From contig CAIKKY010000007.1 of assembly GCA_903828145.1 (NCBI GenBank), positions 1 through 64,000 on the forward strand: a stretch of DNA of 64,000 nucleotides, written 5' to 3'. The position numbers and the translations under genes are program-made. Within the stretch, counting starts at the first letter, position 1. Every line of letters begins with the position of its first letter. The notes under the pieces were generated by a model. That model saw only the letters and a program-made list of their open reading frames with translations, was not told where the DNA came from and made no database searches. Source of the DNA: an uncultured Hyphomicrobiales bacterium (lineage in GTDB: Bacteria > Pseudomonadota > Alphaproteobacteria > Rhizobiales > Devosiaceae). This document shows, in pieces, positions 1-64,000 of the stretch.

Positions 1-1
1 C

Positions 2-340
2 ATCGCGCTTGAGGCTTTCGAGGCCGGGCCCTGGGGCGCGAAATACCCGGCCATCGCTCAGAGCTGGAAACGGCACTGGCAGCAGGTGATCCCGTTTTTT
101 GCGTTCAGCGAGCCGATCCGGCGGATAATTTACACCACAAATGCCATTGAGGCCCTCAATGCCAAGTTGCGCCGGGCGGTCCGGACAAGAGGCCACTTCC
201 CAGGAGACGATGCCGCCATGAAGCTGCTATATCTCGTTCTCACTCACGCGGCCCAGGACTGGAAACGGGCGCCACGAGAGTGGGTCGAGGCAAAAACACA
301 GTTCGCCATCCTCTTCGGCGATCGGTTCATCGCAGAATGA
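2..340 (+). CDS. IS256-family transposase, C-terminal part
   Basis: The reading frame is open from the window edge to the stop at 338-340. It ends with the conserved IS256-type block 'FAFSEPIRRIIYTTNAIEAL' followed by LRR, RGHFPGDDAA and a WKRAPREW stretch, which is the C-terminus of Mutator/IS256 DDE transposases. The upstream half lies outside the window, so whether the gene is intact is unknown. About 35 bp past the stop the sequence runs into an IS481 transposase frame, so the right end of this element is near 371-375 and it appears to have inserted into, or recombined with, that gene. Confidence 0.85.
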   Translation: MALEAFEAGPWGAKYPAIAQSWKRHWQQVIPFFAFSEPIRRIIYTTNAIEALNAKLRRAVRTRGHFPGDDAAMKLLYLVLTHAAQDWKRAPREWVEAKTQFAILFGDRFIAE

Positions 341-375
341 CAAATCGCCTCGAGCACAAAACTCAGGACAGGCCC

Positions 376-600
376 GAACGCGACGATTGCCGCTTCCTCG
401 GCTTCAGTCAAAACCGTCGAGCGCGGTTCCGTCGGCCCGGTCTTCATATCCTCGACCGTCGCACGCTTGCGCCACTTTGCCACCGTCTTGGGGTTGATGC
501 TCAGTTCCCGGCTCAGCTGCGCCAGCGAAGCTTGCGATCGCTGTATTGCTGCTCTGACAGCGTGCGTGGTCATGGCGCTCCCGTGACGAACTTGTCCCAT
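376..600 (-). mobile_element. IS481-family transposase, N-terminal fragment
   Basis: Starting at the ATG at 600, the minus strand encodes MGQVRHGSA, a helix-turn-helix (AAIQRSQASLAQLSRELSIN) and PKTVAKWRKRATVEDMKTGP. This is the typical N-terminus of a family of IS481 transposases in alphaproteobacteria. The similarity stops after 'EAAIVAF' at about 376, where the IS256 end begins. The catalytic DDE core is absent, so the gene is dead. A remnant of the C-terminus of the same family lies at 5883-5963 on the other strand. Confidence 0.85.
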
Positions 601-828
601 GCTGCTTCCTTCCATTCCTGAGAAAGGATCACAACATCAAAGTGTGGGATCAAACACCTAGGCCAGACGAGAAAAATTTGCGACAGCTGTGGGACTATGT
701 CGATCTCGATGCAGACTTTGCCTGGCCCCGCTCTGAATCCTCGCGAAGGCAACTTGCCGACAAGTTGAGCGGTCTGCTGCCAAATGCCGACGTATACACC
801 AAATACACTCTGCCCGGCCGTGCCGAGG
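601..828. other. Unassigned remnant between IS fragments
   Basis: This stretch lies between the IS481 and IS3 fragments. It holds short open frames on both strands but no protein family I recognise, and contains a 16-bp palindrome at 751-766. It is probably leftover DNA from successive IS insertions and deletions. Confidence 0.4.
751..767. repeat. Palindrome AACTTGCCGACAAGTT, copy 1
   Basis: A near-perfect inverted repeat. A second copy occurs at 13651-13666 in the opposite orientation with similar flanks (GGCAACTTG.. versus ..CAAGTTGACC). The two copies bracket the polysaccharide island. It could be an operator or an IS end; the sequence alone does not decide. Confidence 0.45.
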
Positions 829-1083
829 CGCCAGGATCATCTTGTCCAGCGTCAGGTCCGACACGGCTCGTCGCAGCCGGGTATTTTCCGCCTCGAGCGC
901 CTTTAGCCGCTTCACCTGATCGCCCTTCAGCCCGCCATATTCCTTCCGCCAGCGATAGTAGGTTACTTCCGTAACCCCGATCGCCCGGACCGCCTCGGCA
1001 ACCGCCTTGCCTTGCGAGCTCAGCACATCGACCTGCCGCAGCCGCGCAACGATCTCTTCAGATGTCAGTCTCTTGCCTGCCAT
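829..1083 (-). mobile_element. IS3-family OrfA fragment
   Basis: From the ATG at 1083 the minus strand encodes MAGKRLTSEEIVARLRQ, the HTH segment AVAEAVRAIGVTEVTYYRW, RKEYGGLKGDQVKRLK and the leucine-rich coiled coil LEAENTRLRRAVSDLTLDKMIL. This is the OrfA of an IS51/IS3-type element. The frame loses similarity after MILA at about 829, and no OrfB follows, so it is a remnant. It is not the partner of the OrfB fragment at 11698-12170, which is of the IS2-like kind. Confidence 0.85.
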
Positions 1084-1219
1084 TCCTCGTTCTCCTACTG
1101 GCTCAAAAGCCATACTTCAGCGAGGACCACTTTCAGGGGCAGACCAGTGGACATATACCTCTTGAAATGTAGTCATAAAAATATGACAGACAGAATGGCG
1201 GTTATATTTTTAGGTTGAA

Positions 1220-3235
1220 ATGAACTTTCCCCAGCTCAGGGATCTGAGGGCTCAGGTCAGAAGCACGGACAGTCGGATCGACTACATCGATGGCCTGCGT
1301 GCCATAGCCGTGCTTTGTGTTATCGCTTTCCACAGCAGCGCCACTCTGCTCCCTGGCGGATTTCTGGGTGTCGATGTCTTTTTCGTCATCAGCGGCTATG
1401 TGATTGCTGGCCGGATACTGCCGCTGCTCGCGGCGCAGCAGTTTTCACTTCGGGCCTTCTGGGCAGCGCGCATTCGGCGGATCGTGCCGGCGCTGATGGT
1501 TCTCCTCATTCTGGTCCTCCCGCTCGCCTATGGTCTGATTTCACCGCTTGATATCGTACCGCTTGCTACCGGAATCGCGGCCTCAGCGCTGATGTTGTCG
1601 AATTGGTGGCTCGCGGGTCTCGATGACTATTTCGCACCGGCCTTTGGCAGCGAGCCGCTGCTCCACACGTGGAGCCTCGCGGTCGAGTGGCAGTTTTACC
1701 TGTTCTTTCCAATATTGGTTGTTTTCGCCTGGCGGCTCGGAGGGAGGCGAGGCACGCTGATCGCGCTGGCGCTCACCGGTGTCGTGTCGCTGCTCATCGC
1801 CCTTTGCACGGCACGCCTTGGCAATATGGCGAGTTTTTACTCCCCGGTGTCGCGCGCCTGGGAGTTCGCTTTGGGCGCGCTTTGTCTGCTATTTGCCGGG
1901 CCGGTGAAGATCTGGCGTGGCGCCGCTTTTCTGGCGCTCCTCACGCTGCTGTCGGCCATGGTTCTGTTTGACAGTACGGTGGTAACGCCCGGCATCACGA
2001 CGCTTATCCCTGTGCTGGCGACCGGCGGGCTCATATTGTCGGTCCCGGTTTTTGGTCCGCTGCGCCGTGTGCTGGAGCACCCCGTGCTGGTGCATATCGG
2101 GCGCATCAGCTTCAGTCTGTATCTCTTTCATCAGCCCGCCCTGTTCTTTGCCCGGCAGGTGATCAAGCCTGAAGATGCTCCCATTTTCTGGGCGTTGACC
2201 CTGACCTATGGTCTCAGTCTTCTCACCTGGCGCTTTATTGAAGAGCCGTTCCGGCGGCCCAGGACGGCGCAGCGGCGCAGAGTGAACGGGTACGCACTGG
2301 CAGGCGCCGTGGTGTTCGTGCTGGCTTCGGCCGTGACCCTGTGGTGGGGCGGTTCGCCGTGGCGGTTCGGGCCGGAGGTGCAGCAGTTGAGCGCAACGGC
2401 GGCCGATTTCGTTCGCCCCAATGCATGCCTTTCAACGACCACATTGGAAACCGTGGACCCCAGTTGCCGCTTCCCAAGTGCTGATGGAAAATTGCCGGTT
2501 ATGCTGATTGGCGATAGCCACGCGCTCGCCGTGTCTAAAGTACTGGCGGAAAGCTTAGCCGCCGAGGACATTGGCTTTCAATATTTAGCTAGTCCGGGCT
2601 GCGTGCCGCTACCGGGCTTTTATCGCCCGGGCCGGCCCAACTGCGATGCTGTGGTCCGGCGGATGCTTGAGATTGCGCGAGCATCGGACACCCAAATCAT
2701 CATCCTCGTGGGACGCTTTACGGCCTACCTGTCAGGCGCTGGATTTGACAATGGCGAGGGCGGTGTCGAGGCCGGCACCAAGCCCATCGATACGATGGAT
2801 GCGCCGACGCCGACCATCGACGCGGCGCGCCAGGCGCGCGTGCAGTTGGCCTATGGTGTTGGCCTTCGCGACCTTCTAGCGGACTTCGCCGTGGTGCTCG
2901 TCGATCCCATTCCCGAGGCCGGTTGGAACGTGCCCCGTGTCGCCCTGCGGCAGTGGGCACGCTCTCATGTCCTCAATGACATTAGCACATCGCTCACGCG
3001 CTATGATGAGCGCAACGCGCCCGTGCTCAGCGTGTTTGCCCGCATCGCGGATCCACGGCTCTTTCGGGTGGAAAGCCGAAAGGCGTTTTGCGAGACCGCT
3101 ACAGGACGGTGCCTCAATACGAAGGGGGACACCGCCTACTATGAGGATGACGATCACCTCACCGCTGCAGGGGCACGCCAACTGGTGCCATTCATCACGC
3201 AGCAGGTGCGGGCCGCTCTGTACGCCCCTCGATAG
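1220..3235 (+). CDS. Membrane acyltransferase with C-terminal SGNH domain (OafA/YrhL type)
   Basis: This protein probably O-acetylates a surface polysaccharide. The N-terminal half (about residues 18-350) is an acyltransferase-3 domain: it opens with IDYIDGLRAIAVL, has the H of IAFHSS, the GGFLGVDVFFVISGYVI signature and about ten hydrophobic segments, and ends with the FIEEPFRR motif. The second half is a periplasmic SGNH/GDSL-like domain with GDSHA at about 431-435 and DDDHL near residue 642, supplying Ser and Asp-His. The length (671 aa) is normal for this fused architecture. The ATG at 1220 is the only start compatible with the domain. It lies alone, downstream of IS debris and upstream of the KdsB-like gene. 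Confidence 0.9.
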   Translation: MNFPQLRDLRAQVRSTDSRIDYIDGLRAIAVLCVIAFHSSATLLPGGFLGVDVFFVISGYVIAGRILPLLAAQQFSLRAFWAARIRRIVPALMVLLILVLPLAYGLISPLDIVPLATGIAASALMLSNWWLAGLDDYFAPAFGSEPLLHTWSLAVEWQFYLFFPILVVFAWRLGGRRGTLIALALTGVVSLLIALCTARLGNMASFYSPVSRAWEFALGALCLLFAGPVKIWRGAAFLALLTLLSAMVLFDSTVVTPGITTLIPVLATGGLILSVPVFGPLRRVLEHPVLVHIGRISFSLYLFHQPALFFARQVIKPEDAPIFWALTLTYGLSLLTWRFIEEPFRRPRTAQRRRVNGYALAGAVVFVLASAVTLWWGGSPWRFGPEVQQLSATAADFVRPNACLSTTTLETVDPSCRFPSADGKLPVMLIGDSHALAVSKVLAESLAAEDIGFQYLASPGCVPLPGFYRPGRPNCDAVVRRMLEIARASDTQIIILVGRFTAYLSGAGFDNGEGGVEAGTKPIDTMDAPTPTIDAARQARVQLAYGVGLRDLLADFAVVLVDPIPEAGWNVPRVALRQWARSHVLNDISTSLTRYDERNAPVLSVFARIADPRLFRVESRKAFCETATGRCLNTKGDTAYYEDDDHLTAAGARQLVPFITQQVRAALYAPR

Positions 3236-3496
3236 ACGCGGGCGCCCATGTTAGGTCGGAGAACTATTTGAAGGGTCAAGATAACTACCCTGTGCACTTT
3301 TCTCAGATGCGAATGCAGGATTCGGCACTGGGATAAATGGCCCAAAATTCATTTGATTTTGAAAAAAAGACAAAAATAATACATTATGTGTAACGAACGG
3401 CACCGGTAGCCTATTTATCTGACCCTTGTGACTTTCGTTAAGTCCGTGCACCGTCACCGAGATTTTTTGTACGATTGATCGGAGTATAGTTCAAAG
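3236..3496. other. AT-rich intergenic region
   Basis: This gap is noticeably AT-rich against the surroundings, with runs such as GAAAAAAAGAC and AATAATACATTATG. It probably holds the promoter of the KdsB-like gene. No RNA gene or repeat was recognised. Confidence 0.4.
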
Positions 3497-4255
3497 ATGG
3501 CCCTTGATGGTCGTGCAATTCGTCTGATCATCCCCGCTCGCGCGCGATCATCGCGGTTTCCGGACAAGCCGCTTTGCTCGATTGCGGGCGTACCCATGAT
3601 TATCCGCACATATCGACAGTGCCTCAAGGCGATGCCGGCTGAGCAAATCACGGTTGCGACGGATGACGAGCGCATTCTGCGCCTTTGCGCTACCGAAGGC
3701 GCCGATGTTGTGTTGACCTCTGAAGCCTGCCTAACGGGCACCGACCGCGTTGCCGAGGCGGCGCGAAGCCGACCCAGCCAGTACTACGTCAATGTGCAGG
3801 GCGATGAGCCCGTTTTCAATCCCGTCGATATCGCCCGCTTTATCGATGCGGCGATTCAATGGCCAGAACGGCTGCTCATGGGCTATTGCCCCATCAGCGA
3901 TGCAGCGGATTTTACCAACCCGTCGATCCCCAAACTAGTGTTCAGGGACGATAAACGGCTGCTTTATATTTCGAGAGCCGCCATCCCTACCTCAAAACGT
4001 CATGAGTTCGTAATGGCTTGGCGACAGGTCTGCATCTACGGATTTCCGCCCGAAGAGCTGGAGCTTTATTCAAAATCTGAATCCAAGGGCATTCTGGAAC
4101 AGATCGAGGACTGCGAGACGCTTCGATATCTTGAGCTTGGGCGCGATGTATTCTGCGTAGAGATGTCGGATAGGTCGATTGCAGTCGACCATCCGTCAGA
4201 TGTTGCCAAGGTTGAGGCGGCGCTTCTCAGCGCAGAACCGGCGCTGATTCCGTGA
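3497..4255 (+). CDS. kdsB: 3-deoxy-manno-octulosonate cytidylyltransferase (CMP-KDO synthetase) family
   Basis: It would activate KDO or a related 3-deoxy sugar acid as the CMP form for lipopolysaccharide or capsule assembly in the cytoplasm. The protein has the nucleotide-binding start LIIPARARSSRFPDKPL, then ITVATDDERI, CLTGTDRVAEAA, the VNVQGDEP motif near residue 98 and the closing IAVDHPSDVAKVE, all in KdsB order; 252 aa is the normal length. The arginine in PARARSSRFP stands where housekeeping KdsB usually has Y or a small residue. Because it lies in a polysaccharide island it may be a second, pathway-specific copy. Its stop overlaps the start of the next gene (GTGA), so the two are translationally coupled. 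Confidence 0.82.
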   Translation: MALDGRAIRLIIPARARSSRFPDKPLCSIAGVPMIIRTYRQCLKAMPAEQITVATDDERILRLCATEGADVVLTSEACLTGTDRVAEAARSRPSQYYVNVQGDEPVFNPVDIARFIDAAIQWPERLLMGYCPISDAADFTNPSIPKLVFRDDKRLLYISRAAIPTSKRHEFVMAWRQVCIYGFPPEELELYSKSESKGILEQIEDCETLRYLELGRDVFCVEMSDRSIAVDHPSDVAKVEAALLSAEPALIP

Positions 4256-5013
4256 GGGTCAAACTTTATCTTCGCGCACTCCTTCGCTTTATCCTCATCA
4301 TAGCGCACCGGACGGTACTTAAGGGGCGTCTGGATAAGACGCTCGCAATGATCGGGTTGAAACCGGGCCCGGCGCTGGTGCTGGGATCGGCGCCGAACTC
4401 GTCACGGCCGCACGGGTTTGATGGGGACTGGTCGGTGGTGACGGCCAACGCATCGCAGATGCGGGCCGAGGATTGGGGTATCAAAACGCCCGCGCTGACA
4501 GTTTTTCGGGCTGGGCTGATGTTGCCCGGTGCGCATCAGGACGAGGTATGGGCAGTATTGCGGGGGCGGCGTACCACGAGCCTCGTAGTGCTGAAGGATA
4601 AGACGCCTGAGAATGCATACCTGAAGTCGCTGGGTGAGCGCGACTATGGTGCGGCGTCGGTCCACCTGATCAGCAAATCGCAAAAGAATGCCATTGTCCT
4701 TGAACTGACCGGGCGGCTGCGGGTCTCGTGCTTCGGCAAAGGCGCCTCGCAAGGAGTATTTGCGGCCCTGCTCGCCCTGAAATGCGGGGCACCCTGCGCA
4801 GTCGTTTCCGGGCTCTCTTTTTCTGCAACCGATCACTTTTACGGCGCGTGGAGCAAGCGTGGACATATCGCGGATGATCGTGACGTGCTTAGGGCTGCGG
4901 TCCGACGAGGCTTGCCCCTTTTTGCGGCGGAACCGACCTTTGCGGCAGAATCCGGCCTTCCGCTGTGGACGGGTACAGCACAGCAGCTAAAACACGCGGT
5001 CGACCCAGGCTAG
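4252..5013 (+). CDS. Unidentified protein coupled to the KdsB-like gene
   Basis: The family is not firmly recognised. A GTG start overlaps the upstream stop. The first 20 residues are hydrophobic and basic (RVKLYLRALLRFILII), suggesting a membrane anchor. A segment near residue 42 (ALVLGSAPNSS) resembles the nucleotide-sugar-binding start of sialyltransferase-like or MptE-like folds, followed later by VVSGLSFSATDHFYG near residue 190. In that reading it would transfer the CMP-activated sugar made by the upstream enzyme, which fits the coupling, but this is inference. The 253-residue frame is uninterrupted and ends just before IS and HNH debris. Confidence 0.6.
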   Translation: MRVKLYLRALLRFILIIAHRTVLKGRLDKTLAMIGLKPGPALVLGSAPNSSRPHGFDGDWSVVTANASQMRAEDWGIKTPALTVFRAGLMLPGAHQDEVWAVLRGRRTTSLVVLKDKTPENAYLKSLGERDYGAASVHLISKSQKNAIVLELTGRLRVSCFGKGASQGVFAALLALKCGAPCAVVSGLSFSATDHFYGAWSKRGHIADDRDVLRAAVRRGLPLFAAEPTFAAESGLPLWTGTAQQLKHAVDPG

Positions 5014-5245
5014 CACTACTTTGGCAGATATCGCCAAGGCATTTTTCTCCTCAGTCTACGGCAATGAGGGCAGCATGCCGGTGGCGGCTTGGCCAGTTGG
5101 ATCAAGATGGCCTGACGGATTGCTAGCAGGCTTGGTTGCGGCGTTGGGGCGAAGCGCTTTTTTTCGAACCGGCAGCCTTGAGGCGTCGGGCTTGCAGGAA
5201 GGCAAGGGCGATCATCGCCATGAGCGCATGCCGGGAGCTTGCCGC

Positions 5246-5450
5246 ATGAGGAATGAGTTCCCGAAATCGGTGCGGCGCGCGGCTCTGCTGCGCGCCCGAG
5301 GCATCTGTGAGGCGATGGGCACAGTTTATGGGCTCACGGCCGCAACCCGCTGTCATGCGCCGCTCGCTAAGGGCGTCGAGTTCGATCACTATCCGATCCG
5401 CGCATCAGATGGCGGGCCGGCGACCCTTGAGAACTGCGTGGCGGGCTGTG
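5246..5450 (+). pseudogene. HNH endonuclease, truncated
   Basis: From the ATG at 5246 the frame reads MRNEFPKSVRRAALLRARG, a first Cys (GICEAMG), RCHAPLAKGVEFDHYPI with the Asp-His of the HNH core, and ATLENCVAGC with the Asn. The family normally continues with a C-x2-C-H segment; here similarity stops after GC and the frame runs into the IS701 fragment. The last metal-binding residues are missing, so it is most likely dead. The frame is open upstream to 5021, but those residues have no recognised similarity. Confidence 0.7.
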
Positions 5451-5454
5451 ATGG

Positions 5455-5840
5455 CTCCGGCCGCGCTGGATCACTGGTCCAATTCTCAGGCAAGAACAGC
5501 CGGAGCCCGATCGTCACCGGCACTTCGTTCGAGGCCAAGGTCAGCGATACAAGGGTCTGGCAGTTGGCGTTCTTGCCCAGTACCGAGGCATATTGCGGTG
5601 CCACTCCGACCGGTGCATTGCCCTTCTTGGGCAACGACGTGTCGTAGCCAATCAACCACGCTGCATCACCGCCAACCAAGGCATCGGCTTGTCACCATAA
5701 CTCAGCCTCCAATGGCGCGCTATCCCATAGCGCGCCCCCGACGAAATGATGCAACTGATCATAACCAATCCCGAGCGATCGCTTGGCCATCGGCTGCACA
5801 CTCTTGCGGTCTCCGGGACCGATCAGTCCCTCGACATGTA
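5455..5840 (-). mobile_element. IS701-family transposase fragment with internal stop
   Basis: On the minus strand, reading from about 5840, the frame gives VEGLIGPGDRKSVQPMAK, YDQLHHFVGGALWDSAPLEAE, a TGA stop, then DALVGGDAAWLIGYDTSLPK, KGNAPVGVAPQYASVLGKNA, NCQTLVSLTLAS, EVPVTIGLRLFLPE and NWTSDPAR. This is the central part of an IS701-type DDE transposase. Both ends are missing and there is an in-frame stop at about 5682, so it is a remnant. Its lower end cuts the HNH gene and its upper end abuts an IS481 remnant. Confidence 0.85.
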
Positions 5841-5882
5841 GGCAGGACACATACGAGACCGGCGACGATCACCCAGCATCTT

Positions 5883-5963
5883 CACGAAGGGACGGAGCCA
5901 AACCGCCAGATCATCCTCCACCCGATCCACCAGATGCCGGGACTGAACACCTACATACCATAG
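5883..5963 (+). mobile_element. IS481-family transposase, C-terminal remnant
   Basis: The plus strand encodes EPNR, HPIHQMPGLNT and a stop at 5961-5963. HQMPGLNT is the invariant C-terminus of the IS481 group whose N-terminus is found at 376-600. Only about 25 codons survive. It overlaps the 3' end of the GT32-like gene on the other strand, so the element end sits right at that gene's stop codon. Confidence 0.7.
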
Positions 5964-6799
5964 CGCTCGTAGAGGCTGCGCAAGAGCGATCCAACCGGCG
6001 GCGCGGTATGCTTGATATCCCTGAGCTTTTCGTTCCACAAGTGGATGGCCAGAGTTGTGGGCCTGACCACATCCGCGAGCCTGTAGTCGGGGTCAAACAC
6101 CTTGCGCGCCGACCGCGGCGGTACCGGATAGAACACCTCCCGCGGCTGCGCGAGCGAAGTCAGCCCATGCCGCTTGGCTAGCGCCGTCACACCCTTCGGA
6201 CCGAAGGTACCGTGGGGCAGGGCGGTCGCAGGGATCGGCTGGCCGAGCAACTGCCTCGCATAGCAGTGGAGCACCTTGTGCCAGGGGGCCCAGGCCGGGA
6301 TGCGTCCAGATCGGAACGCTGTCAACGCATCGGCAATAAATGCCGATCCCACCTCTGCAAACAGCACCGCCCCGTTGATAAAATCGGGTGACTCCCAGCC
6401 CGCCACAAATTCCTCAGATGCTCTGATTGGCTGGACGCACACGACATCGGTATCCACCCATAGCCCGAGCCCCCGTCGCAGCAGCTCATAGCGGAACAGG
6501 TTGGAAAACAGCGCGTAGGAGCCATTTTCATATCGGTTGGCACGCGCCTCAGCCTCGGGGAGGATCGTGCGCGCATCGACCTGAATCACTCCCGGGGGCA
6601 GACCAGTGATGTCGCCATAGGCGAACAGTGTCACCTGATGTCCATGGGCGACAAAGGAGGCAAGGCACAGACGCTCGATCGGTCCCAGATGGCCTTCAAT
6701 CCAGAGTGTTGCGATGGGGAACAGCGACGAACCGATCATGTCGCCGCGTCCAGAACCAGGCTCTGTGCTTGCTTCAACATCCATCCCTAGTGCACTCAT
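5951..6799 (-). CDS. GT32-like glycosyltransferase
   Basis: This is a probable cytoplasmic sugar transferase of the GT32/capsular-polysaccharide type. After a short tail the fold begins with SLFPIATLWIEGHLGPIERL. A DxD-type motif follows in LGLWVDTDVVCVQPI near residue 117, with the R of LFRYELLRRG before it, then ESPDFINGAVLF and the C-terminal TTLAIHLWNEKL. The complete length is 282 aa. The ATG at 6799 has a GAGG-type ribosome site; a later ATG at 6739 would also keep the fold. It is divergent from the GT2 gene at 6837. A decayed paralogue exists at 12175-12614. Confidence 0.8.
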   Translation of the reverse strand: MSALGMDVEASTEPGSGRGDMIGSSLFPIATLWIEGHLGPIERLCLASFVAHGHQVTLFAYGDITGLPPGVIQVDARTILPEAEARANRYENGSYALFSNLFRYELLRRGLGLWVDTDVVCVQPIRASEEFVAGWESPDFINGAVLFAEVGSAFIADALTAFRSGRIPAWAPWHKVLHCYARQLLGQPIPATALPHGTFGPKGVTALAKRHGLTSLAQPREVFYPVPPRSARKVFDPDYRLADVVRPTTLAIHLWNEKLRDIKHTAPPVGSLLRSLYERYGM

Positions 6800-6836
6800 T
6801 GGTTCGCCTCATAAGTACCAAGAGATAACCCGAACG

Positions 6837-7709
6837 ATGGCTGACCGAACAGCGGTTGAATTTTCGATCTGTGTGGCTACGCATAACCGGGCCGAGCTGC
6901 TGGCCAGCCTGGTCGATCGGGTTGCTGCACTCGAGGGCGCATCCTGCGAACTCGTCATCGTCGATGACGGGTCCACGGACGACACGCCAGCGGTTTTCGA
7001 GCGTTTGCGCGCTCGAGGGGATATTCAGATCAAGCTGGCGTCCATCGCGCACGCCGGCCGCGGCGCAGCACTCAACCGCTGCTTTGACCTTGCGGCTGGC
7101 ACATTCATCTACCTTCTCGACGACGACGACACGATCCCGCCCGGCGCCTTGGCCGAGATACTCTCGATTTGGGGCGAGATACCGGATGCGCAAAAGCCCG
7201 AATTCTGCGGCTGCTGCGGCCTCGCCGCTGATCAGCAGGGCGCCGTTATCGGTGACCGCTTCCCAACGGAGAGCGAGGACACCGACTTCTTTACCATGCG
7301 GCAGGTCCGCAATGTCCGCGGCGACAAGCGCGAGGTGTTCCTGCGTTCCACCCTGGGCAATTGGCGCTTCCCGCAGGTTGAGGGCGAGTATCGCACCTCG
7401 ACCAACCTCCTGTGGTTCCAGCTGGCCTCCCAATACAAGGCACGCTTCGTAAACCGCGTCTGGCTCGAAAAGACCTATCGCGCCGATGGTTTAACCTCCA
7501 AAGGCCGCCGCAACAAACGCGCCAGCGCCGCGCTGACGGCTCTGGTCAATCGCCGCGCGCTGGAACTGTTCCCCCAAATGCCTTTGCCGCTCAAATGGCG
7601 CTTCGGCCTTGCCTATGCGCGCTATGCTCGATTGGCAGGAGAGCCTCAGGACAACCGCCGTGCTACGCTCAACGGCGTGCCGCTTGGGTGGGTGCTTCGG
7701 CTGATCTGA
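6837..7709 (+). CDS. GT2-family glycosyltransferase
   Basis: A GT-A fold glycosyltransferase, probably extending a surface glycan. The N-terminus SICVATHNRAELLASLV, the ELVIVDDGSTDDT motif near residue 41 and the metal-binding FIYLLDDDDTIPPGA near residue 90 are diagnostic. The C-terminal third (LEKTYRADGLTSKGR and onward) is typical of the acceptor-binding part. The frame is open further up, but those codons overlap the divergent neighbour; the ATG at 6837 starts directly before the fold and is preferred. It gives 290 aa. Confidence 0.88.
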   Translation: MADRTAVEFSICVATHNRAELLASLVDRVAALEGASCELVIVDDGSTDDTPAVFERLRARGDIQIKLASIAHAGRGAALNRCFDLAAGTFIYLLDDDDTIPPGALAEILSIWGEIPDAQKPEFCGCCGLAADQQGAVIGDRFPTESEDTDFFTMRQVRNVRGDKREVFLRSTLGNWRFPQVEGEYRTSTNLLWFQLASQYKARFVNRVWLEKTYRADGLTSKGRRNKRASAALTALVNRRALELFPQMPLPLKWRFGLAYARYARLAGEPQDNRRATLNGVPLGWVLRLI

Positions 7710-7747
7710 GCGCACACGGCGCGGCGCCCATCGGTGTCGGGCACCGC

Positions 7748-8836
7748 TTAGCGCGTCAATTTTACCTCGACACCAAAAACCGGCGCTACCGCCGTGGCGA
7801 TCACCTGCATGGCATTGGGGGCCGTACTCGGCGGCAGCGCGACGACCGCGGTCGCGAAGGCATCAGCATGGAGCGAAGCAATATCGAGGACGGCGAGGCC
7901 TCCGAATCCTCCGTTCGAAGCGAACGCCTTGCCCGGCGAACTTGCGGTCACATCCTGCGGCCTCAGCGCAATGACCGGGCGGCGTGCCGCACTGGCCTCG
8001 GCTATCATGCTGCGCGAGTCATGGGTGACGACGATGACGTCAGCGCCGTAGAGCCGCGTTGCCGAGCCGGGACCGGCGCTGCGGTAGTCAACAAACTCCG
8101 CCACCGTACCTTCGTAGGCGAGCGCAGCGATCGCGTCGGATATGCCGACGGGCGACCGGCGCGAGGTGCTGACGCGCCAGGCCACGCCGAAGCGCTCGTG
8201 GGTTGTACTAACTAGCGCGGTGATGGCCTGCCATTCCTCGGCGGTGAAGCGATGGTCGGTCGAGTCCCCGCCGATCAGCAAAGCAAACTCCGCGCCTTCC
8301 ATAGCCGCGATAGACGTGACCGGTCGGGGCACGGGATAGACTTCGGGATCGATCGACGTCGGTTTTGGCACCCAGGCGAACCCAGGCATACCAGCAAAGC
8401 GGCGCTTTCCGACGAGCTGCATCGCGACGTGTTGCGTGTCGTAGCCGCTGACCATGCCTGCGAAGACGAAGGGCACACCGAAATGCTGCGACAGCAGGAT
8501 TCCTGCAGGAACGGTTGATCGGCCCGAGCCGACAATGCCATCGGGGCGCTCGATCGCGTCGATGTTGATGTCGTAAAGGAGCCAGAGGCCGAGCCGGGGC
8601 GACAGCTGCAGTTTCATCAGAAGCGGCAGGAGGCCGACATGGATGGCTCGGCGCTGTCGGATCTTTAGGGGTGTCGAAACCACAGGCACTAGCCGTTCAA
8701 GGGCTCGTGCCACCCCGGCCACTTGGTGAAAGTGACCCGGCTTCTTGTCCTCTAGCAGCATTAGCTTCAATGACTTCTCCGAGGCAAATGCGGATTGCTC
8801 ATTCAGTAACATCGAGCCGATGGGCTGGAAAGTCAT
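7748..8836 (-). CDS. DUF1022 / ELM1-like (GtrOC1-type) putative glycosyltransferase
   Basis: The sequence matches the layout of the mitochondrial-fission-ELM1/DUF1022 family, which has a GT-B-like fold and occurs in bacterial surface-glycan loci. Seen are LEDKKPGHFHQVAGVARAL, IVGSGRSTVPAGILLSQ, FAWVPKP, the family block LLIGGDSTDHRFTAEEW and DVIVVTHDSRSMIAEA near the C-terminus. The true role in bacteria is poorly known; nucleotide-sugar transfer is inferred. The start is uncertain: GTG at 8911, ATG at 8836 or ATG at 8812 are all possible before the conserved part. It is convergent with the upstream GT2 gene. Confidence 0.72.
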   Translation of the reverse strand: MTFQPIGSMLLNEQSAFASEKSLKLMLLEDKKPGHFHQVAGVARALERLVPVVSTPLKIRQRRAIHVGLLPLLMKLQLSPRLGLWLLYDINIDAIERPDGIVGSGRSTVPAGILLSQHFGVPFVFAGMVSGYDTQHVAMQLVGKRRFAGMPGFAWVPKPTSIDPEVYPVPRPVTSIAAMEGAEFALLIGGDSTDHRFTAEEWQAITALVSTTHERFGVAWRVSTSRRSPVGISDAIAALAYEGTVAEFVDYRSAGPGSATRLYGADVIVVTHDSRSMIAEASAARRPVIALRPQDVTASSPGKAFASNGGFGGLAVLDIASLHADAFATAVVALPPSTAPNAMQVIATAVAPVFGVEVKLTR

Positions 8837-8981
8837 CACTCCTGGCCAAGCTCGGCGACCCGTTGCCCTCCGGCCTGCGATATGCAACCTTGACCGGGCT
8901 CCGAACTTCACCTTATCACCGGCCGCGGGTCCAACGCGCCGCTAGGTCAGAGGTGGCTTGACCGGGTCCGGGAGACGACAG

Positions 8982-9641
8982 ATGCTTTTTACCAAGTCGC
9001 TTCTTGCCAAGTCGCGGCGCAGCCCGAAGGTCTTCTTCATCGGCTACAACAAGACCGGAACGAAGACCCTGCATCATTTTTTTGCTGCCAATGGCTATAA
9101 GGCAGCGCACTATGTAGGCCGGCAGCATTTCTGGTCCGAAAGGCAACCCATTGCCGTGACAATGGCCCACAATCTGGAGCAAGGCAGGCATTTGCTGCAC
9201 AGGCTCGGGCGATATCAGGTGTTCTCGGACATGACTTTCGCCTCGCAATCGATGGTGATCGAAGCTAATGCCTTCTTCCGCGAAATGCACAAGGCCTGCC
9301 CGGACGCGTATTTCATCTTCAACGACCGACCGGTGGAGGGCTGGATAAAGTCGCGCAGCGCCCACGCCAATGTCGAGAACGGCAGCTTCATTGAGCGCCA
9401 TGCGCAGACCTTGGGCCTGACACACGAAGCGACGCAGGCAGCCTGGCGCGAGCAGTATCATCGGCATAGGGCGGACGTTCTCGCCTATTTTGCCGATAGC
9501 GAGCGCTTCACACTGTTCAATATAGAGATTGAGGGCCCCGACCGGCTGGCCGAATTTCTCCGTGGTGATTTCCGCTTCGACCTCGGAAAATGGGTTCACA
9601 GGGGCTCTGGCGGCAGTCGCCAGCTACTGCCTGGGACCTAA
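8982..9641 (+). CDS. Small sulfotransferase-like P-loop protein
   Basis: The N-terminus KVFFIGYNKTGTKTLHHFF is the 5'-phosphosulfate-binding loop of PAPS-dependent sulfotransferases (G-x-x-K-x-G-T-x-T/S-L). It is followed by a potential 3'-phosphate-binding region (SDMTFASQ) and DAYFIFNDRPVEGWIKSR, the usual LRDP-like arginine segment. At 219 aa it is short but contains the core. It may sulfate a surface sugar. The start is the ATG at 8982; an upstream in-frame TTG at 8958 is less likely. A second, divergent member of this family lies at 10854. Confidence 0.72.
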   Translation: MLFTKSLLAKSRRSPKVFFIGYNKTGTKTLHHFFAANGYKAAHYVGRQHFWSERQPIAVTMAHNLEQGRHLLHRLGRYQVFSDMTFASQSMVIEANAFFREMHKACPDAYFIFNDRPVEGWIKSRSAHANVENGSFIERHAQTLGLTHEATQAAWREQYHRHRADVLAYFADSERFTLFNIEIEGPDRLAEFLRGDFRFDLGKWVHRGSGGSRQLLPGT

Positions 9642-9681
9642 GACAAATGCGATCTTGCCTACAGAATCTTACGGAAGGACC

Positions 9682-10770
9682 ATGAATGTGACGGTTCGAG
9701 GCACAGCATCAGCGTTCCCCCGGGTGACTGAAGCGCAACTCAGGGAAAGCCTGTCTATCGTGCATGGCAATTTGCATGACGCCGGGACCAATCTCTTCAC
9801 GGTAGTCCGCAACGAGATTTTCTTCCTGCCGGCCTTTTTCGACCATTACCGCCGGCTGGGCGTCGAGCAGTTCGTGATTCTCGATGACGGCTCGACCGAT
9901 GGTACCGCCGGGTTTCTCGCCGCCCAGCGCGATTGCGTGTCGCTCCGTTCCTCCTTCGCCTACAAAGACCATATCGAACTCGAGGCCGAGGATAGGAGCG
10001 TCGGCCGCGAGCGCGCTGGCATCGCACTCAAGAAGGCGATGGCCCAGAAATACCTGATGGGTAAGTTCGCGCTCTATGTTGACGCCGACGAGTTCCTAAT
10101 CTTGCCAAGGTCGTTCGGCGACCTGCCGGCATTAATTGCCGACTGCATTGCGGCCGGGGTGGATTGCGTCGCCGCATCGCTGATCGATTTCTATCCGCCT
10201 ACCCTCGAGGGTTTATCCGCGGGACCCTCGGCCGGCAGCTTCAACGAGCTGGTCGCGACTTATAGCTGTTTTGACGCCGTGCCGATCGTTCAGCTCTCTG
10301 CGGGTCGCCAGCCGAAAAAGGCAGGTCTTTCGGCGTCCGGACGCCTGTTCCGGCAGTGCGGTATCAGGGAGCCGCGCGGTCTGTTATCCTGGATGCCGCA
10401 ATGGGCTGCCGAGGCCCTGCCTTTTCCCGAGCCGCGATCTCCCTGGCTCAAGACGCCGCTGATCCACTTCACCGAGAAGGTTTGGCTCGACGGCAGCCAC
10501 AAAGCCAATGTGCCACCCGCCTTCGACCGGCTGCTGGCGCTGGTGCACTTCAAGTTCACGGCCGATTTCAAGCGCCGCATCGACGCGGCCGTCCGGCAGC
10601 GGACGCATTTTCGCTCAAGCCAGACCTATCGCTACTATCGCCAGCTTCTGCAGCGGATCGAGGAGCGAGGTGGCGCGTTATCCGGCCCTAAGACGGAAAC
10701 GTATTCGGGGCCGGCTGGATTTGTATCGGCCGGACTCGCCTTCTGGCCCAAGTCCAGTGTCCAAGACTGA
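9682..10770 (+). CDS. Glycosyltransferase of the GT2/GT92-like (Glyco_tranf_2_4) type
   Basis: The protein opens its fold with GTNLFTVVRNEIFFLPAFFD, then VEQFVILDDGSTDGT near residue 79 and FALYVDADEFLIL near residue 128, where DADE is the metal-binding motif. TPLIHFTEKVWLDGSHK in the C-terminal half is a recurring acceptor-side block. The length is 362 aa from the ATG at 9682, which follows an ACGGAAGGA ribosome site. The gene lies between the two sulfotransferase-like genes on the same strand, 40 and 83 bp from them, suggesting a three-gene unit. Confidence 0.85.
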   Translation: MNVTVRGTASAFPRVTEAQLRESLSIVHGNLHDAGTNLFTVVRNEIFFLPAFFDHYRRLGVEQFVILDDGSTDGTAGFLAAQRDCVSLRSSFAYKDHIELEAEDRSVGRERAGIALKKAMAQKYLMGKFALYVDADEFLILPRSFGDLPALIADCIAAGVDCVAASLIDFYPPTLEGLSAGPSAGSFNELVATYSCFDAVPIVQLSAGRQPKKAGLSASGRLFRQCGIREPRGLLSWMPQWAAEALPFPEPRSPWLKTPLIHFTEKVWLDGSHKANVPPAFDRLLALVHFKFTADFKRRIDAAVRQRTHFRSSQTYRYYRQLLQRIEERGGALSGPKTETYSGPAGFVSAGLAFWPKSSVQD

Positions 10771-10853
10771 GGCCGATAGCTGCAATTGCTGGCTTGGGGC
10801 AGGCAACTGTAGGTGCTATTCAGCCCGCAATCCAACCGGCGGCAGGATCTACG

Positions 10854-11423
10854 ATGACGCTTTTCGGCAAGCCAACCCTCCCCGAAACCGCCTTCACCGG
10901 CAAGATCTTCTGCATTGGTCTGAGTGGCACCGGCACACGATCGTTCAACTACGCCATGCGGCTGCTCGGGTTCAAGGCCTGCCACTACCCACAGAATTTG
11001 AACGAGTTTGAGCGCCACCAGGTGTTGGCCGATATTCCTGTCGCCTGCCGCTATCGCGATCTCGACATCTTGTTCCCCGGCTCCAAGTTCGTCCTAACGA
11101 CCCGCGAGAAGCAGAGCTGGCTGGCCAACCGCTCACGCAAGCCGGCGGACCGGAATCAGCCGAATCTATGGGAACTTGAGACACGGCTCAGAACCTATGG
11201 CCGCCTGCATTATGACCACAGCCATTATGTGAAACTCTACGACGAGTTCCATGACGGCGTGGATAAGTTCTTTGCCGGCAGAGAGCAGGATCTGCTGAAA
11301 ATCGAGATAATAAGCGGCCAGGGGTGGGAGCAACTATGCCCCTTTGTGGGCATCACAGACATCCCAACGCGGCCATTTCCGGTCGTGAAAGGGCCCGTCC
11401 CCTTTTTCGGCCCGCGCCCTTAG
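10854..11423 (+). CDS. Second small sulfotransferase-like P-loop protein
   Basis: KIFCIGLSGTGTRSFNYAM at the N-terminus is a PAPS-type phosphate-binding loop, and KFVLTTREKQSWLANR is the arginine segment expected for this fold. It is 189 aa from the ATG at 10854. Sequence identity to the first copy at 8982 appears low outside the loop, so they are not a recent duplication. It would act on a sugar or lipid in the same pathway as the adjacent glycosyltransferase. Function is inferred from fold motifs only. Confidence 0.68.
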   Translation: MTLFGKPTLPETAFTGKIFCIGLSGTGTRSFNYAMRLLGFKACHYPQNLNEFERHQVLADIPVACRYRDLDILFPGSKFVLTTREKQSWLANRSRKPADRNQPNLWELETRLRTYGRLHYDHSHYVKLYDEFHDGVDKFFAGREQDLLKIEIISGQGWEQLCPFVGITDIPTRPFPVVKGPVPFFGPRP

Positions 11424-11697
11424 CGGCGTCGTTTGGCCAGCGCGTCGAACGCCAAGAGTCCCTCCACCAGCCGGTCCGATTTGAGAACGGCGGTGGAAAA
11501 GTCAGCCACGGAAGCGGTGGCATAGTCATGCTGTTGGCGGATTAACACTCTGCCACATTGATCCTTTCTGGAAGCAGGGAGGGCGGAAGTATTTTGACCG
11601 TGGAGATTTATCGGAAGGTTCGTCTTGCTTAACATAATGGCATCAGCGAGCGGGCAGCTGAAGTGGACCCTGTTTCGCCGGACGTGCGGCGGTGGGT
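11424..11697. other. Non-coding stretch with probable IS end
   Basis: No protein family was recognised here. A minus-strand frame (ending ALLAFDALAKRRR-like) is open but short and unassigned. The right-hand part, near 11650-11697, should contain the terminal repeat of the IS3-like element whose OrfB begins at 11698. Confidence 0.35.
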
Positions 11698-12170
11698 TTA
11701 GGCACTGAGGCGCAAGAACTCGCGTGGTGAGCGGAACTTGAGCCCCGAGTTCGGGTGGACCTCACAGTAATCGTCGAGCCATTCGGGCAGCAAAGCCAGG
11801 ATGGTGTCGGCTTCTGGGAGGATAACGGTTGAGGTGTAGTCTCTTTTCAGGGTTTTGACGAAGGCCTCGGACATGCCGATGCTTTGCGGGCTTCGGACCG
11901 GTGTGAAGAGCAAGTCGATACCTAACGCTGCGATAACCTGTGCGGTCTGCCGGGCGATGTAGCCACTGCCATTATCCGAGAGCCACTCCAGTCGATGCGG
12001 GAACTTGAGGGTCAGGAAGCGGCGTCTATGGCGACGATCATCAGATCACAGACCATTTCCCCGGAGATGCCGGCACTGGCGACGGCCGACCAGGCGATGA
12101 TCTCCCAATCGCAAGTATCGATAACGAAAGCGGACAGTCCGATCACCTGTGAGAGGCCCTTCATCGCGGT
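11698..12170 (-). mobile_element. IS3-family OrfB (IS2-like) fragment, frameshifted
   Basis: The minus strand encodes the integrase core: SAFVIDTCDWEIIAWSAVAS, GISGEMVCDLMI, then after a frameshift near 12025 FPHRLEWLSDNGSGYIARQT, LLFTPVRSPQSIGMSEAFVK, TLKRDY and HPNSGLKFRSPREF. The second catalytic Asp sits in SDNGSGYI and the Glu in MSEAF. The N-terminal part and the OrfA are missing. The upper end at about 12170 directly abuts a broken GT32-like gene, so insertion or deletion by this element probably destroyed that gene. Confidence 0.88.
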
Positions 12171-12174
12171 GTAA

Positions 12175-12614
12175 GAATCGCCTGACTTCCTAAACGGCGC
12201 CGTACTTTAGGCTGAACCGGACTTGGTCTTTGTGTCCGATGCGATTTCCGCCTTCCACTCGGGTCAGGGGCCATACTGGTAAACTTGGCATAGGACCCCG
12301 GGCACCCCCTTCGAAACTGGCTAGGCCGGCGGTGCCGGCCCAGAACCTTCCACATGTCACGTTCGGCCCAAAGGCCGTTACCGCACTTGCCAGTCTACAA
12401 GGACTTTTGCCTACCGTGCAGCGCGGGAGGTATTTATCCGCTGCCGTCCAAGCGGGCGTGCGAGATATTTGAGGTTGGGCTGCCCCTGGAGGATTTAGTC
12501 ACAGAGGCGACCCTGGCCGTTCACCTCTGGAAAGAGAAGCTAACGGGGTTAAAGCACCGCGCGCCCGAGCCGGGTTCGTTCTTGCGCCGCTTATACGACC
12601 GCTTCGGTCTCTGA
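12175..12614 (+). pseudogene. Decayed GT32-like glycosyltransferase
   Basis: Reading three plus-strand frames in turn recovers the C-terminal half of a paralogue of the gene at 5951-6799: ESPDFLNGAVL, a stop, DLVFVSDAISAFHSGQGPYW, a stop, then FGPKAVTALASLQGL, and after a frameshift near 12450-12475 TEATLAVHLWKEKLTGLKHR and FLRRLYDRFGL. The intact copy has ESPDFINGAVLF, IADALTAFRSG, FGPKGVTALAKRHGL, TTLAIHLWNEKLRDIKH and SLYERYGM at the same places. Two in-frame stops and at least one frameshift make it dead. The N-terminal half is replaced by the IS3 fragment. Confidence 0.85.
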
Positions 12615-13583
12615 GACCGGCATCATCAACCGCTGAAACAGCGCCGAGTGGTCGAGCGACCGCCACAGATCGTCCTGCGCTCTCGAGACTACGCTGTCGT
12701 GAAACGCTGCGTTGCGTGCCGCCAAAACGCCATATCGCGCCGGGAGCAGCGGGCCCGCGCTTGTCGCAATCCGGTTATAAAGGGTGGCGAAGGGATGGAG
12801 CGCATCCAGATCATTCGGCGACACGACAGCCTGGCCGGCCAAGAGGCGCTTCTGGCGCCGGGCGTATCGGCTCTTGGGATTGAGCACCAGATCGTAATTG
12901 GCGAAGCCCATGTCCGGCTTCAGGTACTTCAGATGCCAGTAGGTGAACGAGTGGAAGGTTGGGCGGAGCCCCGGATGCTGAAACCGCTCAAAGCGCGGAT
13001 CGTGCACGAAATAGGTGGTCGGCTGAACCGGAAATACCGAGATATCGCCCGACCCGGAAAACGGCTCGCGGGCCAAAATGCCTAGCCGGCCGCTGCGATC
13101 GCGGCTGAGGTTCAGGCCCGAGTAGCAGGCGAGGTTGCGTCGTGCCGCGCGCCCGCGTTTGACATCGCTGAGGAGCGTCGCCAGCGCGTCGTCCATTGCC
13201 AGATGGTCGTCGTCGAGCTTGGTCGCGTGCGAAAAGCGGGTAAGGCTCAGAGCGCAATTGTAATAGGCGACAAGGCTCCGGGGCGAATCCGGCGGTTCAG
13301 TCCGGTGTCCGTCACTGCCGGGCGGAAACACCTCGGGCAGATAGTGAAAGACCCTAAGCTTCGGCCCGTATTCGCACGCCAACCGGTGGAGGATCTCGGG
13401 CGTCTCATCGGTACAGCGGTTGTAGAGGGCTACGATTTCGTCGAAATGCCCGATGTGGCTGCGAATGGCGGCTTCTAGCGAAAACGCTCCGTTGCGGATT
13501 CGCATGAATGCGCTCACCCCCGGCATTCGATTTTCGACGTTCAATCGATCCGGCGTAAAACGGAAGTCCTGCGTAATATCCAA
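12591..13583 (-). CDS. Glycosyltransferase family 2-like protein
   Basis: The protein begins its fold with VSAFMRIRNGAFSLEAAIRS and FDEIVALYNRCTDETPEIL, a GT-A nucleotide-binding start, and has TKLDDDHLAM near residue 120 as the probable metal-binding DxD. The C-terminal part (FHSFTYWHLKYLKPD) fits bacterial GT2-like proteins of surface-glycan loci. The open frame gives 330 aa from a TTG at 13583; an ATG at 13526 would also retain the whole fold and may be the real start. Its 3' end overlaps the tail of the decayed GT32-like gene on the other strand. Confidence 0.78.
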   Translation of the reverse strand: MDITQDFRFTPDRLNVENRMPGVSAFMRIRNGAFSLEAAIRSHIGHFDEIVALYNRCTDETPEILHRLACEYGPKLRVFHYLPEVFPPGSDGHRTEPPDSPRSLVAYYNCALSLTRFSHATKLDDDHLAMDDALATLLSDVKRGRAARRNLACYSGLNLSRDRSGRLGILAREPFSGSGDISVFPVQPTTYFVHDPRFERFQHPGLRPTFHSFTYWHLKYLKPDMGFANYDLVLNPKSRYARRQKRLLAGQAVVSPNDLDALHPFATLYNRIATSAGPLLPARYGVLAARNAAFHDSVVSRAQDDLWRSLDHSALFQRLMMPVSETEAVV

Positions 13584-13650
13584 AGTCGCTGCCTCAAACG
13601 CATCGTGTTTTGAGGAGTGTTTAGGCTCCTCGCAGACACGTTTTTACAGC

Positions 13651-13666
13651 ACTTGTCGGCAAGTTG
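13651..13666. repeat. Palindrome ACTTGTCGGCAAGTTG, copy 2
   Basis: This is the inverse of the motif at 751-767. It lies about 70 bp upstream of the glycosyltransferase gene that starts at 13583 and so could be an operator of that gene. Confidence 0.45.
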
Positions 13667-13705
13667 ACCTTCGGGCAAAGACCTAGTGTCGGTGCCCACC
13701 CAACG

Positions 13706-13735
13706 AAAAAGGCCCAGTATTGTCTCCTGGGCCTT
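13706..13735 (-). terminator. Rho-independent terminator of the pstS-like gene
   Basis: Inverted repeat AAGGCCCAG / CTGGGCCTT (13709-13717 and 13727-13735) with a 9-nt loop. On the minus strand it is followed by a run of five T, in the right place after the stop at 13759. Confidence 0.85.
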
Positions 13736-13758
13736 CGTCATGCGGTGTGAAGCTATCT

Positions 13759-14781
13759 TTAGAGGATTGTTCCGGCTTCGAACGCGGCCCGGGCGGCGTC
13801 GCGCTCGGCATCGGGTGCGGGAACGAGGCCGTATTCGGCGAGCGGACCATCCGGCCCGATCATGTCGTCGGAGAGGAAGAACTCCACATATTCCTTGAGG
13901 CCGGGGATCACGCCGATATGCGCCTTCTTCACGTAGAAGAACAGCGGACGCGACACCGGGTACTCACCCGAGGCGACGGTCTCAACCGACGGCGCAATCC
14001 CGCCCACGGTAGCAACCTTCAGCTTGTCGGCATTGTTCTCGTAGAACGACAGCCCGAACACGCCGACGCCGGTCTTGTTGGAGTCGATGCGGGCGAGCGT
14101 CTCGGTGTAGTCGCCGTCGATATCCACGGCCTTGCCATCCTTGCGCACGGCAATGCAGGTCTTGGCCACATCGGCCTCAGCCACACCAGCAGCCGCCAGC
14201 GCATCCTTGTCGCAGCCGGCAGCCAGCAGCTTCTGCTCGAACACTTCACGCGTGCCGTGCTTTTCGCCGGGGATATAGGCCGCAATGTCCCAATCGGGCA
14301 GCGCCGCGTTCACTTCGGTCCACTTGGTCACCGGATTGGCAACCAGCTTGCCGTCCACCACCACCTGGGCAGCGAGCGCCTTGTAGACATCCGCCGGGGT
14401 CAGCGCGAGGTCGGGACCGTTAACATCGGTCGCGAACACGATGCCATCATAGCCGAACATCACTTCTTCAACATCGGTGACGCCAGCGCTCTTGCAGCTG
14501 TCCAGCTCTTCGGCCTTCATGGCGCGCGAGGAGTTGGCGATATCGATCTTGTCTTCGCCCACGCCTTCGCAGAACTGCTTGATCCCGGCGCCCGAGCCAC
14601 CCGACTCAACCACCGGTGCCTTGAAATCCGGGTTCGCTTCGGCAAAGGCCTCAACGACGATCTTGGCATAGGGCAGCACGGTCGACGACCCGGCAACCTG
14701 AACCTGGTCGCGCGCAATCGCAGCGCCAACCGAAGCGGCAGCGGCAATGGCCAGCACGCTCGCAACAACAAAATGCTTCAT
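13759..14781 (-). CDS. pstS: Phosphate ABC transporter substrate-binding protein, PstS family
   Basis: A periplasmic phosphate-binding protein, 340 aa. It has a signal peptide (MKHFVVASVLAIAAAASVGA AIA), then the family start VQVAGSSTVLPYAKIVVEAF, the ESGGSGAGIKQF loop, DIANSSRAMKAEE and GTREVFEQ, all of which contact phosphate in PstS/SphX proteins. The start is the ATG at 14781. It is alone: no pstC, pstA, pstB or phoU lies nearby, so it either feeds a transporter encoded elsewhere or acts as an extra high-affinity or surface-exposed binding protein. A Pho box lies 80-110 bp upstream, so induction by PhoB under phosphate limitation is expected. Confidence 0.87.
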   Translation of the reverse strand: MKHFVVASVLAIAAAASVGAAIARDQVQVAGSSTVLPYAKIVVEAFAEANPDFKAPVVESGGSGAGIKQFCEGVGEDKIDIANSSRAMKAEELDSCKSAGVTDVEEVMFGYDGIVFATDVNGPDLALTPADVYKALAAQVVVDGKLVANPVTKWTEVNAALPDWDIAAYIPGEKHGTREVFEQKLLAAGCDKDALAAAGVAEADVAKTCIAVRKDGKAVDIDGDYTETLARIDSNKTGVGVFGLSFYENNADKLKVATVGGIAPSVETVASGEYPVSRPLFFYVKKAHIGVIPGLKEYVEFFLSDDMIGPDGPLAEYGLVPAPDAERDAARAAFEAGTIL

Positions 14782-14859
14782 GACAGTCCCTTTCGGATCA
14801 GCGGCAATAAGTGCCTGCTGTGACGCGACTATAGTAGCGCTGTGCACACGACGAGAAAA

Positions 14860-14887
14860 TGACAGTGGCGTGACATTGATATGACAG
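14860..14887 (-). promoter_or_regulatory. Pho box (three 11-bp repeats)
   Basis: TGACAG, TGACAT and TGACAG begin at 14860, 14871 and 14882, exactly 11 bp apart. On the minus strand this reads CTGTCATnnnn-aTGTCACnnnn-CTGTCAT, the PhoB-binding pattern. It lies between the pstS-like gene (minus) and the gene at 14962 (plus) and could serve either or both. Confidence 0.8.
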
Positions 14888-14961
14888 ACGGGTGCCGAAA
14901 GTCAGTCTTGCCCCCCGCTGCAGCCTCTGCCACCGTCAGGAACCAACTGATCGAGGCTCCC

Positions 14962-15747
14962 ATGACCGCCGCAACTACCCACGCCCCGTCCGCTCGCCTC
15001 GCCGAGCGCCTGAGGACCCGCCTCACCTTCCAGATTTCGGTCGATACCGACAACCTGCCGCAGGGCCTGAGCGTGGCTGCCGCCGCCGAAGCCGCTGGGA
15101 TCACCATCATTGAAATGGGCACGCCGCTGCTCAAATTCGAAGGCGTCCTGAATGTTGTGCCCGCGTTCCGCCGCCGCTTCCCCGAGGCGGTGCTGCTCGC
15201 CGACATGAAGACCATGGATGGCGGGGGCGGCGAGGCCGACGTGGTGTTTTCGGGCGGCGCCAATATCATTGATTTTCTTGCCCTCGCGGGTGAGGCTTCG
15301 GCCCGCAACGCTGTCGCGGTGCGCGACCAGCACCGGGCCCGCGACCCCGATCTGGCCCGCCTCGTCTTTGCCGATATTCTCCTGCCGCAGCAGGGCCCGG
15401 CCCAGACTGCCGTGGATACCGCGCGCCGCATGGTGGATGCAGGCGTCGATGGCGTCGGCATTCACCTGCAGGCCGATGCGCGCGCCGCAGACATCAGCCT
15501 GTGGGAATCATCTTACCTGCCCGATATGGCCGAAGCGGTGTTCAATGCCGTCGGTGCCGAGGTCTCGGTTCAGGTCGTCGGCGGGCTGAGCATCGCCCGA
15601 GCAAAAGCACTGGCGAGCAAGGGGCTCAAAGCCTTCGTCGTCAGCGGCAATATGGGCCAGCCCGATCTTGCCGCGCGCTACCACCTGCCCCCAGCCGAAA
15701 TCGAGGCCCTGATCGAGCGTTTTCTTGAGGACGTGACGGCAGGCTAA
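14962..15747 (+). CDS. OMPDC-superfamily protein (3-hexulose-6-phosphate synthase / 3-keto-L-gulonate-6-phosphate decarboxylase-like)
   Basis: A TIM-barrel protein of the orotidine-5'-phosphate decarboxylase suprafamily. It shows TFQISVDTDN on strand 1, EMGTPLLKFEG on strand 2, LLADMKTMDGGGGEAD with the D-x-K-x-x-D catalytic motif, FSGGANIIDFLALAGE and the phosphate-binding VVGGLSIARAKALASKG and FVVSGNMGQPD. It is 261 aa from the ATG at 14962. HPS and KGPDC share these motifs, so the substrate (a ketose phosphate) is not settled. There is no hxlB isomerase beside it. It starts 75 bp after the Pho box, divergent from pstS, so phosphate control is possible. Confidence 0.72.
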   Translation: MTAATTHAPSARLAERLRTRLTFQISVDTDNLPQGLSVAAAAEAAGITIIEMGTPLLKFEGVLNVVPAFRRRFPEAVLLADMKTMDGGGGEADVVFSGGANIIDFLALAGEASARNAVAVRDQHRARDPDLARLVFADILLPQQGPAQTAVDTARRMVDAGVDGVGIHLQADARAADISLWESSYLPDMAEAVFNAVGAEVSVQVVGGLSIARAKALASKGLKAFVVSGNMGQPDLAARYHLPPAEIEALIERFLEDVTAG

Positions 15748-15867
15748 ACGGTCGCACTGGGCGATACAGCACGTCCTGGCTTTTGTATTAAGCAAATACG
15801 CGTAATACTCCTCACCGACGGGGGCCCGGCATGCACGCCGAAGGCCCCATCGCCAGTGAGGGGCCGA

Positions 15868-16746
15868 ATGGAACACCACGCCGACCGTCGACGGAATTGG
15901 GGGGCACAACCCACCCGTGGACGGGAGCCACAGGCTCCAGAGGTTACCGCACCGACCGGTGTTCCGGGACCGCTTCCGATTCTGATCATCAATCTGAAGG
16001 CCCGCAGCGATCGGCTCGCCGCGATGACCAACCAGCTCGCGGCACTCGGGCTCACTTTCGAAACCCTGCCCGCCGTGGAGGCCGCAAGCCTGAAGTCGGC
16101 AGCCCCGGCGGCCAGGTCGCGTCTTGCTTTTGGAGATCAGGCCTGCGGCATGAGCCACCGTCGCGCCTGGGCCAGGGCGCTCGAGGGGACCGGCCCCTAC
16201 ACCGCCATTTTCGAGGACGACGTGCAGTTTGCACCCTCTGCCCGCACTCTGCTGAGCGATACCGGCTGGATTCCGACCGGGGCGAAACTCATAAAGCTCG
16301 AAACCTTCGGACGCCTGCGCCGGACCCTTGCCGTTGGCGCTCCTGCGCCCTGCACACCCCCACACGCGGTGCGGCCCTTCCACAGCAAGAACCTCGGCTC
16401 GGCTGGCTACATCATCCACCGCGCGGTGCTGCCGCACCTGCTTGCACGTTTTGATCCGCACGGCATGGCTGTCGACCACTTTCTCTTCAATCCCGACCTG
16501 TCGCCAGCGTTTGAGGTCCTGTCGCCGCTGCTTCTGGCACCGTCGCTCTGCAGGCAGGTCATGGATAGCTTCGGGTCAGACATACACCCGACCCGCCAGC
16601 GGGAACCGGCCTATCGGCGGCTGGAGCGCGAGAGCAGAAAGCTGGTGGGAAAAATCCGCACTCTGGCGCGAACGGCACCGGGACGCCTGACCGGTGCCAT
16701 AACGCCGCTATCAAACGCGGCGCTGTGCGATCCGCATCTGCTCTAG
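15868..16746 (+). CDS. GT25-family (LPS-type) glycosyltransferase
   Basis: A probable galactosyl- or glucosyltransferase acting on lipopolysaccharide or another surface glycan. The fold begins near residue 38 with LPILIINLKARSDRLAAM, the standard GT25 opening, followed by GMSHRRAWARAL and the metal-binding AIFEDDVQFA near residue 115, and AGYIIHRAVL. The basic C-terminal tail (about 60 residues) has no known motif. The ATG at 15868 follows GAGGGG; a GTG at 15856 is also possible. It is not part of an obvious operon. Confidence 0.82.
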   Translation: MEHHADRRRNWGAQPTRGREPQAPEVTAPTGVPGPLPILIINLKARSDRLAAMTNQLAALGLTFETLPAVEAASLKSAAPAARSRLAFGDQACGMSHRRAWARALEGTGPYTAIFEDDVQFAPSARTLLSDTGWIPTGAKLIKLETFGRLRRTLAVGAPAPCTPPHAVRPFHSKNLGSAGYIIHRAVLPHLLARFDPHGMAVDHFLFNPDLSPAFEVLSPLLLAPSLCRQVMDSFGSDIHPTRQREPAYRRLERESRKLVGKIRTLARTAPGRLTGAITPLSNAALCDPHLL

Positions 16747-16901
16747 GCAACCGCTTGGTACGGCCTCCGAACCGCCTCGTTCTCTGGCGACGTCGTTCCC
16801 CGGGTTGATTCCTTTCTCTCGCCGCGGCACAAGGAGGCTCTGGACATCTTGCCCATTGTTTCATAACGCTACTCACTCGCGGGCGTTTTGCTCGCGTTGT
16901 G

Positions 16902-16915
16902 AATTTTTGCTCACT
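16902..16915. promoter_or_regulatory. Putative operator TGAATTTTTGCTCA upstream of the SorC-type regulator
   Basis: Shares TGA-n4-TTGCTCA with the palindrome at 17926-17939. It lies 14 bp before the regulator's start codon, as expected for autoregulation. Confidence 0.5.
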
Positions 16916-16928
16916 CGGAGGCAGGACC

Positions 16929-17879
16929 ATGCGGCCTGATAGCGCCGCCAGCAGGCTGGATGATGCTGCGCGTGCCGGGTGGCTCTATTATGTCGCCGGC
17001 AACAACCAGGAAGAAATCGCGCGGAAGCTTGGCGTGTCGCGCCAGACCGCGCAACGGCTTGTGTCCATGTCGGTGTCCGAAGGGCTGGTGAAAGTCCGGC
17101 TCGATCACCCCGTCGCCCGCTGCCTAGAGCTGGGCGAGGCCGTGCGGCAGAAATACAGCCTCGATCTGGTCGATATCGTGCCAACCGACCCGGGATCAAC
17201 CTCCGTCACCGTGGGCATTGCCCAGGCCGCCGCCGCCGAAATCGAACGCCGTCTGCGCTCGCCTGAACCGGTGATCATGGGGCTCGGCACCGGGCGCTCG
17301 CTGAAGGCCGCCGTCGAACAGCTGACCCCGATGGAATGCCCCGATCACAAGATCGTCTCGCTCACCGGCAGCATCGCACCCGATGGCTCTGCCGCCTTTT
17401 ACAACGTGATTTTCAATATCGCGGAAACCGTCAAGGCCCGGGCCTTTCCCATGCCGTTACCGGTCATTGCCTCATCGACCGACGAGCGCGACATGCTGCA
17501 TCGCCAGCCGATGATCCGGCACACACTCGATCTCGCAGCCAAGGCCAATTTCTCCATCCTCGGCATCGGCGAGCTGGGCCCCGACGCGCCGCTCTATCTC
17601 GATGGCTTCATTTCTGATTCCGAGCTGAAGGGCCTCGTGAAGGCGGGTGCCGTCGGCGAAATCGTCGGCTGGGCCTTTGACGCCGAGGGGCGCCTGATCG
17701 ACGGGTTGACCAATGATCGGGTGGCCAGTGCGCCACTGCCAAGCCGCGAAACCTCGCTGGTCGTGGCCCTCGCCAAGGGCGAACGCAAGCTCGCCGGTAT
17801 CCGGGGCGCCCTGCGCCGCCGCCTCGTCAACGGGCTCATCACCGATGAGGCCACGGCCGAGCAATTGCTGGTCGGCTGA
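16929..17879 (+). CDS. SorC/DeoR-type sugar-binding transcriptional regulator
   Basis: It likely controls the polyol operon that follows on the same strand. The N-terminal helix-turn-helix is NNQEEIARKLGVSRQTAQRL (about residues 24-45), followed by VSEGLVKVRLDHP and the SorC sugar-phosphate-binding domain with GLGTGRSLKAAVEQL, VSLTGSIAP and LGIGELGPDAPLY. It is 316 aa from the ATG at 16929, which has a GGAGG-type site (TCGGAGGCAGGACC). Candidate binding sites are found in its own promoter and in that of smoE. Confidence 0.88.
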   Translation: MRPDSAASRLDDAARAGWLYYVAGNNQEEIARKLGVSRQTAQRLVSMSVSEGLVKVRLDHPVARCLELGEAVRQKYSLDLVDIVPTDPGSTSVTVGIAQAAAAEIERRLRSPEPVIMGLGTGRSLKAAVEQLTPMECPDHKIVSLTGSIAPDGSAAFYNVIFNIAETVKARAFPMPLPVIASSTDERDMLHRQPMIRHTLDLAAKANFSILGIGELGPDAPLYLDGFISDSELKGLVKAGAVGEIVGWAFDAEGRLIDGLTNDRVASAPLPSRETSLVVALAKGERKLAGIRGALRRRLVNGLITDEATAEQLLVG

Positions 17880-17925
17880 GCCCCCCGATTTTTCAACGAC
17901 ATAGAGCAAATCCGCACAAAAGCAG

Positions 17926-17939
17926 TGAGCGATTGCTCA
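17926..17939. promoter_or_regulatory. Palindromic operator TGAGCGATTGCTCA
   Basis: A perfect TGAGC-n4-GCTCA dyad about 100 bp upstream of smoE. Related dyads are at 16902-16915 and 17980-17993, so it is the best candidate for the regulator's operator. Confidence 0.65.
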
Positions 17940-17958
17940 TGGCCAAGCGTGATGCCTC

Positions 17959-17993
17959 TTGACACTTTGCCCCACTTGATGAGTAATTGCCCA
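17959..17993 (+). promoter_or_regulatory. Promoter of the smo operon with overlapping operator
   Basis: A perfect -35 box TTGACA at 17959-17964 is followed after 17 bp by AGTAAT (4 of 6 matches to the -10 box). The imperfect dyad TGAGTAATTGCCCA (17980-17993) overlaps the -10 box. A further GGCAATTGCC palindrome lies at 18001-18010. Confidence 0.6.
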
Positions 17994-18031
17994 TGCAAAT
18001 GGCAATTGCCCGTTTGTTAAGGGAGGACTCC

Positions 18032-19330
18032 ATGAAATTTACCCGCTTCATCGTTGGAGCGCTCGCGGCTTCGCTCGCGACATCCGTCTATGCCGAAACC
18101 ACGCTGAACATCGCCACCGTGAACAACGGCGACATGATCCGCATGCAGAAGCTGACCGACGACTTCACTGCTGCCAACCCGGACATCAAGCTGAACTGGG
18201 TCACGCTCGAAGAAAATGACCTGCGCCAGAAGGTGACCAAGGACATTTCCACGAAGGGCGGCCAGTTTGACGTGCTGACCATCGGCATGTACGAAACCCC
18301 GATCTGGGGCGCCAAGGGCTGGCTGGTTGAACTCAACGGCCTTGATGACCCGGCAGACATCCTGCCCGCCGTCTCGGGCGGCCTGTCGGCTAACGGCAAG
18401 CTCTATGCAGCGCCGTTCTATGGCGAAAGCTCGTTCGTCATGTACCGCAAGGACCTGATGGAAAAGGCCGGGCTGACCATGCCCGACGCCCCGACCTGGG
18501 ACTTCATCCTCGATGCAGCCACCAAGATGACCGACCGTGCCAATGGCGTGAACGGCATCTGCCTCCGCGGTAAGGCCGGCTGGGGCGAGAACATGGCCTT
18601 CATCGGCTCGATGGCCAATTCGTTCGGCGCCCGCTGGTTTGATGAAAACTGGAAGCCCCAGTTCGACACCGCCGAATGGAAAGACACGCTCAACACCTAC
18701 CTGACCATCATGAAGAATGCGGGTCCGGAAGGCGCTTCGGGCAATGGCTTCTCTGAAAACCTCGCTCTGTTCCAGACCGGCAAGTGCGGCATGTGGGCCG
18801 ATGCGACCGCTGCGGCGTCCTTCGTGATCGACCCCAAGGCCAGCCAGGTTGCTGACCAGGTCGGCTTCACGCTCGCCCCCGACAAGGGTCTCGGCAAGCG
18901 CGCCAACTGGCTCTGGGCCTGGGCCCTCGCCATTCCGGCCGGTTCGCAGAAGGTTGATGCCGCTCAGAAGTTCATCGGCTGGGCTACCTCGAAGCATTAC
19001 GCCGAACTCGTCGCCTCGAAGGAAGGCTGGGCCAACGTTCCGCCGGGCACCCGGACCTCGCTCTATGCGAACCCCGAGTACCAGAAGGTTCCGTTCGCCA
19101 AGATGACCCTCGACTCGATGAACGCCGCTGATCCGACGCAGCCGACCGTGCAGCCGGTTCCCTATACCGGTGTGCAGTTCGTCGCGATCCCTGAATTCCA
19201 GGGCATCGGCACCAAGGTGGGCGAGCTGTTCTCGGCCGCTCTGGCTGGCCAGATGACTGCCGATGATGCGCTTGCGCAGGCTCAGCAGTACACGACCGAC
19301 ATCATGACCAAGGCCGGTTACATCAAGTAA
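18032..19330 (+). CDS. smoE: Polyol (sorbitol/mannitol) ABC transporter substrate-binding protein
   Basis: A periplasmic binding protein of the CUT1 family (SBP_bac_1), 432 aa. It has a signal peptide ending at VYA, then TTLNIATVNNGDMIRMQKLT, DVLTIGMYETPIWGAKGWL, APFYGESSFVMYRKDL and GKCGMWADATAAA, which resembles SmoE/MtlE proteins. The ATG at 18032 has a strong GGGAGGA site. It is the first gene of smoE-F-G-K-mtlK-kinase, and a terminator after its stop probably gives it higher expression than the membrane components. Sorbitol or mannitol specificity is inferred from the family and the downstream dehydrogenase. Confidence 0.88.
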   Translation: MKFTRFIVGALAASLATSVYAETTLNIATVNNGDMIRMQKLTDDFTAANPDIKLNWVTLEENDLRQKVTKDISTKGGQFDVLTIGMYETPIWGAKGWLVELNGLDDPADILPAVSGGLSANGKLYAAPFYGESSFVMYRKDLMEKAGLTMPDAPTWDFILDAATKMTDRANGVNGICLRGKAGWGENMAFIGSMANSFGARWFDENWKPQFDTAEWKDTLNTYLTIMKNAGPEGASGNGFSENLALFQTGKCGMWADATAAASFVIDPKASQVADQVGFTLAPDKGLGKRANWLWAWALAIPAGSQKVDAAQKFIGWATSKHYAELVASKEGWANVPPGTRTSLYANPEYQKVPFAKMTLDSMNAADPTQPTVQPVPYTGVQFVAIPEFQGIGTKVGELFSAALAGQMTADDALAQAQQYTTDIMTKAGYIK

Positions 19331-19342
19331 TTGGGCTGATGG

Positions 19343-19377
19343 CCCCCCTCGCTTCACGGTGAGGGGGGTCTTTTTTT
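19343..19377 (+). terminator. Rho-independent terminator between smoE and smoF
   Basis: CCCCCCTC (19343-19350) pairs with GAGGGGGG (19361-19368), followed by TC and seven T. Its position inside the operon suggests partial read-through, lowering permease relative to binding protein. Confidence 0.85.
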
Positions 19378-19456
19378 GCGGATCTCCCGTGCCCTGTCGC
19401 ACTGGCAAAAGGCCATGATCCGTGGTTGACCTAGGGACGGGGCGTGGGGGGCGAAC

Positions 19457-20323
19457 ATGGCAACCGGGCAAGCACAGAAACTGGCGAAATGGGCGCTGAT
19501 GCCCTCAGTCGCGGCGCTTTCGGCCTGGGCCTTCATTCCCCTGGCGCTGACCTTTTACTTTGCCTTCCTGCGCTACAACCTGCAGGACCCCGACAACACC
19601 GGCTGGGCCGGGTTTTCGAACTTCTACTACTTCTTCAAGGATCCGTTCTTCATCAAGGATCTCATCAACACCGTGCTGCTGGTGGCCGGTGTCATCATGG
19701 CCACGGTCGTTGGCGGCGTGCTGCTGGCGCTGCTCCTCGATCAGCGCTTCTGGGGCCGCGGCATCGTCCGGCTCCTCGTGATTTCGCCCTTCTTCATCAT
19801 GCCCACCGTGTCCTCGCTCGTGTGGAAGAACCTGATCCTGCACCCGGTATTCGGGCTCACTGCCGAGATTCAGCGCTGGTTCGGCTTCGCCCAGCCCTTT
19901 GACTGGTTCGGCAAGCTGCCGCTGTTTTCGGTCGGGTTGATCGTCGCGTGGCAATGGCTGCCCTATGCGGCGCTGATCCTGCTCACCGCGCTGCAATCTC
20001 TCGATGAGGAACAGAAGGACGCCGCTGCCATGGATGGCGCGAACCGTTTCAACTACTTCCGCTACATCGTGCTCCCACACCTGTCGCGGCCGATCACCGT
20101 GGTGATCCTCATCGAGACGATTTTCATTCTCAACACCTTTGCCGAGATCAAGGTGACCTCGGTCGGCGGCTTTGCCGGCAACCTCACCTATCTCGTGTTC
20201 AGCCAGCTCAACGATGCCAATGACGTGGGCATGGCGGCGGCCGGTGGCTTGATCGCCGTGGTGCTCGCCAACATGGTGTCGGCCCTTCTGGTCCGGCTTG
20301 TTGGCAAGAATCTGGAGACCTGA
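19457..20323 (+). CDS. smoF: Polyol ABC transporter permease
   Basis: An inner-membrane permease of the MalF type, 288 aa with six predicted helices. The cytoplasmic EAA-loop region reads EEQKDAAAMDGANRFNYFRYIVLPHL near residues 190-215, the site that contacts the ATPase. The ATG at 19457 follows GGGGGGCGAAC. It is 4 bp from smoG within the operon. Confidence 0.88.
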   Translation: MATGQAQKLAKWALMPSVAALSAWAFIPLALTFYFAFLRYNLQDPDNTGWAGFSNFYYFFKDPFFIKDLINTVLLVAGVIMATVVGGVLLALLLDQRFWGRGIVRLLVISPFFIMPTVSSLVWKNLILHPVFGLTAEIQRWFGFAQPFDWFGKLPLFSVGLIVAWQWLPYAALILLTALQSLDEEQKDAAAMDGANRFNYFRYIVLPHLSRPITVVILIETIFILNTFAEIKVTSVGGFAGNLTYLVFSQLNDANDVGMAAAGGLIAVVLANMVSALLVRLVGKNLET

Positions 20324-20324
20324 G

Positions 20325-21371
20325 ATGGCCCGCGCTCAATCGCCCCGCCGGACGCTGATCTTCACGCTGGTCGGCTGGACCGTCGGCATCCTGATGTTTT
20401 TCCCGATTTTCTGGACCACGGTCGCGGCCTTCAAGACCGAATCCGATGCCTATTCGCTGCCGCAGAACTTCCTGACCACGCCCTGGACGCTCGAAAACTT
20501 TGCCATCGTGCAGGAGCGGTCCGACTATGTGCGCTATGTCATCAACACCACGCTGCTCGTGACGCTCTCGACCGCGCTGGCGCTTGTGCTGGCCATTCCG
20601 GCGGCCTGGTCGCTGGCCTTTGCTCCAAGGGCCGAAAGTTCAAGCCGCCTGAGCGGCTGGGCCTGGATCGCCATCATGCTGGCGGCGGCTGGCGTCTCTT
20701 TCGTCACGCTTTACGTCAATGACTGGAAGGTCGACAACTTCGTGCTCGGCGTTGTGCTGTTGCTGCTCGTCGTGGCACCGGCCACCCTTTGGGTCTGGAC
20801 CCGCAACACCTCCGGCACCCTGTTGTGGATTCTCTCTACCAAAATGATGCCGCCCGCCGGCGCGCTGATCCCGATCTACCTGATCTTCAACCGCAACGGG
20901 CTCGTGTTCCGCGATTGGGGCTGGATCAACCTCTCTGACTTCAACCTGATGGATAGCCTGTGGGGCATGGTGCCGCTGGTGACCCTGCTCAACCTGCCGA
21001 TTTTCATCTGGATGCTGTTCACCTATTTCAAGGAAATCCCGGTCGCGATCCTCGAAGCCTCGCGCATGGATGGGGCGTCGCTGTGGAACGAAATCACCCG
21101 CGTGCTGATGCCCATGGCCCTGCCCGGCATTGCCTCGACCTGCCTGCTCAACATCATTCTCGCCTGGAACGAGGCGTTCTGGTCGTTGAACCTCACCAAT
21201 AAATACGCCGCGCCGCTTTCGTTCTTCATCTCGGAATATTCGAGCCCCGAAGGTCAGTTCTGGGCCAAGCTGTCTGCGGCGTCCATCATGGCCATCGCGC
21301 CCATCCTGATCATCGGATGGTTCTCGCAGCGCCAGCTCGTGCGCGGCCTCACCTTCGGCGCCGTGAAGTAA
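20325..21371 (+). CDS. smoG: Polyol ABC transporter permease
   Basis: The MalG-type partner permease, 348 aa. The EAA loop is [20 protein letters not shown] with [10 protein letters not shown] near residues 240-270. It is longer than common MalG proteins because of extra hydrophobic segments between residues 105 and 160 ([16 protein letters not shown] and [15 protein letters not shown]); this extra pair of helices is also found in SmoG proteins of rhizobia. The ATG at 20325 lies one base after the smoF stop. Confidence 0.88.
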
Positions 21372-21382
21372 GGGGAACCCAG

Positions 21383-22396
<1,014 letters not shown>

Positions 22397-22407
22397 AGTT
22401 GTACCTG

Positions 22408-23886
22408 ATGACCACGCCCCTTCGCCTTTCGACGCTATCCTCCCTCTCCGCCGTGGCGGCCACGCCCAGCTATCGGCGCGAGGACCTGACCCCCGGGATC
22501 GTGCATATCGGGGTGGGCAATTTCCACCGCGCGCATCAGGCGGTCTATCTCGATGCGCTGTTCGGCAAGGGGCTCTCGCGCGATTTCGCCCTGGTGGGCG
22601 CTGGTGTGCGTCCTGCCGATGCCAGAATGCGCGACACGCTGAAGGCGCAGGACTACCTCACGAGCGTCGTCGAACAGGAAGCCGATCATTCGGGCGTACG
22701 CATCACCGGCGCAATGGTCGATTTCATCGAGCCGGGCAATGTCGCCTCCATGATGAGCTGGCTGACCGATCCGCGCATCCGCATCGTGTCGCTGACCGTG
22801 ACCGAGGGCGGCTATTATATCGATCCGGCGACCCAGGCCTTCGATCCGGCCCAACCCGATATTGTGCACGACGCCGCCCACCCCGATGCGCCGAAGACCG
22901 CCTTCGGTCTGATCCTCGCCGGGCTGCGCCGCCGCCGCGATCTCGGCCTTGCGCCCTTCACGGTGATGAGCTGCGATAACCTGCCGGGCAATGGTCATGT
23001 GACCGAAAACGCCGTGGCGGGACTCGCCGATCTGATCGACCCCGCGCTCGGGGGCTGGGTGCGCTCCAGCGTCGCCTTCCCCAATGGCATGGTCGACCGC
23101 ATCACGCCCGCCACCACCGACCGCGAGCGCACACTGCTCCGCGACACCTGGGGCATCGAAGATGGGTGGCCGGTGTTCTGTGAAGGCTTCACCCAATGGG
23201 TGCTTGAAGACAAATTCCCCGCCGGGCGTCCTGCGCTCGAACAGGTGGGTGTGCAATTTGTCGATGACGTCAGCCCCTTCGAGCTGATGAAAATCCGCAT
23301 TCTCAATGGCGGGCACGCCAGCATTGCCTATCCGGGCGGTCTCCTCGACATCCATTATGTGCACGAGGCGATGGAGCACCCGTTGATCCGCGCCTTCCTC
23401 GACAAGGTGGAGCGCGACGAAATCCTGCCCATCGTGCCCCCGGTGCCCGACACCAACCTGAATAACTACTACGCGCTCATTGCGCAGCGCTTTTCCAACC
23501 CCAAGATCGGCGACACCATTGCGCGGCTCTGCCTCGATGGCTCGAACCGCCAGCCCAAATTCATCCTGCCCTCGGCAGCTGACCGGCTGAAAGCGGGCGA
23601 AAGCGTCACTGGCCTCGCGCTCGTCTCGGCGCTCTGGGCCCGCTACTGCTATGGCGAAAGCGATAGCGGCAAGCTGATCCCGCCCAACGATCCCAATTGG
23701 GACCGCCTGACGGCGCAGGCGAAAAAGGCCCGGGCCAATCCCGCCGCCTGGCTTGAGATGACCGATATCTTCGGCACGCTCAGCGCCGATCCGCGCTATG
23801 TCGCCGCGTTCACCACCGCGCTCGCCGCGCTCTGGGCCGATGGCACGGCGGCAACGCTCAAGCGCTATATCGCCGGAACGCTGTGA
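22408..23886 (+). CDS. mtlK: Mannitol 2-dehydrogenase family polyol dehydrogenase
   Basis: It oxidises a polyol (mannitol to fructose in MtlK, arabitol to xylulose in relatives) with NAD in the cytoplasm. The Rossmann start is PGIVHIGVGNFHRAHQAVYL, SVAFPNGMVDRITP is family-specific, and the catalytic K-x5-N-x2-H pattern is seen in FELMKIRILNGGHASIAYPG near residues 293-305. The length of 492 aa is normal. The ATG at 22408 is preferred over an in-frame TTG at 22399. It lies 11 bp after smoK. A separate smoS sorbitol dehydrogenase is absent from this cluster. Confidence 0.87.
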   Translation: MTTPLRLSTLSSLSAVAATPSYRREDLTPGIVHIGVGNFHRAHQAVYLDALFGKGLSRDFALVGAGVRPADARMRDTLKAQDYLTSVVEQEADHSGVRITGAMVDFIEPGNVASMMSWLTDPRIRIVSLTVTEGGYYIDPATQAFDPAQPDIVHDAAHPDAPKTAFGLILAGLRRRRDLGLAPFTVMSCDNLPGNGHVTENAVAGLADLIDPALGGWVRSSVAFPNGMVDRITPATTDRERTLLRDTWGIEDGWPVFCEGFTQWVLEDKFPAGRPALEQVGVQFVDDVSPFELMKIRILNGGHASIAYPGGLLDIHYVHEAMEHPLIRAFLDKVERDEILPIVPPVPDTNLNNYYALIAQRFSNPKIGDTIARLCLDGSNRQPKFILPSAADRLKAGESVTGLALVSALWARYCYGESDSGKLIPPNDPNWDRLTAQAKKARANPAAWLEMTDIFGTLSADPRYVAAFTTALAALWADGTAATLKRYIAGTL

Positions 23887-23927
23887 CGTGCTTGTGAGCC
23901 ACCAGATTCCCTCTCTATAGTCCGGGC

Positions 23928-26210
23928 ATGACCCGGCCTATCCGCCTTGTGATTTTTGACTGTGACGGCGTGCTGGTGGATAGCGAAGTGCTCGCTGTCC
24001 GCACGCTGGTTGCTGCCATGGCGGCCGAAGGCATTGATGTCAGCTTTGACTACGCGCTCGCGACCTTCCTGGGCCGCAGCCTCGCCTCGATTTCAGAAGG
24101 GCTGATGACGAGCCATGGCCGCCCGTTGGCCCCCTCCGTGCTCGAGGCCATGCGCGGCGATCTCTACACGCTCTACCGGGCCGAATTGCAGCCGACCCCC
24201 GGCATTGCCGAGGCGCTCGCGGCGCTCGATATCCCGTTCTGTGTCGCCTCATCGAGCCAGTTGGAGCGCATTGGGATCAGCCTAGAGGTGACGGGACTCG
24301 CCCCGGCCTTCGGGCCCCATGTGTTTTCCGCCAGCATGGTCAGCCGCGGCAAGCCGGCACCCGATCTCTTCCTCCATGCCGCGAAAGCCATGGGCGTCGA
24401 CCCTGCCGATTGCCTCGTCATCGAAGATAGTCCCGCCGGGATCGAAGCCGCCCGCGCCGCAGGGATGCGGGTCTTTGCGTTTTTGGGCGGCAGCCATGTC
24501 GGTCCTGCCGGGCTGGCGGCGGCCGCTGCGGCGCTTGGGCCCGATGCGCGCCTCACCGACATGCGCGCGCTGGTGCCGCTGATCACCCGGCTCAATCGGC
24601 AGGCCGCAGGCGAGCCGTCGCCGCTGGTTGCCGCCGTGGATGTGGGCACGGCCAGCGCCCGCGCCGCGCTTGTCGATGCTCAGGGCGGCATGCTGGCCCG
24701 GGCCGAACACCTGATCGACATTCGCCGCGACAACCGCACGCGGGCCGAACACCGGTCCGAACAGATCTGGAGTGCCGTGAGCACGGCACTGCGCGAAGCC
24801 ATGGATCGGGCCCGGGTCGATCCTGACGAAATCCGGGGGCTTGCCTTCGATGCGACGTGCTCGCTGGTGGTGCGCGACCGGACTGGCGCCCCCATCGCCG
24901 TCTCGCCCGAAACCGGCGAGGCCGATTGGGATACCATCGTCTGGCTCGATCACCGTGCCGGGGCCGAAGCCGATGCCTGCACCGCCACGCGTGACCCGGC
25001 GCTCGATAACCTCGGGGGCATCATGTTCCCCGAAATGCAGATCCCCAAGATCATGTGGCTGAAGCGCCATCTGGGCGACCGCTGGGGCGAAGTTGGATCG
25101 CTGTTCGATCTGGCCGATTTCCTCGCCTGGCGTGCTACCGGCAGCACCACGCGCTCGCTCTGCACGCTGGCGGCCAAATGGAGTTACAACCCTGCCGCGC
25201 CCGACCCCTGGCCCGTCGCCATGCTCGAAACCTGCGGCGTGCCCGATCTGCCCGAGCGCGCCGGAATTAAAGCCCCGCCGGTCCCGGTGGGAACGCCGAT
25301 TGGTACCCTGACCGGTGCTGCGGCGCGCGATCTTGGCCTCAACCCCGGCACGCCCGTGGCCGCCGGCATGGTCGATGCTTTCGCCGGCGCACTGGGCGCG
25401 CTCGGGGCCGATGTGGCGCTGCCCGAAGGCACAGGGCGCGCCACCGCCATTGTCGCGGGCACCTCGACCGCCGTACTCTGCATGGCACGGGAGGCCGTGC
25501 AGCTGTCGGGCATCTGGGGTCCGTTCCGCGGCGCCATCATCCCCGGCGTTGCCGTCGTTGAAGGCGGACAATCCGCCGCCGGGGCCCTGCTCGATCACAT
25601 CATCCGCAACCATGCGGCGGGCGGCGAACCCACCGCCGAACGTCACCAGAGCATTGGCCGCCGCATCAGCGAACTGCTGGCGCTGGAAGGCCCGGATCTC
25701 GGCGGACGGCTGCATGTGGTGCCGGATTTTCTCGGCAACCGCTCGCCGCTGGGCGATCCGCGCGCCATGGGCATTCTCTGGGGTCTGACACTCGAAAGCG
25801 ATTTCGACAGCCTCTGCCGCCTCTACTGGCGCGCCGCCGTAGGGCTGGCGCTCAGTCTGCGACAAATTCTCACGCACCTTGGGCAGATCGGCTTTCTGCC
25901 CGATCTCGTGCCCATCGTCGGCGGGCACACGCGCTCGCCCGTGCTGCTGCAACTTTATGCCGATGCCATTGGCCGCAAGGTGCGTGGACCGGGGGTGCAG
26001 GATGCAACCCTGCTCGGCACCGCCATGGCGGCCGCCACTGGCGCCGGGCTTTTTCCCACGCTCGCGGCCGCCGCAGGCGCCATGCACCATCTGGGCCCGA
26101 TCAAAACTCCGCGCCCCGACTACGAGCGACGCTTCATCCGCGATTACGCGGCGTTTCTCGCGCTGCAGGCCCACCGCGCCGAGGTCGAAGACCTGCTGCC
26201 GGCGCAGTGA
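23928..26210 (+). CDS. HAD phosphatase - FGGY pentulose kinase fusion
   Basis: Two enzymes in one 760-residue chain. Residues 1-225 form a HAD-IA hydrolase like beta-phosphoglucomutase or sugar phosphatases: LVIFDCDGVLVDSEV (nucleophile Asp), CVASSSQLERI (motif II), SRGKPAPDLFLHAAK (motif III Lys) and CLVIEDSPAGIEAARAAGMR (motif IV). Residues 232-760 form a FGGY carbohydrate kinase: VAAVDVGTASARAALVD, VWLDHRAGAEA, GTPVAAGMVDAFAGALG, and the second FGGY signature around VEGGQSAAGALLDHII; it looks like the pentulose kinase group. The frame is continuous with no sign of an error at the junction (RLNRQAAGEPSPL). It probably phosphorylates the ketose made by the upstream dehydrogenase, while the HAD part may clear a phosphorylated by-product; this pairing is inference. 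Confidence 0.88.
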   Translation: MTRPIRLVIFDCDGVLVDSEVLAVRTLVAAMAAEGIDVSFDYALATFLGRSLASISEGLMTSHGRPLAPSVLEAMRGDLYTLYRAELQPTPGIAEALAALDIPFCVASSSQLERIGISLEVTGLAPAFGPHVFSASMVSRGKPAPDLFLHAAKAMGVDPADCLVIEDSPAGIEAARAAGMRVFAFLGGSHVGPAGLAAAAAALGPDARLTDMRALVPLITRLNRQAAGEPSPLVAAVDVGTASARAALVDAQGGMLARAEHLIDIRRDNRTRAEHRSEQIWSAVSTALREAMDRARVDPDEIRGLAFDATCSLVVRDRTGAPIAVSPETGEADWDTIVWLDHRAGAEADACTATRDPALDNLGGIMFPEMQIPKIMWLKRHLGDRWGEVGSLFDLADFLAWRATGSTTRSLCTLAAKWSYNPAAPDPWPVAMLETCGVPDLPERAGIKAPPVPVGTPIGTLTGAAARDLGLNPGTPVAAGMVDAFAGALGALGADVALPEGTGRATAIVAGTSTAVLCMAREAVQLSGIWGPFRGAIIPGVAVVEGGQSAAGALLDHIIRNHAAGGEPTAERHQSIGRRISELLALEGPDLGGRLHVVPDFLGNRSPLGDPRAMGILWGLTLESDFDSLCRLYWRAAVGLALSLRQILTHLGQIGFLPDLVPIVGGHTRSPVLLQLYADAIGRKVRGPGVQDATLLGTAMAAATGAGLFPTLAAAAGAMHHLGPIKTPRPDYERRFIRDYAAFLALQAHRAEVEDLLPAQ

Positions 26211-26305
26211 CAGCGGGGCCGAGCCTTGCCCGATTGGTGAGAGGACACAAGGTGATGCCCTGTCCCTGAGTTGACACCCGGCGCAGAACGCGCCCTCATT
26301 GCACA

Positions 26306-27622
26306 ATGAGCAACCCAGCCCGATCCCTGCCGCCCGATCAGATTGCCCGCCTCAGCGCCGCCATCGATGCGCGGCGCGATGATCTCATTGCGCTCACGCA
26401 GGCTTTGATCCGCATCCCCACCATCAACCCGCCCGGCGCGCACTACCGCGACATCTGTGAGTTTCTCAAAACGCGGCTCGACGGCGCGGGCTATCAGGTG
26501 GAGCTGATCCGGGCAGCAGGCGCGCGCGGCGATTCCGACGCGCACCCGCGCTGGAATATTGTGGCCCGCCGCCCAGGGGTGGCCCCCGGCGATACCGTGC
26601 ATTTCAATTCGCACCACGATGTGGTCGAAACCGGCTCGGGCTGGACCGTTGATCCCTTCGGGGGGCTGCTGCGCGATGGCCGCATCTATGGTCGCGGAGC
26701 CTGCGACATGAAAGGCGGGCTTGCCGCCTCGATCATTGCCGCCGAAGCCTTTGCCGAAACGGTGCCCGATTACCGGGGCGCCATTGAGATTTCCGCCACC
26801 GCCGACGAGGAGACCGGCGGGTTCGGCGGCGTCGCCTATCTCGCCGAACAGGGCTATTTCTCGCCCGAGCGCGTGCAGCACGTCATCATCCCGGAGCCGC
26901 TCAACAAGGACCGCATCTGTCTCGGCCATCGCGGTGTGTGGTGGGCCGAGATCGAAACGTTCGGACGTATTGCCCATGGCTCCATGCCGTTTCTGGGCGA
27001 TAGTGCCATCCGCCACATGGCGGCGCTACTGGGCAGGTTCGAGAGCGAACTCTACCCCGCGCTTGCAGAAAAACACACCGCCATGCCGGTGGTGCCGCCC
27101 GGCGCGCGGCAATCCACGCTCAACATCAACTCCATCCATGGCGGGCAGGAAGAACCTGAAGCCGGCTACACCGGCTTCCCCGCCCCGGTCGTCGCGCATT
27201 CGGCCCGTATCGTCATCGACCGCCGCTACCTGATCGAGGAAACACCCGCCGCCGTGCGGCAGGAGGTGATCGACCTGCTCGATGGTCTCGTGCGCGACCG
27301 CCCCGGCTTCCGCTACGAAATCCGCGACCTCTGGACCATTCCGCCCACCCTGACAGACCGCGAGGCACCCGTGGTGACCGCCGTCTCCGACGCCATCCGC
27401 GCCGTTCTGGGGCTCGAACCGGATTATGTCGTTTCCCCCGGCACCTATGACCAGAAACATATCGACCGCATCGGGCGGCTGAAAAACTGCATCGCCTACG
27501 GCCCGGGCATTCTCGATCTCGCGCACCAGCCCGATGAATGGGTGGGCGTCGATGATATGCTCGATTCGGCCAGGGTGATGGCTGTCGCGCTCTTGCGGCT
27601 CATCGGCCCAGCGACGCCCTGA
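26306..27622 (+). CDS. M20-family metallohydrolase (ArgE/DapE type)
   Basis: A cytoplasmic zinc amidohydrolase of the acetylornithine deacetylase / succinyl-diaminopimelate desuccinylase group, 438 aa. Zinc ligands and catalytic residues are seen in order: FNSHHDVVETG, RGACDMKGGLAAS, ISATADEETGG with the EE pair, and the C-terminal DLAHQPDEWV. The dimerisation domain occupies about residues 210-330. The substrate is not evident; its place before a peptide transporter suggests hydrolysis of an imported N-acyl amino acid or dipeptide. It lies 170 bp before the transporter operon and could be transcribed with it. Confidence 0.85.
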   Translation: MSNPARSLPPDQIARLSAAIDARRDDLIALTQALIRIPTINPPGAHYRDICEFLKTRLDGAGYQVELIRAAGARGDSDAHPRWNIVARRPGVAPGDTVHFNSHHDVVETGSGWTVDPFGGLLRDGRIYGRGACDMKGGLAASIIAAEAFAETVPDYRGAIEISATADEETGGFGGVAYLAEQGYFSPERVQHVIIPEPLNKDRICLGHRGVWWAEIETFGRIAHGSMPFLGDSAIRHMAALLGRFESELYPALAEKHTAMPVVPPGARQSTLNINSIHGGQEEPEAGYTGFPAPVVAHSARIVIDRRYLIEETPAAVRQEVIDLLDGLVRDRPGFRYEIRDLWTIPPTLTDREAPVVTAVSDAIRAVLGLEPDYVVSPGTYDQKHIDRIGRLKNCIAYGPGILDLAHQPDEWVGVDDMLDSARVMAVALLRLIGPATP

Positions 27623-27792
27623 ACCCGGAAGGCAGGTTTTTCATGAACGTAGGACAAAGGCGAAAAACAATCCGCGATCAGCGTCTCAACGCCAAATCCA
27701 ATTTGCCCGCGCTGTTTCCAATACTCGACTAACTTTGTAGTGTTTAACGCAACCCGCTGGCCTCCGGCGGCAGCCTCAGGAAGGAAGACGAG

Positions 27793-29277
27793 ATGAAGAA
27801 ATCCTTGTTCATGCTGGCTCTTGCCGGCTCACTGGTTCTGGGTACGGCCCTCACCCCGGCCTTCGCCGCAGCCCGGACCGATGCCACCATCGGCCTCGTG
27901 CTCGAGCCCCCCAACCTCGATCCCACCGCTGGCGCCGCCGCGGCGATCGACGAAGTGGTCTATGCCAATGTGTTTGAGGGCCTGACGCGCTTTGCGCCCG
28001 ATGGCTCGGTGACCCCCGCGCTCGCCAAGAGCTGGGATATCTCGGCGGATGGCCTCACCTACACCTTCCATCTCAACGCGGGCGTGAAGTTCCACGATGG
28101 CAGTGACCTCACCGCCGATGACGTGAAGTTCTCGTTCGACCGCGCCGTGGCCGCCGATTCGACCAATGCGCAAAAGGCGCTGTTCGCCGACATCAAATCG
28201 ACCGACGTGGTGGACCCGCTCACCGTCACGCTCACTCTCGCCAAGCCGAATGGCAATCTGCTGTTCAACCTCGCCTGGGGCGATGCGGTAATTGTTGCGC
28301 CGGAAAGCGCCGCGACCAATGCGACAAAGCCCGTGGGCACCGGCCCCTTCGTGTTCAAGGATTGGGTGCAGGGCGACCATGTGAGCCTTGAAAAGAACCC
28401 GGCCTACTGGGGCACGCCCGTCAAGCTCGACAAGGCGACGTTCAAGTTCATTGGTGATCCGACGGCAGCCTCGGCTGCGCTGCTCGCCGGCGACGTGGAT
28501 GCCTTCCCGAACTTCCCGGCGCCCGAAGCCATCGAGCAGTTCAAGTCCAACCCCGAGTTCCGCGTCGTGGTTGGCTCGACCGAAGGCGAGACCATCCTCG
28601 CCATCAACAACGAGCACATCACCGATGTGCGTGTCCGTCAGGCCATTGCCCATGCCATCGACCGGCAGGCGATCATTGATGGCGCCATGTTCGGCTATGG
28701 TACGCCTATCGGCACCCACTTCGCTCCGCATAACCCCGATTACGTCGATCTGACCGCGCAGTCGGCCTATGACCCCGACCTGTCGAAAAAGCTGCTGGCG
28801 GAGGCGGGCGTCACTGACCTTACCCTCACGCTGAAGCTCCCGCCGGTTGAGGGCTATGCCCGCCGGGGCGGCGAGATCATTGCGCAGGAACTGGCGGCCG
28901 TGGGCATCAAGACCACCGTCACCAATGTCGAATGGGCGCAGTGGCTGTCGGAAGTCTTCAGCGACAAGAACTACGACCTGACCATCGTATCGCACACCGA
29001 ACCGCTCGATATTGGCATCTATGCCCGCGACGATTACTACTTCGGCTACCATTCCGACGCCTTCAAAAAGGTCATCGCCGACCTCGACAACAGCACCGAT
29101 CCGGCAAAGCGGTCTGAACTGTTCAAAGCCGCCCAGAAGCAGATCGCCGATGATTATGTGAACGCCTTCCTGTTCGAACTGGCCAAAGTGGGCGTCGAAC
29201 GCGCGAAGCTGCATGGTCTTTGGGAAAATGCCCCGACACAGGCGACCGACCTGACCGCCGTGTACTGGGACGAATAA
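27793..29277 (+). CDS. Peptide/nickel-type ABC transporter substrate-binding protein
   Basis: A periplasmic binding protein of SBP_bac_5 (DppA/OppA family), 494 aa. The signal peptide runs to about AFAA. Characteristic are EVVYANVFEGLTRFAPDGSV, PALAKSWDISADGLTYTF, GVKFHDGSDLTADDVKFSFD and TDVRVRQAIAHAIDR. The ATG at 27793 has a GGAAG site. It heads an operon of permeases and ATPase, so it chooses the imported compound, which could be a peptide or an amide. Confidence 0.9.
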   Translation: MKKSLFMLALAGSLVLGTALTPAFAAARTDATIGLVLEPPNLDPTAGAAAAIDEVVYANVFEGLTRFAPDGSVTPALAKSWDISADGLTYTFHLNAGVKFHDGSDLTADDVKFSFDRAVAADSTNAQKALFADIKSTDVVDPLTVTLTLAKPNGNLLFNLAWGDAVIVAPESAATNATKPVGTGPFVFKDWVQGDHVSLEKNPAYWGTPVKLDKATFKFIGDPTAASAALLAGDVDAFPNFPAPEAIEQFKSNPEFRVVVGSTEGETILAINNEHITDVRVRQAIAHAIDRQAIIDGAMFGYGTPIGTHFAPHNPDYVDLTAQSAYDPDLSKKLLAEAGVTDLTLTLKLPPVEGYARRGGEIIAQELAAVGIKTTVTNVEWAQWLSEVFSDKNYDLTIVSHTEPLDIGIYARDDYYFGYHSDAFKKVIADLDNSTDPAKRSELFKAAQKQIADDYVNAFLFELAKVGVERAKLHGLWENAPTQATDLTAVYWDE

Positions 29278-29355
29278 GCCAACACCGGTGGAGCGGGCCC
29301 GCCCCGCACCACCCCCCGCCTTTCCGCTGATGCGTATGAGAAAGACCATGCCCTG

Positions 29356-30303
29356 ATGCCCGCATACCTCGCCGGGCGATTCCTCTCCCTCGCTGCGAGC
29401 CTCCTCGCGGCGAGCCTGGTCATTTTCCTCGTTCTAGAAATTGTGCCCGGCGACCCGGCGCGCTTCATGCTGGGCATCAATGCGCAACCCGATACTCTGG
29501 CCGCGCTTCGCGCGCAGATGGGGCTCGATGCACCGGCGCTCACGCGCTATGTCACCTGGCTTTTCGGCCTGTTTCACGGCGATTTCGGCATCAGCTACAC
29601 CTACAAGGTGCCCGTGGCTGAGCTGGTTCTGGACCGCATCTGGATTTCGCTGCCGCTGGCGCTGTTTGCGCTCGGCCTTTCCACCCTCATCGCCTTCCCC
29701 GCCGGGATCATTGCCGCCACGCGCCGCAATTCGCCCGCCGATGTTACCGTCATGGGCCTGACGCAACTGGGCGTCGCGCTGCCGAATTTCTGGTTCGCCA
29801 TGCTGCTGGTCCTGCTCTTTGCTGTCACGCTGCGCTGGTTTTCCGCCGGGGGCTTTCCGGGCTGGGATGATCCGCTGCTCGCCATCCGCGCCCTGACGCT
29901 GCCCGCCGTGGCGCTGGCCCTGCCGCAGGCCTCGATCCTGTCGCGCGTCATGCGCTCGGCCATGCTCGATACCCTCAGCGAAGATTACGTGCGTACCGCC
30001 CGCGCCAAGGGCCTCAGCCGGGGCCAGACCCTGTGGCGGCACGCGCTGCGCAATGCGCTCATTCCCGTGCTCACCATTGTGGGTCTGCAATTTTCCTTCC
30101 TGCTGGCTGGCGCGATCATCATTGAAAACGTGTTTTTCCTCCCCGGCCTCGGCCGCCTCGTCTTCCAGGCCATTACGGCGCGCGATCTCATCGTGGTGAA
30201 ATCCGTGGTCATGCTGTTGGTCGCCGCTGTGATCCTCGTGACCTTCCTTGTCGATGTGACCTATGCGCTGGTCGATCCGCGCCTGCGGAGAACCAGCCCA
30301 TGA
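29356..30303 (+). CDS. Peptide ABC transporter permease, DppB type
   Basis: An inner-membrane permease, 315 aa. The N-terminus YLAGRFLSLAASLLAASLVIF and the block LEIVPGDPARFMLG are typical of DppB/OppB. The coupling loop TLSEDYVRTARAKGLSRGQT and the C-terminal IIIENVFFLPGLGRLV complete the fold. Its stop overlaps the start of the next permease gene (ATGA), so the pair is translated together. Confidence 0.9.
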   Translation: MPAYLAGRFLSLAASLLAASLVIFLVLEIVPGDPARFMLGINAQPDTLAALRAQMGLDAPALTRYVTWLFGLFHGDFGISYTYKVPVAELVLDRIWISLPLALFALGLSTLIAFPAGIIAATRRNSPADVTVMGLTQLGVALPNFWFAMLLVLLFAVTLRWFSAGGFPGWDDPLLAIRALTLPAVALALPQASILSRVMRSAMLDTLSEDYVRTARAKGLSRGQTLWRHALRNALIPVLTIVGLQFSFLLAGAIIIENVFFLPGLGRLVFQAITARDLIVVKSVVMLLVAAVILVTFLVDVTYALVDPRLRRTSP

Positions 30304-31159
30304 GCGCACTGTCCGCCCCCCACCGCCAGGGCCTGGTGCGCATGGCGCTCCGCTCGCCCAATCTGGTGGTTGGTGCCCTCATCACCGCGATTTTCGTCGG
30401 CGCTGCGCTGCTCTCTCTCGTCTGGACGCCCTACGAGTTCGCGGCACAGAACATTCCCAACAAGCTGAAGCCGCCGAGTCTCGAGCATTGGTTCGGCACC
30501 GATCATTTCGGCCGCGATATCCTGTCCATGATCATGGTCGGGGCGCGCACCTCCATCTCGGTCGCCTTCATCGCCGTCAGCGTCGCGGCGCTTTTCGGCA
30601 TCCCGCTCGGGCTCTGGGCCGCTGCGCGGCGCGGCACGCTTCTTGATGATGTGCTGATGCGCCTCAACGATCTGGTCTTTGCCTTCCCCGCTCTGCTCAT
30701 CGCCATTCTGATCACCGCCGTGTTCGGCCCGGGGGCCGTCAATGCCATCATCGCGGTGGGGCTCTACAATGTGCCGGTGTTCGCGCGGCTGGCGCGCGCC
30801 GGGGCGCTCAGCCTCTGGCCCCGCGAATTCATCCTCGCGGCCCGGGTATCGGGCAAGGGTGCCGTCCGCATTTCGCTGGAGCATATCCTGCCCAATCTCC
30901 TCAATACGCTGGTGGTGCAGGCCACCATCCAGTTTGCCCTTGGCATTCTCGCTGAAGCGGCGCTCGCCTATGTCGGGCTCGGGGTGCAACCGCCAACGCC
31001 GAGCTGGGGCAAGATGCTGGCCGATAGCCAGACCATGGTTGGCCTCGCCCCGCATGTGGCGCTCGTGCCGGGCCTCACCATCGTGCTGATGGTTCTGGGT
31101 GTGAACCTTTTGGGCGACGGCCTTCGCGACCTGTTCGATCCCCGGCTGCGGGGGCGCCC

Positions 31160-31163
<4 letters not shown>
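30300..31163 (+). CDS. Peptide ABC transporter permease, DppC type
   Basis: The DppC/OppC partner, 287 aa. It contains HWFGTDHFGRDILSMIMVGA, GLWAAARRGTLLDDVLMRL, the coupling segment LWPREFILAARVSGKGAVR, and ALAYVGLGVQPPTPSWGKML. It overlaps both neighbours by 4 bp (ATGA). Confidence 0.9.
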
Positions 31164-32769
<1,606 letters not shown>

Positions 32770-32773
<4 letters not shown>

Positions 32774-34221
32774 CAACGCCCGACCTGTTCTTTGATTCCG
32801 CCCGCTGCCTGATCGGTGGCCAATGGGTTGCCCCGCTTGCGGGCGAAACCCTCGGCGTTGAAAACCCCTCTACCGGGCTCGAGATTGCCCGCATCGCGCG
32901 CGGACAGGCCGCCGATATCGATCGCGCCGTTACCGCCGCCCGCGCGGCGCTCAACAGCGACTGGGGCCAATTGCCCGCCGCTGACCGGGGCAGGCTCCTC
33001 AGCCGCCTCGGCACGCTGGTGCGCAACCGGGCCGATGACCTCGCGCGCATTGAAGCGCTGGATGTCGGCAAGCCGCTGAAACAGGCCCGCGCCGATGCGC
33101 TGGCGCTCGCGCGTTACCTCGAGTTCTATGGCGGCGCTGCCGACAAGATTACCGGCGAAACCCTGCCCTATCTGTCCGGCTATACCGTCTACACCCTGCG
33201 CGAACCGCATGGGGTGACGGGCCACATCATTCCGTGGAACTACCCGATGCAGATCATCGGGCGCTCGGTCTCGGCGGCGCTGTGCATGGGCAATGCCGCC
33301 GTCATCAAGCCCGCCGAAGAAGCCTGCCTTACCGCGCTCGCCTTTGGGCAACTGGCGCTCGAAGCCGGGTTTCCGCCGGGTGCCATCAACATCGTGCCGG
33401 GCCTTGGCGAGGAAGCGGGCGCAGCGCTCACCGCCCATCAGGGGGTGAACCACATCTCCTTCACCGGCTCCCTCGCCGTGGGGCAGCTCGTGCAGCAGGC
33501 CGCCGCGAAAAACGTCGTGCCGGTCACGCTCGAACTCGGCGGTAAGTCCCCGCAGATCGTGTTCGATGATGCCGATCTCGACCGGGCTCTGCCCTTCCTC
33601 GTCAACGCCGGCATTCAGAACGCCGGGCAAACCTGCTCGGCCAGCTCACGCCTCCTCGTGTCGCGGCACATCCACGATGAACTGCTGGATCGGCTCGCGG
33701 CGCGCTACCGCGCTCTCCGCGTTGGCCCGGCCCTGGCCGATCTCGATCTCGGCCCGCTGGTTTCAGCGCGGCAGAAGCAGATTGTCGCGGGCTTTCTCGC
33801 TGATATCGGCAGTGCCGAAATCGCGGCGCGCGGCACGCTGAGCGACGAGGCCACGGGCGGGCACTATCTCGCCCCCACCCTCGTTTCCCGCGTCGATCCG
33901 GGTCACCGGCTGGCCCAGGACGAAATCTTCGGGCCCGTGCAGGTGGTCATCCCCTTTGACGATGAGGCCGATGCCATCGCCATCGCCAATGGCACCGACT
34001 ATGGGCTCGTGGCCGGGGTCTGGACGCGCGACGGCGGCCGCCAGATGCGGCTCGCCCGCGCCATCCGCACCGGGCAGATTTTCATCAACAATTATGGAGC
34101 CGGTGGCGGCGTCGAGCTGCCCTTCGGCGGGGTCGGCAAATCGGGCCACGGCCGCGAGAAAGGCTTCGAGGCGCTGTACGGCTTCTCGGTGCTGAAGACC
34201 GTGGCCGCGTGGCATGGCTGA
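32770..34221 (+). CDS. NAD(P)-dependent aldehyde dehydrogenase
   Basis: It oxidises an aldehyde to the acid. The 483-aa protein has the cofactor stretch GHIIPWNYPMQIIGRS, the glycine motif SFTGSLAVGQLVQ, the general base in TLELGGKSPQIVF near residue 255, and the catalytic Cys in NAGQTCSASSRLLV near residue 289. The C-terminal QIFINNYGAGGGVELPFGG is also typical. It is the fifth member of the transporter operon (ATGA overlap), so its substrate is probably derived from the imported compound, for example an amino aldehyde. Confidence 0.9.
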
Positions 34222-34234
34222 AAGGACAAATTCC

Positions 34235-34975
34235 ATGAGACTGGCTGGCAAAACCGCAATCGTCACCGGCGGCGCCTCGGGCTTTGGCGCCGGGATCGTG
34301 CGCAAGTTCACGGCCGAAGGCGCGCGGGTGATGATCGCCGATCTGAACGAAGCGGGCGCGAAAGCGCTGGCCGCCGAACTCGGCGCGCTCTGGTGCGCCG
34401 TCGATGTGTCGAACGACGAGAGCGTCAATGCCATGGCCGGCAGCGCGCTCGGCCGCATGGGCCAGATCGACATTCTGGTCAATAACGCCGGGATTTCGCA
34501 CCTGCCCGCCCCGCTCGATGAAATCTCGGAGGCTGATTTTGACCGGGTCTTCGCAGTCAATGTGAAATCGGTCTATCTGACGGCCCGCCACGTGGTGCCG
34601 CACATGAAGGGCCGCCGCAAAGGGGCCATTCTCAACGTGGCCTCGACCGCCGCCGTCAGTCCGCGCCCGCGCCTGAGCTGGTACAATGCCTCCAAGGGGT
34701 GGATGGTGACCGCCACCAAATCCATGGCCATTGAACTCGCGCCGCTGGGCGTTCGGGTCAATGCCATCCTGCCGGTGGCGGGTGAAACCCCGCTGCTCAA
34801 GACCTTTATGGGCGAGGATACGCCCGAGATGCGGGCGAAATTCCTCTCCACCATTCCCATCGGCCGCTTTTCGACACCCGAAGACATGGGCAATGCCGCC
34901 GCCTTCCTCTGTTCCGACGAGGCCTCGATGATTACCGGGGCCGCATTGGGCGTCGATGGCGGGCGCACGATCTAG
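34235..34975 (+). CDS. Short-chain dehydrogenase/reductase
   Basis: A classical SDR, 246 aa. The cofactor motif TGGASGFGAG is at residues 12-21, NNAG near residue 84, and the catalytic Tyr-x3-Lys is in SWYNASKGWM near 150. C-terminal DEASMITGAALGVDGGRTI is standard. The ATG at 34235 follows AAAGGACA and is preferred over a frame start at 34214 that overlaps the previous gene. It probably oxidises an alcohol ahead of the aldehyde dehydrogenase. Confidence 0.9.
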   Translation: MRLAGKTAIVTGGASGFGAGIVRKFTAEGARVMIADLNEAGAKALAAELGALWCAVDVSNDESVNAMAGSALGRMGQIDILVNNAGISHLPAPLDEISEADFDRVFAVNVKSVYLTARHVVPHMKGRRKGAILNVASTAAVSPRPRLSWYNASKGWMVTATKSMAIELAPLGVRVNAILPVAGETPLLKTFMGEDTPEMRAKFLSTIPIGRFSTPEDMGNAAAFLCSDEASMITGAALGVDGGRTI

Positions 34976-34987
34976 GAGGCTTTTGCG

Positions 34988-36310
34988 ATGCTTGAGGATT
35001 GTCTCGGCAACCCGGTCAGCAGGGCGGGCCCCGCCGGCCTTCAGGGCATCAATGATTTCGTCTCGGGCTTTCTCGCCTACGAGCGGCGTGCCGCCAACAT
35101 TCTGGCAGCGGCCGAGGCCGACCCCGACTGCGTGCTGGCAACCATCTACGCGGGCTTGCTCTGGATGTTCCTTGAGGCGCCCACGGCACGCGGCGCCGCC
35201 ACGGTGTTCTATGATCGGGCTGCGGCTGGCCTCGCCACTGCCAACCCGCGCGAACAGATGCTGCACGCGCTCCTTGGCCGCTTCATGGCCAATGACATTC
35301 CCGCCGCACTTCGCCTCGGCGACGACATCATCGCCCGCTACCCGCGTGATCTCGCGACGGTAAAGCTGCACCAGTATATGAATTTCAACCGCGGCAACGC
35401 CGCCGAAATGCTGCGCATTGCGCGGGCCGTGGAGAGCGAGAACGTCGAGAACCCGTATCTGCACGGCATGCTGGCCTTCGCCTATGAGCAGACCCATGAT
35501 CTCGCCACCGCCGAGACCGAAGCGCGGCTGGCCCTGAAGCTGCGGGCGAAAGAGCCGTGGGCGCAACACGCGCTCGCCCATGTCATGCTCGGGCAGGGCC
35601 GGGTGCGCGAAGGCGTGGATTTTCTCAACGAAGCCAAAGCGACCTGGGTCGATCTCAACTCGTTCATGTACACGCATAACTGGTGGCACAAGGCGCTGTT
35701 TCACATCAGCATGGGCGACAACGAGACTGTGTTCGACGCCTATGATCACCATGTCTGGGGCATTGAACCCGACTACTCGCAGGATCAGGTGGGGGCCGTG
35801 TCGCTGCTCGCCCGCATGGAAATCGCGGGCATGGATGTCGGCAATCGGTGGGCCGATGTTGCCGACCATATGAAGACCCGCGCCCACGACACGGTGCAGC
35901 CCTTCCTCAGCCTGCAATATCTCTATGGCCTCGATAAAGCCGGACGCGCCGAGGCCGACGACCTGTTCCGCGCCATTGAAGACAAGGCGCACAGCGCGAG
36001 CGATTTCGACCGGCTGGTCTGGCTCGATGTGGCCCTGCCGGCGGCGCGCGGCGTTCGGGCTCATGCGCGCGGCCAGTTCCCGGAAGCCGCCCGCTGGCTC
36101 GCCCTCACCAATCCCCGCCTCACCGAAATTGGCGGCAGCCACGCCCAGCGCGATCTGTTCGGCCAGTTGCTGCTCGACGCGCACCTCAAATCCGGACATT
36201 GGTCCGAGGCACGGCTCCTGCTCGAAAAGCGCAAGCTGTGGGATCCGGATAGCGTACCGCTCAACCGCGCACTGACTATGGTCAACGCCCGGCTGTGGAC
36301 GGCTGACTAA
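34988..36310 (+). CDS. TTC38-like tetratricopeptide repeat protein
   Basis: A 440-residue, mostly helical protein made of TPR-like repeats with no signal peptide. Readable repeats include ILAAAEADPDCVLATIYAGL, LHGMLAFAYEQTHDLATAE and AQHALAHVMLGQGRVREGVD. The TSH-like central block MYTHNWWHKALFHISMGD and HDTVQPFLSLQYLYGL match the tetratricopeptide-38 family, whose biochemical role is unknown. An AGGAGG site precedes the ATG. Its place between the SDR and a peptidase is typical of an accessory protein in this sort of catabolic operon, but I cannot assign an activity. Confidence 0.78.
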   Translation: MLEDCLGNPVSRAGPAGLQGINDFVSGFLAYERRAANILAAAEADPDCVLATIYAGLLWMFLEAPTARGAATVFYDRAAAGLATANPREQMLHALLGRFMANDIPAALRLGDDIIARYPRDLATVKLHQYMNFNRGNAAEMLRIARAVESENVENPYLHGMLAFAYEQTHDLATAETEARLALKLRAKEPWAQHALAHVMLGQGRVREGVDFLNEAKATWVDLNSFMYTHNWWHKALFHISMGDNETVFDAYDHHVWGIEPDYSQDQVGAVSLLARMEIAGMDVGNRWADVADHMKTRAHDTVQPFLSLQYLYGLDKAGRAEADDLFRAIEDKAHSASDFDRLVWLDVALPAARGVRAHARGQFPEAARWLALTNPRLTEIGGSHAQRDLFGQLLLDAHLKSGHWSEARLLLEKRKLWDPDSVPLNRALTMVNARLWTAD

Positions 36311-36330
36311 ACAGGATTTTGGAGACGCCC

Positions 36331-37350
36331 ATGCAGACCGGACCGCGCAATCTCATCACCGATGTTGTGGGCCTCAAGGTGGGCAATGCCGAACATCACG
36401 GCATCAAGACCGGCACCACGGTGCTGGTGGCCGACCGGCCGTTGCGCGCCTCGGTCGATGTCATGGGCGGCTCGCCGGGCACGCGCGAAACCGACCTGTT
36501 AGCGCCGGACAAGCTGGTGGAAGAGATCGACGCGCTGGTGCTCTCGGGCGGGTCCGCCTATGGGCTCGATGCCGCGTCGGGCGTGCACGAGGCGCTCCGC
36601 CGCATGGGCCGGGGCTTCCGGGTGGAAAAAGCCATCATCCCCATCGTGCCCTCAGCCATCATCTTCGATCTCATCAATGGCGGCGACAAGGATTGGGCCG
36701 AAAATCCCTATCGGGCGCTGGGGGTTGAGGCGCTCGCCAGAGCCGATGTCGATTTTGCCCTCGGCACCGTCGGCGCGGGCACCGGTGCCCTGACTGCCAA
36801 CCTCAAGGGCGGGCTCGGTTCGGCCTCCCTTGTCACCCCGGCGGGGCATACCGTGGGGGCGCTGGTCATTGCCAACCCCACGGGCAGCGTCACCATGGGC
36901 GACACCCCACATTTCTGGGCCGCGCCCTTTGAGACGGGCCATGAATTCGGCGGGCTCGGACCGCTCCTGACCCCGCTCGATTTTGCCGCCACCGCGCGCT
37001 CAAAGCGCGATTGGGTGGGGCCTTTGAGCAATACGACCATCGCCATCGTCGCGACCGACGCCGATCTGACGAAAGCGCAGCTCAAGCGCCTCGCCGTCGC
37101 CGCGCAGGATGGCATCGCCCGCGCCACGAGCCCCGCGCATACGCAGGTTGATGGTGATCTGGTGTTTTCCGTCTCGACCGGCCAGCGCGCGATCACCGAT
37201 CCGGTGATCGAAACCCTGCACCTCGGCCATGCGGCGGCCGTGGCCCTGTCGCGCGCGATCGCGCGGGCCATCTATCACGCAAGCCCGGCGTCGCACGATC
37301 CCGTGCCTACCTGGCAGGACAAATGGGGCCGCTCAGCGGACAAGCCATAG
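36331..37350 (+). CDS. P1-family peptidase (DmpA/NylC type N-terminal nucleophile hydrolase)
   Basis: A self-cleaving amidase/aminopeptidase of the P1 family, which includes DmpA, the beta-peptidase BapA and the nylon-oligomer hydrolase NylC. Seen are NLITDVVGLKVGNA at the N-terminus, DALVLSGGSAYGLDAASGV, GAGTGALTANLKGGLGSAS and LSNTTIAIVATDADLTKAQL near residues 228-247. In the last motif the second Thr is the expected autocleavage nucleophile. The length is 339 aa from the ATG at 36331, with GGAG 7 bp upstream. It is the last gene of the transporter operon and probably cleaves the imported amide or a small peptide. Confidence 0.85.
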   Translation: MQTGPRNLITDVVGLKVGNAEHHGIKTGTTVLVADRPLRASVDVMGGSPGTRETDLLAPDKLVEEIDALVLSGGSAYGLDAASGVHEALRRMGRGFRVEKAIIPIVPSAIIFDLINGGDKDWAENPYRALGVEALARADVDFALGTVGAGTGALTANLKGGLGSASLVTPAGHTVGALVIANPTGSVTMGDTPHFWAAPFETGHEFGGLGPLLTPLDFAATARSKRDWVGPLSNTTIAIVATDADLTKAQLKRLAVAAQDGIARATSPAHTQVDGDLVFSVSTGQRAITDPVIETLHLGHAAAVALSRAIARAIYHASPASHDPVPTWQDKWGRSADKP

Positions 37351-37432
37351 CCGTTCAACCCGCTCTATCGCCGGGCGATAGCAGCAGGGGACCAAAGGAT
37401 CGGGGAGGCTGGACGGGGGTCGTGGGCGCCTG

Positions 37433-37687
37433 TCAGCGGCGGGTTACGGCAATGCTGAACAGGGCTTCACGTTCGGCGCGCGGGGATTTCGACGCGGTGC
37501 TGGGCGACAGGTCCGTCTCATCGACAACACGCTCGGTGCGCTCGTTGACGGATTGGACGCGGTACAGCACGGGGCCTTTGTCGTGCGGCAGGCAGGCCAG
37601 CACTTCACAGGGGCCTGCGGGACGATCACTAAAGCGCGGTGAGGAACGCAACTCGAGCATCTGACCGACTTTAAAATGGTGCGGCAT
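37433..37687 (-). CDS. Small conserved protein of unknown function
   Basis: An 84-aa protein that begins HHFKVGQMLELRSSP and contains VLACLPHDKGPVLYRVQS followed by ERVVDETDLSP. Short proteins of this form (an SH3-like, charged, cytosolic protein) recur in many alphaproteobacteria, with unknown role. It shares the minus strand with cspA, separated by a hairpin at 37709-37733. Confidence 0.72.
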   Translation of the reverse strand: MPHHFKVGQMLELRSSPRFSDRPAGPCEVLACLPHDKGPVLYRVQSVNERTERVVDETDLSPSTASKSPRAEREALFSIAVTRR

Positions 37688-37708
37688 GACGCTTTACTCC
37701 GGTAGGGT

Positions 37709-37733
37709 GCAGGGGCGTCAACGACGCCCCTGC
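37709..37733. terminator. GC-rich hairpin after cspA
   Basis: GCAGGGGCGTC (37709-37719) pairs perfectly with GACGCCCCTGC (37723-37733) around AAC. No long T run follows on either strand, so it may act as an mRNA-stabilising or weak terminating structure. Confidence 0.55.
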
Positions 37734-37743
37734 GAAATCTGGC

Positions 37744-37950
37744 TCAGGCGAGCTTCAGATTGATCGCGGATTCGCGACCGTCGCGACCACGTTCGATTTC
37801 GTAGGTGACCTTCTGGCCATCAGCGAGACCCGAAATGCCAGCGCGTTCAAGCGCAGTGGCGTGGACGAAAGCGTCCTTGCCGCCATTGTCGGGCGAGATA
37901 AAGCCGAAGCCTTTGGTGGAATTATAGAACTTAACGGTGCCGTCGATCAT
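37744..37950 (-). CDS. cspA: Cold-shock protein, CspA family
   Basis: A single-domain nucleic-acid chaperone of 68 aa. RNP-1 is KGFGFI near residue 13 and RNP-2 is KDAFVHATAL near 25; KVTYEIERGRDGRESAINLKL closes the OB fold. It destabilises RNA secondary structure, for growth at low temperature or in stationary phase. The long non-coding space upstream (about 300 bp) allows a cold-shock-type leader. Confidence 0.93.
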   Translation of the reverse strand: MIDGTVKFYNSTKGFGFISPDNGGKDAFVHATALERAGISGLADGQKVTYEIERGRDGRESAINLKLA

Positions 37951-38250
37951 AACGACCTCTCAGAATTGGCTCGAAGCGATGCAAGCGAGCGGTTTCCCCA
38001 GCGCACGTTGCAACTGGGGCCAATCAACGTTTGCAGATCGGAAGGAAAGCCAAGCAACCGGGAAGCCCGGGAGGATGATTTCGCCATCTTGGGCAGAAAC
38101 GTATTCCCCTTCATCTACCCCAATTGCGCCAAAGTCAAGGCAGGCGTCATTCTGGCGGGATTGAACGGGCCGTCAGGTGAAAGCCCAAACTGAACCCGGC
38201 GATGTTTGAGCCGCTTTTTGAGCGCAACTTGCGCCGGTGTGCGCCCGGGC
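37951..38250. other. Intergenic region between ppsA and cspA
   Basis: No gene was recognised in these 300 bp. The right part must hold the 3' end of the ppsA transcript and the left part the cspA promoter and probable long 5' leader. Confidence 0.4.
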
Positions 38251-40635
38251 TCATGGCCGCCGGTTCATTTCGGCTTCCGCTGCGGCAACCTGCTGTTTTA
38301 CCGCCATGAAACTATCCGGCGTCACCGAGATCGAGTCGATGCCAGCCGCGACGAGGAACTTTGCGAACTCGGGATGATCGCTCGGGGCCTGCCCGCAGAG
38401 CCCCACCTTGGAGCCCGATCGGCCGGCCTTCTCGATGACGGTCGAGATCATCCAGCGCACCGCCGCATCCTGCTCGTCGAACAGCTTGGCGAGCGGCCCG
38501 GAATCCCGATCCACCCCCAGCGTGAGCTGGGTCAGATCATTCGAGCCGATGGAGAACCCGTCAAAGCGCTTGGCGAACTCTTCGGCCAGAATAACGTTCG
38601 AAGGAATCTCACACATGACATAGACCTCCAGCCCGTTCTCGCCGCGCCTGAGCCCGCTGTTTGCCATTTCAGCCAGAACCCTGTCGGCCTCGTCCGGCGT
38701 GCGGCAGAACGGGATCATCACCACGACATTGCTGAACCCCATAGTTTCCCGAAGGTACCGGATGGCGGCGCATTCGAGCGCAAACCCCTCACGATAGGCC
38801 TCGGAATAGTAGCGCGACGCCCCCCGGAATCCGATCATCGGATTTTCCTCTTTCGGCTCGAAATCACGCCCGCCCATCAGCCCGGCATATTCATTGGTCT
38901 TGAAATCGCTCATCCGCACGATCACCGGCTTGGGATAGAGCGCCGCTGCAAGGCGCGAGAGGCCACGCGCCAGCGTGTGGACGAAGTAATCAGCGCCCGA
39001 CTCCCACCCCGCGACCAGCCGCGCGATCCGGGCCCGTTCGGCCTTGGCGGTCACCCGTTCGGGGTGCAGAAGCGCCATGGGGTGCGCCCGGACGGCGTTG
39101 GAAATCACGAATTCCATCCGTGCCAGCCCGACGCCATCGGCCCCGAGCCGCCACCAGCGGAACGCCGCGCCGGGATCGCCGAGATTCAGCATCAGCTGTG
39201 TGCGGGTGGCGGCCAATGCGCCGGGATCAACCCGGGTTTCGGTAATGGCGAGCGCCCCGGCATACACCGTGCCGACCTCGCCCTCGCTGCAGGCTACGGT
39301 GATGCTCATGCCGTCGCTGAGCCGCGTCGTGGCATTGCCTGCGCCCACAATAGCCGGCAGTCCCAGCTCGCGGCTGACAATGGCCGCATGCGAGGTGCGC
39401 CCGCCATGATCGGTGACAATGGCGCTCGCGCGCTTCATCAGCGGCACCCAATCGGGGTCGGTATTGCCGGTGACGAGAATGGCACCATCGGGAAACCGGG
39501 CGAGATCACGCGGGTTGTCGATCCGGCACACCAGCCCGCTGGCCGCCCGGTCGCCAATGGCAATGCCCCTGACCAGAACCTCGCCGCCCTTTGCCACCGA
39601 CACGGACGTGAAATCGGCCCCGGTCTGGCGCGAGCGCACCGTCTCGGGCCGCGCCTGCACAATGAACATCTCGCCGGTTATCCCGTCGCGCGCCCATTCA
39701 ATATCCATCGGCCGCCCGTAATGGTCTTCGATGATCACCGCCCAGCGCGCCAGCTCGAGCACAGCCGCATCATCGAGCACGAACGTGCCGCGCTCCGCCT
39801 TGGAGGTTGGGATGTTTCGCGTCGGACTATGGCCCGTCCAGTAGATCATCTTCTTCGCCTTGGCCCCGAGGCGCCGCGTGATGATCGGCACGAGGTCTGT
39901 GCGCGCCAGCAGCGGCTTGAACACGCAAAACTCATCGGGATCGACGGCGCCCTGCACCACGTTTTCGCCAAGGCCCCACGCGCCGTTGATCAGCACCACG
40001 CCCGGAAACCCGGTCTCGGTATCGAGCGTGAACATGACGCCCGACGCCCCGACATCCGAACGCACCATGCGCTGCACGCCGATCGACAGTGCCACCTTCA
40101 TATGGTCGAAGCCGCGCGTCTTGCGGTAGCTGATCGCCCGATCGGTAAACAGCGACGCAAAACAGCGCCGGGCCGCCGCAAGCAGCGCCGTCTCGCCCCG
40201 GATATTCAGAAAACTCTCCTGCTGACCGGCAAAGCTCGCATCCGGCAAATCTTCGGCCGTGGCACTCGATCGCACCGCGACATCGAGCGTGGGGTTCCCC
40301 GCCGCGAGCGCGAGCTGCCGATAGGCGGTGCAGATCGCTTCGGCGAGATCAGCCGGAAATGGCGCCGCCCCGATCAGCGCCCGAATGCGGCTCCCGGTTT
40401 CCGACAGGCTCGCCGCCCCGCTCTCCCACTGGGCCAGGGCCGCCGTCACGGGCGCCTGCAGTCCGTTGGCGGCCATAAACTGCCAATAGGCATCCGCTGT
40501 GGTGGCAAAGCCATCGGGCACGCGCACGCCGCGCGGGGCCAGCGTGCCCACCATTTCACCCAGTGAGGCGTTCTTGCCGCCCACCTTGCCCACATCGCCG
40601 CGGCCAATATCACGAAACCAAAGAACCAAAGTCAT
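38251..40635 (-). CDS. ppsA: Phosphoenolpyruvate synthase
   Basis: It makes PEP from pyruvate and ATP (AMP and phosphate released) for gluconeogenesis. The 794-aa protein starts with VLWFRDIGRGDVGKVGGKNA, has SSATAEDLPDASFAGQQE in the ATP-binding domain, the phospho-His in TDHGGRTSHAAIVSRELGLP near residue 420, and the C-terminal PEP domain with GSNDLTQLTLGVDRDS and the Cys of GLCGQAPSDHP. The ATG at 40635 has a GGGAGG site. A FNR/FixK-like dyad lies about 60 bp upstream. Confidence 0.94.
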   Translation of the reverse strand: MTLVLWFRDIGRGDVGKVGGKNASLGEMVGTLAPRGVRVPDGFATTADAYWQFMAANGLQAPVTAALAQWESGAASLSETGSRIRALIGAAPFPADLAEAICTAYRQLALAAGNPTLDVAVRSSATAEDLPDASFAGQQESFLNIRGETALLAAARRCFASLFTDRAISYRKTRGFDHMKVALSIGVQRMVRSDVGASGVMFTLDTETGFPGVVLINGAWGLGENVVQGAVDPDEFCVFKPLLARTDLVPIITRRLGAKAKKMIYWTGHSPTRNIPTSKAERGTFVLDDAAVLELARWAVIIEDHYGRPMDIEWARDGITGEMFIVQARPETVRSRQTGADFTSVSVAKGGEVLVRGIAIGDRAASGLVCRIDNPRDLARFPDGAILVTGNTDPDWVPLMKRASAIVTDHGGRTSHAAIVSRELGLPAIVGAGNATTRLSDGMSITVACSEGEVGTVYAGALAITETRVDPGALAATRTQLMLNLGDPGAAFRWWRLGADGVGLARMEFVISNAVRAHPMALLHPERVTAKAERARIARLVAGWESGADYFVHTLARGLSRLAAALYPKPVIVRMSDFKTNEYAGLMGGRDFEPKEENPMIGFRGASRYYSEAYREGFALECAAIRYLRETMGFSNVVVMIPFCRTPDEADRVLAEMANSGLRRGENGLEVYVMCEIPSNVILAEEFAKRFDGFSIGSNDLTQLTLGVDRDSGPLAKLFDEQDAAVRWMISTVIEKAGRSGSKVGLCGQAPSDHPEFAKFLVAAGIDSISVTPDSFMAVKQQVAAAEAEMNRRP

Positions 40636-40693
40636 ATCCGCCGCCTCCCAAGTCTAACTCTCCATAATGATGGACAGATATCGATCAAAACGG

Positions 40694-40707
40694 ATGATCT
40701 AGATCAA
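40694..40707. promoter_or_regulatory. FNR/FixK-like box ATGATCTAGATCAA
   Basis: Matches TTGAT-n4-ATCAA at 9 of 10 defined positions. It lies in the 121-bp divergent promoter region of ppsA and the glucokinase-like gene. Confidence 0.45.
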
Positions 40708-40756
40708 CGAGACCGGTTTTGGCCGGTGAAAGTCTTGAGGGGAGGGAGATCACACA

Positions 40757-41677
40757 ATGACCCATTCTCGCACGGCCCTGATTGGCGCAATCGGCGACAC
40801 CCATATCGCACTCGCTGTTGGCGATGTGGACGAGATGTCCGTCACCCAGTTCGCCCTGCTCAGCAGCGCCGACTTCGCCTCACCCATGGAGGCTATTGCC
40901 CGCTACCTGAAGTCAGTCCCGGTTCCGCCGCGATCTGTGGCGCTGGCGGTTGCGGGCGAGGTGACGGGCGAGAGCGTCGCCATGGCCGCGCGGGGCTGGC
41001 ACTTTTCGGCCCAGGACATCGGCGCGGTGCTCGGCACAGACAGAGTGATGCTCGTGCCGGAAATGGAGGCGCTCGTGCGCTTTGTGCCGCATGTGCAGGC
41101 GGCCGACCTCGTGATCGTCAATACAGGAACGCCGACCCCCGATACCCCCGTGCTGCTGATTAATTGCGGCAACAGCCTGGGCGCTGCCGCCAGTCTTGGC
41201 CCCAAGTGGACGGGCCCCATCGTGCACGGACAGGTCGACTTCATGGACCTGCCCGGCGATGTGCACGGCCTCAAAGGCTTTGACCGGGCCGCTGACCTGC
41301 TCACCGGCCCCGGGCTGATGGCGGCCTATCACACGCTGCGCGGCGCCAAAGCCAATGGCTCCGCCGCCGCCGTGATTAAACTCGGGCTCTCAGGGGACGA
41401 CGATATCGCCAGCGCGACCCTCGATCTGGTGGCCCGCTCGCTGGGCCAGTTTGCCGGTGAGCTGACCCTCGCCTATGGCGCCGGTCGGGTCTTCATGGCC
41501 GGGACCGTGGCGAGCAGCCTTCTGCCGCACCGGCTGGAGCAGTTCATGCAGGGCTTTACCGCCAAGGGACAGGCCGCCGCCCGAATGGAGGCCATTCCCG
41601 TGGCCATCATCAAGACCGCCGCCGATGCCGCCATGCGCGGAGCGGCCGCCCTGTTCGCGGCTCGGCCCGAGGCATGA
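40757..41677 (+). CDS. Glucokinase-fold protein lacking catalytic residues
   Basis: The 306-aa protein follows the bacterial glucokinase (Glk) layout: TALIGAIGDTHIALAVGD, LAVAGEV, VPEMEALVRFVP, LLINCGNSLGAAASLG and HGQVDFMDL. The key motifs are degraded. The ATP phosphate loop G-D-I-G-G-T-N is here G-A-I-G-D-T-H (residues 10-16). The catalytic N-D pair before the A-loop is P-E (101-102). The G-P-G-T-G-L-G loop is N-C-G-N-S-L-G. It is therefore unlikely to phosphorylate glucose and may be a regulatory or sugar-binding remnant. The frame is intact and long, suggesting selection. It diverges from ppsA. Confidence 0.68.
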   Translation: MTHSRTALIGAIGDTHIALAVGDVDEMSVTQFALLSSADFASPMEAIARYLKSVPVPPRSVALAVAGEVTGESVAMAARGWHFSAQDIGAVLGTDRVMLVPEMEALVRFVPHVQAADLVIVNTGTPTPDTPVLLINCGNSLGAAASLGPKWTGPIVHGQVDFMDLPGDVHGLKGFDRAADLLTGPGLMAAYHTLRGAKANGSAAAVIKLGLSGDDDIASATLDLVARSLGQFAGELTLAYGAGRVFMAGTVASSLLPHRLEQFMQGFTAKGQAAARMEAIPVAIIKTAADAAMRGAAALFAARPEA

Positions 41678-41836
41678 AGCCGCTATCGCTGCCGTTCACA
41701 CGGATGTGCTGAGGCCCTGCCCCCATCGCGTGGGGTCGGGCCTTTCGCTTTTTCGGCCCCGGGCACACAGTCAGCAGCACCCAACCCGGCCGGAAAGCTA
41801 CCGAACGCCCGGAAAACGGCACAGACGGGAAACGAT

Positions 41837-41850
41837 GCATACGCATGCAA
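41837..41850. promoter_or_regulatory. LacI-type operator 1 (TGCATACGCATGCA)
   Basis: A dyad with one mismatch to the consensus TGCATACGTATGCA. Its centre is 22 bp from that of operator 2, so the two face the same side of the helix upstream of the transporter gene at 42003. Confidence 0.75.
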
Positions 41851-41858
41851 AAGCGTTT

Positions 41859-41872
41859 GCATTCGTATGCAA
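41859..41872. promoter_or_regulatory. LacI-type operator 2 (TGCATTCGTATGCA)
   Basis: The second of the tandem pair. One mismatch to the perfect palindrome found at 47867-47884. Confidence 0.75.
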
Positions 41873-42002
41873 GCGAAACTAAGCTTACCCCTGCGGATCG
41901 TGGTGGATGGGCAAAGTCCTGGCACCAAAGACCCGTCTCCCAAGCCCTGAGCCCTTGCTGCTAAGGGGGCAGGAGAGCATCTCGAGGACACAGGAGAACG
42001 AC

Positions 42003-43244
42003 ATGAAACACATTCTGGGAGCAGGCGTATCCGTCGCCGCCCTTATGCTGACTGCCACGGTGGCGTTTGCCGATTGCGGCGCACCGGCCGGGTCGGTTCG
42101 CATTCTTTCGAACGATTTTAACGCGCTCAAGGTTGTGGCCACCGCCGCAGCCGAATGCGCGTCTGACACGGTCACCGTGACCGCCAACCAGACCACCGAG
42201 CACAAGAATATCCAGGGTCCGGCGCTCACCGCCAACCCGGCCGAGTACACCGTGGCCATGGTCGCGAACAACTCGATCGTGCCGCTGATGAATGATGGCC
42301 TGATCCGCTCGCTCGATGATCTGGTTGCCAAGTACGGCCAGGAACTCCAGCCGAACCAGCTCATCAAGATCGATGGCAAGGTCATGGCGATTGCCTTCAT
42401 GGGCAATGGCCAGCACCTGATCTATCGCAAGGACATTCTTGAGAAGGCCGGCGTTGCCGCCCCGCAGTCCTATGACGACGTACTTGCCGCCGCCAAGGCG
42501 ATCAAGGATGCCGGTCTGATGGAATACCCGCTCGCCGCTTCGGTGAAGCCGGGTTGGGATCTCGCTGCCGAATTCGTGAATGATTACCTCGCGACCGGCG
42601 CCGATTTCTTCGAGCCCGGCACGGCCACGCTCACCATCAACAACGAGAATGGCAAGAAGGTTCTCGCGCTCATGCAGGCGGAAATCGCCTACATGGACCC
42701 GGCCACCTACCTGACCTTCGACGCAACTGAAATCCAGAAGCAGTACGAAGCTGGCAAGGTTGCCATCATCAATGAATGGGGCTCGATTGCGGGCGCCATC
42801 CTCGATGGCAAGGACTCCGCCGAAGGCGTTGCGGAGAACACCGTGATCGCTGGCGCTCCGACCTTTGCAGGCGGCACCATCCCGGCGGCAGCGCTGTGGT
42901 GGGATGGTTTCACCATCGCCAAGAACATCTCGGACGCCGATGCGGAAGCCTCGTTTGTGGCCATGCTGCACGGCATCAGCCCGGATGTGGTCAAGGCCAA
43001 CCCCGATGCAGCCACCTGGCTGGTCAAGGGCTTCGAGCCCGGTCCGGCGGCCGTCGGCGTGATCGCGAATGCCACCAATGGCGCGCGCGCTTACCCGATG
43101 AACCCCTACATCGGTCTCCTGCACACCGCGCTGTCGGCTGAACTGGCCGATTTCGTGGCTGGCAAGGAAGATGCCGACAAGGCCCTGGCCGATACCGAAG
43201 CGGCGTATAACACTGCCGCCAAGGAAGCCGGTTTCCTGAAGTAA
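42003..43244 (+). CDS. CUT1-type ABC transporter substrate-binding protein of the LacI-controlled cluster
   Basis: A periplasmic SBP_bac_1 protein, 413 aa, with a signal peptide ending at VAFA. Visible family features are SVRILSNDFNALKVVATAA, NNSIVPLMNDGLIRSLDDLV, NGQHLIYRKDILEKAGV, KVAIINEWGSIAGA and ALWWDGFTIAKN. It differs from ordinary sugar SBPs in having a Cys after the signal peptide (ADCGAPAG), but no lipobox. The ATG at 42003 has AGGAGAACGAC upstream. It heads the transporter operon behind two operators. The ligand is unknown. Confidence 0.85.
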   Translation: MKHILGAGVSVAALMLTATVAFADCGAPAGSVRILSNDFNALKVVATAAAECASDTVTVTANQTTEHKNIQGPALTANPAEYTVAMVANNSIVPLMNDGLIRSLDDLVAKYGQELQPNQLIKIDGKVMAIAFMGNGQHLIYRKDILEKAGVAAPQSYDDVLAAAKAIKDAGLMEYPLAASVKPGWDLAAEFVNDYLATGADFFEPGTATLTINNENGKKVLALMQAEIAYMDPATYLTFDATEIQKQYEAGKVAIINEWGSIAGAILDGKDSAEGVAENTVIAGAPTFAGGTIPAAALWWDGFTIAKNISDADAEASFVAMLHGISPDVVKANPDAATWLVKGFEPGPAAVGVIANATNGARAYPMNPYIGLLHTALSAELADFVAGKEDADKALADTEAAYNTAAKEAGFLK

Positions 43245-43262
43245 GCCTAAAAGGCATAACAG

Positions 43263-43284
43263 GGGGGCGGTTCGCGCCGCCCCC
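43263..43284 (+). terminator. Hairpin between SBP and permease genes
   Basis: GGGGGCGG (43263-43270) pairs with CCGCCCCC (43277-43284) around TTCGCG, then TCATTATTTG. The T-run is weak, so it should attenuate rather than stop transcription, as at 19343. Confidence 0.65.
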
Positions 43285-43332
43285 TCATTATTTGAAAGCC
43301 AGCGCGACTGGGCCGCTAACGGTAGACCGGAC

Positions 43333-44364
43333 ATGCCGCACAAGACTTTCCTAGCGTTCATTCTCCCCTCCATCATCGCCATGGTGCTGTTCATCGCGCT
43401 GCCGATCATCTCGGTCGCCGTGCAGTCGCTGTATGTCGAACATGACAAGGTGCTGGTGACGGTTGAGAACTGCCAGCCGCTCGGCGGCTGCACCACTGAA
43501 ACCGTGGTGGATTCCGAGGCGACCGCCAAGCTGAAGGCGGTTGCGCCGCTCGGTGAATTCAACGGGCTGGGCACCTATTTCAACCACGCGCATCTTGCGA
43601 TCGACGAAGTGGCCGAGATCGTTTCAGACAATACCGGTTTCGCCGACATCGTGGCGCGGCTTTATAACCTGCCGTTCTATCGCGCCCTGTCGTTCACGCT
43701 GGCCTATTGCTTCATCGTCACGCCGCTCGCCATGCTGCTGGGGTTCCTGATCGCGCTCGCCATCAACATGGTGCCGCGCCTCCTCAAGGGCCCGGTGATC
43801 TTCTTCTCGCTCTTGCCCATGATCATCACGCCACTGATCGGCTCATTGATCCTCTACTGGATGATCAGCGCCGAGGGCATTCTGGGCGTGGGGCTCAAAT
43901 GGCTGTTCAGCGATCCGACCCTGAGCCTCAAGTCATCCCTGCCGCTGACCTGGATCACGCTCATCATCTACGGCATCTGGACCAATGCGCCCTTCTCCTT
44001 CGTGGTGTTCTATGCGGGCCTGCAAACCGTGCCCGGTGACACCATGGAAAGCGCCATGATCGATGGCGCGAGCCGCTGGGAGCGCATCCGCTATGTGGTC
44101 ATGCCGCACCTGCGCCCGCTCGCCACCTTTGTCGCGCTCGTCCAGCTCATGGATAATTTCCGGGTGTTCGAACCCATCGTCGGCCTGTCGGCGCAGGCCA
44201 ATGCGACCTCGCTCAGCTTCGCCATCTTCAACGATCTGCGCAACCAGAACGCCCAGCAATACGGCTCGGCCGCCACCACCTCGATGCTGACCATTATCGG
44301 CGTCATCATCCTACTCATGCCGGTGCTGATCCGCACCTGGCGCGAATATCACCAGAAAAGCTGA
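43333..44364 (+). CDS. ABC transporter permease, MalF type
   Basis: An inner-membrane permease, 343 aa. The first helix is FLAFILPSIIAMVLFIALPI, followed by a periplasmic loop of about 85 residues with two Cys (NCQPLGGCTTE) that is long for the family. The coupling loop is DTMESAMIDGASRWERIRYV near residues 238-260. It pairs with the permease at 44376, 11 bp downstream. Confidence 0.87.
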   Translation: MPHKTFLAFILPSIIAMVLFIALPIISVAVQSLYVEHDKVLVTVENCQPLGGCTTETVVDSEATAKLKAVAPLGEFNGLGTYFNHAHLAIDEVAEIVSDNTGFADIVARLYNLPFYRALSFTLAYCFIVTPLAMLLGFLIALAINMVPRLLKGPVIFFSLLPMIITPLIGSLILYWMISAEGILGVGLKWLFSDPTLSLKSSLPLTWITLIIYGIWTNAPFSFVVFYAGLQTVPGDTMESAMIDGASRWERIRYVVMPHLRPLATFVALVQLMDNFRVFEPIVGLSAQANATSLSFAIFNDLRNQNAQQYGSAATTSMLTIIGVIILLMPVLIRTWREYHQKS

Positions 44365-44375
44365 GGGGAAGGCCC

Positions 44376-45254
44376 ATGTCGCTCGTCAACCGCCAACCGT
44401 TCACGCTCAAGCTGGTCGCCAGCCTGTTCATCATCGTCTGGCTGGTGCTCGCCGCTTTCCCGTTCCTGTGGACCGTGTGGGGCTCGTTCAAGGTCGAAAG
44501 CGACTTCTTCTCGCGCGAGAGTTTCTGGCACGCGATTACCGGCTTTTATACCCAGAAGGAAACCGGCTCGGCCTTCACCGGCAACGGCTATTATGGCGCC
44601 TGGGTCGAAAGCAAATTCTGGAAAGCCGTCATCAACACGGTGATCGTCACGCTGTCGGTCACCGTGATCTCGCTGACACTCGGCACGCTGGGCGGCTATG
44701 CGCTCGCCCGGTCCGGCCGACGCTACGCATTCTGGATTCTGATCGCGGCGCTGGTGTTCCGCGCCATGCCGCATATCACGCTGGTTTCGGGCTATATGCT
44801 GCCCTTCTTCCAGCTCAATATCTGGGGCTATCTGCCCACCTCCATCATCGTGCTCGTGGCTATCAACCAGCCCTTCACGCTGTGGATGCTGCACTCGTTT
44901 TTCCTGTCGATCCCGAAGGATCTCGACGAAAGCGCCATGGTCGATGGCTGCTCGCGCTTTGAGGCGTTCCGCCGCGTGGTCATTCCGGTCATGTGGCCGG
45001 GCGTCATCACCACGGGGCTCTTCAGCTTTCTGCTCGGCTATAATGATTTCGCCGTCACCGCGATGCTGTTGAGCCAGGATAACCAGACCATGGTGCCGAA
45101 GATTTCGAGCTATCTCGGTTCGATCTACGATAATGGCCACGTCATGTACGCGGTGGCCGCCGTGGTTTCGGCCACTGTGCCTTTGTTCATGCTGGTGCTG
45201 TTCTTCCAGCGCCAGATCGTTTCGGGTCTCACCGCCGGCGCGGTGAAGGGGTAA
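44376..45254 (+). CDS. ABC transporter permease, MalG type
   Basis: The second permease, 292 aa. The helix-rich start is LKLVASLFIIVWLVLAAFPF; the coupling loop is KDLDESAMVDGCSRFEAFRR near residues 185-205; the C-terminus ends FQRQIVSGLTAGAVKG, as usual for MalG-like proteins. ATG at 44376 follows GAGGGGAAGG. Confidence 0.88.
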   Translation: MSLVNRQPFTLKLVASLFIIVWLVLAAFPFLWTVWGSFKVESDFFSRESFWHAITGFYTQKETGSAFTGNGYYGAWVESKFWKAVINTVIVTLSVTVISLTLGTLGGYALARSGRRYAFWILIAALVFRAMPHITLVSGYMLPFFQLNIWGYLPTSIIVLVAINQPFTLWMLHSFFLSIPKDLDESAMVDGCSRFEAFRRVVIPVMWPGVITTGLFSFLLGYNDFAVTAMLLSQDNQTMVPKISSYLGSIYDNGHVMYAVAAVVSATVPLFMLVLFFQRQIVSGLTAGAVKG

Positions 45255-45259
45255 GTCTC

Positions 45260-46312
45260 ATGGCACGCATCGAGCTCAAAAACGTGTCGCGGCGCTGGCA
45301 CAATTTCGTAGCCGTCGACAATTTCAACCTGACCATTGCCGACCAGGAATTTCTGGTGCTGCTCGGGCCCTCGGGCTGTGGCAAAACCACGACCATGCGC
45401 ATGATCGCGGGGCTGGAAGAAGTCTCCTCCGGCGAAATCTGGCTTGGCGACCGCATGGTCAACCGGCTCGAGCCCAAGGACCGCGACATCGCCATGGTGT
45501 TCCAGTCCTATGGCCTCTACCCGAACATGAGCGTGTACGAGAACATCCGCTTTCCGCTCAAGGTGCGCAAAGTGCCGAAGGCCGAACACGATGAACGCGT
45601 GATGCGCGCGGCGCGGATGGTGGAACTCACCGATCTGCTCGAGCGGCGCCCGGCGGCCCTCTCGGGCGGCCAGCGGCAGCGCGTGGCGCTCGCCCGTTCC
45701 ATCGTGCGCGAACCGACGGCCTTCCTCATGGACGAACCGCTGTCGAACCTCGACGCCAAGCTGCGCGTCTCGACCCGGGCCCAGATCAAAAACCTGCACC
45801 ACACGCTGAAGACCACGACCATCTATGTCACGCACGACCAGATTGAGGCCATGACCCTGGCCGACCGCGTGGTGGTCATGAACAAGGGCCTGATCCAGCA
45901 GGTCGGCACGCCGACTGAAATCTATGATCGTCCGGCCAACACCTTCGTCGCCGGGTTCATTGGTTCCCCGGCCATGAACCTGGTTTCGGGCAGCGTGAGC
46001 GAGGGCGTGTTCACGGGTGAAAGCATCGCCATCAGGGGCGTGCCCGGCTCGATCAACGGTCCGGTGACGCTCGGCTTCCGCGCCGAAGACGCAGCGCTGG
46101 TGCCCGAAGGCGGTGAAATCAGCGCGCCGATCTATTCGCTCGAACTGCTGGGCGACGCCTCGATGGTCAGCATGCGGCTCGGCGGCGAACTGGTGTCGAT
46201 CAAGGCCGGCAAGGACTATCGCGCCGAAATCGGCGATCCCGTGCGGGCGCGTGTGCCGGTTGCGGCGTGCCATTTCTTCGACCGCTCCACCGGACAACGC
46301 ATCGGGGGTTGA
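45260..46312 (+). CDS. ABC transporter ATP-binding protein, MalK/UgpC type
   Basis: The ATPase of the cluster's transporter, 350 aa. Walker A is GPSGCGKTTTMRMIAG near residue 37, the signature [16 protein letters not shown], Walker [17 protein letters not shown], with TTIYVTHDQIEAMTLADRVV behind it. The TOBE-containing C-terminal domain is complete. The stop TGA overlaps the first ATG of the following small gene (TGATGATG). Confidence 0.9.
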   Translation: MARIELKNVSRRWHNFVAVDNFNLTIADQEFLVLLGPSGCGKTTTMRMIAGLEEVSSGEIWLGDRMVNRLEPKDRDIAMVFQSYGLYPNMSVYENIRFPLKVRKVPKAEHDERVMRAARMVELTDLLERRPAALSGGQRQRVALARSIVREPTAFLMDEPLSNLDAKLRVSTRAQIKNLHHTLKTTTIYVTHDQIEAMTLADRVVVMNKGLIQQVGTPTEIYDRPANTFVAGFIGSPAMNLVSGSVSEGVFTGESIAIRGVPGSINGPVTLGFRAEDAALVPEGGEISAPIYSLELLGDASMVSMRLGGELVSIKAGKDYRAEIGDPVRARVPVAACHFFDRSTGQRIGG

Positions 46313-46314
46313 TG

Positions 46315-46464
46315 ATGCCACCTGCCGCGCTCGACAATCGCGCCAAAGCCGATGGCCATTCCATTCCGCCCGAACGCATCGAGCCGATTGAAAAAGGCGC
46401 GACGTGGCTCCGCGATTGCGTGGCCACGCTCAAAACCTATCTTAAACAGCGGCCGCGCCCATGA
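46315..46464 (+). CDS. Small protein before the amidase, possibly AtzG-like
   Basis: A 49-aa frame (50 aa if the overlapping ATG at 46312 is used) sits between the ATPase and the amidase, touching both: it starts at the ATPase stop and its own stop overlaps the amidase ATG. The sequence SIPPERIEPIEKGATWLRDC resembles the IPPE-x-R-x-G-V-x-x-x-L pattern of AtzG, the small GatC-like partner of amidases such as AtzE. It lacks transmembrane or secretion signals. The identity with AtzG is a weak, unverified resemblance; the context supports it. Confidence 0.55.
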   Translation: MPPAALDNRAKADGHSIPPERIEPIEKGATWLRDCVATLKTYLKQRPRP

Positions 46465-47816
46465 CTCCCGCCGATCTTGACCTCATCAGCGCCGGAACTG
46501 CCCTCCGGGCAGGGTCACTGACCTCGGAAAACCTGATCGGCGCGGTGCTCGACCGGATTGCCCAGCGCGAGCCCACGCTCAACGCCTTTACCGCTCTTTA
46601 TGCCGACAGGGCCCTGGCGGCAGCGCGCGCGGCAGACCGCGACCTCATGAATGGCATCGACCACGGTCCGCTGCATGGCCTGCCCGTGGGCATCAAGGAT
46701 CTGATCGACATTGATGGCGAAATCACCGGCTGCGGCTCGCGAGTCGCCGTGGCCGGACCGGCCAGGGCCGATGCCGAGGTGGTGCGCCGCCTGCGGGCGA
46801 AGGGCGCCATCATTCTGGGCAAACTCCAGACCTATGAATTTGCCGTGGTCGGTCCCGATTTCAACCTGCCGCACCCCCCGGCACGCAATCCCTGGAACCG
46901 CGACCACAGCACAGGCGGCTCGTCATCCGGGTCGGCGGCGGCCGTCGCGGGCGGGCTGCTGCGCACCGCGCTGGGCACCGATACCGGCGGCTCGATCCGC
47001 AGCCCGTCGAGCTATTGCGGCGCAGTGGGTCTGAAGCCAACCTATGGCACCGTGCCAACGGGCGGCGTGTTTCCGCTCTCCCCCAGCCTTGATGTGATTG
47101 GCCCGCTGAGCGCCAGCGTCGCCGAAGCGGCTCTCACCTTTGATGCCATTGCCGATACCAAGGCCTCGCGCCTGATCGGCGCACCGGTCGCTGGGCTCAG
47201 GGTCGGCTATGCCCGCGCCTGGTTTGCGTCGGACCCCAATTGCGATGCGGCCGTGTTGCAGGCTCTTGATGACGCCGCCTCGACGCTCAGCCTTCTGGGT
47301 GTGCGCATTGAGGAGATCGACCTGCCCGATTACGCGCTGTTTGAAGCCGCCGGGGCTGTGGTGCTGCATGCCGAAGCCTATCAGGTGCACAAGGCGATGA
47401 TGGCAGCCGATCCGCGCGGCTATGGACGGCTGGCTTACCAGAGCGTGATGAGCGGCATGCTGCTCTCCGATGCCGATGTCGCGGTGGCGCGCGAGGCCGG
47501 TGCGGCGCTGACTGCCGAGCTGTTCGCGGCCATGGCGCCGGTGGATGCGCTCCTCACGGCCAACACGCTGTCAACCGCCCTGCCCTTTTCCGCCTTCGAC
47601 GGCGAAACCGTGGTGTGGACGCATATGCGCACCCTGCCCTTCAACGTCACGGGTCAGCCCGTGCTGGCCCTGCCCTCGGGCTTCAGCAACCGCTTGCCTA
47701 TGGGTCTGCAACTGGCAGCGCGGCCCGGCGATGAGGCGCTGCTCTGCCAGATCGGCCATGCCTTCGAGCAGGCCACCGATCATAGCGCGCAGCGGCCGCA
47801 GCTTCCGGGGCTCTGA
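46461..47816 (+). CDS. Amidase signature family enzyme
   Basis: It hydrolyses an amide to acid and ammonia or amine. The 451-aa protein has the catalytic triad of the family: Lys in PVGIKDLID (about K79), the cis-Ser in TGGSSSGSAAAVA (about 154-156), and the Ser nucleophile in GTDTGGSIRSPSSYCG (about S178). The substrate may be imported by the transporter encoded just upstream. It is followed by a LacI operator and the first HisD-like gene. Confidence 0.88.
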   Translation: MTPADLDLISAGTALRAGSLTSENLIGAVLDRIAQREPTLNAFTALYADRALAAARAADRDLMNGIDHGPLHGLPVGIKDLIDIDGEITGCGSRVAVAGPARADAEVVRRLRAKGAIILGKLQTYEFAVVGPDFNLPHPPARNPWNRDHSTGGSSSGSAAAVAGGLLRTALGTDTGGSIRSPSSYCGAVGLKPTYGTVPTGGVFPLSPSLDVIGPLSASVAEAALTFDAIADTKASRLIGAPVAGLRVGYARAWFASDPNCDAAVLQALDDAASTLSLLGVRIEEIDLPDYALFEAAGAVVLHAEAYQVHKAMMAADPRGYGRLAYQSVMSGMLLSDADVAVAREAGAALTAELFAAMAPVDALLTANTLSTALPFSAFDGETVVWTHMRTLPFNVTGQPVLALPSGFSNRLPMGLQLAARPGDEALLCQIGHAFEQATDHSAQRPQLPGL

Positions 47817-47866
47817 CCCCGCACTGCCTTACCCCCCGGGACTTTTTGCCCCAGTGGGTTTACACT

Positions 47867-47884
47867 TTTGCATACGTATGCAAA
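47867..47884. promoter_or_regulatory. LacI-type operator 3, perfect (TTTGCATACGTATGCAAA)
   Basis: An 18-bp perfect palindrome with central CpG, 43 bp upstream of the HisD-like gene at 47928. It is the best copy of the motif. Confidence 0.85.
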
Positions 47885-47927
47885 TGTTCCGGAAATGGCC
47901 GAATGGCCCAAGAGGAGACGTGACGAT

Positions 47928-49253
47928 ATGCCCATCTGGCTCAAGCGCGGCAAGGACAACGCGGCTCGCGCCGAGGCGAATCGGCAGGTTCGCACCACGG
48001 TCGAGACCATTCTCGAAGACATCGAGAAGCGCGGCGATGCGGCCTTGCGCGACCTGTCGAAGAAATACGACAACTGGGATCGCGAAGACTTCCGCCTGTC
48101 GCAGGCTGAAATCGATGCCGCCATGGACAGCCTGTCAAAGCAGGATCTGATCGATATCGCCTTTGCGCAGAAGCAGGTGCGCAACTTTGCTGAACAGCAG
48201 CGGGCGACCATGACCGACCTGACGGTCGAAACGCTGCCGGGCGTGACACTGGGGCACAAGCATGTGCCGATCAGCGCCGTGGGCTGCTATGTGCCTGGCG
48301 GCAAATATCCGCTGCTCGCCTCGGCCCATATGTCGGTCGTCACCGCCAAGGTGGCGGGCTCGAAGCGTGTCATCACCTGTGCCCCGCCGTTCAACGGCAA
48401 GGCGGCCCCGGCCATTGTCGCGGCTCAGGCCATGGCAGGGGCGGACGAAATCTATGTTTTAGGCGGCATTCAGGCCGTGGGCGCCATGGCCATCGGCACG
48501 CAGACGATCAAACCGGTCGACATGCTGGTCGGGCCCGGCAACGCCTATGTGGCCGAAGCCAAACGCCAGCTTTTTGGCCGCGTCGGCATCGATCTGTTCG
48601 CCGGCCCAACCGAAACCCTGCTGATTGTCGATGAGACCGTCGATGGCGAAATGTGCGCCACCGATCTGCTCGGCCAGGCCGAACACGGCCCAACGTCACC
48701 AGCGGTTCTCGTCACCAATTCCGAAAAGCTGGCGCGCGACACCATGGCCGAAGTCGAGCGGCTGCTCCTCATTCTGCCCACGGGCGAAGTCGCCCGGCAG
48801 GCCTGGCAGGATTACGGCGAAGTGATCCTGTGTGACAGCTATGAAGACATGCTGGCGGTCGCCGATACCATCGCCTCAGAGCATGTGCAGGTGATGACCG
48901 ACCGCGACATGTGGTTCCGCGATACCCTCAGCAATTACGGCGCGCTGTTTCTGGGCCCCCGCACCAATGTTGCCTATGGAGACAAGGTGATTGGGACCAA
49001 TCACACTCTCCCCACCATGAAGGCGGCGCGCTATACAGGGGGTCTGTGGGTGGGCAAATTCATGAAGACATGCACGTGGCAGGTCGTGGAAACCGACGAG
49101 GCGTCAGCGCTCGTGGGCGAATATGCCTCGCGCCTGTCCATGCTCGAAGGCTTTGCCGGCCATGCCGAGCAGGCCAACCTGCGCGTCCGCCGCTACGGCG
49201 GCCGCAACATCCCCTATGCCACCGCAGCGGCACCCCGGGGCGCGAAGGATTGA
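47928..49253 (+). CDS. Histidinol-dehydrogenase-family NAD-dependent alcohol dehydrogenase 1
   Basis: The fold is that of HisD, but the context has no his genes; the family also holds catabolic enzymes such as sulfopropanediol 3-dehydrogenase (HpsN). Conserved zinc and catalytic parts are present: [14 protein letters not shown], the NAD-side [35 protein letters not shown] (Gln and His zinc ligands), ASEHVQV with the Glu-His pair, GTNHTLPT and the C-terminal EGFAGHAE. It is 441 aa from the ATG at 47928 with an AGGAGACG site; an upstream TTG inside the operator is rejected. It oxidises an unknown primary alcohol to the acid. Confidence 0.82.
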
Positions 49254-49254
49254 T

Positions 49255-50019
49255 ATGAAGCTCCCCGCCACACCGTCGTTCAGGCTTGATGGAAAGCGTG
49301 CGCTCATTACGGGCGGCTCGCGCGGCATCGGGCTGGCAGCGGCTGTGGCGCTCGCCGAGGCTGGCGCGGCCGTGACAATCGCGGCGCGCACAGCCGATGC
49401 GGTCGATGCGGCTGTTGCCGCGTTGCGGGCCGCGAGCTTCACCGCCGATGGGCTGGTGTTTGATGTCACCGACGGGCCAGGCGCCACGGCCGCTATCGAG
49501 AAGGCCGGGCCGTTCGACATTCTCGTCAACAGCGCCGGGGGCGGCCGTCACAACACCTTCCTCGATACGCCCGAGGCCGATGTGCGCGCCGTACTCGACA
49601 TGAATGTCACCGGCCTCATGGTCGTATCGCAGGCGGTGGCCAAGGCGCTCATCGCGCTCGGCCGTCCCGGCTCGATCATCCATATTTCCTCGCAGATGGG
49701 CCATGTCTCGGCCCCCAAACGCGCCGTTTATTCGGCCAGCAAGTTCGCGGTTGAAGGGCTGACCAAGGGCATGGCCATTGAACTCGGGCCGCACGGTATC
49801 CGGGTGAACACCATCTGCCCGACCTTCATCGAAACCGAACTCACGGCGAAAAATCTCAGCATTCCAGCCTTCCGGGCCTGGGTGCTCGACAGGATCAAGC
49901 TCGGCCGCCTGGGTAAGGTCGAAGACATTATGGGCCCGGTGGTCTTTCTCGCGTCCGATGCCTCGGCCCTTATGACCGGCTCGGCACTGATGGTGGATGG
50001 CGGATGGACGGCGGAGTAA
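49255..50019 (+). CDS. Short-chain dehydrogenase/reductase
   Basis: A classical SDR, 254 aa: TGGSRGIGLAAAVAL at residues 17-31, NSAGGGRHN near 88 and the catalytic Tyr in AVYSASKFAVEGLTKG near 160. LMTGSALMVDGGWTAE closes the fold. It starts one base after the HisD-like gene and ends 16 bp inside the LacI regulator gene, so all three are co-transcribed. Confidence 0.9.
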   Translation: MKLPATPSFRLDGKRALITGGSRGIGLAAAVALAEAGAAVTIAARTADAVDAAVAALRAASFTADGLVFDVTDGPGATAAIEKAGPFDILVNSAGGGRHNTFLDTPEADVRAVLDMNVTGLMVVSQAVAKALIALGRPGSIIHISSQMGHVSAPKRAVYSASKFAVEGLTKGMAIELGPHGIRVNTICPTFIETELTAKNLSIPAFRAWVLDRIKLGRLGKVEDIMGPVVFLASDASALMTGSALMVDGGWTAE

Positions 50020-51068
50020 CCAAGCGCTCGCCCGTCACCTCCTCGCAGGTGGCCGATCATGCCGGCGTCTCGCAGTCGGCGGTGAGCCGCGCCTTCACGC
50101 CCGGCGCGTCGATTTCGCCCAAGACCCGGGCCCGCGTGCTCGCCTCGGCCAAGGCCCTCGGCTACCGGCCCAACGCCATTGCGCGCACGCTCATCACCAA
50201 CCGCTCGCGCATCATCGCCGTGGTGATGGCCTATCTCGAAAACCTGTTCTACCCCGATGTGCTCGAAGAGCTGGGCCGTCGCCTCGCCGCCGAAAACTAC
50301 CACGTGCTGCTGTTCACCGGCTTCAAGGATCGCGACAGCGACCCGGTATTCGACCAGATCATGCAGTATCGGGTTGATGGCATCATCCTCGCGTCCACCT
50401 CGCTCTCGTCTGAACTGAGCGAGGAGTGCATGGTGGCCGGCATCCCCGTGGTGCTGTTCAACCGCACCACCGAGCGCGACGAAACCAGCTCGGTCACCAC
50501 CCAGAACCGCGAGGGCGGCAAGCTGCTCGGCCAGTTCCTGCTGGCCGGTGGGCACAGAAGTTACGGCTATATCGCCGGGCTCGAAAACTCCTCAACCAAC
50601 CGCGACCGCCTCACCGGCTTCCGTGAGGCCCTGTCGGCAGCGGGGATCGTTGATCTTGAAATCCGCACCGGTAACTTCAGCCGCGTGGATGCCGAAGCCG
50701 CCGCGCGGGAAATGCTCTCGCTGCCCAACCGCCCCGAAGCCATTTTCGTCGCCAACGATCACATGGCCGTCGCCGTGATGGACGTGGCCCGCTACGAATA
50801 TGGCCTGTCCATTTCGCGCGACCTGTCGATTGTCGGCTTCGATAATGTAGGCCCGGCCCGCTGGCCGAGCTATGGCATCACCACGGTCACCCAGCCGATC
50901 AGGCAGATGGTCGAGGCGACGGTCGATATCCTCATGGACCAGATCGCCTCGGGCGAAATCGAAGCCATCCACAAGGCCATTCCAGGCGAGCTGATCGTGC
51001 GCGAGTCGGCCCGGCTGCCCGCCACCGGCATCATCGAAACCAACGGATACAGGGTCTACCGGCCCTAA
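50004..51068 (+). CDS. LacI-family transcriptional regulator
   Basis: Proposed controller of the cluster from 41837 to 56391. The 354-aa protein has the HTH VTSSQVADHAGVSQSAVSRAF and the hinge helix YRPNAIARTLITNRS, then the periplasmic-binding-like domain with GIILASTSLS, NRTTERDETSSV and VGFDNVGPARWPSYGITTV. LacI-family proteins bind palindromes with a central CpG through the hinge helix, as in TGCATACGTATGCA, which occurs five times in the promoter regions of this cluster. The start ATG lies inside the SDR gene. A terminator follows at once. Confidence 0.92.
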   Translation: MDGGVTKRSPVTSSQVADHAGVSQSAVSRAFTPGASISPKTRARVLASAKALGYRPNAIARTLITNRSRIIAVVMAYLENLFYPDVLEELGRRLAAENYHVLLFTGFKDRDSDPVFDQIMQYRVDGIILASTSLSSELSEECMVAGIPVVLFNRTTERDETSSVTTQNREGGKLLGQFLLAGGHRSYGYIAGLENSSTNRDRLTGFREALSAAGIVDLEIRTGNFSRVDAEAAAREMLSLPNRPEAIFVANDHMAVAVMDVARYEYGLSISRDLSIVGFDNVGPARWPSYGITTVTQPIRQMVEATVDILMDQIASGEIEAIHKAIPGELIVRESARLPATGIIETNGYRVYRP

Positions 51069-51093
51069 GGCGCGGCCTTGGCCGGGCCTTTTT
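51067..51093 (+). terminator. Terminator after the LacI-type gene
   Basis: AAGGC-g-CGGCC / GGCCG-g-GCCTT around TT, followed by TTT. It separates the regulator from the cupin gene, which has its own operator 13 bp further on. Confidence 0.7.
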
Positions 51094-51105
51094 CTGGGCT
51101 AACGA

Positions 51106-51119
51106 TGCATACGAATGCA
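51106..51119. promoter_or_regulatory. LacI-type operator 4 (TGCATACGAATGCA)
   Basis: One mismatch to the consensus. It lies 22 bp before the ATG at 51142, so it probably covers the transcription start of the cupin gene. Confidence 0.75.
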
Positions 51120-51141
51120 ATACACGAAAGGACAGCAGATC

Positions 51142-52182
51142 ATGAGCAAGTGGACACAGGAGGCGATGGAAAAGCGCCTCGTGCGGTATGCGGACCTGAA
51201 GGGGCTGCGCAACGCGTTTATCGATGCGCGGTCGCCCGGTTCGGACCGCAAGGAAAACTTCACGATCATCGGGCCGGGCGTTTCTGAAAACCCGGCGCAG
51301 GTTGTGCATATCCCCGAGCCGCATGGCTTCAACATCGGCGCGGCCCGCCAGCCCGGCGGTTGCCTCAACTCGCAGCACTCGCATCTCACCGCCGAGGTCT
51401 TTGTGGTGCATTCGGGCAAGTGGCGCCTGCTGTTCGGCCACGACAAGAAGGAAGGCTTCCTCGATGTCGAGCCGGGCGATGTCGCCTCGGTGCCCACCAA
51501 TATGTTCCGCGGCTTCGAAAAGCGCGACGAGGGCACGGGCTTCCTGTTCGTGGTTCTCGGCAAGGATGATCCGGGCAAGGTGCTCTGGGCCCCCGCCGTG
51601 TTCCAGCTCGCCGCCGATTACGGGCTGAAGCTGCTGAAGGGCGGCAAGCTCGTTGATACGACCCTGGGTGAAACAGTCCCGCCGGGTGCCGAACTTGAAG
51701 TCCCGCCCGATGCCGCTGTCATTGCGCGGCTCGCCACCCCGCCGCTCGAGAAAATGCAGCAATGCTACGCCTCCAACGCGCAGCAGAAAGCCAACCCAAA
51801 TTCGCCACTCGCCGGCGAAGGCGTGGAAGAAGCCGGCGTCATCGTGCCGACCGCCACCGACGATGGCTTTGCCCCCGGCCCGATCTCGGGCTGGTGGGAG
51901 CACGGCTTCAACGTGCGCCGCCTCACCCTGCAGACCGGCGCAACCGTGGCCCAGCATGCCCGGGCCGAGCAGGAAGTGCTGTTCGTGCAGTCAGGTACGC
52001 TCGAAGTCACCTGGGAGGGCGGCGCGCTGATCCTCGGTGCGGGCGACACGCTCAGCGTGCCGATCGGCCTGATGCACGGATTCCGCAACACGGCCTCTGT
52101 GCCTCTCGTGACCTTTGTCATCCGTGGCGCCGATAGCCCGAAGGCACCCGTTTTCGCAGATAACCGTGTGGCCGCCGAGTAA
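51142..52182 (+). CDS. Double-cupin domain protein
   Basis: A 346-aa protein with two cupin barrels. The first (about 40-130) shows CLNSQHSHLTAEVFVVHSGKW and DVEPGDVASVPTNMFRGFEK; the second (about 250-340) shows GATVAQHARAEQEVLFVQSG and LGAGDTLSVPIGLMHGFRNT. The His-x-His and Glu of the first domain are compatible with a metal site; the second has HARAEQE. The family includes gentisate dioxygenase-like and sugar isomerase-like enzymes, so the reaction is unknown. A better ATG than the frame start at 51115 is 51142, with AAAGGACAGC upstream. Confidence 0.8.
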   Translation: MSKWTQEAMEKRLVRYADLKGLRNAFIDARSPGSDRKENFTIIGPGVSENPAQVVHIPEPHGFNIGAARQPGGCLNSQHSHLTAEVFVVHSGKWRLLFGHDKKEGFLDVEPGDVASVPTNMFRGFEKRDEGTGFLFVVLGKDDPGKVLWAPAVFQLAADYGLKLLKGGKLVDTTLGETVPPGAELEVPPDAAVIARLATPPLEKMQQCYASNAQQKANPNSPLAGEGVEEAGVIVPTATDDGFAPGPISGWWEHGFNVRRLTLQTGATVAQHARAEQEVLFVQSGTLEVTWEGGALILGAGDTLSVPIGLMHGFRNTASVPLVTFVIRGADSPKAPVFADNRVAAE

Positions 52183-52211
52183 GCGGTCACCCCCCGAACG
52201 GAGGTTCCCCC

Positions 52212-52913
52212 ATGCAACTGAGCGCTGAAACCTGGGCCGCCCTGCGCGGCACCGACACGCCCACCGTGTGCAATGCGCTTGAGCATTGCATGGGGGGCCG
52301 CACCGCCGAGGGCTTCACCAAGGTCCCGGTGGTTTCGGCCGATCCGGCCCTGCCCGCCATGGTGGGCTTTGCCCGCACCGCCAAAATTCGCGCCTCATCC
52401 CCGGCCCTTAGGCCCGCGGCGGAGGTGCGGACCATGCGCATGGCCTATTACGATTACGTCGTCTCCGGCCCCGGCCCCAACATCGTCGTCATCGAAGATA
52501 CCGACTGGCCGCATTGCGTCGGCGGGTTCTGGGGCGAAATCAATGTCGCGGTCCACAAGGGCCTCGGCCTTGCCGGTACGCTGACCAATGGCGTGCTGCG
52601 CGATCTGGGCACGCTCGATCCCGGCTACCAGGTGGTGGCGGGGTCCGTCGGCCCGAGCCACGCCTTTGTGCATGTCACCGATATCGACGTGCCGGTCACG
52701 ATCCTCGGCATGCAGGTCAAGCCCGGCGATCTCGTCCACGCCGATCGGCATGGCGCGGTCGTCATCCCGGCGCAGCATGTGGAGAAAATCGGCGCGGCAG
52801 TGGCGCTGGTGTTCAAGAAGGAACGGGCGGTCATCGAGGCGGCCCGGGCGCCCGGTTTTACGGTCGAAAAGCTCAAGGCCGCGTGGGCCGAAATGGAATC
52901 CATCGTCAGCTGA
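52212..52913 (+). CDS. RraA-like / 4-hydroxy-4-methyl-2-oxoglutarate aldolase family protein
   Basis: A 233-aa protein of the RraA/HMG-CHA aldolase fold. The active-site elements GGFWGEINVAVHKGLGLAGT and GVLRDLGTL (Arg-Asp) fit metal-dependent aldolases that release pyruvate from a hydroxy-oxo acid. HADRHGAVVIPAQHV near the C-terminus is also typical. In a catabolic cluster an aldolase or decarboxylase is more likely than an RNase E inhibitor. It follows the cupin gene by 29 bp and ends at a terminator. Confidence 0.83.
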   Translation: MQLSAETWAALRGTDTPTVCNALEHCMGGRTAEGFTKVPVVSADPALPAMVGFARTAKIRASSPALRPAAEVRTMRMAYYDYVVSGPGPNIVVIEDTDWPHCVGGFWGEINVAVHKGLGLAGTLTNGVLRDLGTLDPGYQVVAGSVGPSHAFVHVTDIDVPVTILGMQVKPGDLVHADRHGAVVIPAQHVEKIGAAVALVFKKERAVIEAARAPGFTVEKLKAAWAEMESIVS

Positions 52914-52943
52914 TCCCTCCCAGTCAAACCGCTGACGATCTCT

Positions 52944-52971
52944 GCGGGGGCCAAGGCCCCCGCTTTTTTTT
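52944..52971 (+). terminator. Strong terminator after the RraA-like gene
   Basis: GCGGGGGCC (52944-52952) pairs with GGCCCCCGC (52955-52963), followed by eight T. It may also limit read-through into the convergent HisD-like gene. Confidence 0.88.
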
Positions 52972-53014
52972 GGCGATGAGGCCGGATACGGGGGCCTTTC
53001 GGCCCCCGCTGCGT

Positions 53015-54301
53015 TCAGGCCTGCATGCGGTCGAGCCGCAATTGCGCGGCGCGGCGGTGGCCCTCGAGCGTTTCGGAGGCGCTCTGGCGCGCCGCAGCCG
53101 GAGCCACGGCCCTGACGCCACGCTCATCGAGCCACTGATGAGTGGCAATTTTCACATAGGCGCCAACCCAGAGCCCGCCGGTGTAGCGACCCGCCCCCAT
53201 CGTGGGCAGCGTGTGGTTGGTGCCCACGCATTTGTCGGAATAAACCACGCTCGCCAGCTCGCCAATGAACAGCGAGCCATAGTTGCGCAGCTTCTTGGCC
53301 ATGCCATGCGGATCGGCGGTGTGGACCTGCAGATGCTCGGCCGCGATGAAATCCGAATAGGCGATCATGGTCGCCTCATCCGGGCAAAGCGCGATTTCGC
53401 CATAGTTCGCCCAGGCCTCGCCCGCAACTTTGGCGGTCGAAAGCGTCACGAGCTGCTTGTCCACTTCCCGCGCCACCGCCTCAGCCAGCGCCTTATCAGT
53501 AGTGATGAGCCCCACACGGGTGCGCACATCATGCTCGGCCTGCGCGAGCAGATCGGTCGCGATCATTTCGGCATCACCGGTATGATCGGCCACCACGAAG
53601 ATTTCCGACGGGCCGGCGAGCTGGTCGATGCCCACCGGGCCGAAAACCTGACGCTTGGCTTCGTTCACAAAGGCATTACCGGGGCCGACGATTTTGGTGA
53701 CGGCCGGAACCGTTTCGGTGCCGAACGCCATGGCGGCAATGGCCTGCGCCCCGCCGATCCTGAAGATTCGGTCTGCACCCGACAGGTGACACCCGGCAAT
53801 CATCGCCCTGTGCGCATTGGGCGGCAGACAGGCGATCACTTCGTCGACGCCGGCCACCTTGGCCGGAACAATGGTCATGATCGGGGCCGACAGCAGCGGA
53901 TAGCGGCCACCAGGCACATAACAGCCGACGCGCTCAATCGGGATGACGCGATGGCCCAGATGCACCCCCGGCAGCGTTTCGATTTCGAGCGGCAGCATGG
54001 TCTTGAGCTGCGCCTCGGCAAAGCGGCGGACATTGGCAATGGCAAATTCGGTATCAGCGCGCGTCTGGGGCGCGAGTTCGTTCAGCGCCGCCTCGCGCTC
54101 AGCTGCTGTCACCTCGAAAACGGTGAGGTCGGACTTGTCGAATTCCTTCGAATAATGCCGCACGGCGGCATCGCCATTGTCGCGCACGTTCTTCAGAATG
54201 GCCGCAACCAGCGTTTCCACCGGCGCGTTATCGCTCACCGAATTGCGGGCCGGAGCCTTCACATAGGTCACGCCCGCGGGGGCCTTGGTGGAATCGGTCA
54301 T
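53015..54301 (-). CDS. Histidinol-dehydrogenase-family NAD-dependent alcohol dehydrogenase 2
   Basis: The second HisD-fold enzyme, 428 aa, is distinct from the one at 47928. It has [57 protein letters not shown] (Gln, His zinc ligands), AAEHLQVHT (Glu-His), [10 protein letters not shown] and a shortened tail EGHRRAAQLR. The start is the ATG at 54301 with GGAGACG upstream; the frame runs on without a good start. It is read from the same divergent region as the alpha/beta hydrolase gene and lies under operator 5. Confidence 0.83.
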   Translation of the reverse strand: MTDSTKAPAGVTYVKAPARNSVSDNAPVETLVAAILKNVRDNGDAAVRHYSKEFDKSDLTVFEVTAAEREAALNELAPQTRADTEFAIANVRRFAEAQLKTMLPLEIETLPGVHLGHRVIPIERVGCYVPGGRYPLLSAPIMTIVPAKVAGVDEVIACLPPNAHRAMIAGCHLSGADRIFRIGGAQAIAAMAFGTETVPAVTKIVGPGNAFVNEAKRQVFGPVGIDQLAGPSEIFVVADHTGDAEMIATDLLAQAEHDVRTRVGLITTDKALAEAVAREVDKQLVTLSTAKVAGEAWANYGEIALCPDEATMIAYSDFIAAEHLQVHTADPHGMAKKLRNYGSLFIGELASVVYSDKCVGTNHTLPTMGAGRYTGGLWVGAYVKIATHQWLDERGVRAVAPAAARQSASETLEGHRRAAQLRLDRMQA

Positions 54302-54376
54302 TGGTTCGTCTCCAGCAGTCACTATTGTCGCGAAATCAGCATGAGGGGACAGGGAACCATCCCCGAAGAAAGCTCT

Positions 54377-54390
54377 TGCATACGTATGCA
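54377..54390. promoter_or_regulatory. LacI-type operator 5 (TGCATACGTATGCA)
   Basis: A perfect palindrome in the 200-bp divergent region between the HisD-like gene (54301, minus) and the hydrolase (54503, plus). Confidence 0.82.
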
Positions 54391-54502
54391 TTATTTGCCA
54401 GTGTTTTTTCACAGACGCGGAAACTGCGCGCGTCCGGGGCTTGACCGGCGCTTGTTTTGCGTTCCCAACCGCTCCCGCACTTGAAACCGAGCCGACCCCG
54501 CA

Positions 54503-55240
54503 ATGCCTGCGACCGAGCCGCTTCTCCTGATCCCCGGCACGCTCTGCGACGAGCGCGTGTTTGCACCCGCCCTGCTCGGGCTGGATGTCACGAGCCATGC
54601 CGTGCCGCTAGAGGGGACGACGACCATTCCCGATATGGCGCGGCTGATCCTCGCCGAGGCACCGCCCCGCTTCGCGCTCTGGGGCTTCTCCCTCGGCGCC
54701 ATGATCGCCCTTGAACTGCTGGCCCAGGCGCCCGGGCGCGTTACGCGGCTGGCGCTGATGGGTGCCAATGCCGGTACGCTGTCGCCCGAAAAGGCCGAGG
54801 CCCGGCGCGCGGCGTGGCGGCTCGCCCGGCAACGCGGGGCCGGAGCCTTTGTCGACGCCACCTGGGATGCCGCCATCCCCGTCCATGCGCGGGCCGACCA
54901 GAATCTGCGGGCCCGGCTCCATGCCATGGCCAATGACACGCCGGAACGCGCCTTTGCCGATCAGGTAGAAATGGCGATAAACCGCCGCGATCACCGGCCG
55001 CTGCTCGGCGCCATCAGCGTGCCGACCCTGGTGATGGTGGGCGACGAAGATCACATCTGCCCGCCGAGCCTCGCGACCGAAATCGCCACGGCGATCCCCA
55101 ACGCCAGGCTCGAAATCATTCCCGGGGCGGGCCATTATGCCAGCCTCGATCAACCCCAGGCGGTTGGCCGCGCGCTGCAGCGCTGGCTCGCCGCTCCAGT
55201 TCTCCCGATTTCCGAAATCCCGTTCAAGGAGTTGAAATGA
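54503..55240 (+). CDS. Alpha/beta hydrolase
   Basis: A 245-aa protein. The start PLLLIPGTLCDERVF, the nucleophile elbow ALWGFSLGAMIAL near residue 60, the acid in LVMVGDEDHICPP near 186 and the His in IPGAGHYASLDQP near 215 give a complete catalytic triad. Similar enzymes act as enol-lactone or ester hydrolases. It is co-transcribed with the next gene (stop overlaps its ATG) and probably controlled by operator 5. Confidence 0.87.
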   Translation: MPATEPLLLIPGTLCDERVFAPALLGLDVTSHAVPLEGTTTIPDMARLILAEAPPRFALWGFSLGAMIALELLAQAPGRVTRLALMGANAGTLSPEKAEARRAAWRLARQRGAGAFVDATWDAAIPVHARADQNLRARLHAMANDTPERAFADQVEMAINRRDHRPLLGAISVPTLVMVGDEDHICPPSLATEIATAIPNARLEIIPGAGHYASLDQPQAVGRALQRWLAAPVLPISEIPFKELK

Positions 55241-56391
55241 CCGATCCCGATAGCGACAAAGGCAAGACCGCCCGCCTCTCCCGCATCAATACCCCGCCGG
55301 AAAACGTCCTGCAGGTTGAACGGCGTGATTACCCCGAACTGGCCCCCACCGACCGCCCGCGCAGCCAGTCGCTCGACGGCTTCGATGAGGTCTATACCGA
55401 CATCGTGGATTACATCGTGCGCTGCACGCACAAGATCTGGGACGAGCGCGACATCGGGCTGATCTACACCCACTACACGCATAATTGTGTGCTCTACGGC
55501 ACGCTGGGCACGATCTACAACCGCGAGGATGTGGTGCGCGACACCATCCAGCGGCTCGTTTCGTTCCCCGAGCGCCGCGGCATGGCCACGCAGGTCATCT
55601 GGAACGGTGACGACAAAGACGGCTTCTACACCTCGCACCTCGTGACCGGCTCAGGCCGCCACACCCAGTACGGGCACCTCGGCGCCCCGACGGGTCGCCC
55701 CTTCGTGTCGCGCACTATTGCCGACTGCATGATCCTCAATAACAAGATCTACCGCGAATGGGTGGTGGCCGACACGATGGCGATCATCCGCCAGCTTGGG
55801 CTCGATCCGCATGGCTTTGCCGAACGCTTTGCCAAATCCGCCTTCGACAAGGGGCAGCTCTCGCTCGACATCGGCGAAAACCGCCGCCTGCTCGGCCAGT
55901 ATCCGCCCGAGGCGGAAGCCGATGTGTCGCTCGCGCATACTGATCTCGAAGCGGAAACCCTGCGCTGGCTGCACGAAGTGTTCAACAAGCGCATGTTCGG
56001 CAAGATCAAGGACGTTTACGCGCCCACCGCGCAGTACCACGGCCCCAACATGCGCGAACTCTATGGCGCAGCCGCCGTGCTGCATCAGCACCTCGGTCTC
56101 ATCGGCTCGATCCCGGATGCCGGCTATATGCCGCTGCACATCTGCTCCACCCCCTGTGAGGAAGGCGGCACCAAGGTCGCTGTCCGCTGGATCATGGAAG
56201 GTCACCACCTCGGCTACGGCATTCTCGAAGCCCTGGGCGAGCCCACGGGCAAGCGGCTCCAGGTGATGGGCATGACCCACTACCACTACAAAGAGGGCAA
56301 GATCGTCGATGAATGGAACGTCTATGACGAGCTGAGCCTGCTGACCCAGATCAAGCTGGCGCAGTTGCAGGACGCGCCGAAGGGCGCGTAA
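55237..56391 (+). CDS. Double NTF2-fold (SnoaL/ester cyclase-like) protein
   Basis: A 384-aa protein with two NTF2-like cone folds. The first (about 45-185) contains HKIWDERDIGLIYTHYTHN and GRPFVSRTIADCMILNNKIY; the second (about 225-365) contains EVFNKRMFGKIKDVYAPTAQ, VAVRWIMEGHHLGYGILEAL and GMTHYHYKEGKIVDEWNVYDE. SnoaL-like proteins include cyclases, hydrolases and isomerases; no catalytic residue identifies the reaction here. It is the last gene of the proposed regulon on this side. Confidence 0.75.
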   Translation: MTDPDSDKGKTARLSRINTPPENVLQVERRDYPELAPTDRPRSQSLDGFDEVYTDIVDYIVRCTHKIWDERDIGLIYTHYTHNCVLYGTLGTIYNREDVVRDTIQRLVSFPERRGMATQVIWNGDDKDGFYTSHLVTGSGRHTQYGHLGAPTGRPFVSRTIADCMILNNKIYREWVVADTMAIIRQLGLDPHGFAERFAKSAFDKGQLSLDIGENRRLLGQYPPEAEADVSLAHTDLEAETLRWLHEVFNKRMFGKIKDVYAPTAQYHGPNMRELYGAAAVLHQHLGLIGSIPDAGYMPLHICSTPCEEGGTKVAVRWIMEGHHLGYGILEALGEPTGKRLQVMGMTHYHYKEGKIVDEWNVYDELSLLTQIKLAQLQDAPKGA

Positions 56392-56403
56392 CCACCGCAT
56401 GGA

Positions 56404-56430
56404 AACGGGGAGCCGCTGGCTCCCCGTTTT
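56404..56430 (+). terminator. Terminator after the NTF2-fold gene
   Basis: AACGGGGAGCC (56404-56414) pairs with GGCTCCCCGTT (56418-56428) around GCT, followed by TTTT. Confidence 0.85.
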
Positions 56431-56450
56431 GTCGCCTCAGGTCAATGCGC

Positions 56451-57749
56451 TTACGCGCCCGTAACGCGCCAGATGGTGTCGCCCACATCGTCGGCCACCA
56501 GCAGCGACCCATCCGGGCCGAGCGCCACGCCCACCGGCCGCCCAAAAGAATGCTTTTCGTCATCGGCGAGAAAGCCGGTGAGAAGATCGCGCGCCGGGCC
56601 CGATGGCTTGCCGCCCGTAAAGGGCACGAAGACCACGCGATAGCCCGAGAGCGTGCTGCGGTTCCACGAGCCGTGCTGGCCGATCACCATGCCGTCGCCA
56701 AAGCCCGGCAGCGTGCCCGCCGGCATCCAGCAGAGCCCGAGCGAGGCGGTGTGCCCGCCGAGCGCAAAGTCCGGGGTAAGGGCGCTCGCCACCTTAGCCG
56801 CATCCTGCTGCGCCCGGTCGTCGACCGTCTGACCCCAGTAGGAATGGGGCCAGCCGTAGAAGCCGCCCTCTTTGACCGAGGTGAGGTAATCCGGCGGGGT
56901 TTCATCGCCCAGCCCGTCACGCTCATTCACCACGGTCCACAGGGCCCCGGTCGTCGGCTCGAAGGCGAGCCCCACCGGGTTGCGGAGACCCGAGGCGTAA
57001 ACCCGATCCACCCCGGTTTCGAGGTTGAGTTCATGGATCGCGGCGCGGCCCTCTTCGGCCGCCGCCCCGTGCTCATCAATATTGCCCTGCGAGCCGACGC
57101 CCACGAACAGGCGCTTGCCATCCGGCGTTGCCAACAGGCTGCGCGTCCAGTGTCCGCCGGTTTTGTAGGTCGATAGCCGCTTGCCCGGCGCGGTAATCCG
57201 GTCGGCTCCGCTTGCATAGGGGAAGGCGACCACGCCATCGGTATTGCCGACATAGAGGGTGTCGCCCACAAGCTGCATGCCAAAGGGCTGGTTCAGCCCA
57301 TCGAGAAACACCGCGCGGGTTTCCGCAACGCCGTCGCCGTCGCGGTCGCGCAGCAGCATGATCTTGTTGGGGCTCGGCCCCACGGCGGCAGCGCGCTTCA
57401 TGGTGGTGAAAATCGCATAGTCGAACGCCGATTTGATCGGTCCTGCGAGCGTGAGCGATTCCGCCGTCAGCACGTCGCCATTGGGCAAAACGTGAATCCA
57501 GCGCGGATGCTTCAGCCCCGTCGCAAAGGCATTCACCTTGAGCCCCGGGGCGGCGACGGGCGTCTGGCCCGGATCAAAGCCGCGCGCCGTCGGCATCTTC
57601 AGGGTTGGGATGCCCTGCGGCACTGCCACCGGAATCGTCGGCGCCGTGCCCACGGCAGGCTTCGCCAGATCCTTCCCCCAGCGCCGGAGCAGGATCGCCC
57701 CCGCGCCGATGATCGCGACCATGCGTGCAAAAATATCCGATACGCCCAT
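56451..57749 (-). CDS. PQQ-dependent sugar dehydrogenase-like (sorbosone dehydrogenase type) protein
   Basis: A periplasmic six-bladed beta-propeller, 432 aa, with an N-terminal hydrophobic anchor (MVAIIGAGAILL). It has FATGLKHPRWIHVLPNGDVL, MLLRDRDGDGVAE, GNTDGVVAFPY, VGSQGNIDEHG, YASGLRNPVGLAFEP and NERDGLGDETPPDYL, found in soluble aldose or sorbosone dehydrogenases. It would pass electrons to the respiratory chain via PQQ; PQQ genes are not in the window. The ATG at 57749 is the likely start. Similar genes are widespread in Rhizobiales, often without a known substrate. Confidence 0.83.
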   Translation of the reverse strand: MGVSDIFARMVAIIGAGAILLRRWGKDLAKPAVGTAPTIPVAVPQGIPTLKMPTARGFDPGQTPVAAPGLKVNAFATGLKHPRWIHVLPNGDVLTAESLTLAGPIKSAFDYAIFTTMKRAAAVGPSPNKIMLLRDRDGDGVAETRAVFLDGLNQPFGMQLVGDTLYVGNTDGVVAFPYASGADRITAPGKRLSTYKTGGHWTRSLLATPDGKRLFVGVGSQGNIDEHGAAAEEGRAAIHELNLETGVDRVYASGLRNPVGLAFEPTTGALWTVVNERDGLGDETPPDYLTSVKEGGFYGWPHSYWGQTVDDRAQQDAAKVASALTPDFALGGHTASLGLCWMPAGTLPGFGDGMVIGQHGSWNRSTLSGYRVVFVPFTGGKPSGPARDLLTGFLADDEKHSFGRPVGVALGPDGSLLVADDVGDTIWRVTGA

Positions 57750-57911
57750 TTCAAACCCTCAACTGATTTGGCGCGAACCTAACCGAAGGCGCGGCCCTGT
57801 CATAGGGTGTGACACCAGGGCCCACCGCCTTGTGCTGGAACTGATTGTGAGCCGGAAAGTCCGGCCCCCGAGGGCCACTCCGAATCCGGGCGTAGCCGCC
57901 ACTGAACCTTT

Positions 57912-57940
57912 AAAAGGCGGGGCCAAAACCCCGCCTTTTT
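57912..57940. terminator. Bidirectional terminator
   Basis: AAAAGGCGGGG (57912-57922) pairs with CCCCGCCTTTT (57929-57939), flanked by T on the plus side and A on the other, so it can act in both directions. It lies after the stop of the DUF3309 gene (minus). Confidence 0.85.
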
Positions 57941-57962
57941 CTCACGCGTGAGCGCGGCAGCC

Positions 57963-58127
57963 TCAGATCACCCGCATCAGCATCAGAACCACAACGATAA
58001 CCAGCACCGTGCCCAGCACGCCGACGCCGGTATGCCCAAAGCCATAGCCATAGCCGCCAAATCGGCCACTAAAGCCGCCGAGCAGGAAGATGATGAGCAA
58101 AATAACGAGAATTGCGCCGATCGACAT
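57963..58127 (-). CDS. Small membrane protein, DUF3309 type
   Basis: A 54-aa protein starting MSIGAILVILLIIFLLGGF, then a glycine/tyrosine-rich loop (GRFGGYGYGFGHTG) and a second hydrophobic segment. This is the layout of the DUF3309 family, common in Rhizobiales and without known function. ATG at 58127 follows GGGAAATCCAATC. Confidence 0.75.
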   Translation of the reverse strand: MSIGAILVILLIIFLLGGFSGRFGGYGYGFGHTGVGVLGTVLVIVVVLMLMRVI

Positions 58128-58163
58128 GATTGGATTTCCCTCAATGGCCAGATATTCCAACAT

Positions 58164-58461
58164 TGGCCTGACACTGCGTCACCGTACACCGCCTGCGCAT
58201 TATAGAATTGAAATTTACTCACGTTGGCATTTGTAATTATTGCAAATAATAATTTGCCTGATATTGTACGTAGTTCTACAACATTTGCCGAAATTCTATT
58301 TTATTTTTGAAAATTTATGTGGAGCACTCCCACTTCCGTGTACCGTGCGATTAGCCTCTCAAGTGCGACGACTTTCATATAAGCGCTTTGAGCAGGTCTT
58401 CGGCGCGCGGGCTGGCACCATCTGGTCCACCCCGCATGCCACGCCCCGGGAGGGCAGGATA
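58164..58461. other. AT-rich intergenic region
   Basis: The left part (about 58205-58320) is far richer in AT than the rest, with stretches such as TAATTATTGCAAATAATAATTTGC. It must contain the promoters of the divergent DUF3309 and CsbD genes. No RNA gene was recognised. Confidence 0.4.
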
Positions 58462-58638
58462 ATGGTGGACAGAAACAGGATCATTGGCTCAGCCAAATCG
58501 ATCATCGGCACGCTTAAACAAGGGCTTGGGCGCGCTGTTGGCGACGCTAAACTCGAAGCCGAAGGCGCCGCAGACCGCGCCGAGGGCAAAGTTCAAAATG
58601 CCGTCGGTGGCGTAAAAGACGTTCTGAAAGGCAAGTGA
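58462..58638 (+). CDS. CsbD-family stress protein
   Basis: A 58-aa hydrophilic protein with NRIIGSAKSIIGTLKQGLGR, GDAKLEAEGAADRAEGKVQN and VKDVLKGK. The A-E-G repeat and the K-G-K end match CsbD, which is a stress-induced protein of unknown mechanism. The ATG at 58462 follows GAGGGCAGGA. It is followed after 7 bp by the membrane peptide gene at 58646. Confidence 0.88.
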   Translation: MVDRNRIIGSAKSIIGTLKQGLGRAVGDAKLEAEGAADRAEGKVQNAVGGVKDVLKGK

Positions 58639-58645
58639 CGGCGCC

Positions 58646-58786
58646 ATGAGCAGGAACAGTCTCTATCTCGTCATCGCCATACTGGCCGTGGCTGCCGTGG
58701 GTTTTGCGGGCTACTATTTCTATCAGGAATCCCAGAAGCCGAGCCTCGAAATCAAGATCGACGGCCAAGGGATCACAGTGAAATAG
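58646..58786 (+). CDS. 46-residue single-span membrane protein
   Basis: An ATG at 58646 opens a frame of 46 codons: SRNSLYLVIAILAVAAVGFA, then GYYFYQESQKPSLEIKIDGQ and GITVK. One transmembrane helix is followed by a short polar tail. It lies 7 bp behind csbD with the terminator right after it, so it is probably co-expressed. No family is recognised with certainty; short proteins of this sort are common beside CsbD in rhizobia. Confidence 0.7.
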   Translation: MSRNSLYLVIAILAVAAVGFAGYYFYQESQKPSLEIKIDGQGITVK

Positions 58787-58807
58787 CGGGCGGTCGCGGC
58801 CATAGAA

Positions 58808-58834
58808 AAAGGCGCCTGGTCAACAGGCGCCTTT
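58808..58834 (+). terminator. Terminator of the csbD unit
   Basis: AAAGGCGCCTG (58808-58818) pairs with CAGGCGCCTTT (58824-58834) around GTCAA, with weak T tracts either side. Confidence 0.8.
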
Positions 58835-58883
58835 GCTGTTTGCGGCCCGGGCCGGGACGGTGCCCCGCCCCCAAACCGATCAG

Positions 58884-59543
58884 TCAGTGTACGACAACGG
58901 CGTCCATGGCATAGCGCTGCCAGCTCGAAAGGGTCGCCATACGGAGGCCCAGTGCACCGTAATTCACGCCGTAAAAGCCGTTCTCCATGGTCACAACGGC
59001 ATCCTTGCGCTGCGGGTCGGCCAGCAGGTCCTGCGCCATCAAGCCGACATAGGTCTCATCCGACCACAGGTATTTGAACGCGTAGAAGCGGAGCCCGTCG
59101 CGCCCCATCCGCACCAGTTGAATATCGCGCTTCAGCCGCGCATCCGAGGGCAGCGTGCAGGGGACGAATTCGTCTTCAGCCGTCGGCACCAGCCCGGCGC
59201 TGAAGGTGGGGGCCCGCTGCACGAGATCATAGCCCGCCAGCGCCGCAAAGTTGGTCGCTGCATAGCCGCCGACGAGATCAACGCCAAACGGCACGTCTGC
59301 CCCGGGGAAATAGCTCACCCCGCCGCCGAGGACAAAACTGTTGGCCTTGTTGCTGCTCAGCACCTTGGCGGTGACGCCCAATTGGCCGTCCGTTGCGCCA
59401 TCGCCCAGCACATAGCTCAGGCCCAGCATGATGGTCGGATGAAATTCGGTCGGTGAACTGTAGATCGGCGGCCCACAGACGGCGCTGGCCGCCGTTGCGA
59501 CGGAGATCAGGCCAACCGACAACACGGGCAACAGTACCTTCAC
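58884..59543 (-). CDS. Secreted protein with C-terminal S74 intramolecular chaperone domain
   Basis: Starting at the GTG at 59543 (after GGGGAAA), the protein has a signal peptide (MKVLLPVLSVGLISVATAASA) and a region of short beta-rich repeats (GLSYVLGDGA, GVTAKVLSSN, FVLGGGVSYFPG). The tail LPSDARLKRDIQLVRMG, LRFYAFKYLWSDETYVGLMA and VVTMENGFYGVNY is the peptidase S74 domain with the Ser-Lys dyad in S-D-x-R-L-K, an intramolecular chaperone known from phage tail spikes and also found in bacterial secreted proteins. An ATG at 59591 would give a longer, less likely start. It may self-cleave in the periplasm or outside. Confidence 0.72.
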   Translation of the reverse strand: MKVLLPVLSVGLISVATAASAVCGPPIYSSPTEFHPTIMLGLSYVLGDGATDGQLGVTAKVLSSNKANSFVLGGGVSYFPGADVPFGVDLVGGYAATNFAALAGYDLVQRAPTFSAGLVPTAEDEFVPCTLPSDARLKRDIQLVRMGRDGLRFYAFKYLWSDETYVGLMAQDLLADPQRKDAVVTMENGFYGVNYGALGLRMATLSSWQRYAMDAVVVH

Positions 59544-59819
59544 GACAATTTCCCCAACGATGTTGAACACTCTGTGAAAGGATGTGCGCATACCCCCAAT
59601 CCAAAGTCACGCTGAGTTCCCCGCCAAAGCGGGGGCAAGGGCTTAGGCTGGGGCAAGGCCCGAAACCGCCCGCCCCTGCGCAGGATAGGTAGCGCCAATC
59701 GTACCGGATGCGAGCCCCAGAACGATTCGTTTCACGACTTGCGACAAAATAGGCACAGTCAAATTTATTAACGATGTATTACTTAACAGAGATAGCGCAG
59801 TAGCGCAGCCCTACCTAGT

Positions 59820-60911
59820 ATGGTTAACGTATGTAAAGGTGGAGTCTACGTTATAAAGATAAGGGTTTTGCTGTTGGCTACGACAGCGCTGCTGTCTGTC
59901 CCGGCCGTTTACGCAGCGGATCTGGGTGCGGAGTCGGTCCATGAGTGGACCGGGCTCTATCTGGGCGCTTCGGCGGGAGCCACGCAGAACCAGGGACGCG
60001 CGGACTTTGAATACGGCGGTACGTCTATCTCCGATAGCAACTGGTCCGGTGGCTGGGACGAGAACGGCCATTATATTGGCGCGCTCTATGAAGACGTGGA
60101 CACATCCTATCTCGATACCGATACGGATTCTCAGGACTTTGCTCTCGATCTTCTCGAGAGTTGGGTCGATAAGGCCGATTCCGAAGACCTCGCCCTCTCC
60201 GGCTCGCTTTACCTCGGCGCTCAGGTGCAGTGGGACGCGCTGGTGTTCGGCGCAGAAGTGCGTGGCACCTTCTCGCCGTTCGGCGCCAGCTATGCCGACC
60301 AGTGGAACGACCAGGTCGTCGATGGCGAGACCGTCGATTGCGACCTTGAGCCAGACGCCAACTGCTTCACCAGCATCGAGTCCTACAATGATTGGGATGC
60401 CACCTGGGAAGGTACCAACGGGGGCTACACGAACGACGAGGAATCGTCGGGCGGCACGACCTGGGTGCGCAACGATTGGGAAATGGCCGCGGCCACGTCC
60501 TATGACACGATGCTTTCCGGTCTCGTCCGGACTGGTATCGCGGTGGACCGCGTGATGGTTTACGGCACCGGCGGCGTTACAGCGGCAGAGGTCACAGCGA
60601 AGACCAATGCCCATGTGCTGGAAACCGGCTTCCTGACCGCTCAGACCGATTACGGCACAGGGATCGCCCTGTCGGGCGTCGATGAAGTGACCTGGAGCGG
60701 CACCAACACCGAGCAGCTCGTCGGCTACTCGCTGGGCGCAGGCTTCGAATTCGCCATGTCCGAGCACATGAACCTGCGCGGCGAAGCGCTGTACACCGAT
60801 CTCGGTGATATCGACGTGACGGCCAGCTCGCTCGACACCGATGCGACCTACACCGTGTCACAGTCGGTTCGGAACCTGCAGATCAGCGCTGGTATTGTTA
60901 CCCTGTTCTGA
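59820..60911 (+). CDS. Outer-membrane beta-barrel protein (Omp25/Omp31-like)
   Basis: A surface protein of 363 aa. The signal peptide region IRVLLLATTALLSVPAVYAA is followed by EWTGLYLGASAGATQNQG, the usual start of the eight-stranded Omp25 group, and ends with the C-terminal strand ISAGIVTLF closing with Phe. Between strands there is a long, very acidic insert (about residues 60-120, with DTDTDSQDFALDLLESW) not usual for Omp25. The N-terminus is uncertain because the ATG at 59820 leaves a long pre-signal segment. Confidence 0.75.
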   Translation: MVNVCKGGVYVIKIRVLLLATTALLSVPAVYAADLGAESVHEWTGLYLGASAGATQNQGRADFEYGGTSISDSNWSGGWDENGHYIGALYEDVDTSYLDTDTDSQDFALDLLESWVDKADSEDLALSGSLYLGAQVQWDALVFGAEVRGTFSPFGASYADQWNDQVVDGETVDCDLEPDANCFTSIESYNDWDATWEGTNGGYTNDEESSGGTTWVRNDWEMAAATSYDTMLSGLVRTGIAVDRVMVYGTGGVTAAEVTAKTNAHVLETGFLTAQTDYGTGIALSGVDEVTWSGTNTEQLVGYSLGAGFEFAMSEHMNLRGEALYTDLGDIDVTASSLDTDATYTVSQSVRNLQISAGIVTLF

Positions 60912-60936
60912 TCACCTCTGCAGACCAGTAGGCGCA

Positions 60937-60965
60937 ACGGCCCGGGCACGCCCCCGGGCCGTTTG
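60937..60965 (+). terminator. Terminator of the outer-membrane protein gene
   Basis: ACGGCCCGGG (60937-60946) pairs with CCCGGGCCGT (60953-60962), followed by TTGCTTTT. Confidence 0.8.
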
Positions 60966-61135
60966 CTTTTGGATGGGCCCGGGGCATCGCCCACACCCGC
61001 CTGATAGTCGGCGCCCGTGTAGACACCATAAAAACTGCTATCAGACAGCGGATAGTCGCCATCCTCCCAAACCTGGGCCACGCGGCGGGGCCCGCCGCCG
61101 GGCTCAGGACTGAAGTCACACAAGCTGGAAGAGAA

Positions 61136-61225
61136 TGGCGGAGAGGGAGGGATTTGAACCCCCGATGGAGTTGCCCCCATGCCGCATTTCGAGTGCGGTG
61201 CAATCGACCACTCTGCCACCTCTCC
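61136..61225 (-). tRNA. tRNA-Ser (anticodon CGA)
   Basis: A complete class II tRNA on the minus strand. The acceptor stem GGAGAGG pairs with CCTCTCC, the anticodon loop CTCGAAA gives CGA (reads UCG), the variable arm is long (GGCATGGGGGCAACTCC region), and the T arm has GGTTCAAATCC. The 3' CCA is encoded at 61136-61138. No integrase or repeat suggesting an island lies near its 3' end. Confidence 0.95.
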
Positions 61226-61363
61226 GCGAGATAGAGCCGCATTTCGCGGCTGGTCGAGACGGCGCGGCTTATGGCATGAAGCCCCGCCGGGTTCAACCTC
61301 ATTTCTGGTCGGCGGCCCGCCTTTCGCCGCCATTTGCTGCGCACCGGCTGAAACCGGGAGGCT

Positions 61364-61825
61364 ATCACGCGTCTACCGCTGTTTGTTTATGGCACCTTGT
61401 GTGAGCGACGCCTGCTCACGGCCCTGCTCGGCCGCGCGGTGCCGCCCGCATCCATCCACGCTGGCGTGGCCCCCGGGTTCCGCGCCGTACCGTTCGATGA
61501 CAGGCCCTGGCCGGTGCTGGTACGGGCCCCCGGACGCGCCGCCGAAGGCCTGGTTATTCTCGGTCTCAGTCCGTTCGAGCGCGACCTGCTCGATGCCTGG
61601 GAGGGCGCGGACTACCGCCCCGCTCCCCTGCCTGTGATGATCGGCGAGGAATTGCACGAGGCCGAGGCCTACCTGCCGAGCCACCCCCTGCGCGCCACAG
61701 GCCCCGACCTGCCCGATTGGCACTTTGCCGTCTGGGCCGAGCAGCACGCCGAGCGCGCCATTGCCGCGGCGCGGCACGAGGGGGAAACGCTGCGCGCCAA
61801 GCTGATTGCGCTCCGCCCCCACTGA
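61364..61825 (+). CDS. Gamma-glutamylcyclotransferase-like protein with non-canonical start
   Basis: A GGCT-fold protein. The translated frame contains RLPLFVYGTLCERRLLTALL, where YGTL is the substrate-binding loop at the N-terminus of the family, followed by DLLDAWEGADYRPAPLPVMI and PDWHFAVWAEQH. The only usable ATG/GTG/TTG codons come at or after the L of YGTL (TTG at 61397), which would remove the loop. Upstream to the stop at 61349 there is a CGGGAGG site (61355-61361) and then ATC and ACG codons. The true start may thus be ATC at 61364 or ACG at 61367, or there is a sequence error. The start given is an inference. Confidence 0.7.
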   Translation: MTRLPLFVYGTLCERRLLTALLGRAVPPASIHAGVAPGFRAVPFDDRPWPVLVRAPGRAAEGLVILGLSPFERDLLDAWEGADYRPAPLPVMIGEELHEAEAYLPSHPLRATGPDLPDWHFAVWAEQHAERAIAAARHEGETLRAKLIALRPH

Positions 61826-61838
61826 GCCTGCTTTTGCC

Positions 61839-61866
61839 TTGACTCAAGGGGGGTAGACCGTCATAA
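61839..61866 (+). promoter_or_regulatory. Promoter of rplU-rpmA
   Basis: TTGACT at 61839-61844 and TCATAA at 61861-61866, with a 16-bp spacer, directly after the preceding gene. This gives a leader of about 170 nt before rplU. Confidence 0.55.
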
Positions 61867-62038
61867 GCCTGCCCCGAAGCGCGTGCCCCCGGTGGGTGCG
61901 CGAATTTCGTTTTTCAACCGCTGTCCGATGGCCGCCGCTCCTTGTTTGGGGCACGCATCACGGAAGTCCGCGGGGCAAGGCACTGCCCGCGGCGCCACAG
62001 GGCGCGATAACAGGAGGCCGGGGAAACTCGGCACGGCA

Positions 62039-62638
62039 ATGACGTTTGCAGTGATCAAAACTGGCGGCAAGCAGTATAAAGTGTCCGCCAATGACGTAGT
62101 GAAGATCGAGAAAATCGCGGGCGAGCCCGGCGATGTGGTGACCTTCGATCAGGTTCTGATGGTGGGCGAAGGCGACAACGTGACCGTTGGCGCCCCGCTG
62201 GTGGAAGGCGTTATCGTCGCCGGCCAGTTCATCGAGACCAAGAAGCAGCGCACCATCATCATCCTGAAGAAGGAGCGCCGCCAGCATTATGACCGCCGTA
62301 ACGGTCATCGCCAGCAGCTCTCCACCGTGCGCATCACCGAGATCGTGACCGGCGGCAAGAAGCCGACGACCAAGCCCGATGAAGTGCTTCAGGCCCGCGC
62401 CGCCAAGAAGGCCGCCGCCCTTGCCGCTACGGCGTCGGTCAGCGCCCCGGTCGCCGCCAAGGCGCCGGTAGCCAAAAAGGCCGCCGCACCCAAGGCCGCA
62501 GCAGCGCCCAAGGCTGAAGCGGCTGCCAAGGCTCCCGCCAAGAAGGCAGCGCCGAAGACGGCTGCCGCTGAAGGCGACGCCACCCCCGCGAAAAAGCCGG
62601 CCGCGAAGAAGACCGCGGCCAAGGCCGACAAGGAATAA
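62039..62638 (+). CDS. rplU: 50S ribosomal protein L21 with long Lys/Ala-rich tail
   Basis: Residues 1-103 are the L21 core: [60 protein letters not shown] and [11 protein letters not shown]. The remaining ~95 residues are a low-complexity extension of [14 protein letters not shown] and KKPAAKKT-type repeats, ending TAAKADKE; many alphaproteobacterial L21 proteins have such tails. The start is the ATG at 62039. It is followed 13 bp later by rpmA. Confidence 0.95.
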
Positions 62639-62651
62639 GGAGTAACACCTC

Positions 62652-62918
62652 ATGGCACACAAAAAAGCAGGCGGTTCCTCCCGCAACGGTCGTGACTCCG
62701 CTGGTCGGCGTCTCGGCGTCAAGAAGTTCGGTGGCGAAAACGTCATTCCGGGCAACATCATCATCCGCCAGCGCGGCACCCAGTGGCACCCCGGTTCGGG
62801 CGTGGGCATGGGCATCGACCACACCATCTACGCCCTGGTGCCCGGCACCGTGACGTTCAAGGCCAAGTCGAACGACCGCACCTATGTTTCGGTGCTGCCG
62901 GCTCAGGCTGCCGAATAA
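62652..62918 (+). CDS. rpmA: 50S ribosomal protein L27
   Basis: An 88-aa protein with [40 protein letters not shown] and [20 protein letters not shown], all L27 signatures. The N-terminus reaches the peptidyl-transferase centre. It lacks the cleavable extension of Firmicute L27. A hairpin terminator follows at 62950-62973. Confidence 0.97.
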
Positions 62919-62949
62919 CCGGTACCCTGCGTTAGCGCGCTACAGTTTG

Positions 62950-62973
62950 GGGGAGCCGGGCAACCGGCTCCCC
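62950..62973 (+). terminator. Terminator after rpmA
   Basis: GGGGAGCCGG (62950-62959) pairs with CCGGCTCCCC (62964-62973) around GCAA, then TTATCGTTTC. Confidence 0.75.
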
Positions 62974-63022
62974 TTATCGTTTCGGGCCATACCCGCACCC
63001 CAGCGCCGGAAAGGAGGGGACC

Positions 63023-63565
63023 ATGACCGTGCTCACCACCTTGCGCCTGACACTCAGGCCGAACCGGCTCACCGATGCCGCAGCCATCGCCACGGGGCTC
63101 AACAATTTTGCCGTCGCGGGCAATCTCTCCACCGTGCCGTTCCCCTATGGCGAGGCGGATGCGCTGGCCTGGCTCAAATCGCTGCCAGTCCGGCCGACCC
63201 CGCTCAATGCCTGTTTCGCCATCGAGCGCAACGGCGAGGTAATCGGCAATCTGGGGTTCCATGGGCGCGGCGACCACGCCGAAGTCGGCTACTGGCTGGC
63301 TGAACCCCACTGGGGTCAGGGCTACATGAGCGAAGCCGCGCGCGCGGCCGTCGATTGGTACTTCGAAACCTCCAACGCCGAGCTTTTGACCTCGGGCGTA
63401 TTTTACTTCAATCCGGCGTCTCTCGCCGTGCAGACCAGGCTGGGCTTCGTCCAGGTGACGGTCGGCACCCGCCTGTGCCTTGCACGCGCGATTGAGCTGC
63501 GCCATATCGAGACTGAACTGCCGCGCGCCCGCTGGGCGGCGCTGGCCAAGGAAAGAGCCCAATGA
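63023..63565 (+). CDS. GNAT-family N-acetyltransferase (RimJ/RimL type)
   Basis: A 180-aa acetyl-CoA-dependent acetyltransferase. It opens with [20 protein letters not shown] and contains [20 protein letters not shown] and [19 protein letters not shown] (the acetyl-CoA loop), then [16 protein letters not shown]. The gene order rpmA-GNAT-obgE is a standing feature of Rhizobiales. The start ATG has a strong GGAAAGGAGGGG site; the stop overlaps the obgE ATG (ATGA). Confidence 0.9.
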
Positions 63566-64000
63566 AGTTTCTCGACCAGGCCAAGGTTTTCGTCCGATCC
63601 GGCAATGGCGGTGCCGGCGCGGTCTCGTTCCTGCGCGAAAAATTTCTCGAATTCGGTGGCCCGAACGGCGGCAACGGCGGGCGCGGCGGCGATGTCATCA
63701 TCCGCTGCGTCAACGGGCTCAACACCCTCATCGATTACCGCTTCCAGCAGCATTTCAAGGCCGGAACCGGCGTCCATGGCATGGGCAAGGATCGGCACGG
63801 CGCCAAGGGCCCCGACACCATCCTCAAGGTGCCGGTCGGCACCCAGGTCTATGAAGACGACAACGAAACCCTGATTGCCGACTTCACCGAAGTCGGACAG
63901 GAAATCGTGCTGCTCGAAGGCGGCAATGGCGGCTTCGGTAACGCGCATTTCAAGACCTCGGCCAATCAGGCCCCGCGCCGCGCCAATCCGGGCCTGCTCG
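63562..64000 (+). CDS. obgE: GTPase ObgE, N-terminal part (cut by window edge)
   Basis: From the ATG at 63562 the frame is open to the window end and encodes the glycine-rich Obg fold: [70 protein letters not shown] and [14 protein letters not shown]. The GTPase domain lies outside. ObgE acts in ribosome assembly and growth control. Confidence 0.96.

Follow-up and report, generated by a model that had tools for sequence, protein, structure and literature searches.

The LacI-family regulator encoded at positions 50004-51068 of the window (the whole stretch of DNA analysed, 64,000 nucleotides) is, judging from the sequence, very likely an autoregulated local repressor of the surrounding gene cluster that acts through five TGCATACGTATGCA operators and is released by an inducer. 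The original prediction of a single LacI regulon was supported by the co-occurrence of the motif with the LacI gene in 101 genomes and by the conservation of the sites in orthologous promoters. Its proposed size of about 12 genes was revised to about 13, with operon extents that we infer. The features of the cluster are collected in Table 1.

Table 1. Coordinates and supporting evidence for the features of the cluster (window positions)
Feature	Position	Strand	Evidence or remark
Operator 1a, TGCATACGCATGCA	41836..41849	.	outer copy of tandem pair; motif scans
Operator 1b, TGCATTCGTATGCA	41858..41871	.	inner copy of tandem pair; motif scans and ortholog loci
ABC transporter substrate-binding protein (SBP)	42003..43244	+	start by eye: ribosome-binding site and signal peptide
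ABC permease 1	43333..44364	+	PF00528
ABC permease 2	44376..45254	+	PF00528
ABC ATPase, UgpC-like	45260..46312	+	NF008653 457 bits, cut-off 432
Small ORF, 50 aa	46312..46464	+	precedes amidase gene
Amidase-signature enzyme	46461..47816	+	PF01425 4.1e-88; AtzE model match below cut-off
TTTACA, possible -35 of HisD1 promoter	47859..47864	+	by eye; TTTAC there in 11/19 loci
Operator 2, perfect palindrome	47869..47882	.	motif scans; perfect in 18/22 loci
HisD1, HisD-like dehydrogenase	47928..49253	+	PF00815 6e-135; nearest solved chains are DHPS dehydrogenases
SDR oxidoreductase	49255..50019	+	PF13561 and PF00106
LacI-family regulator, proposed repressor	50004..51068	+	PF00356 and Peripla_BP domains
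Terminator-like hairpin 3' of LacI gene	51074..51093	+	hairpins there no commoner than in shuffles
Operator 3, TGCATACGAATGCA	51106..51119	.	motif scans; identical asymmetric sequence in 19/20 loci
Bicupin	51142..52182	+	PF07883; model pLDDT 90; bicupin fold
RraA-like enzyme (aldolase or decarboxylase family)	52212..52913	+	PF03737 6.7e-17; weak matches 3k4i, 3noj
Terminator-like hairpin and T run, 3' of RraA	52944..52971	+	hairpin scan
HisD2, HisD-like dehydrogenase	53015..54301	-	PF00815 2.4e-137
CAAGAG, -10-like block of HisD2 promoter	54373..54378	-	CAAGA invariant in 19/19 loci
Operator 4, perfect palindrome	54377..54390	.	HisD2/hydrolase intergenic; motif scans and ortholog loci
CTGGCA, -35-like block of HisD2 promoter	54396..54401	-	17 bases from CAAGAG; invariant in 19/19 loci
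Alpha/beta hydrolase	54503..55240	+	PF00561 9.2e-18
Double SnoaL-domain protein ('ester cyclase')	55237..56391	+	PF07366 2.2e-25, 2 stretches

Predicted operators in the window and the genome

The scan of the window revealed five palindromes of the TGCATACGTATGCA type with at most one mismatch, every one of them upstream of a cluster gene, in agreement with the promoter positions originally claimed. The earlier coordinates were exact for 47869, 51106 and 54377, whereas those given as 41837 and 41859 were one base too high (41836 and 41858). The two copies described as perfect, 47869 and 54377, indeed show no mismatch (the other three have one each), the upstream pair is spaced by 22 bp as stated, and the central CG attributed to all copies is present in all five. 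When up to three mismatches were allowed, six matches were found in the window versus 1.61 expected (sd 1.31), a number attained in 0 of 100 shuffles; the sixth match, with three mismatches, is located at position 785, beyond the cluster.

Analysis of the whole genome (2,954,223 bases in 32 contigs, 98.3% complete), the frequency check proposed with the original prediction, showed that palindromes with 0-1 mismatch occur only close to the regulator gene: 5 of 5 are inside the cluster and none is found elsewhere, an outcome that does not refute the prediction. Three further matches have two mismatches (C7:286062, C13:41889 and C21:121753), and the reversed palindrome pattern gave two forward matches at two mismatches or fewer. 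The C13:41889 match lies, by eye, at the 3' end of an apparent coding frame.

Conservation of the sites and of the regulator

Among 101 genomes of the family, at least three copies of the motif were present in 27 of the 28 genomes with an ortholog of the LacI gene versus 0 of the 73 without it, 8 of which hold one or two sites. The regulator-bearing genome G348 contains degenerate sites alone, with two and three mismatches, at HisD1. Comparison of orthologous promoters, also suggested at the outset, revealed a site with at most two mismatches in 80 of 80 promoters from 22 same-family loci (SBP 19/19, HisD1 22/22, cupin 20/20 and HisD2 19/19). In these loci the tandem SBP pair was retained in 18 of 19 cases, with a spacing of 22-25 bp, and the asymmetry of the imperfect sites was promoter-specific and kept across species. 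Same-family loci have a common ancestry, which might by itself preserve palindromes that arose by chance or were inherited without any function; however, column identity was 92-98% in the operators versus 31-53% in their flanks, and control palindromes were nearly absent. These data already contradict such an origin, to which we give next to no probability.

A broader sample of 80 loci, selected by presence of the regulator and mutually related by descent, contained 170 sites in comparison with a mean of 0.4 and a maximum of 4 for 30 control palindromes. Of these sites, 53 come from the 50 loci that lie beyond the family, where the LacI protein is mostly about 50% identical; a close site was found in 35 of these loci and none in 15. 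No 0-1 mismatch site was detected in 16 of the 80 loci, 15 of them outside the family.

The regulator combines a LacI helix-turn-helix domain (PF00356) with periplasmic-binding-like domains (PF13377 and PF00532), and its recognition helix, VSQSAVSR, is shared without change by all 12 of the regulators aligned, the identity of which goes down to 49%. Locus L084, with a HisD1 72.8% identical, carries a LacI protein with a different helix (SVSTVSR) and no site at two mismatches or fewer. The genome contains ten LacI-type helix-turn-helix matches, the cluster of locus L039 has two LacI genes, and loci L080, L082 and L089 keep SQSAVSR, yet show no 0-1 mismatch site in the stretch read. These observations would fit binding of the sites by another protein, for instance a different LacI-family member, with the local regulator controlling something else. 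Against this, the sites track this LacI ortholog across the 101 genomes, 35 of the 50 loci beyond the family retain them at a LacI identity of about 50%, and no 0-1 mismatch site lies near any other LacI gene of the genome, which makes another binder quite unlikely.

Promoter architecture and proposed mode of regulation

In all 19 loci examined, the HisD2 operator fills the gap that separates an invariant -35-like block from an invariant -10-like block, a position that is typical of repressors and points to repression by occlusion. A consensus promoter scan called no promoter at any of the five operators. Action as an activator, or in a dual manner depending on the promoter, appears unlikely in view of the HisD2 operator, although the SBP pair lies 131-167 bases before the start codon assigned to the SBP gene and dual action is known for some LacI-family proteins, PckR being predicted to act so (PMC4052901). 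The regulator gene lies downstream of operator 2, where it overlaps the SDR gene, and is itself part of a putatively regulated operon.

According to the model of a local repressor, the regulator would occupy all five TGCATACGTATGCA operators when no inducer is present. The operator would lie between the -35 and -10 elements of the HisD2 promoter and, with less clarity, of the HisD1 promoter, so that the bound repressor would exclude RNA polymerase; the tandem pair would shut the transporter operon. The repressor would be released by an inducer, the likeliest candidates for which are the sugar- or polyol-like substrate that is imported and an intermediate formed early in the pathway, and about 13 genes would be switched on together.

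The lac and gal repressor systems rely on multiple operators, promoter occlusion and operator spacings of loop length. The cluster shares with them several operators and, in the proposed mode, promoter occlusion; in contrast, its pair is 22-25 bp apart rather than at loop lengths, and a leucine-heptad tail was not seen by eye at the C-terminus of the regulator. As regulation, it would belong to a known type, the local LacI-family regulon. The part of Ravcheev et al. 2014 available to us (PMC4052901) describes even palindromes with a central CG in a set of 1173 regulators; the local sugar regulons presented there resemble the one proposed here in such palindromes, in a repressor near its targets, in autoregulation and in sites mostly 30-140 bp upstream. 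They differ, as far as that part goes, from the tandem pair found here, about 23 bp apart with imperfect halves in mirror image, and from its promoter-specific asymmetric sites kept across species.

HisD-like enzymes, putative pathway and significance

Degradation of 2,3-dihydroxypropanesulfonate (DHPS) or a relative was considered because the closest solved relatives of HisD1 are the DHPS dehydrogenases (HpsN). The combination of HisD-like and SDR genes also recalls HpsN with HpsO and HpsP in the accessible part of the HpsN report (PMC11382572), the HisD fold family is common to both, the catalytic Glu318, His319 and Asp352 of HpsN are aligned by eye in HisD1 and HisD2, and the SBP weakly resembles SmoF (phmmer 3.8e-7). 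However, the same part of that report defines the DHPS 3-dehydrogenase by His126 within G-R-Y-A/S-H, and the cluster enzymes carry GK[YF]P or GRYP in place of GRY[AS]H: the site reads [GA]GK[YF]P[LMI] in 66 of 67 HisD1 hits and GGRYP[LI] in 36 of 37 HisD2 hits, the exception in each set being a stretch not aligned there. The DHPS pathway was set aside because His126 is absent; no sulfolyase families were found among the cluster proteins scanned, and we regard this pathway as very unlikely. The best HisD score in the genome corresponded to C6:136345 (556.5 bits), with 458.6 for HisD2 and 450.7 for HisD1.

The SBP had no Pfam match at E 0.001, and its model matched only general sugar-binding classes, as that of the bicupin matched only general bicupin classes, with listed TM-scores mostly of 0.5-0.7 in both cases. 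Hypothetical proteins of 46-50 aa also adjoin the amidase in loci L039, L040 and L042; a provisional annotation of the small ORF as AtzG-like was dropped, as Pfam matches were absent for all four small proteins. The pathway might proceed from ABC uptake to amide or ester hydrolysis. A HisD-like enzyme could then convert a CH2OH to a carboxylate in a four-electron oxidation, the SDR could oxidise the adjacent alcohol, and the RraA-like enzyme could carry out a cleavage or a decarboxylation.

A literature search at the level of titles and abstract beginnings found no description of this cluster, and searching with the motif string returned only papers unrelated by title and abstract; passages on SMa0392 in PMC8844928 mention it solely as a transport gene targeted by sRNAs. 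On balance we lean towards an undescribed regulon and catabolic pathway present in several proteobacterial lineages. The VSQSAVSR LacI subfamily would control an oxidative route based on a further HisD-like class (G[KR][YF]P[LMI]), distinct from both histidinol and DHPS dehydrogenases, and ending in an RraA-like or, elsewhere, an HpcH/HpaI-like aldolase, and promoter-specific departures from the palindrome would grade repression among the transporter, the enzymes and the regulator's operon. The operators delimit the genes of one unnamed pathway in soil, plant-associated and marine bacteria, the regulon flags genes annotated as 'histidinol dehydrogenase' that probably lie outside histidine biosynthesis, and the proposed repressor offers a ready reporter for finding the substrate of the pathway.

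Operators and gene layout of the cluster

Scanning of the window revealed five matches of the TGCATACGTATGCA type with at most one mismatch, and the same five were the only such sites in the whole 2.95-Mb genome, so the motif is not frequent outside the cluster at this stringency. Allowing two mismatches added three genome sites, and a reversed-pattern control gave two forward matches at up to two mismatches. All five sites of the original prediction were recovered, its first two coordinates being each one base too high.

The tandem operators precede a sugar-type ABC transporter (substrate-binding protein SBP, two permeases and ATPase), followed by a small ORF and an amidase. Downstream of operator 2 lie the genes for the HisD-like dehydrogenase HisD1, an SDR oxidoreductase and the LacI-family regulator, and downstream of operator 3 those for a bicupin and an RraA-like enzyme. 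Operator 4 is flanked on one side by HisD2 and on the other, divergently, by the genes for an alpha/beta hydrolase and a protein with two SnoaL domains. About 12 genes had been proposed; we counted 13 plus the small ORF, with putative operon limits set from gene spacing and terminator-like hairpins (11 found vs 9.6 expected in shuffles, so no excess). Overall, the reading of the cluster as one regulon is well supported, with binding of the regulator predicted.

Coordinates of features in the window and in loci of relatives (L numbers)
Feature	Location	Observation
Glucokinase-family gene	window 40757-41677	directly upstream of tandem operators; no site before it
HisD2 operator	window 54377-54390	between the two flanking blocks; two-base overlap with block 54378-54373
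HisD2 flanking blocks	window 54401-54396 and 54378-54373	
Fourth HisD-like gene	G000 C21:151806-153035 (L100:9809-11023)	adjoins SDR and ABC transporter genes; no 0-1 mismatch site
HpcH/HpaI-type aldolase gene	L080:5978-6727, L082:16019-16801, L083:14811-15602	adjoins HisD and SDR; no RraA annotated
MetE-like (Meth_synt_2) gene	L053:6407-7540, L049:2279-3400	between cupin and RraA or nearby
MetE-like look-alikes	L093:12098-13240, L096:5732-6862	recognised by eye
Insertion between permease 1 and SBP	L096:15794-18272	further SnoaL-like ORF and second amidase; additional operator

Conservation of the sites in orthologous promoters

The comparison of orthologous promoters covered 22 Devosiaceae loci, window included, two of them from one genome (G376). 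The palindrome was kept, at up to two mismatches, at all four promoter types wherever the gene was found: upstream of SBP in 19/19, HisD1 in 22/22, cupin in 20/20 and HisD2 in 19/19 loci. These loci were chosen for carrying the regulator, and the family shares common ancestry. Nevertheless, mean pairwise identities of operators vs flanks were 0.92 and 0.35 for SBP, 0.95 and 0.34 for HisD1, 0.98 and 0.31 for cupin, and 0.97 and 0.53 for HisD2 (19, 18, 15 and 19 loci, respectively, others being dropped when the stretch cut left fewer than 30 flank bases). With flank identity at about one third, ancestry alone is insufficient to explain the sites.

The tandem pair before SBP was kept at 22-25 bp in 18/19 loci. 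The site departs from the palindrome in a manner specific to each promoter: it is TGCATACGAATGCA at cupin in 19/20 loci, TGAATACGTATGCA at HisD2 in 15/19, and a perfect palindrome at HisD1 in 18/22, a pattern that may reflect graded affinity. TTTAC stands directly upstream of the HisD1 site in 11/19 loci. The HisD2 operator is flanked by CTGGCA and CAAGA, 17 bases apart, in 19/19 loci (17/19 when the base after CAAGA is required to be T or G); these blocks form a predicted -35/-10 geometry around the operator. A consensus promoter scan called no promoter at this operator.

Co-occurrence of regulator and sites

For the motif, 101 family genomes were searched with a stricter pattern, TGMATWCGWATKCA, which recovers all but one of the five window sites. 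The regulator was searched in 101 genomes drawn in the same way; every genome listed from the regulator search was also in the motif set, with 53 genomes without a match left unnamed in that list. An ortholog at 72-100% identity was present in 28 genomes, 27 of them with at least three sites. Among ortholog-free genomes, 0/73 had at least three sites and 8/73 had one or two, and the reversed strict pattern gave one match, in one genome. The exception, genome G348, showed HisD1, SDR and LacI alone in the 20 kb read, with pre-HisD1 sites carrying two and three mismatches.

A regulator search with one genome per species was used beyond the family. The best 80 of 144 related loci contained 170 sites at 0-1 mismatch (at least one in 64, at least two in 41, none in 16), vs a mean of 0.4 and a maximum of 4 for thirty control palindromes in the same loci. 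Since many of the 80 were Devosia genomes already in the family set, 30 close ones, picked by their titles and places in the list, were set aside. The remaining 50, which include Enterobacterales, Polynucleobacter and Jannaschia, held 53 sites (at least one in 35, two or more in 15, none in 15), and the commonest LacI neighbours there were HisD1 (37), SDR (35) and cupin (28). Tandem sites at transporter genes outside the family were often spaced 46-56 bp, vs 22-25 (L049, L053, L055 and others).

Twelve further plasmid loci were scanned for sites at 0-1 mismatch, which were present in L043, L083 and L085 and absent from L041, L078, L079, L080, L081, L082, L084, L088 and L089. L078 is unannotated, no LacI is annotated within the stretch of L041, L079, L081 or L088, and the recognition helix of the L084 LacI differs. 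SQSAVSR is kept in L080, L082 and L089 despite the absence of a close site, which indicates that this helix by itself is not enough to predict the precise operator. Multiple 'ester cyclase' (SnoaL-type) genes per cluster were observed in L085 (up to four), L088 and L089.

HisD-like enzymes and the pathway

With TIGR00069, the model for histidinol dehydrogenase, HisD1 and HisD2 both score above the cut-off. With PF00815, the gene at C6:136345 in the window's genome reached 556.5 bits vs 458.6 for HisD2 and 450.7 for HisD1, and judging from this far higher score is likely the biosynthetic histidinol dehydrogenase; a fourth HisD-like gene (C21:151806) scored 445.5 bits. The closest solved chains to HisD1 are 2,3-dihydroxypropanesulfonate (DHPS) dehydrogenases, which PMC11382572 defines by His126. 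A DHPS dehydrogenase role for HisD1 and HisD2 was judged improbable, as this position is Leu, Met or Ile in 66/67 HisD1 and 36/37 HisD2 matches (at least 60% identity, from the best 80 loci; the odd one per set is unaligned there).

By annotation, an aldolase/citrate lyase family gene accompanies HisD and SDR in Novosphingobium, Klebsiella and Pantoea plasmids, and RraA is not annotated in those stretches; the Novosphingobium gene matches PF03328. An HpcH/HpaI-type aldolase is a possible non-homologous replacement for RraA. The window has no gene between cupin and RraA, where, or near where, relatives carry a MetE-like gene. By model structure, the SBP is similar to sugar-binding proteins and the bicupin to oxalate decarboxylase and quercetinase, fold matches that point to no particular substrate. 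The unnamed pathway is the part of this regulon worth pursuing.
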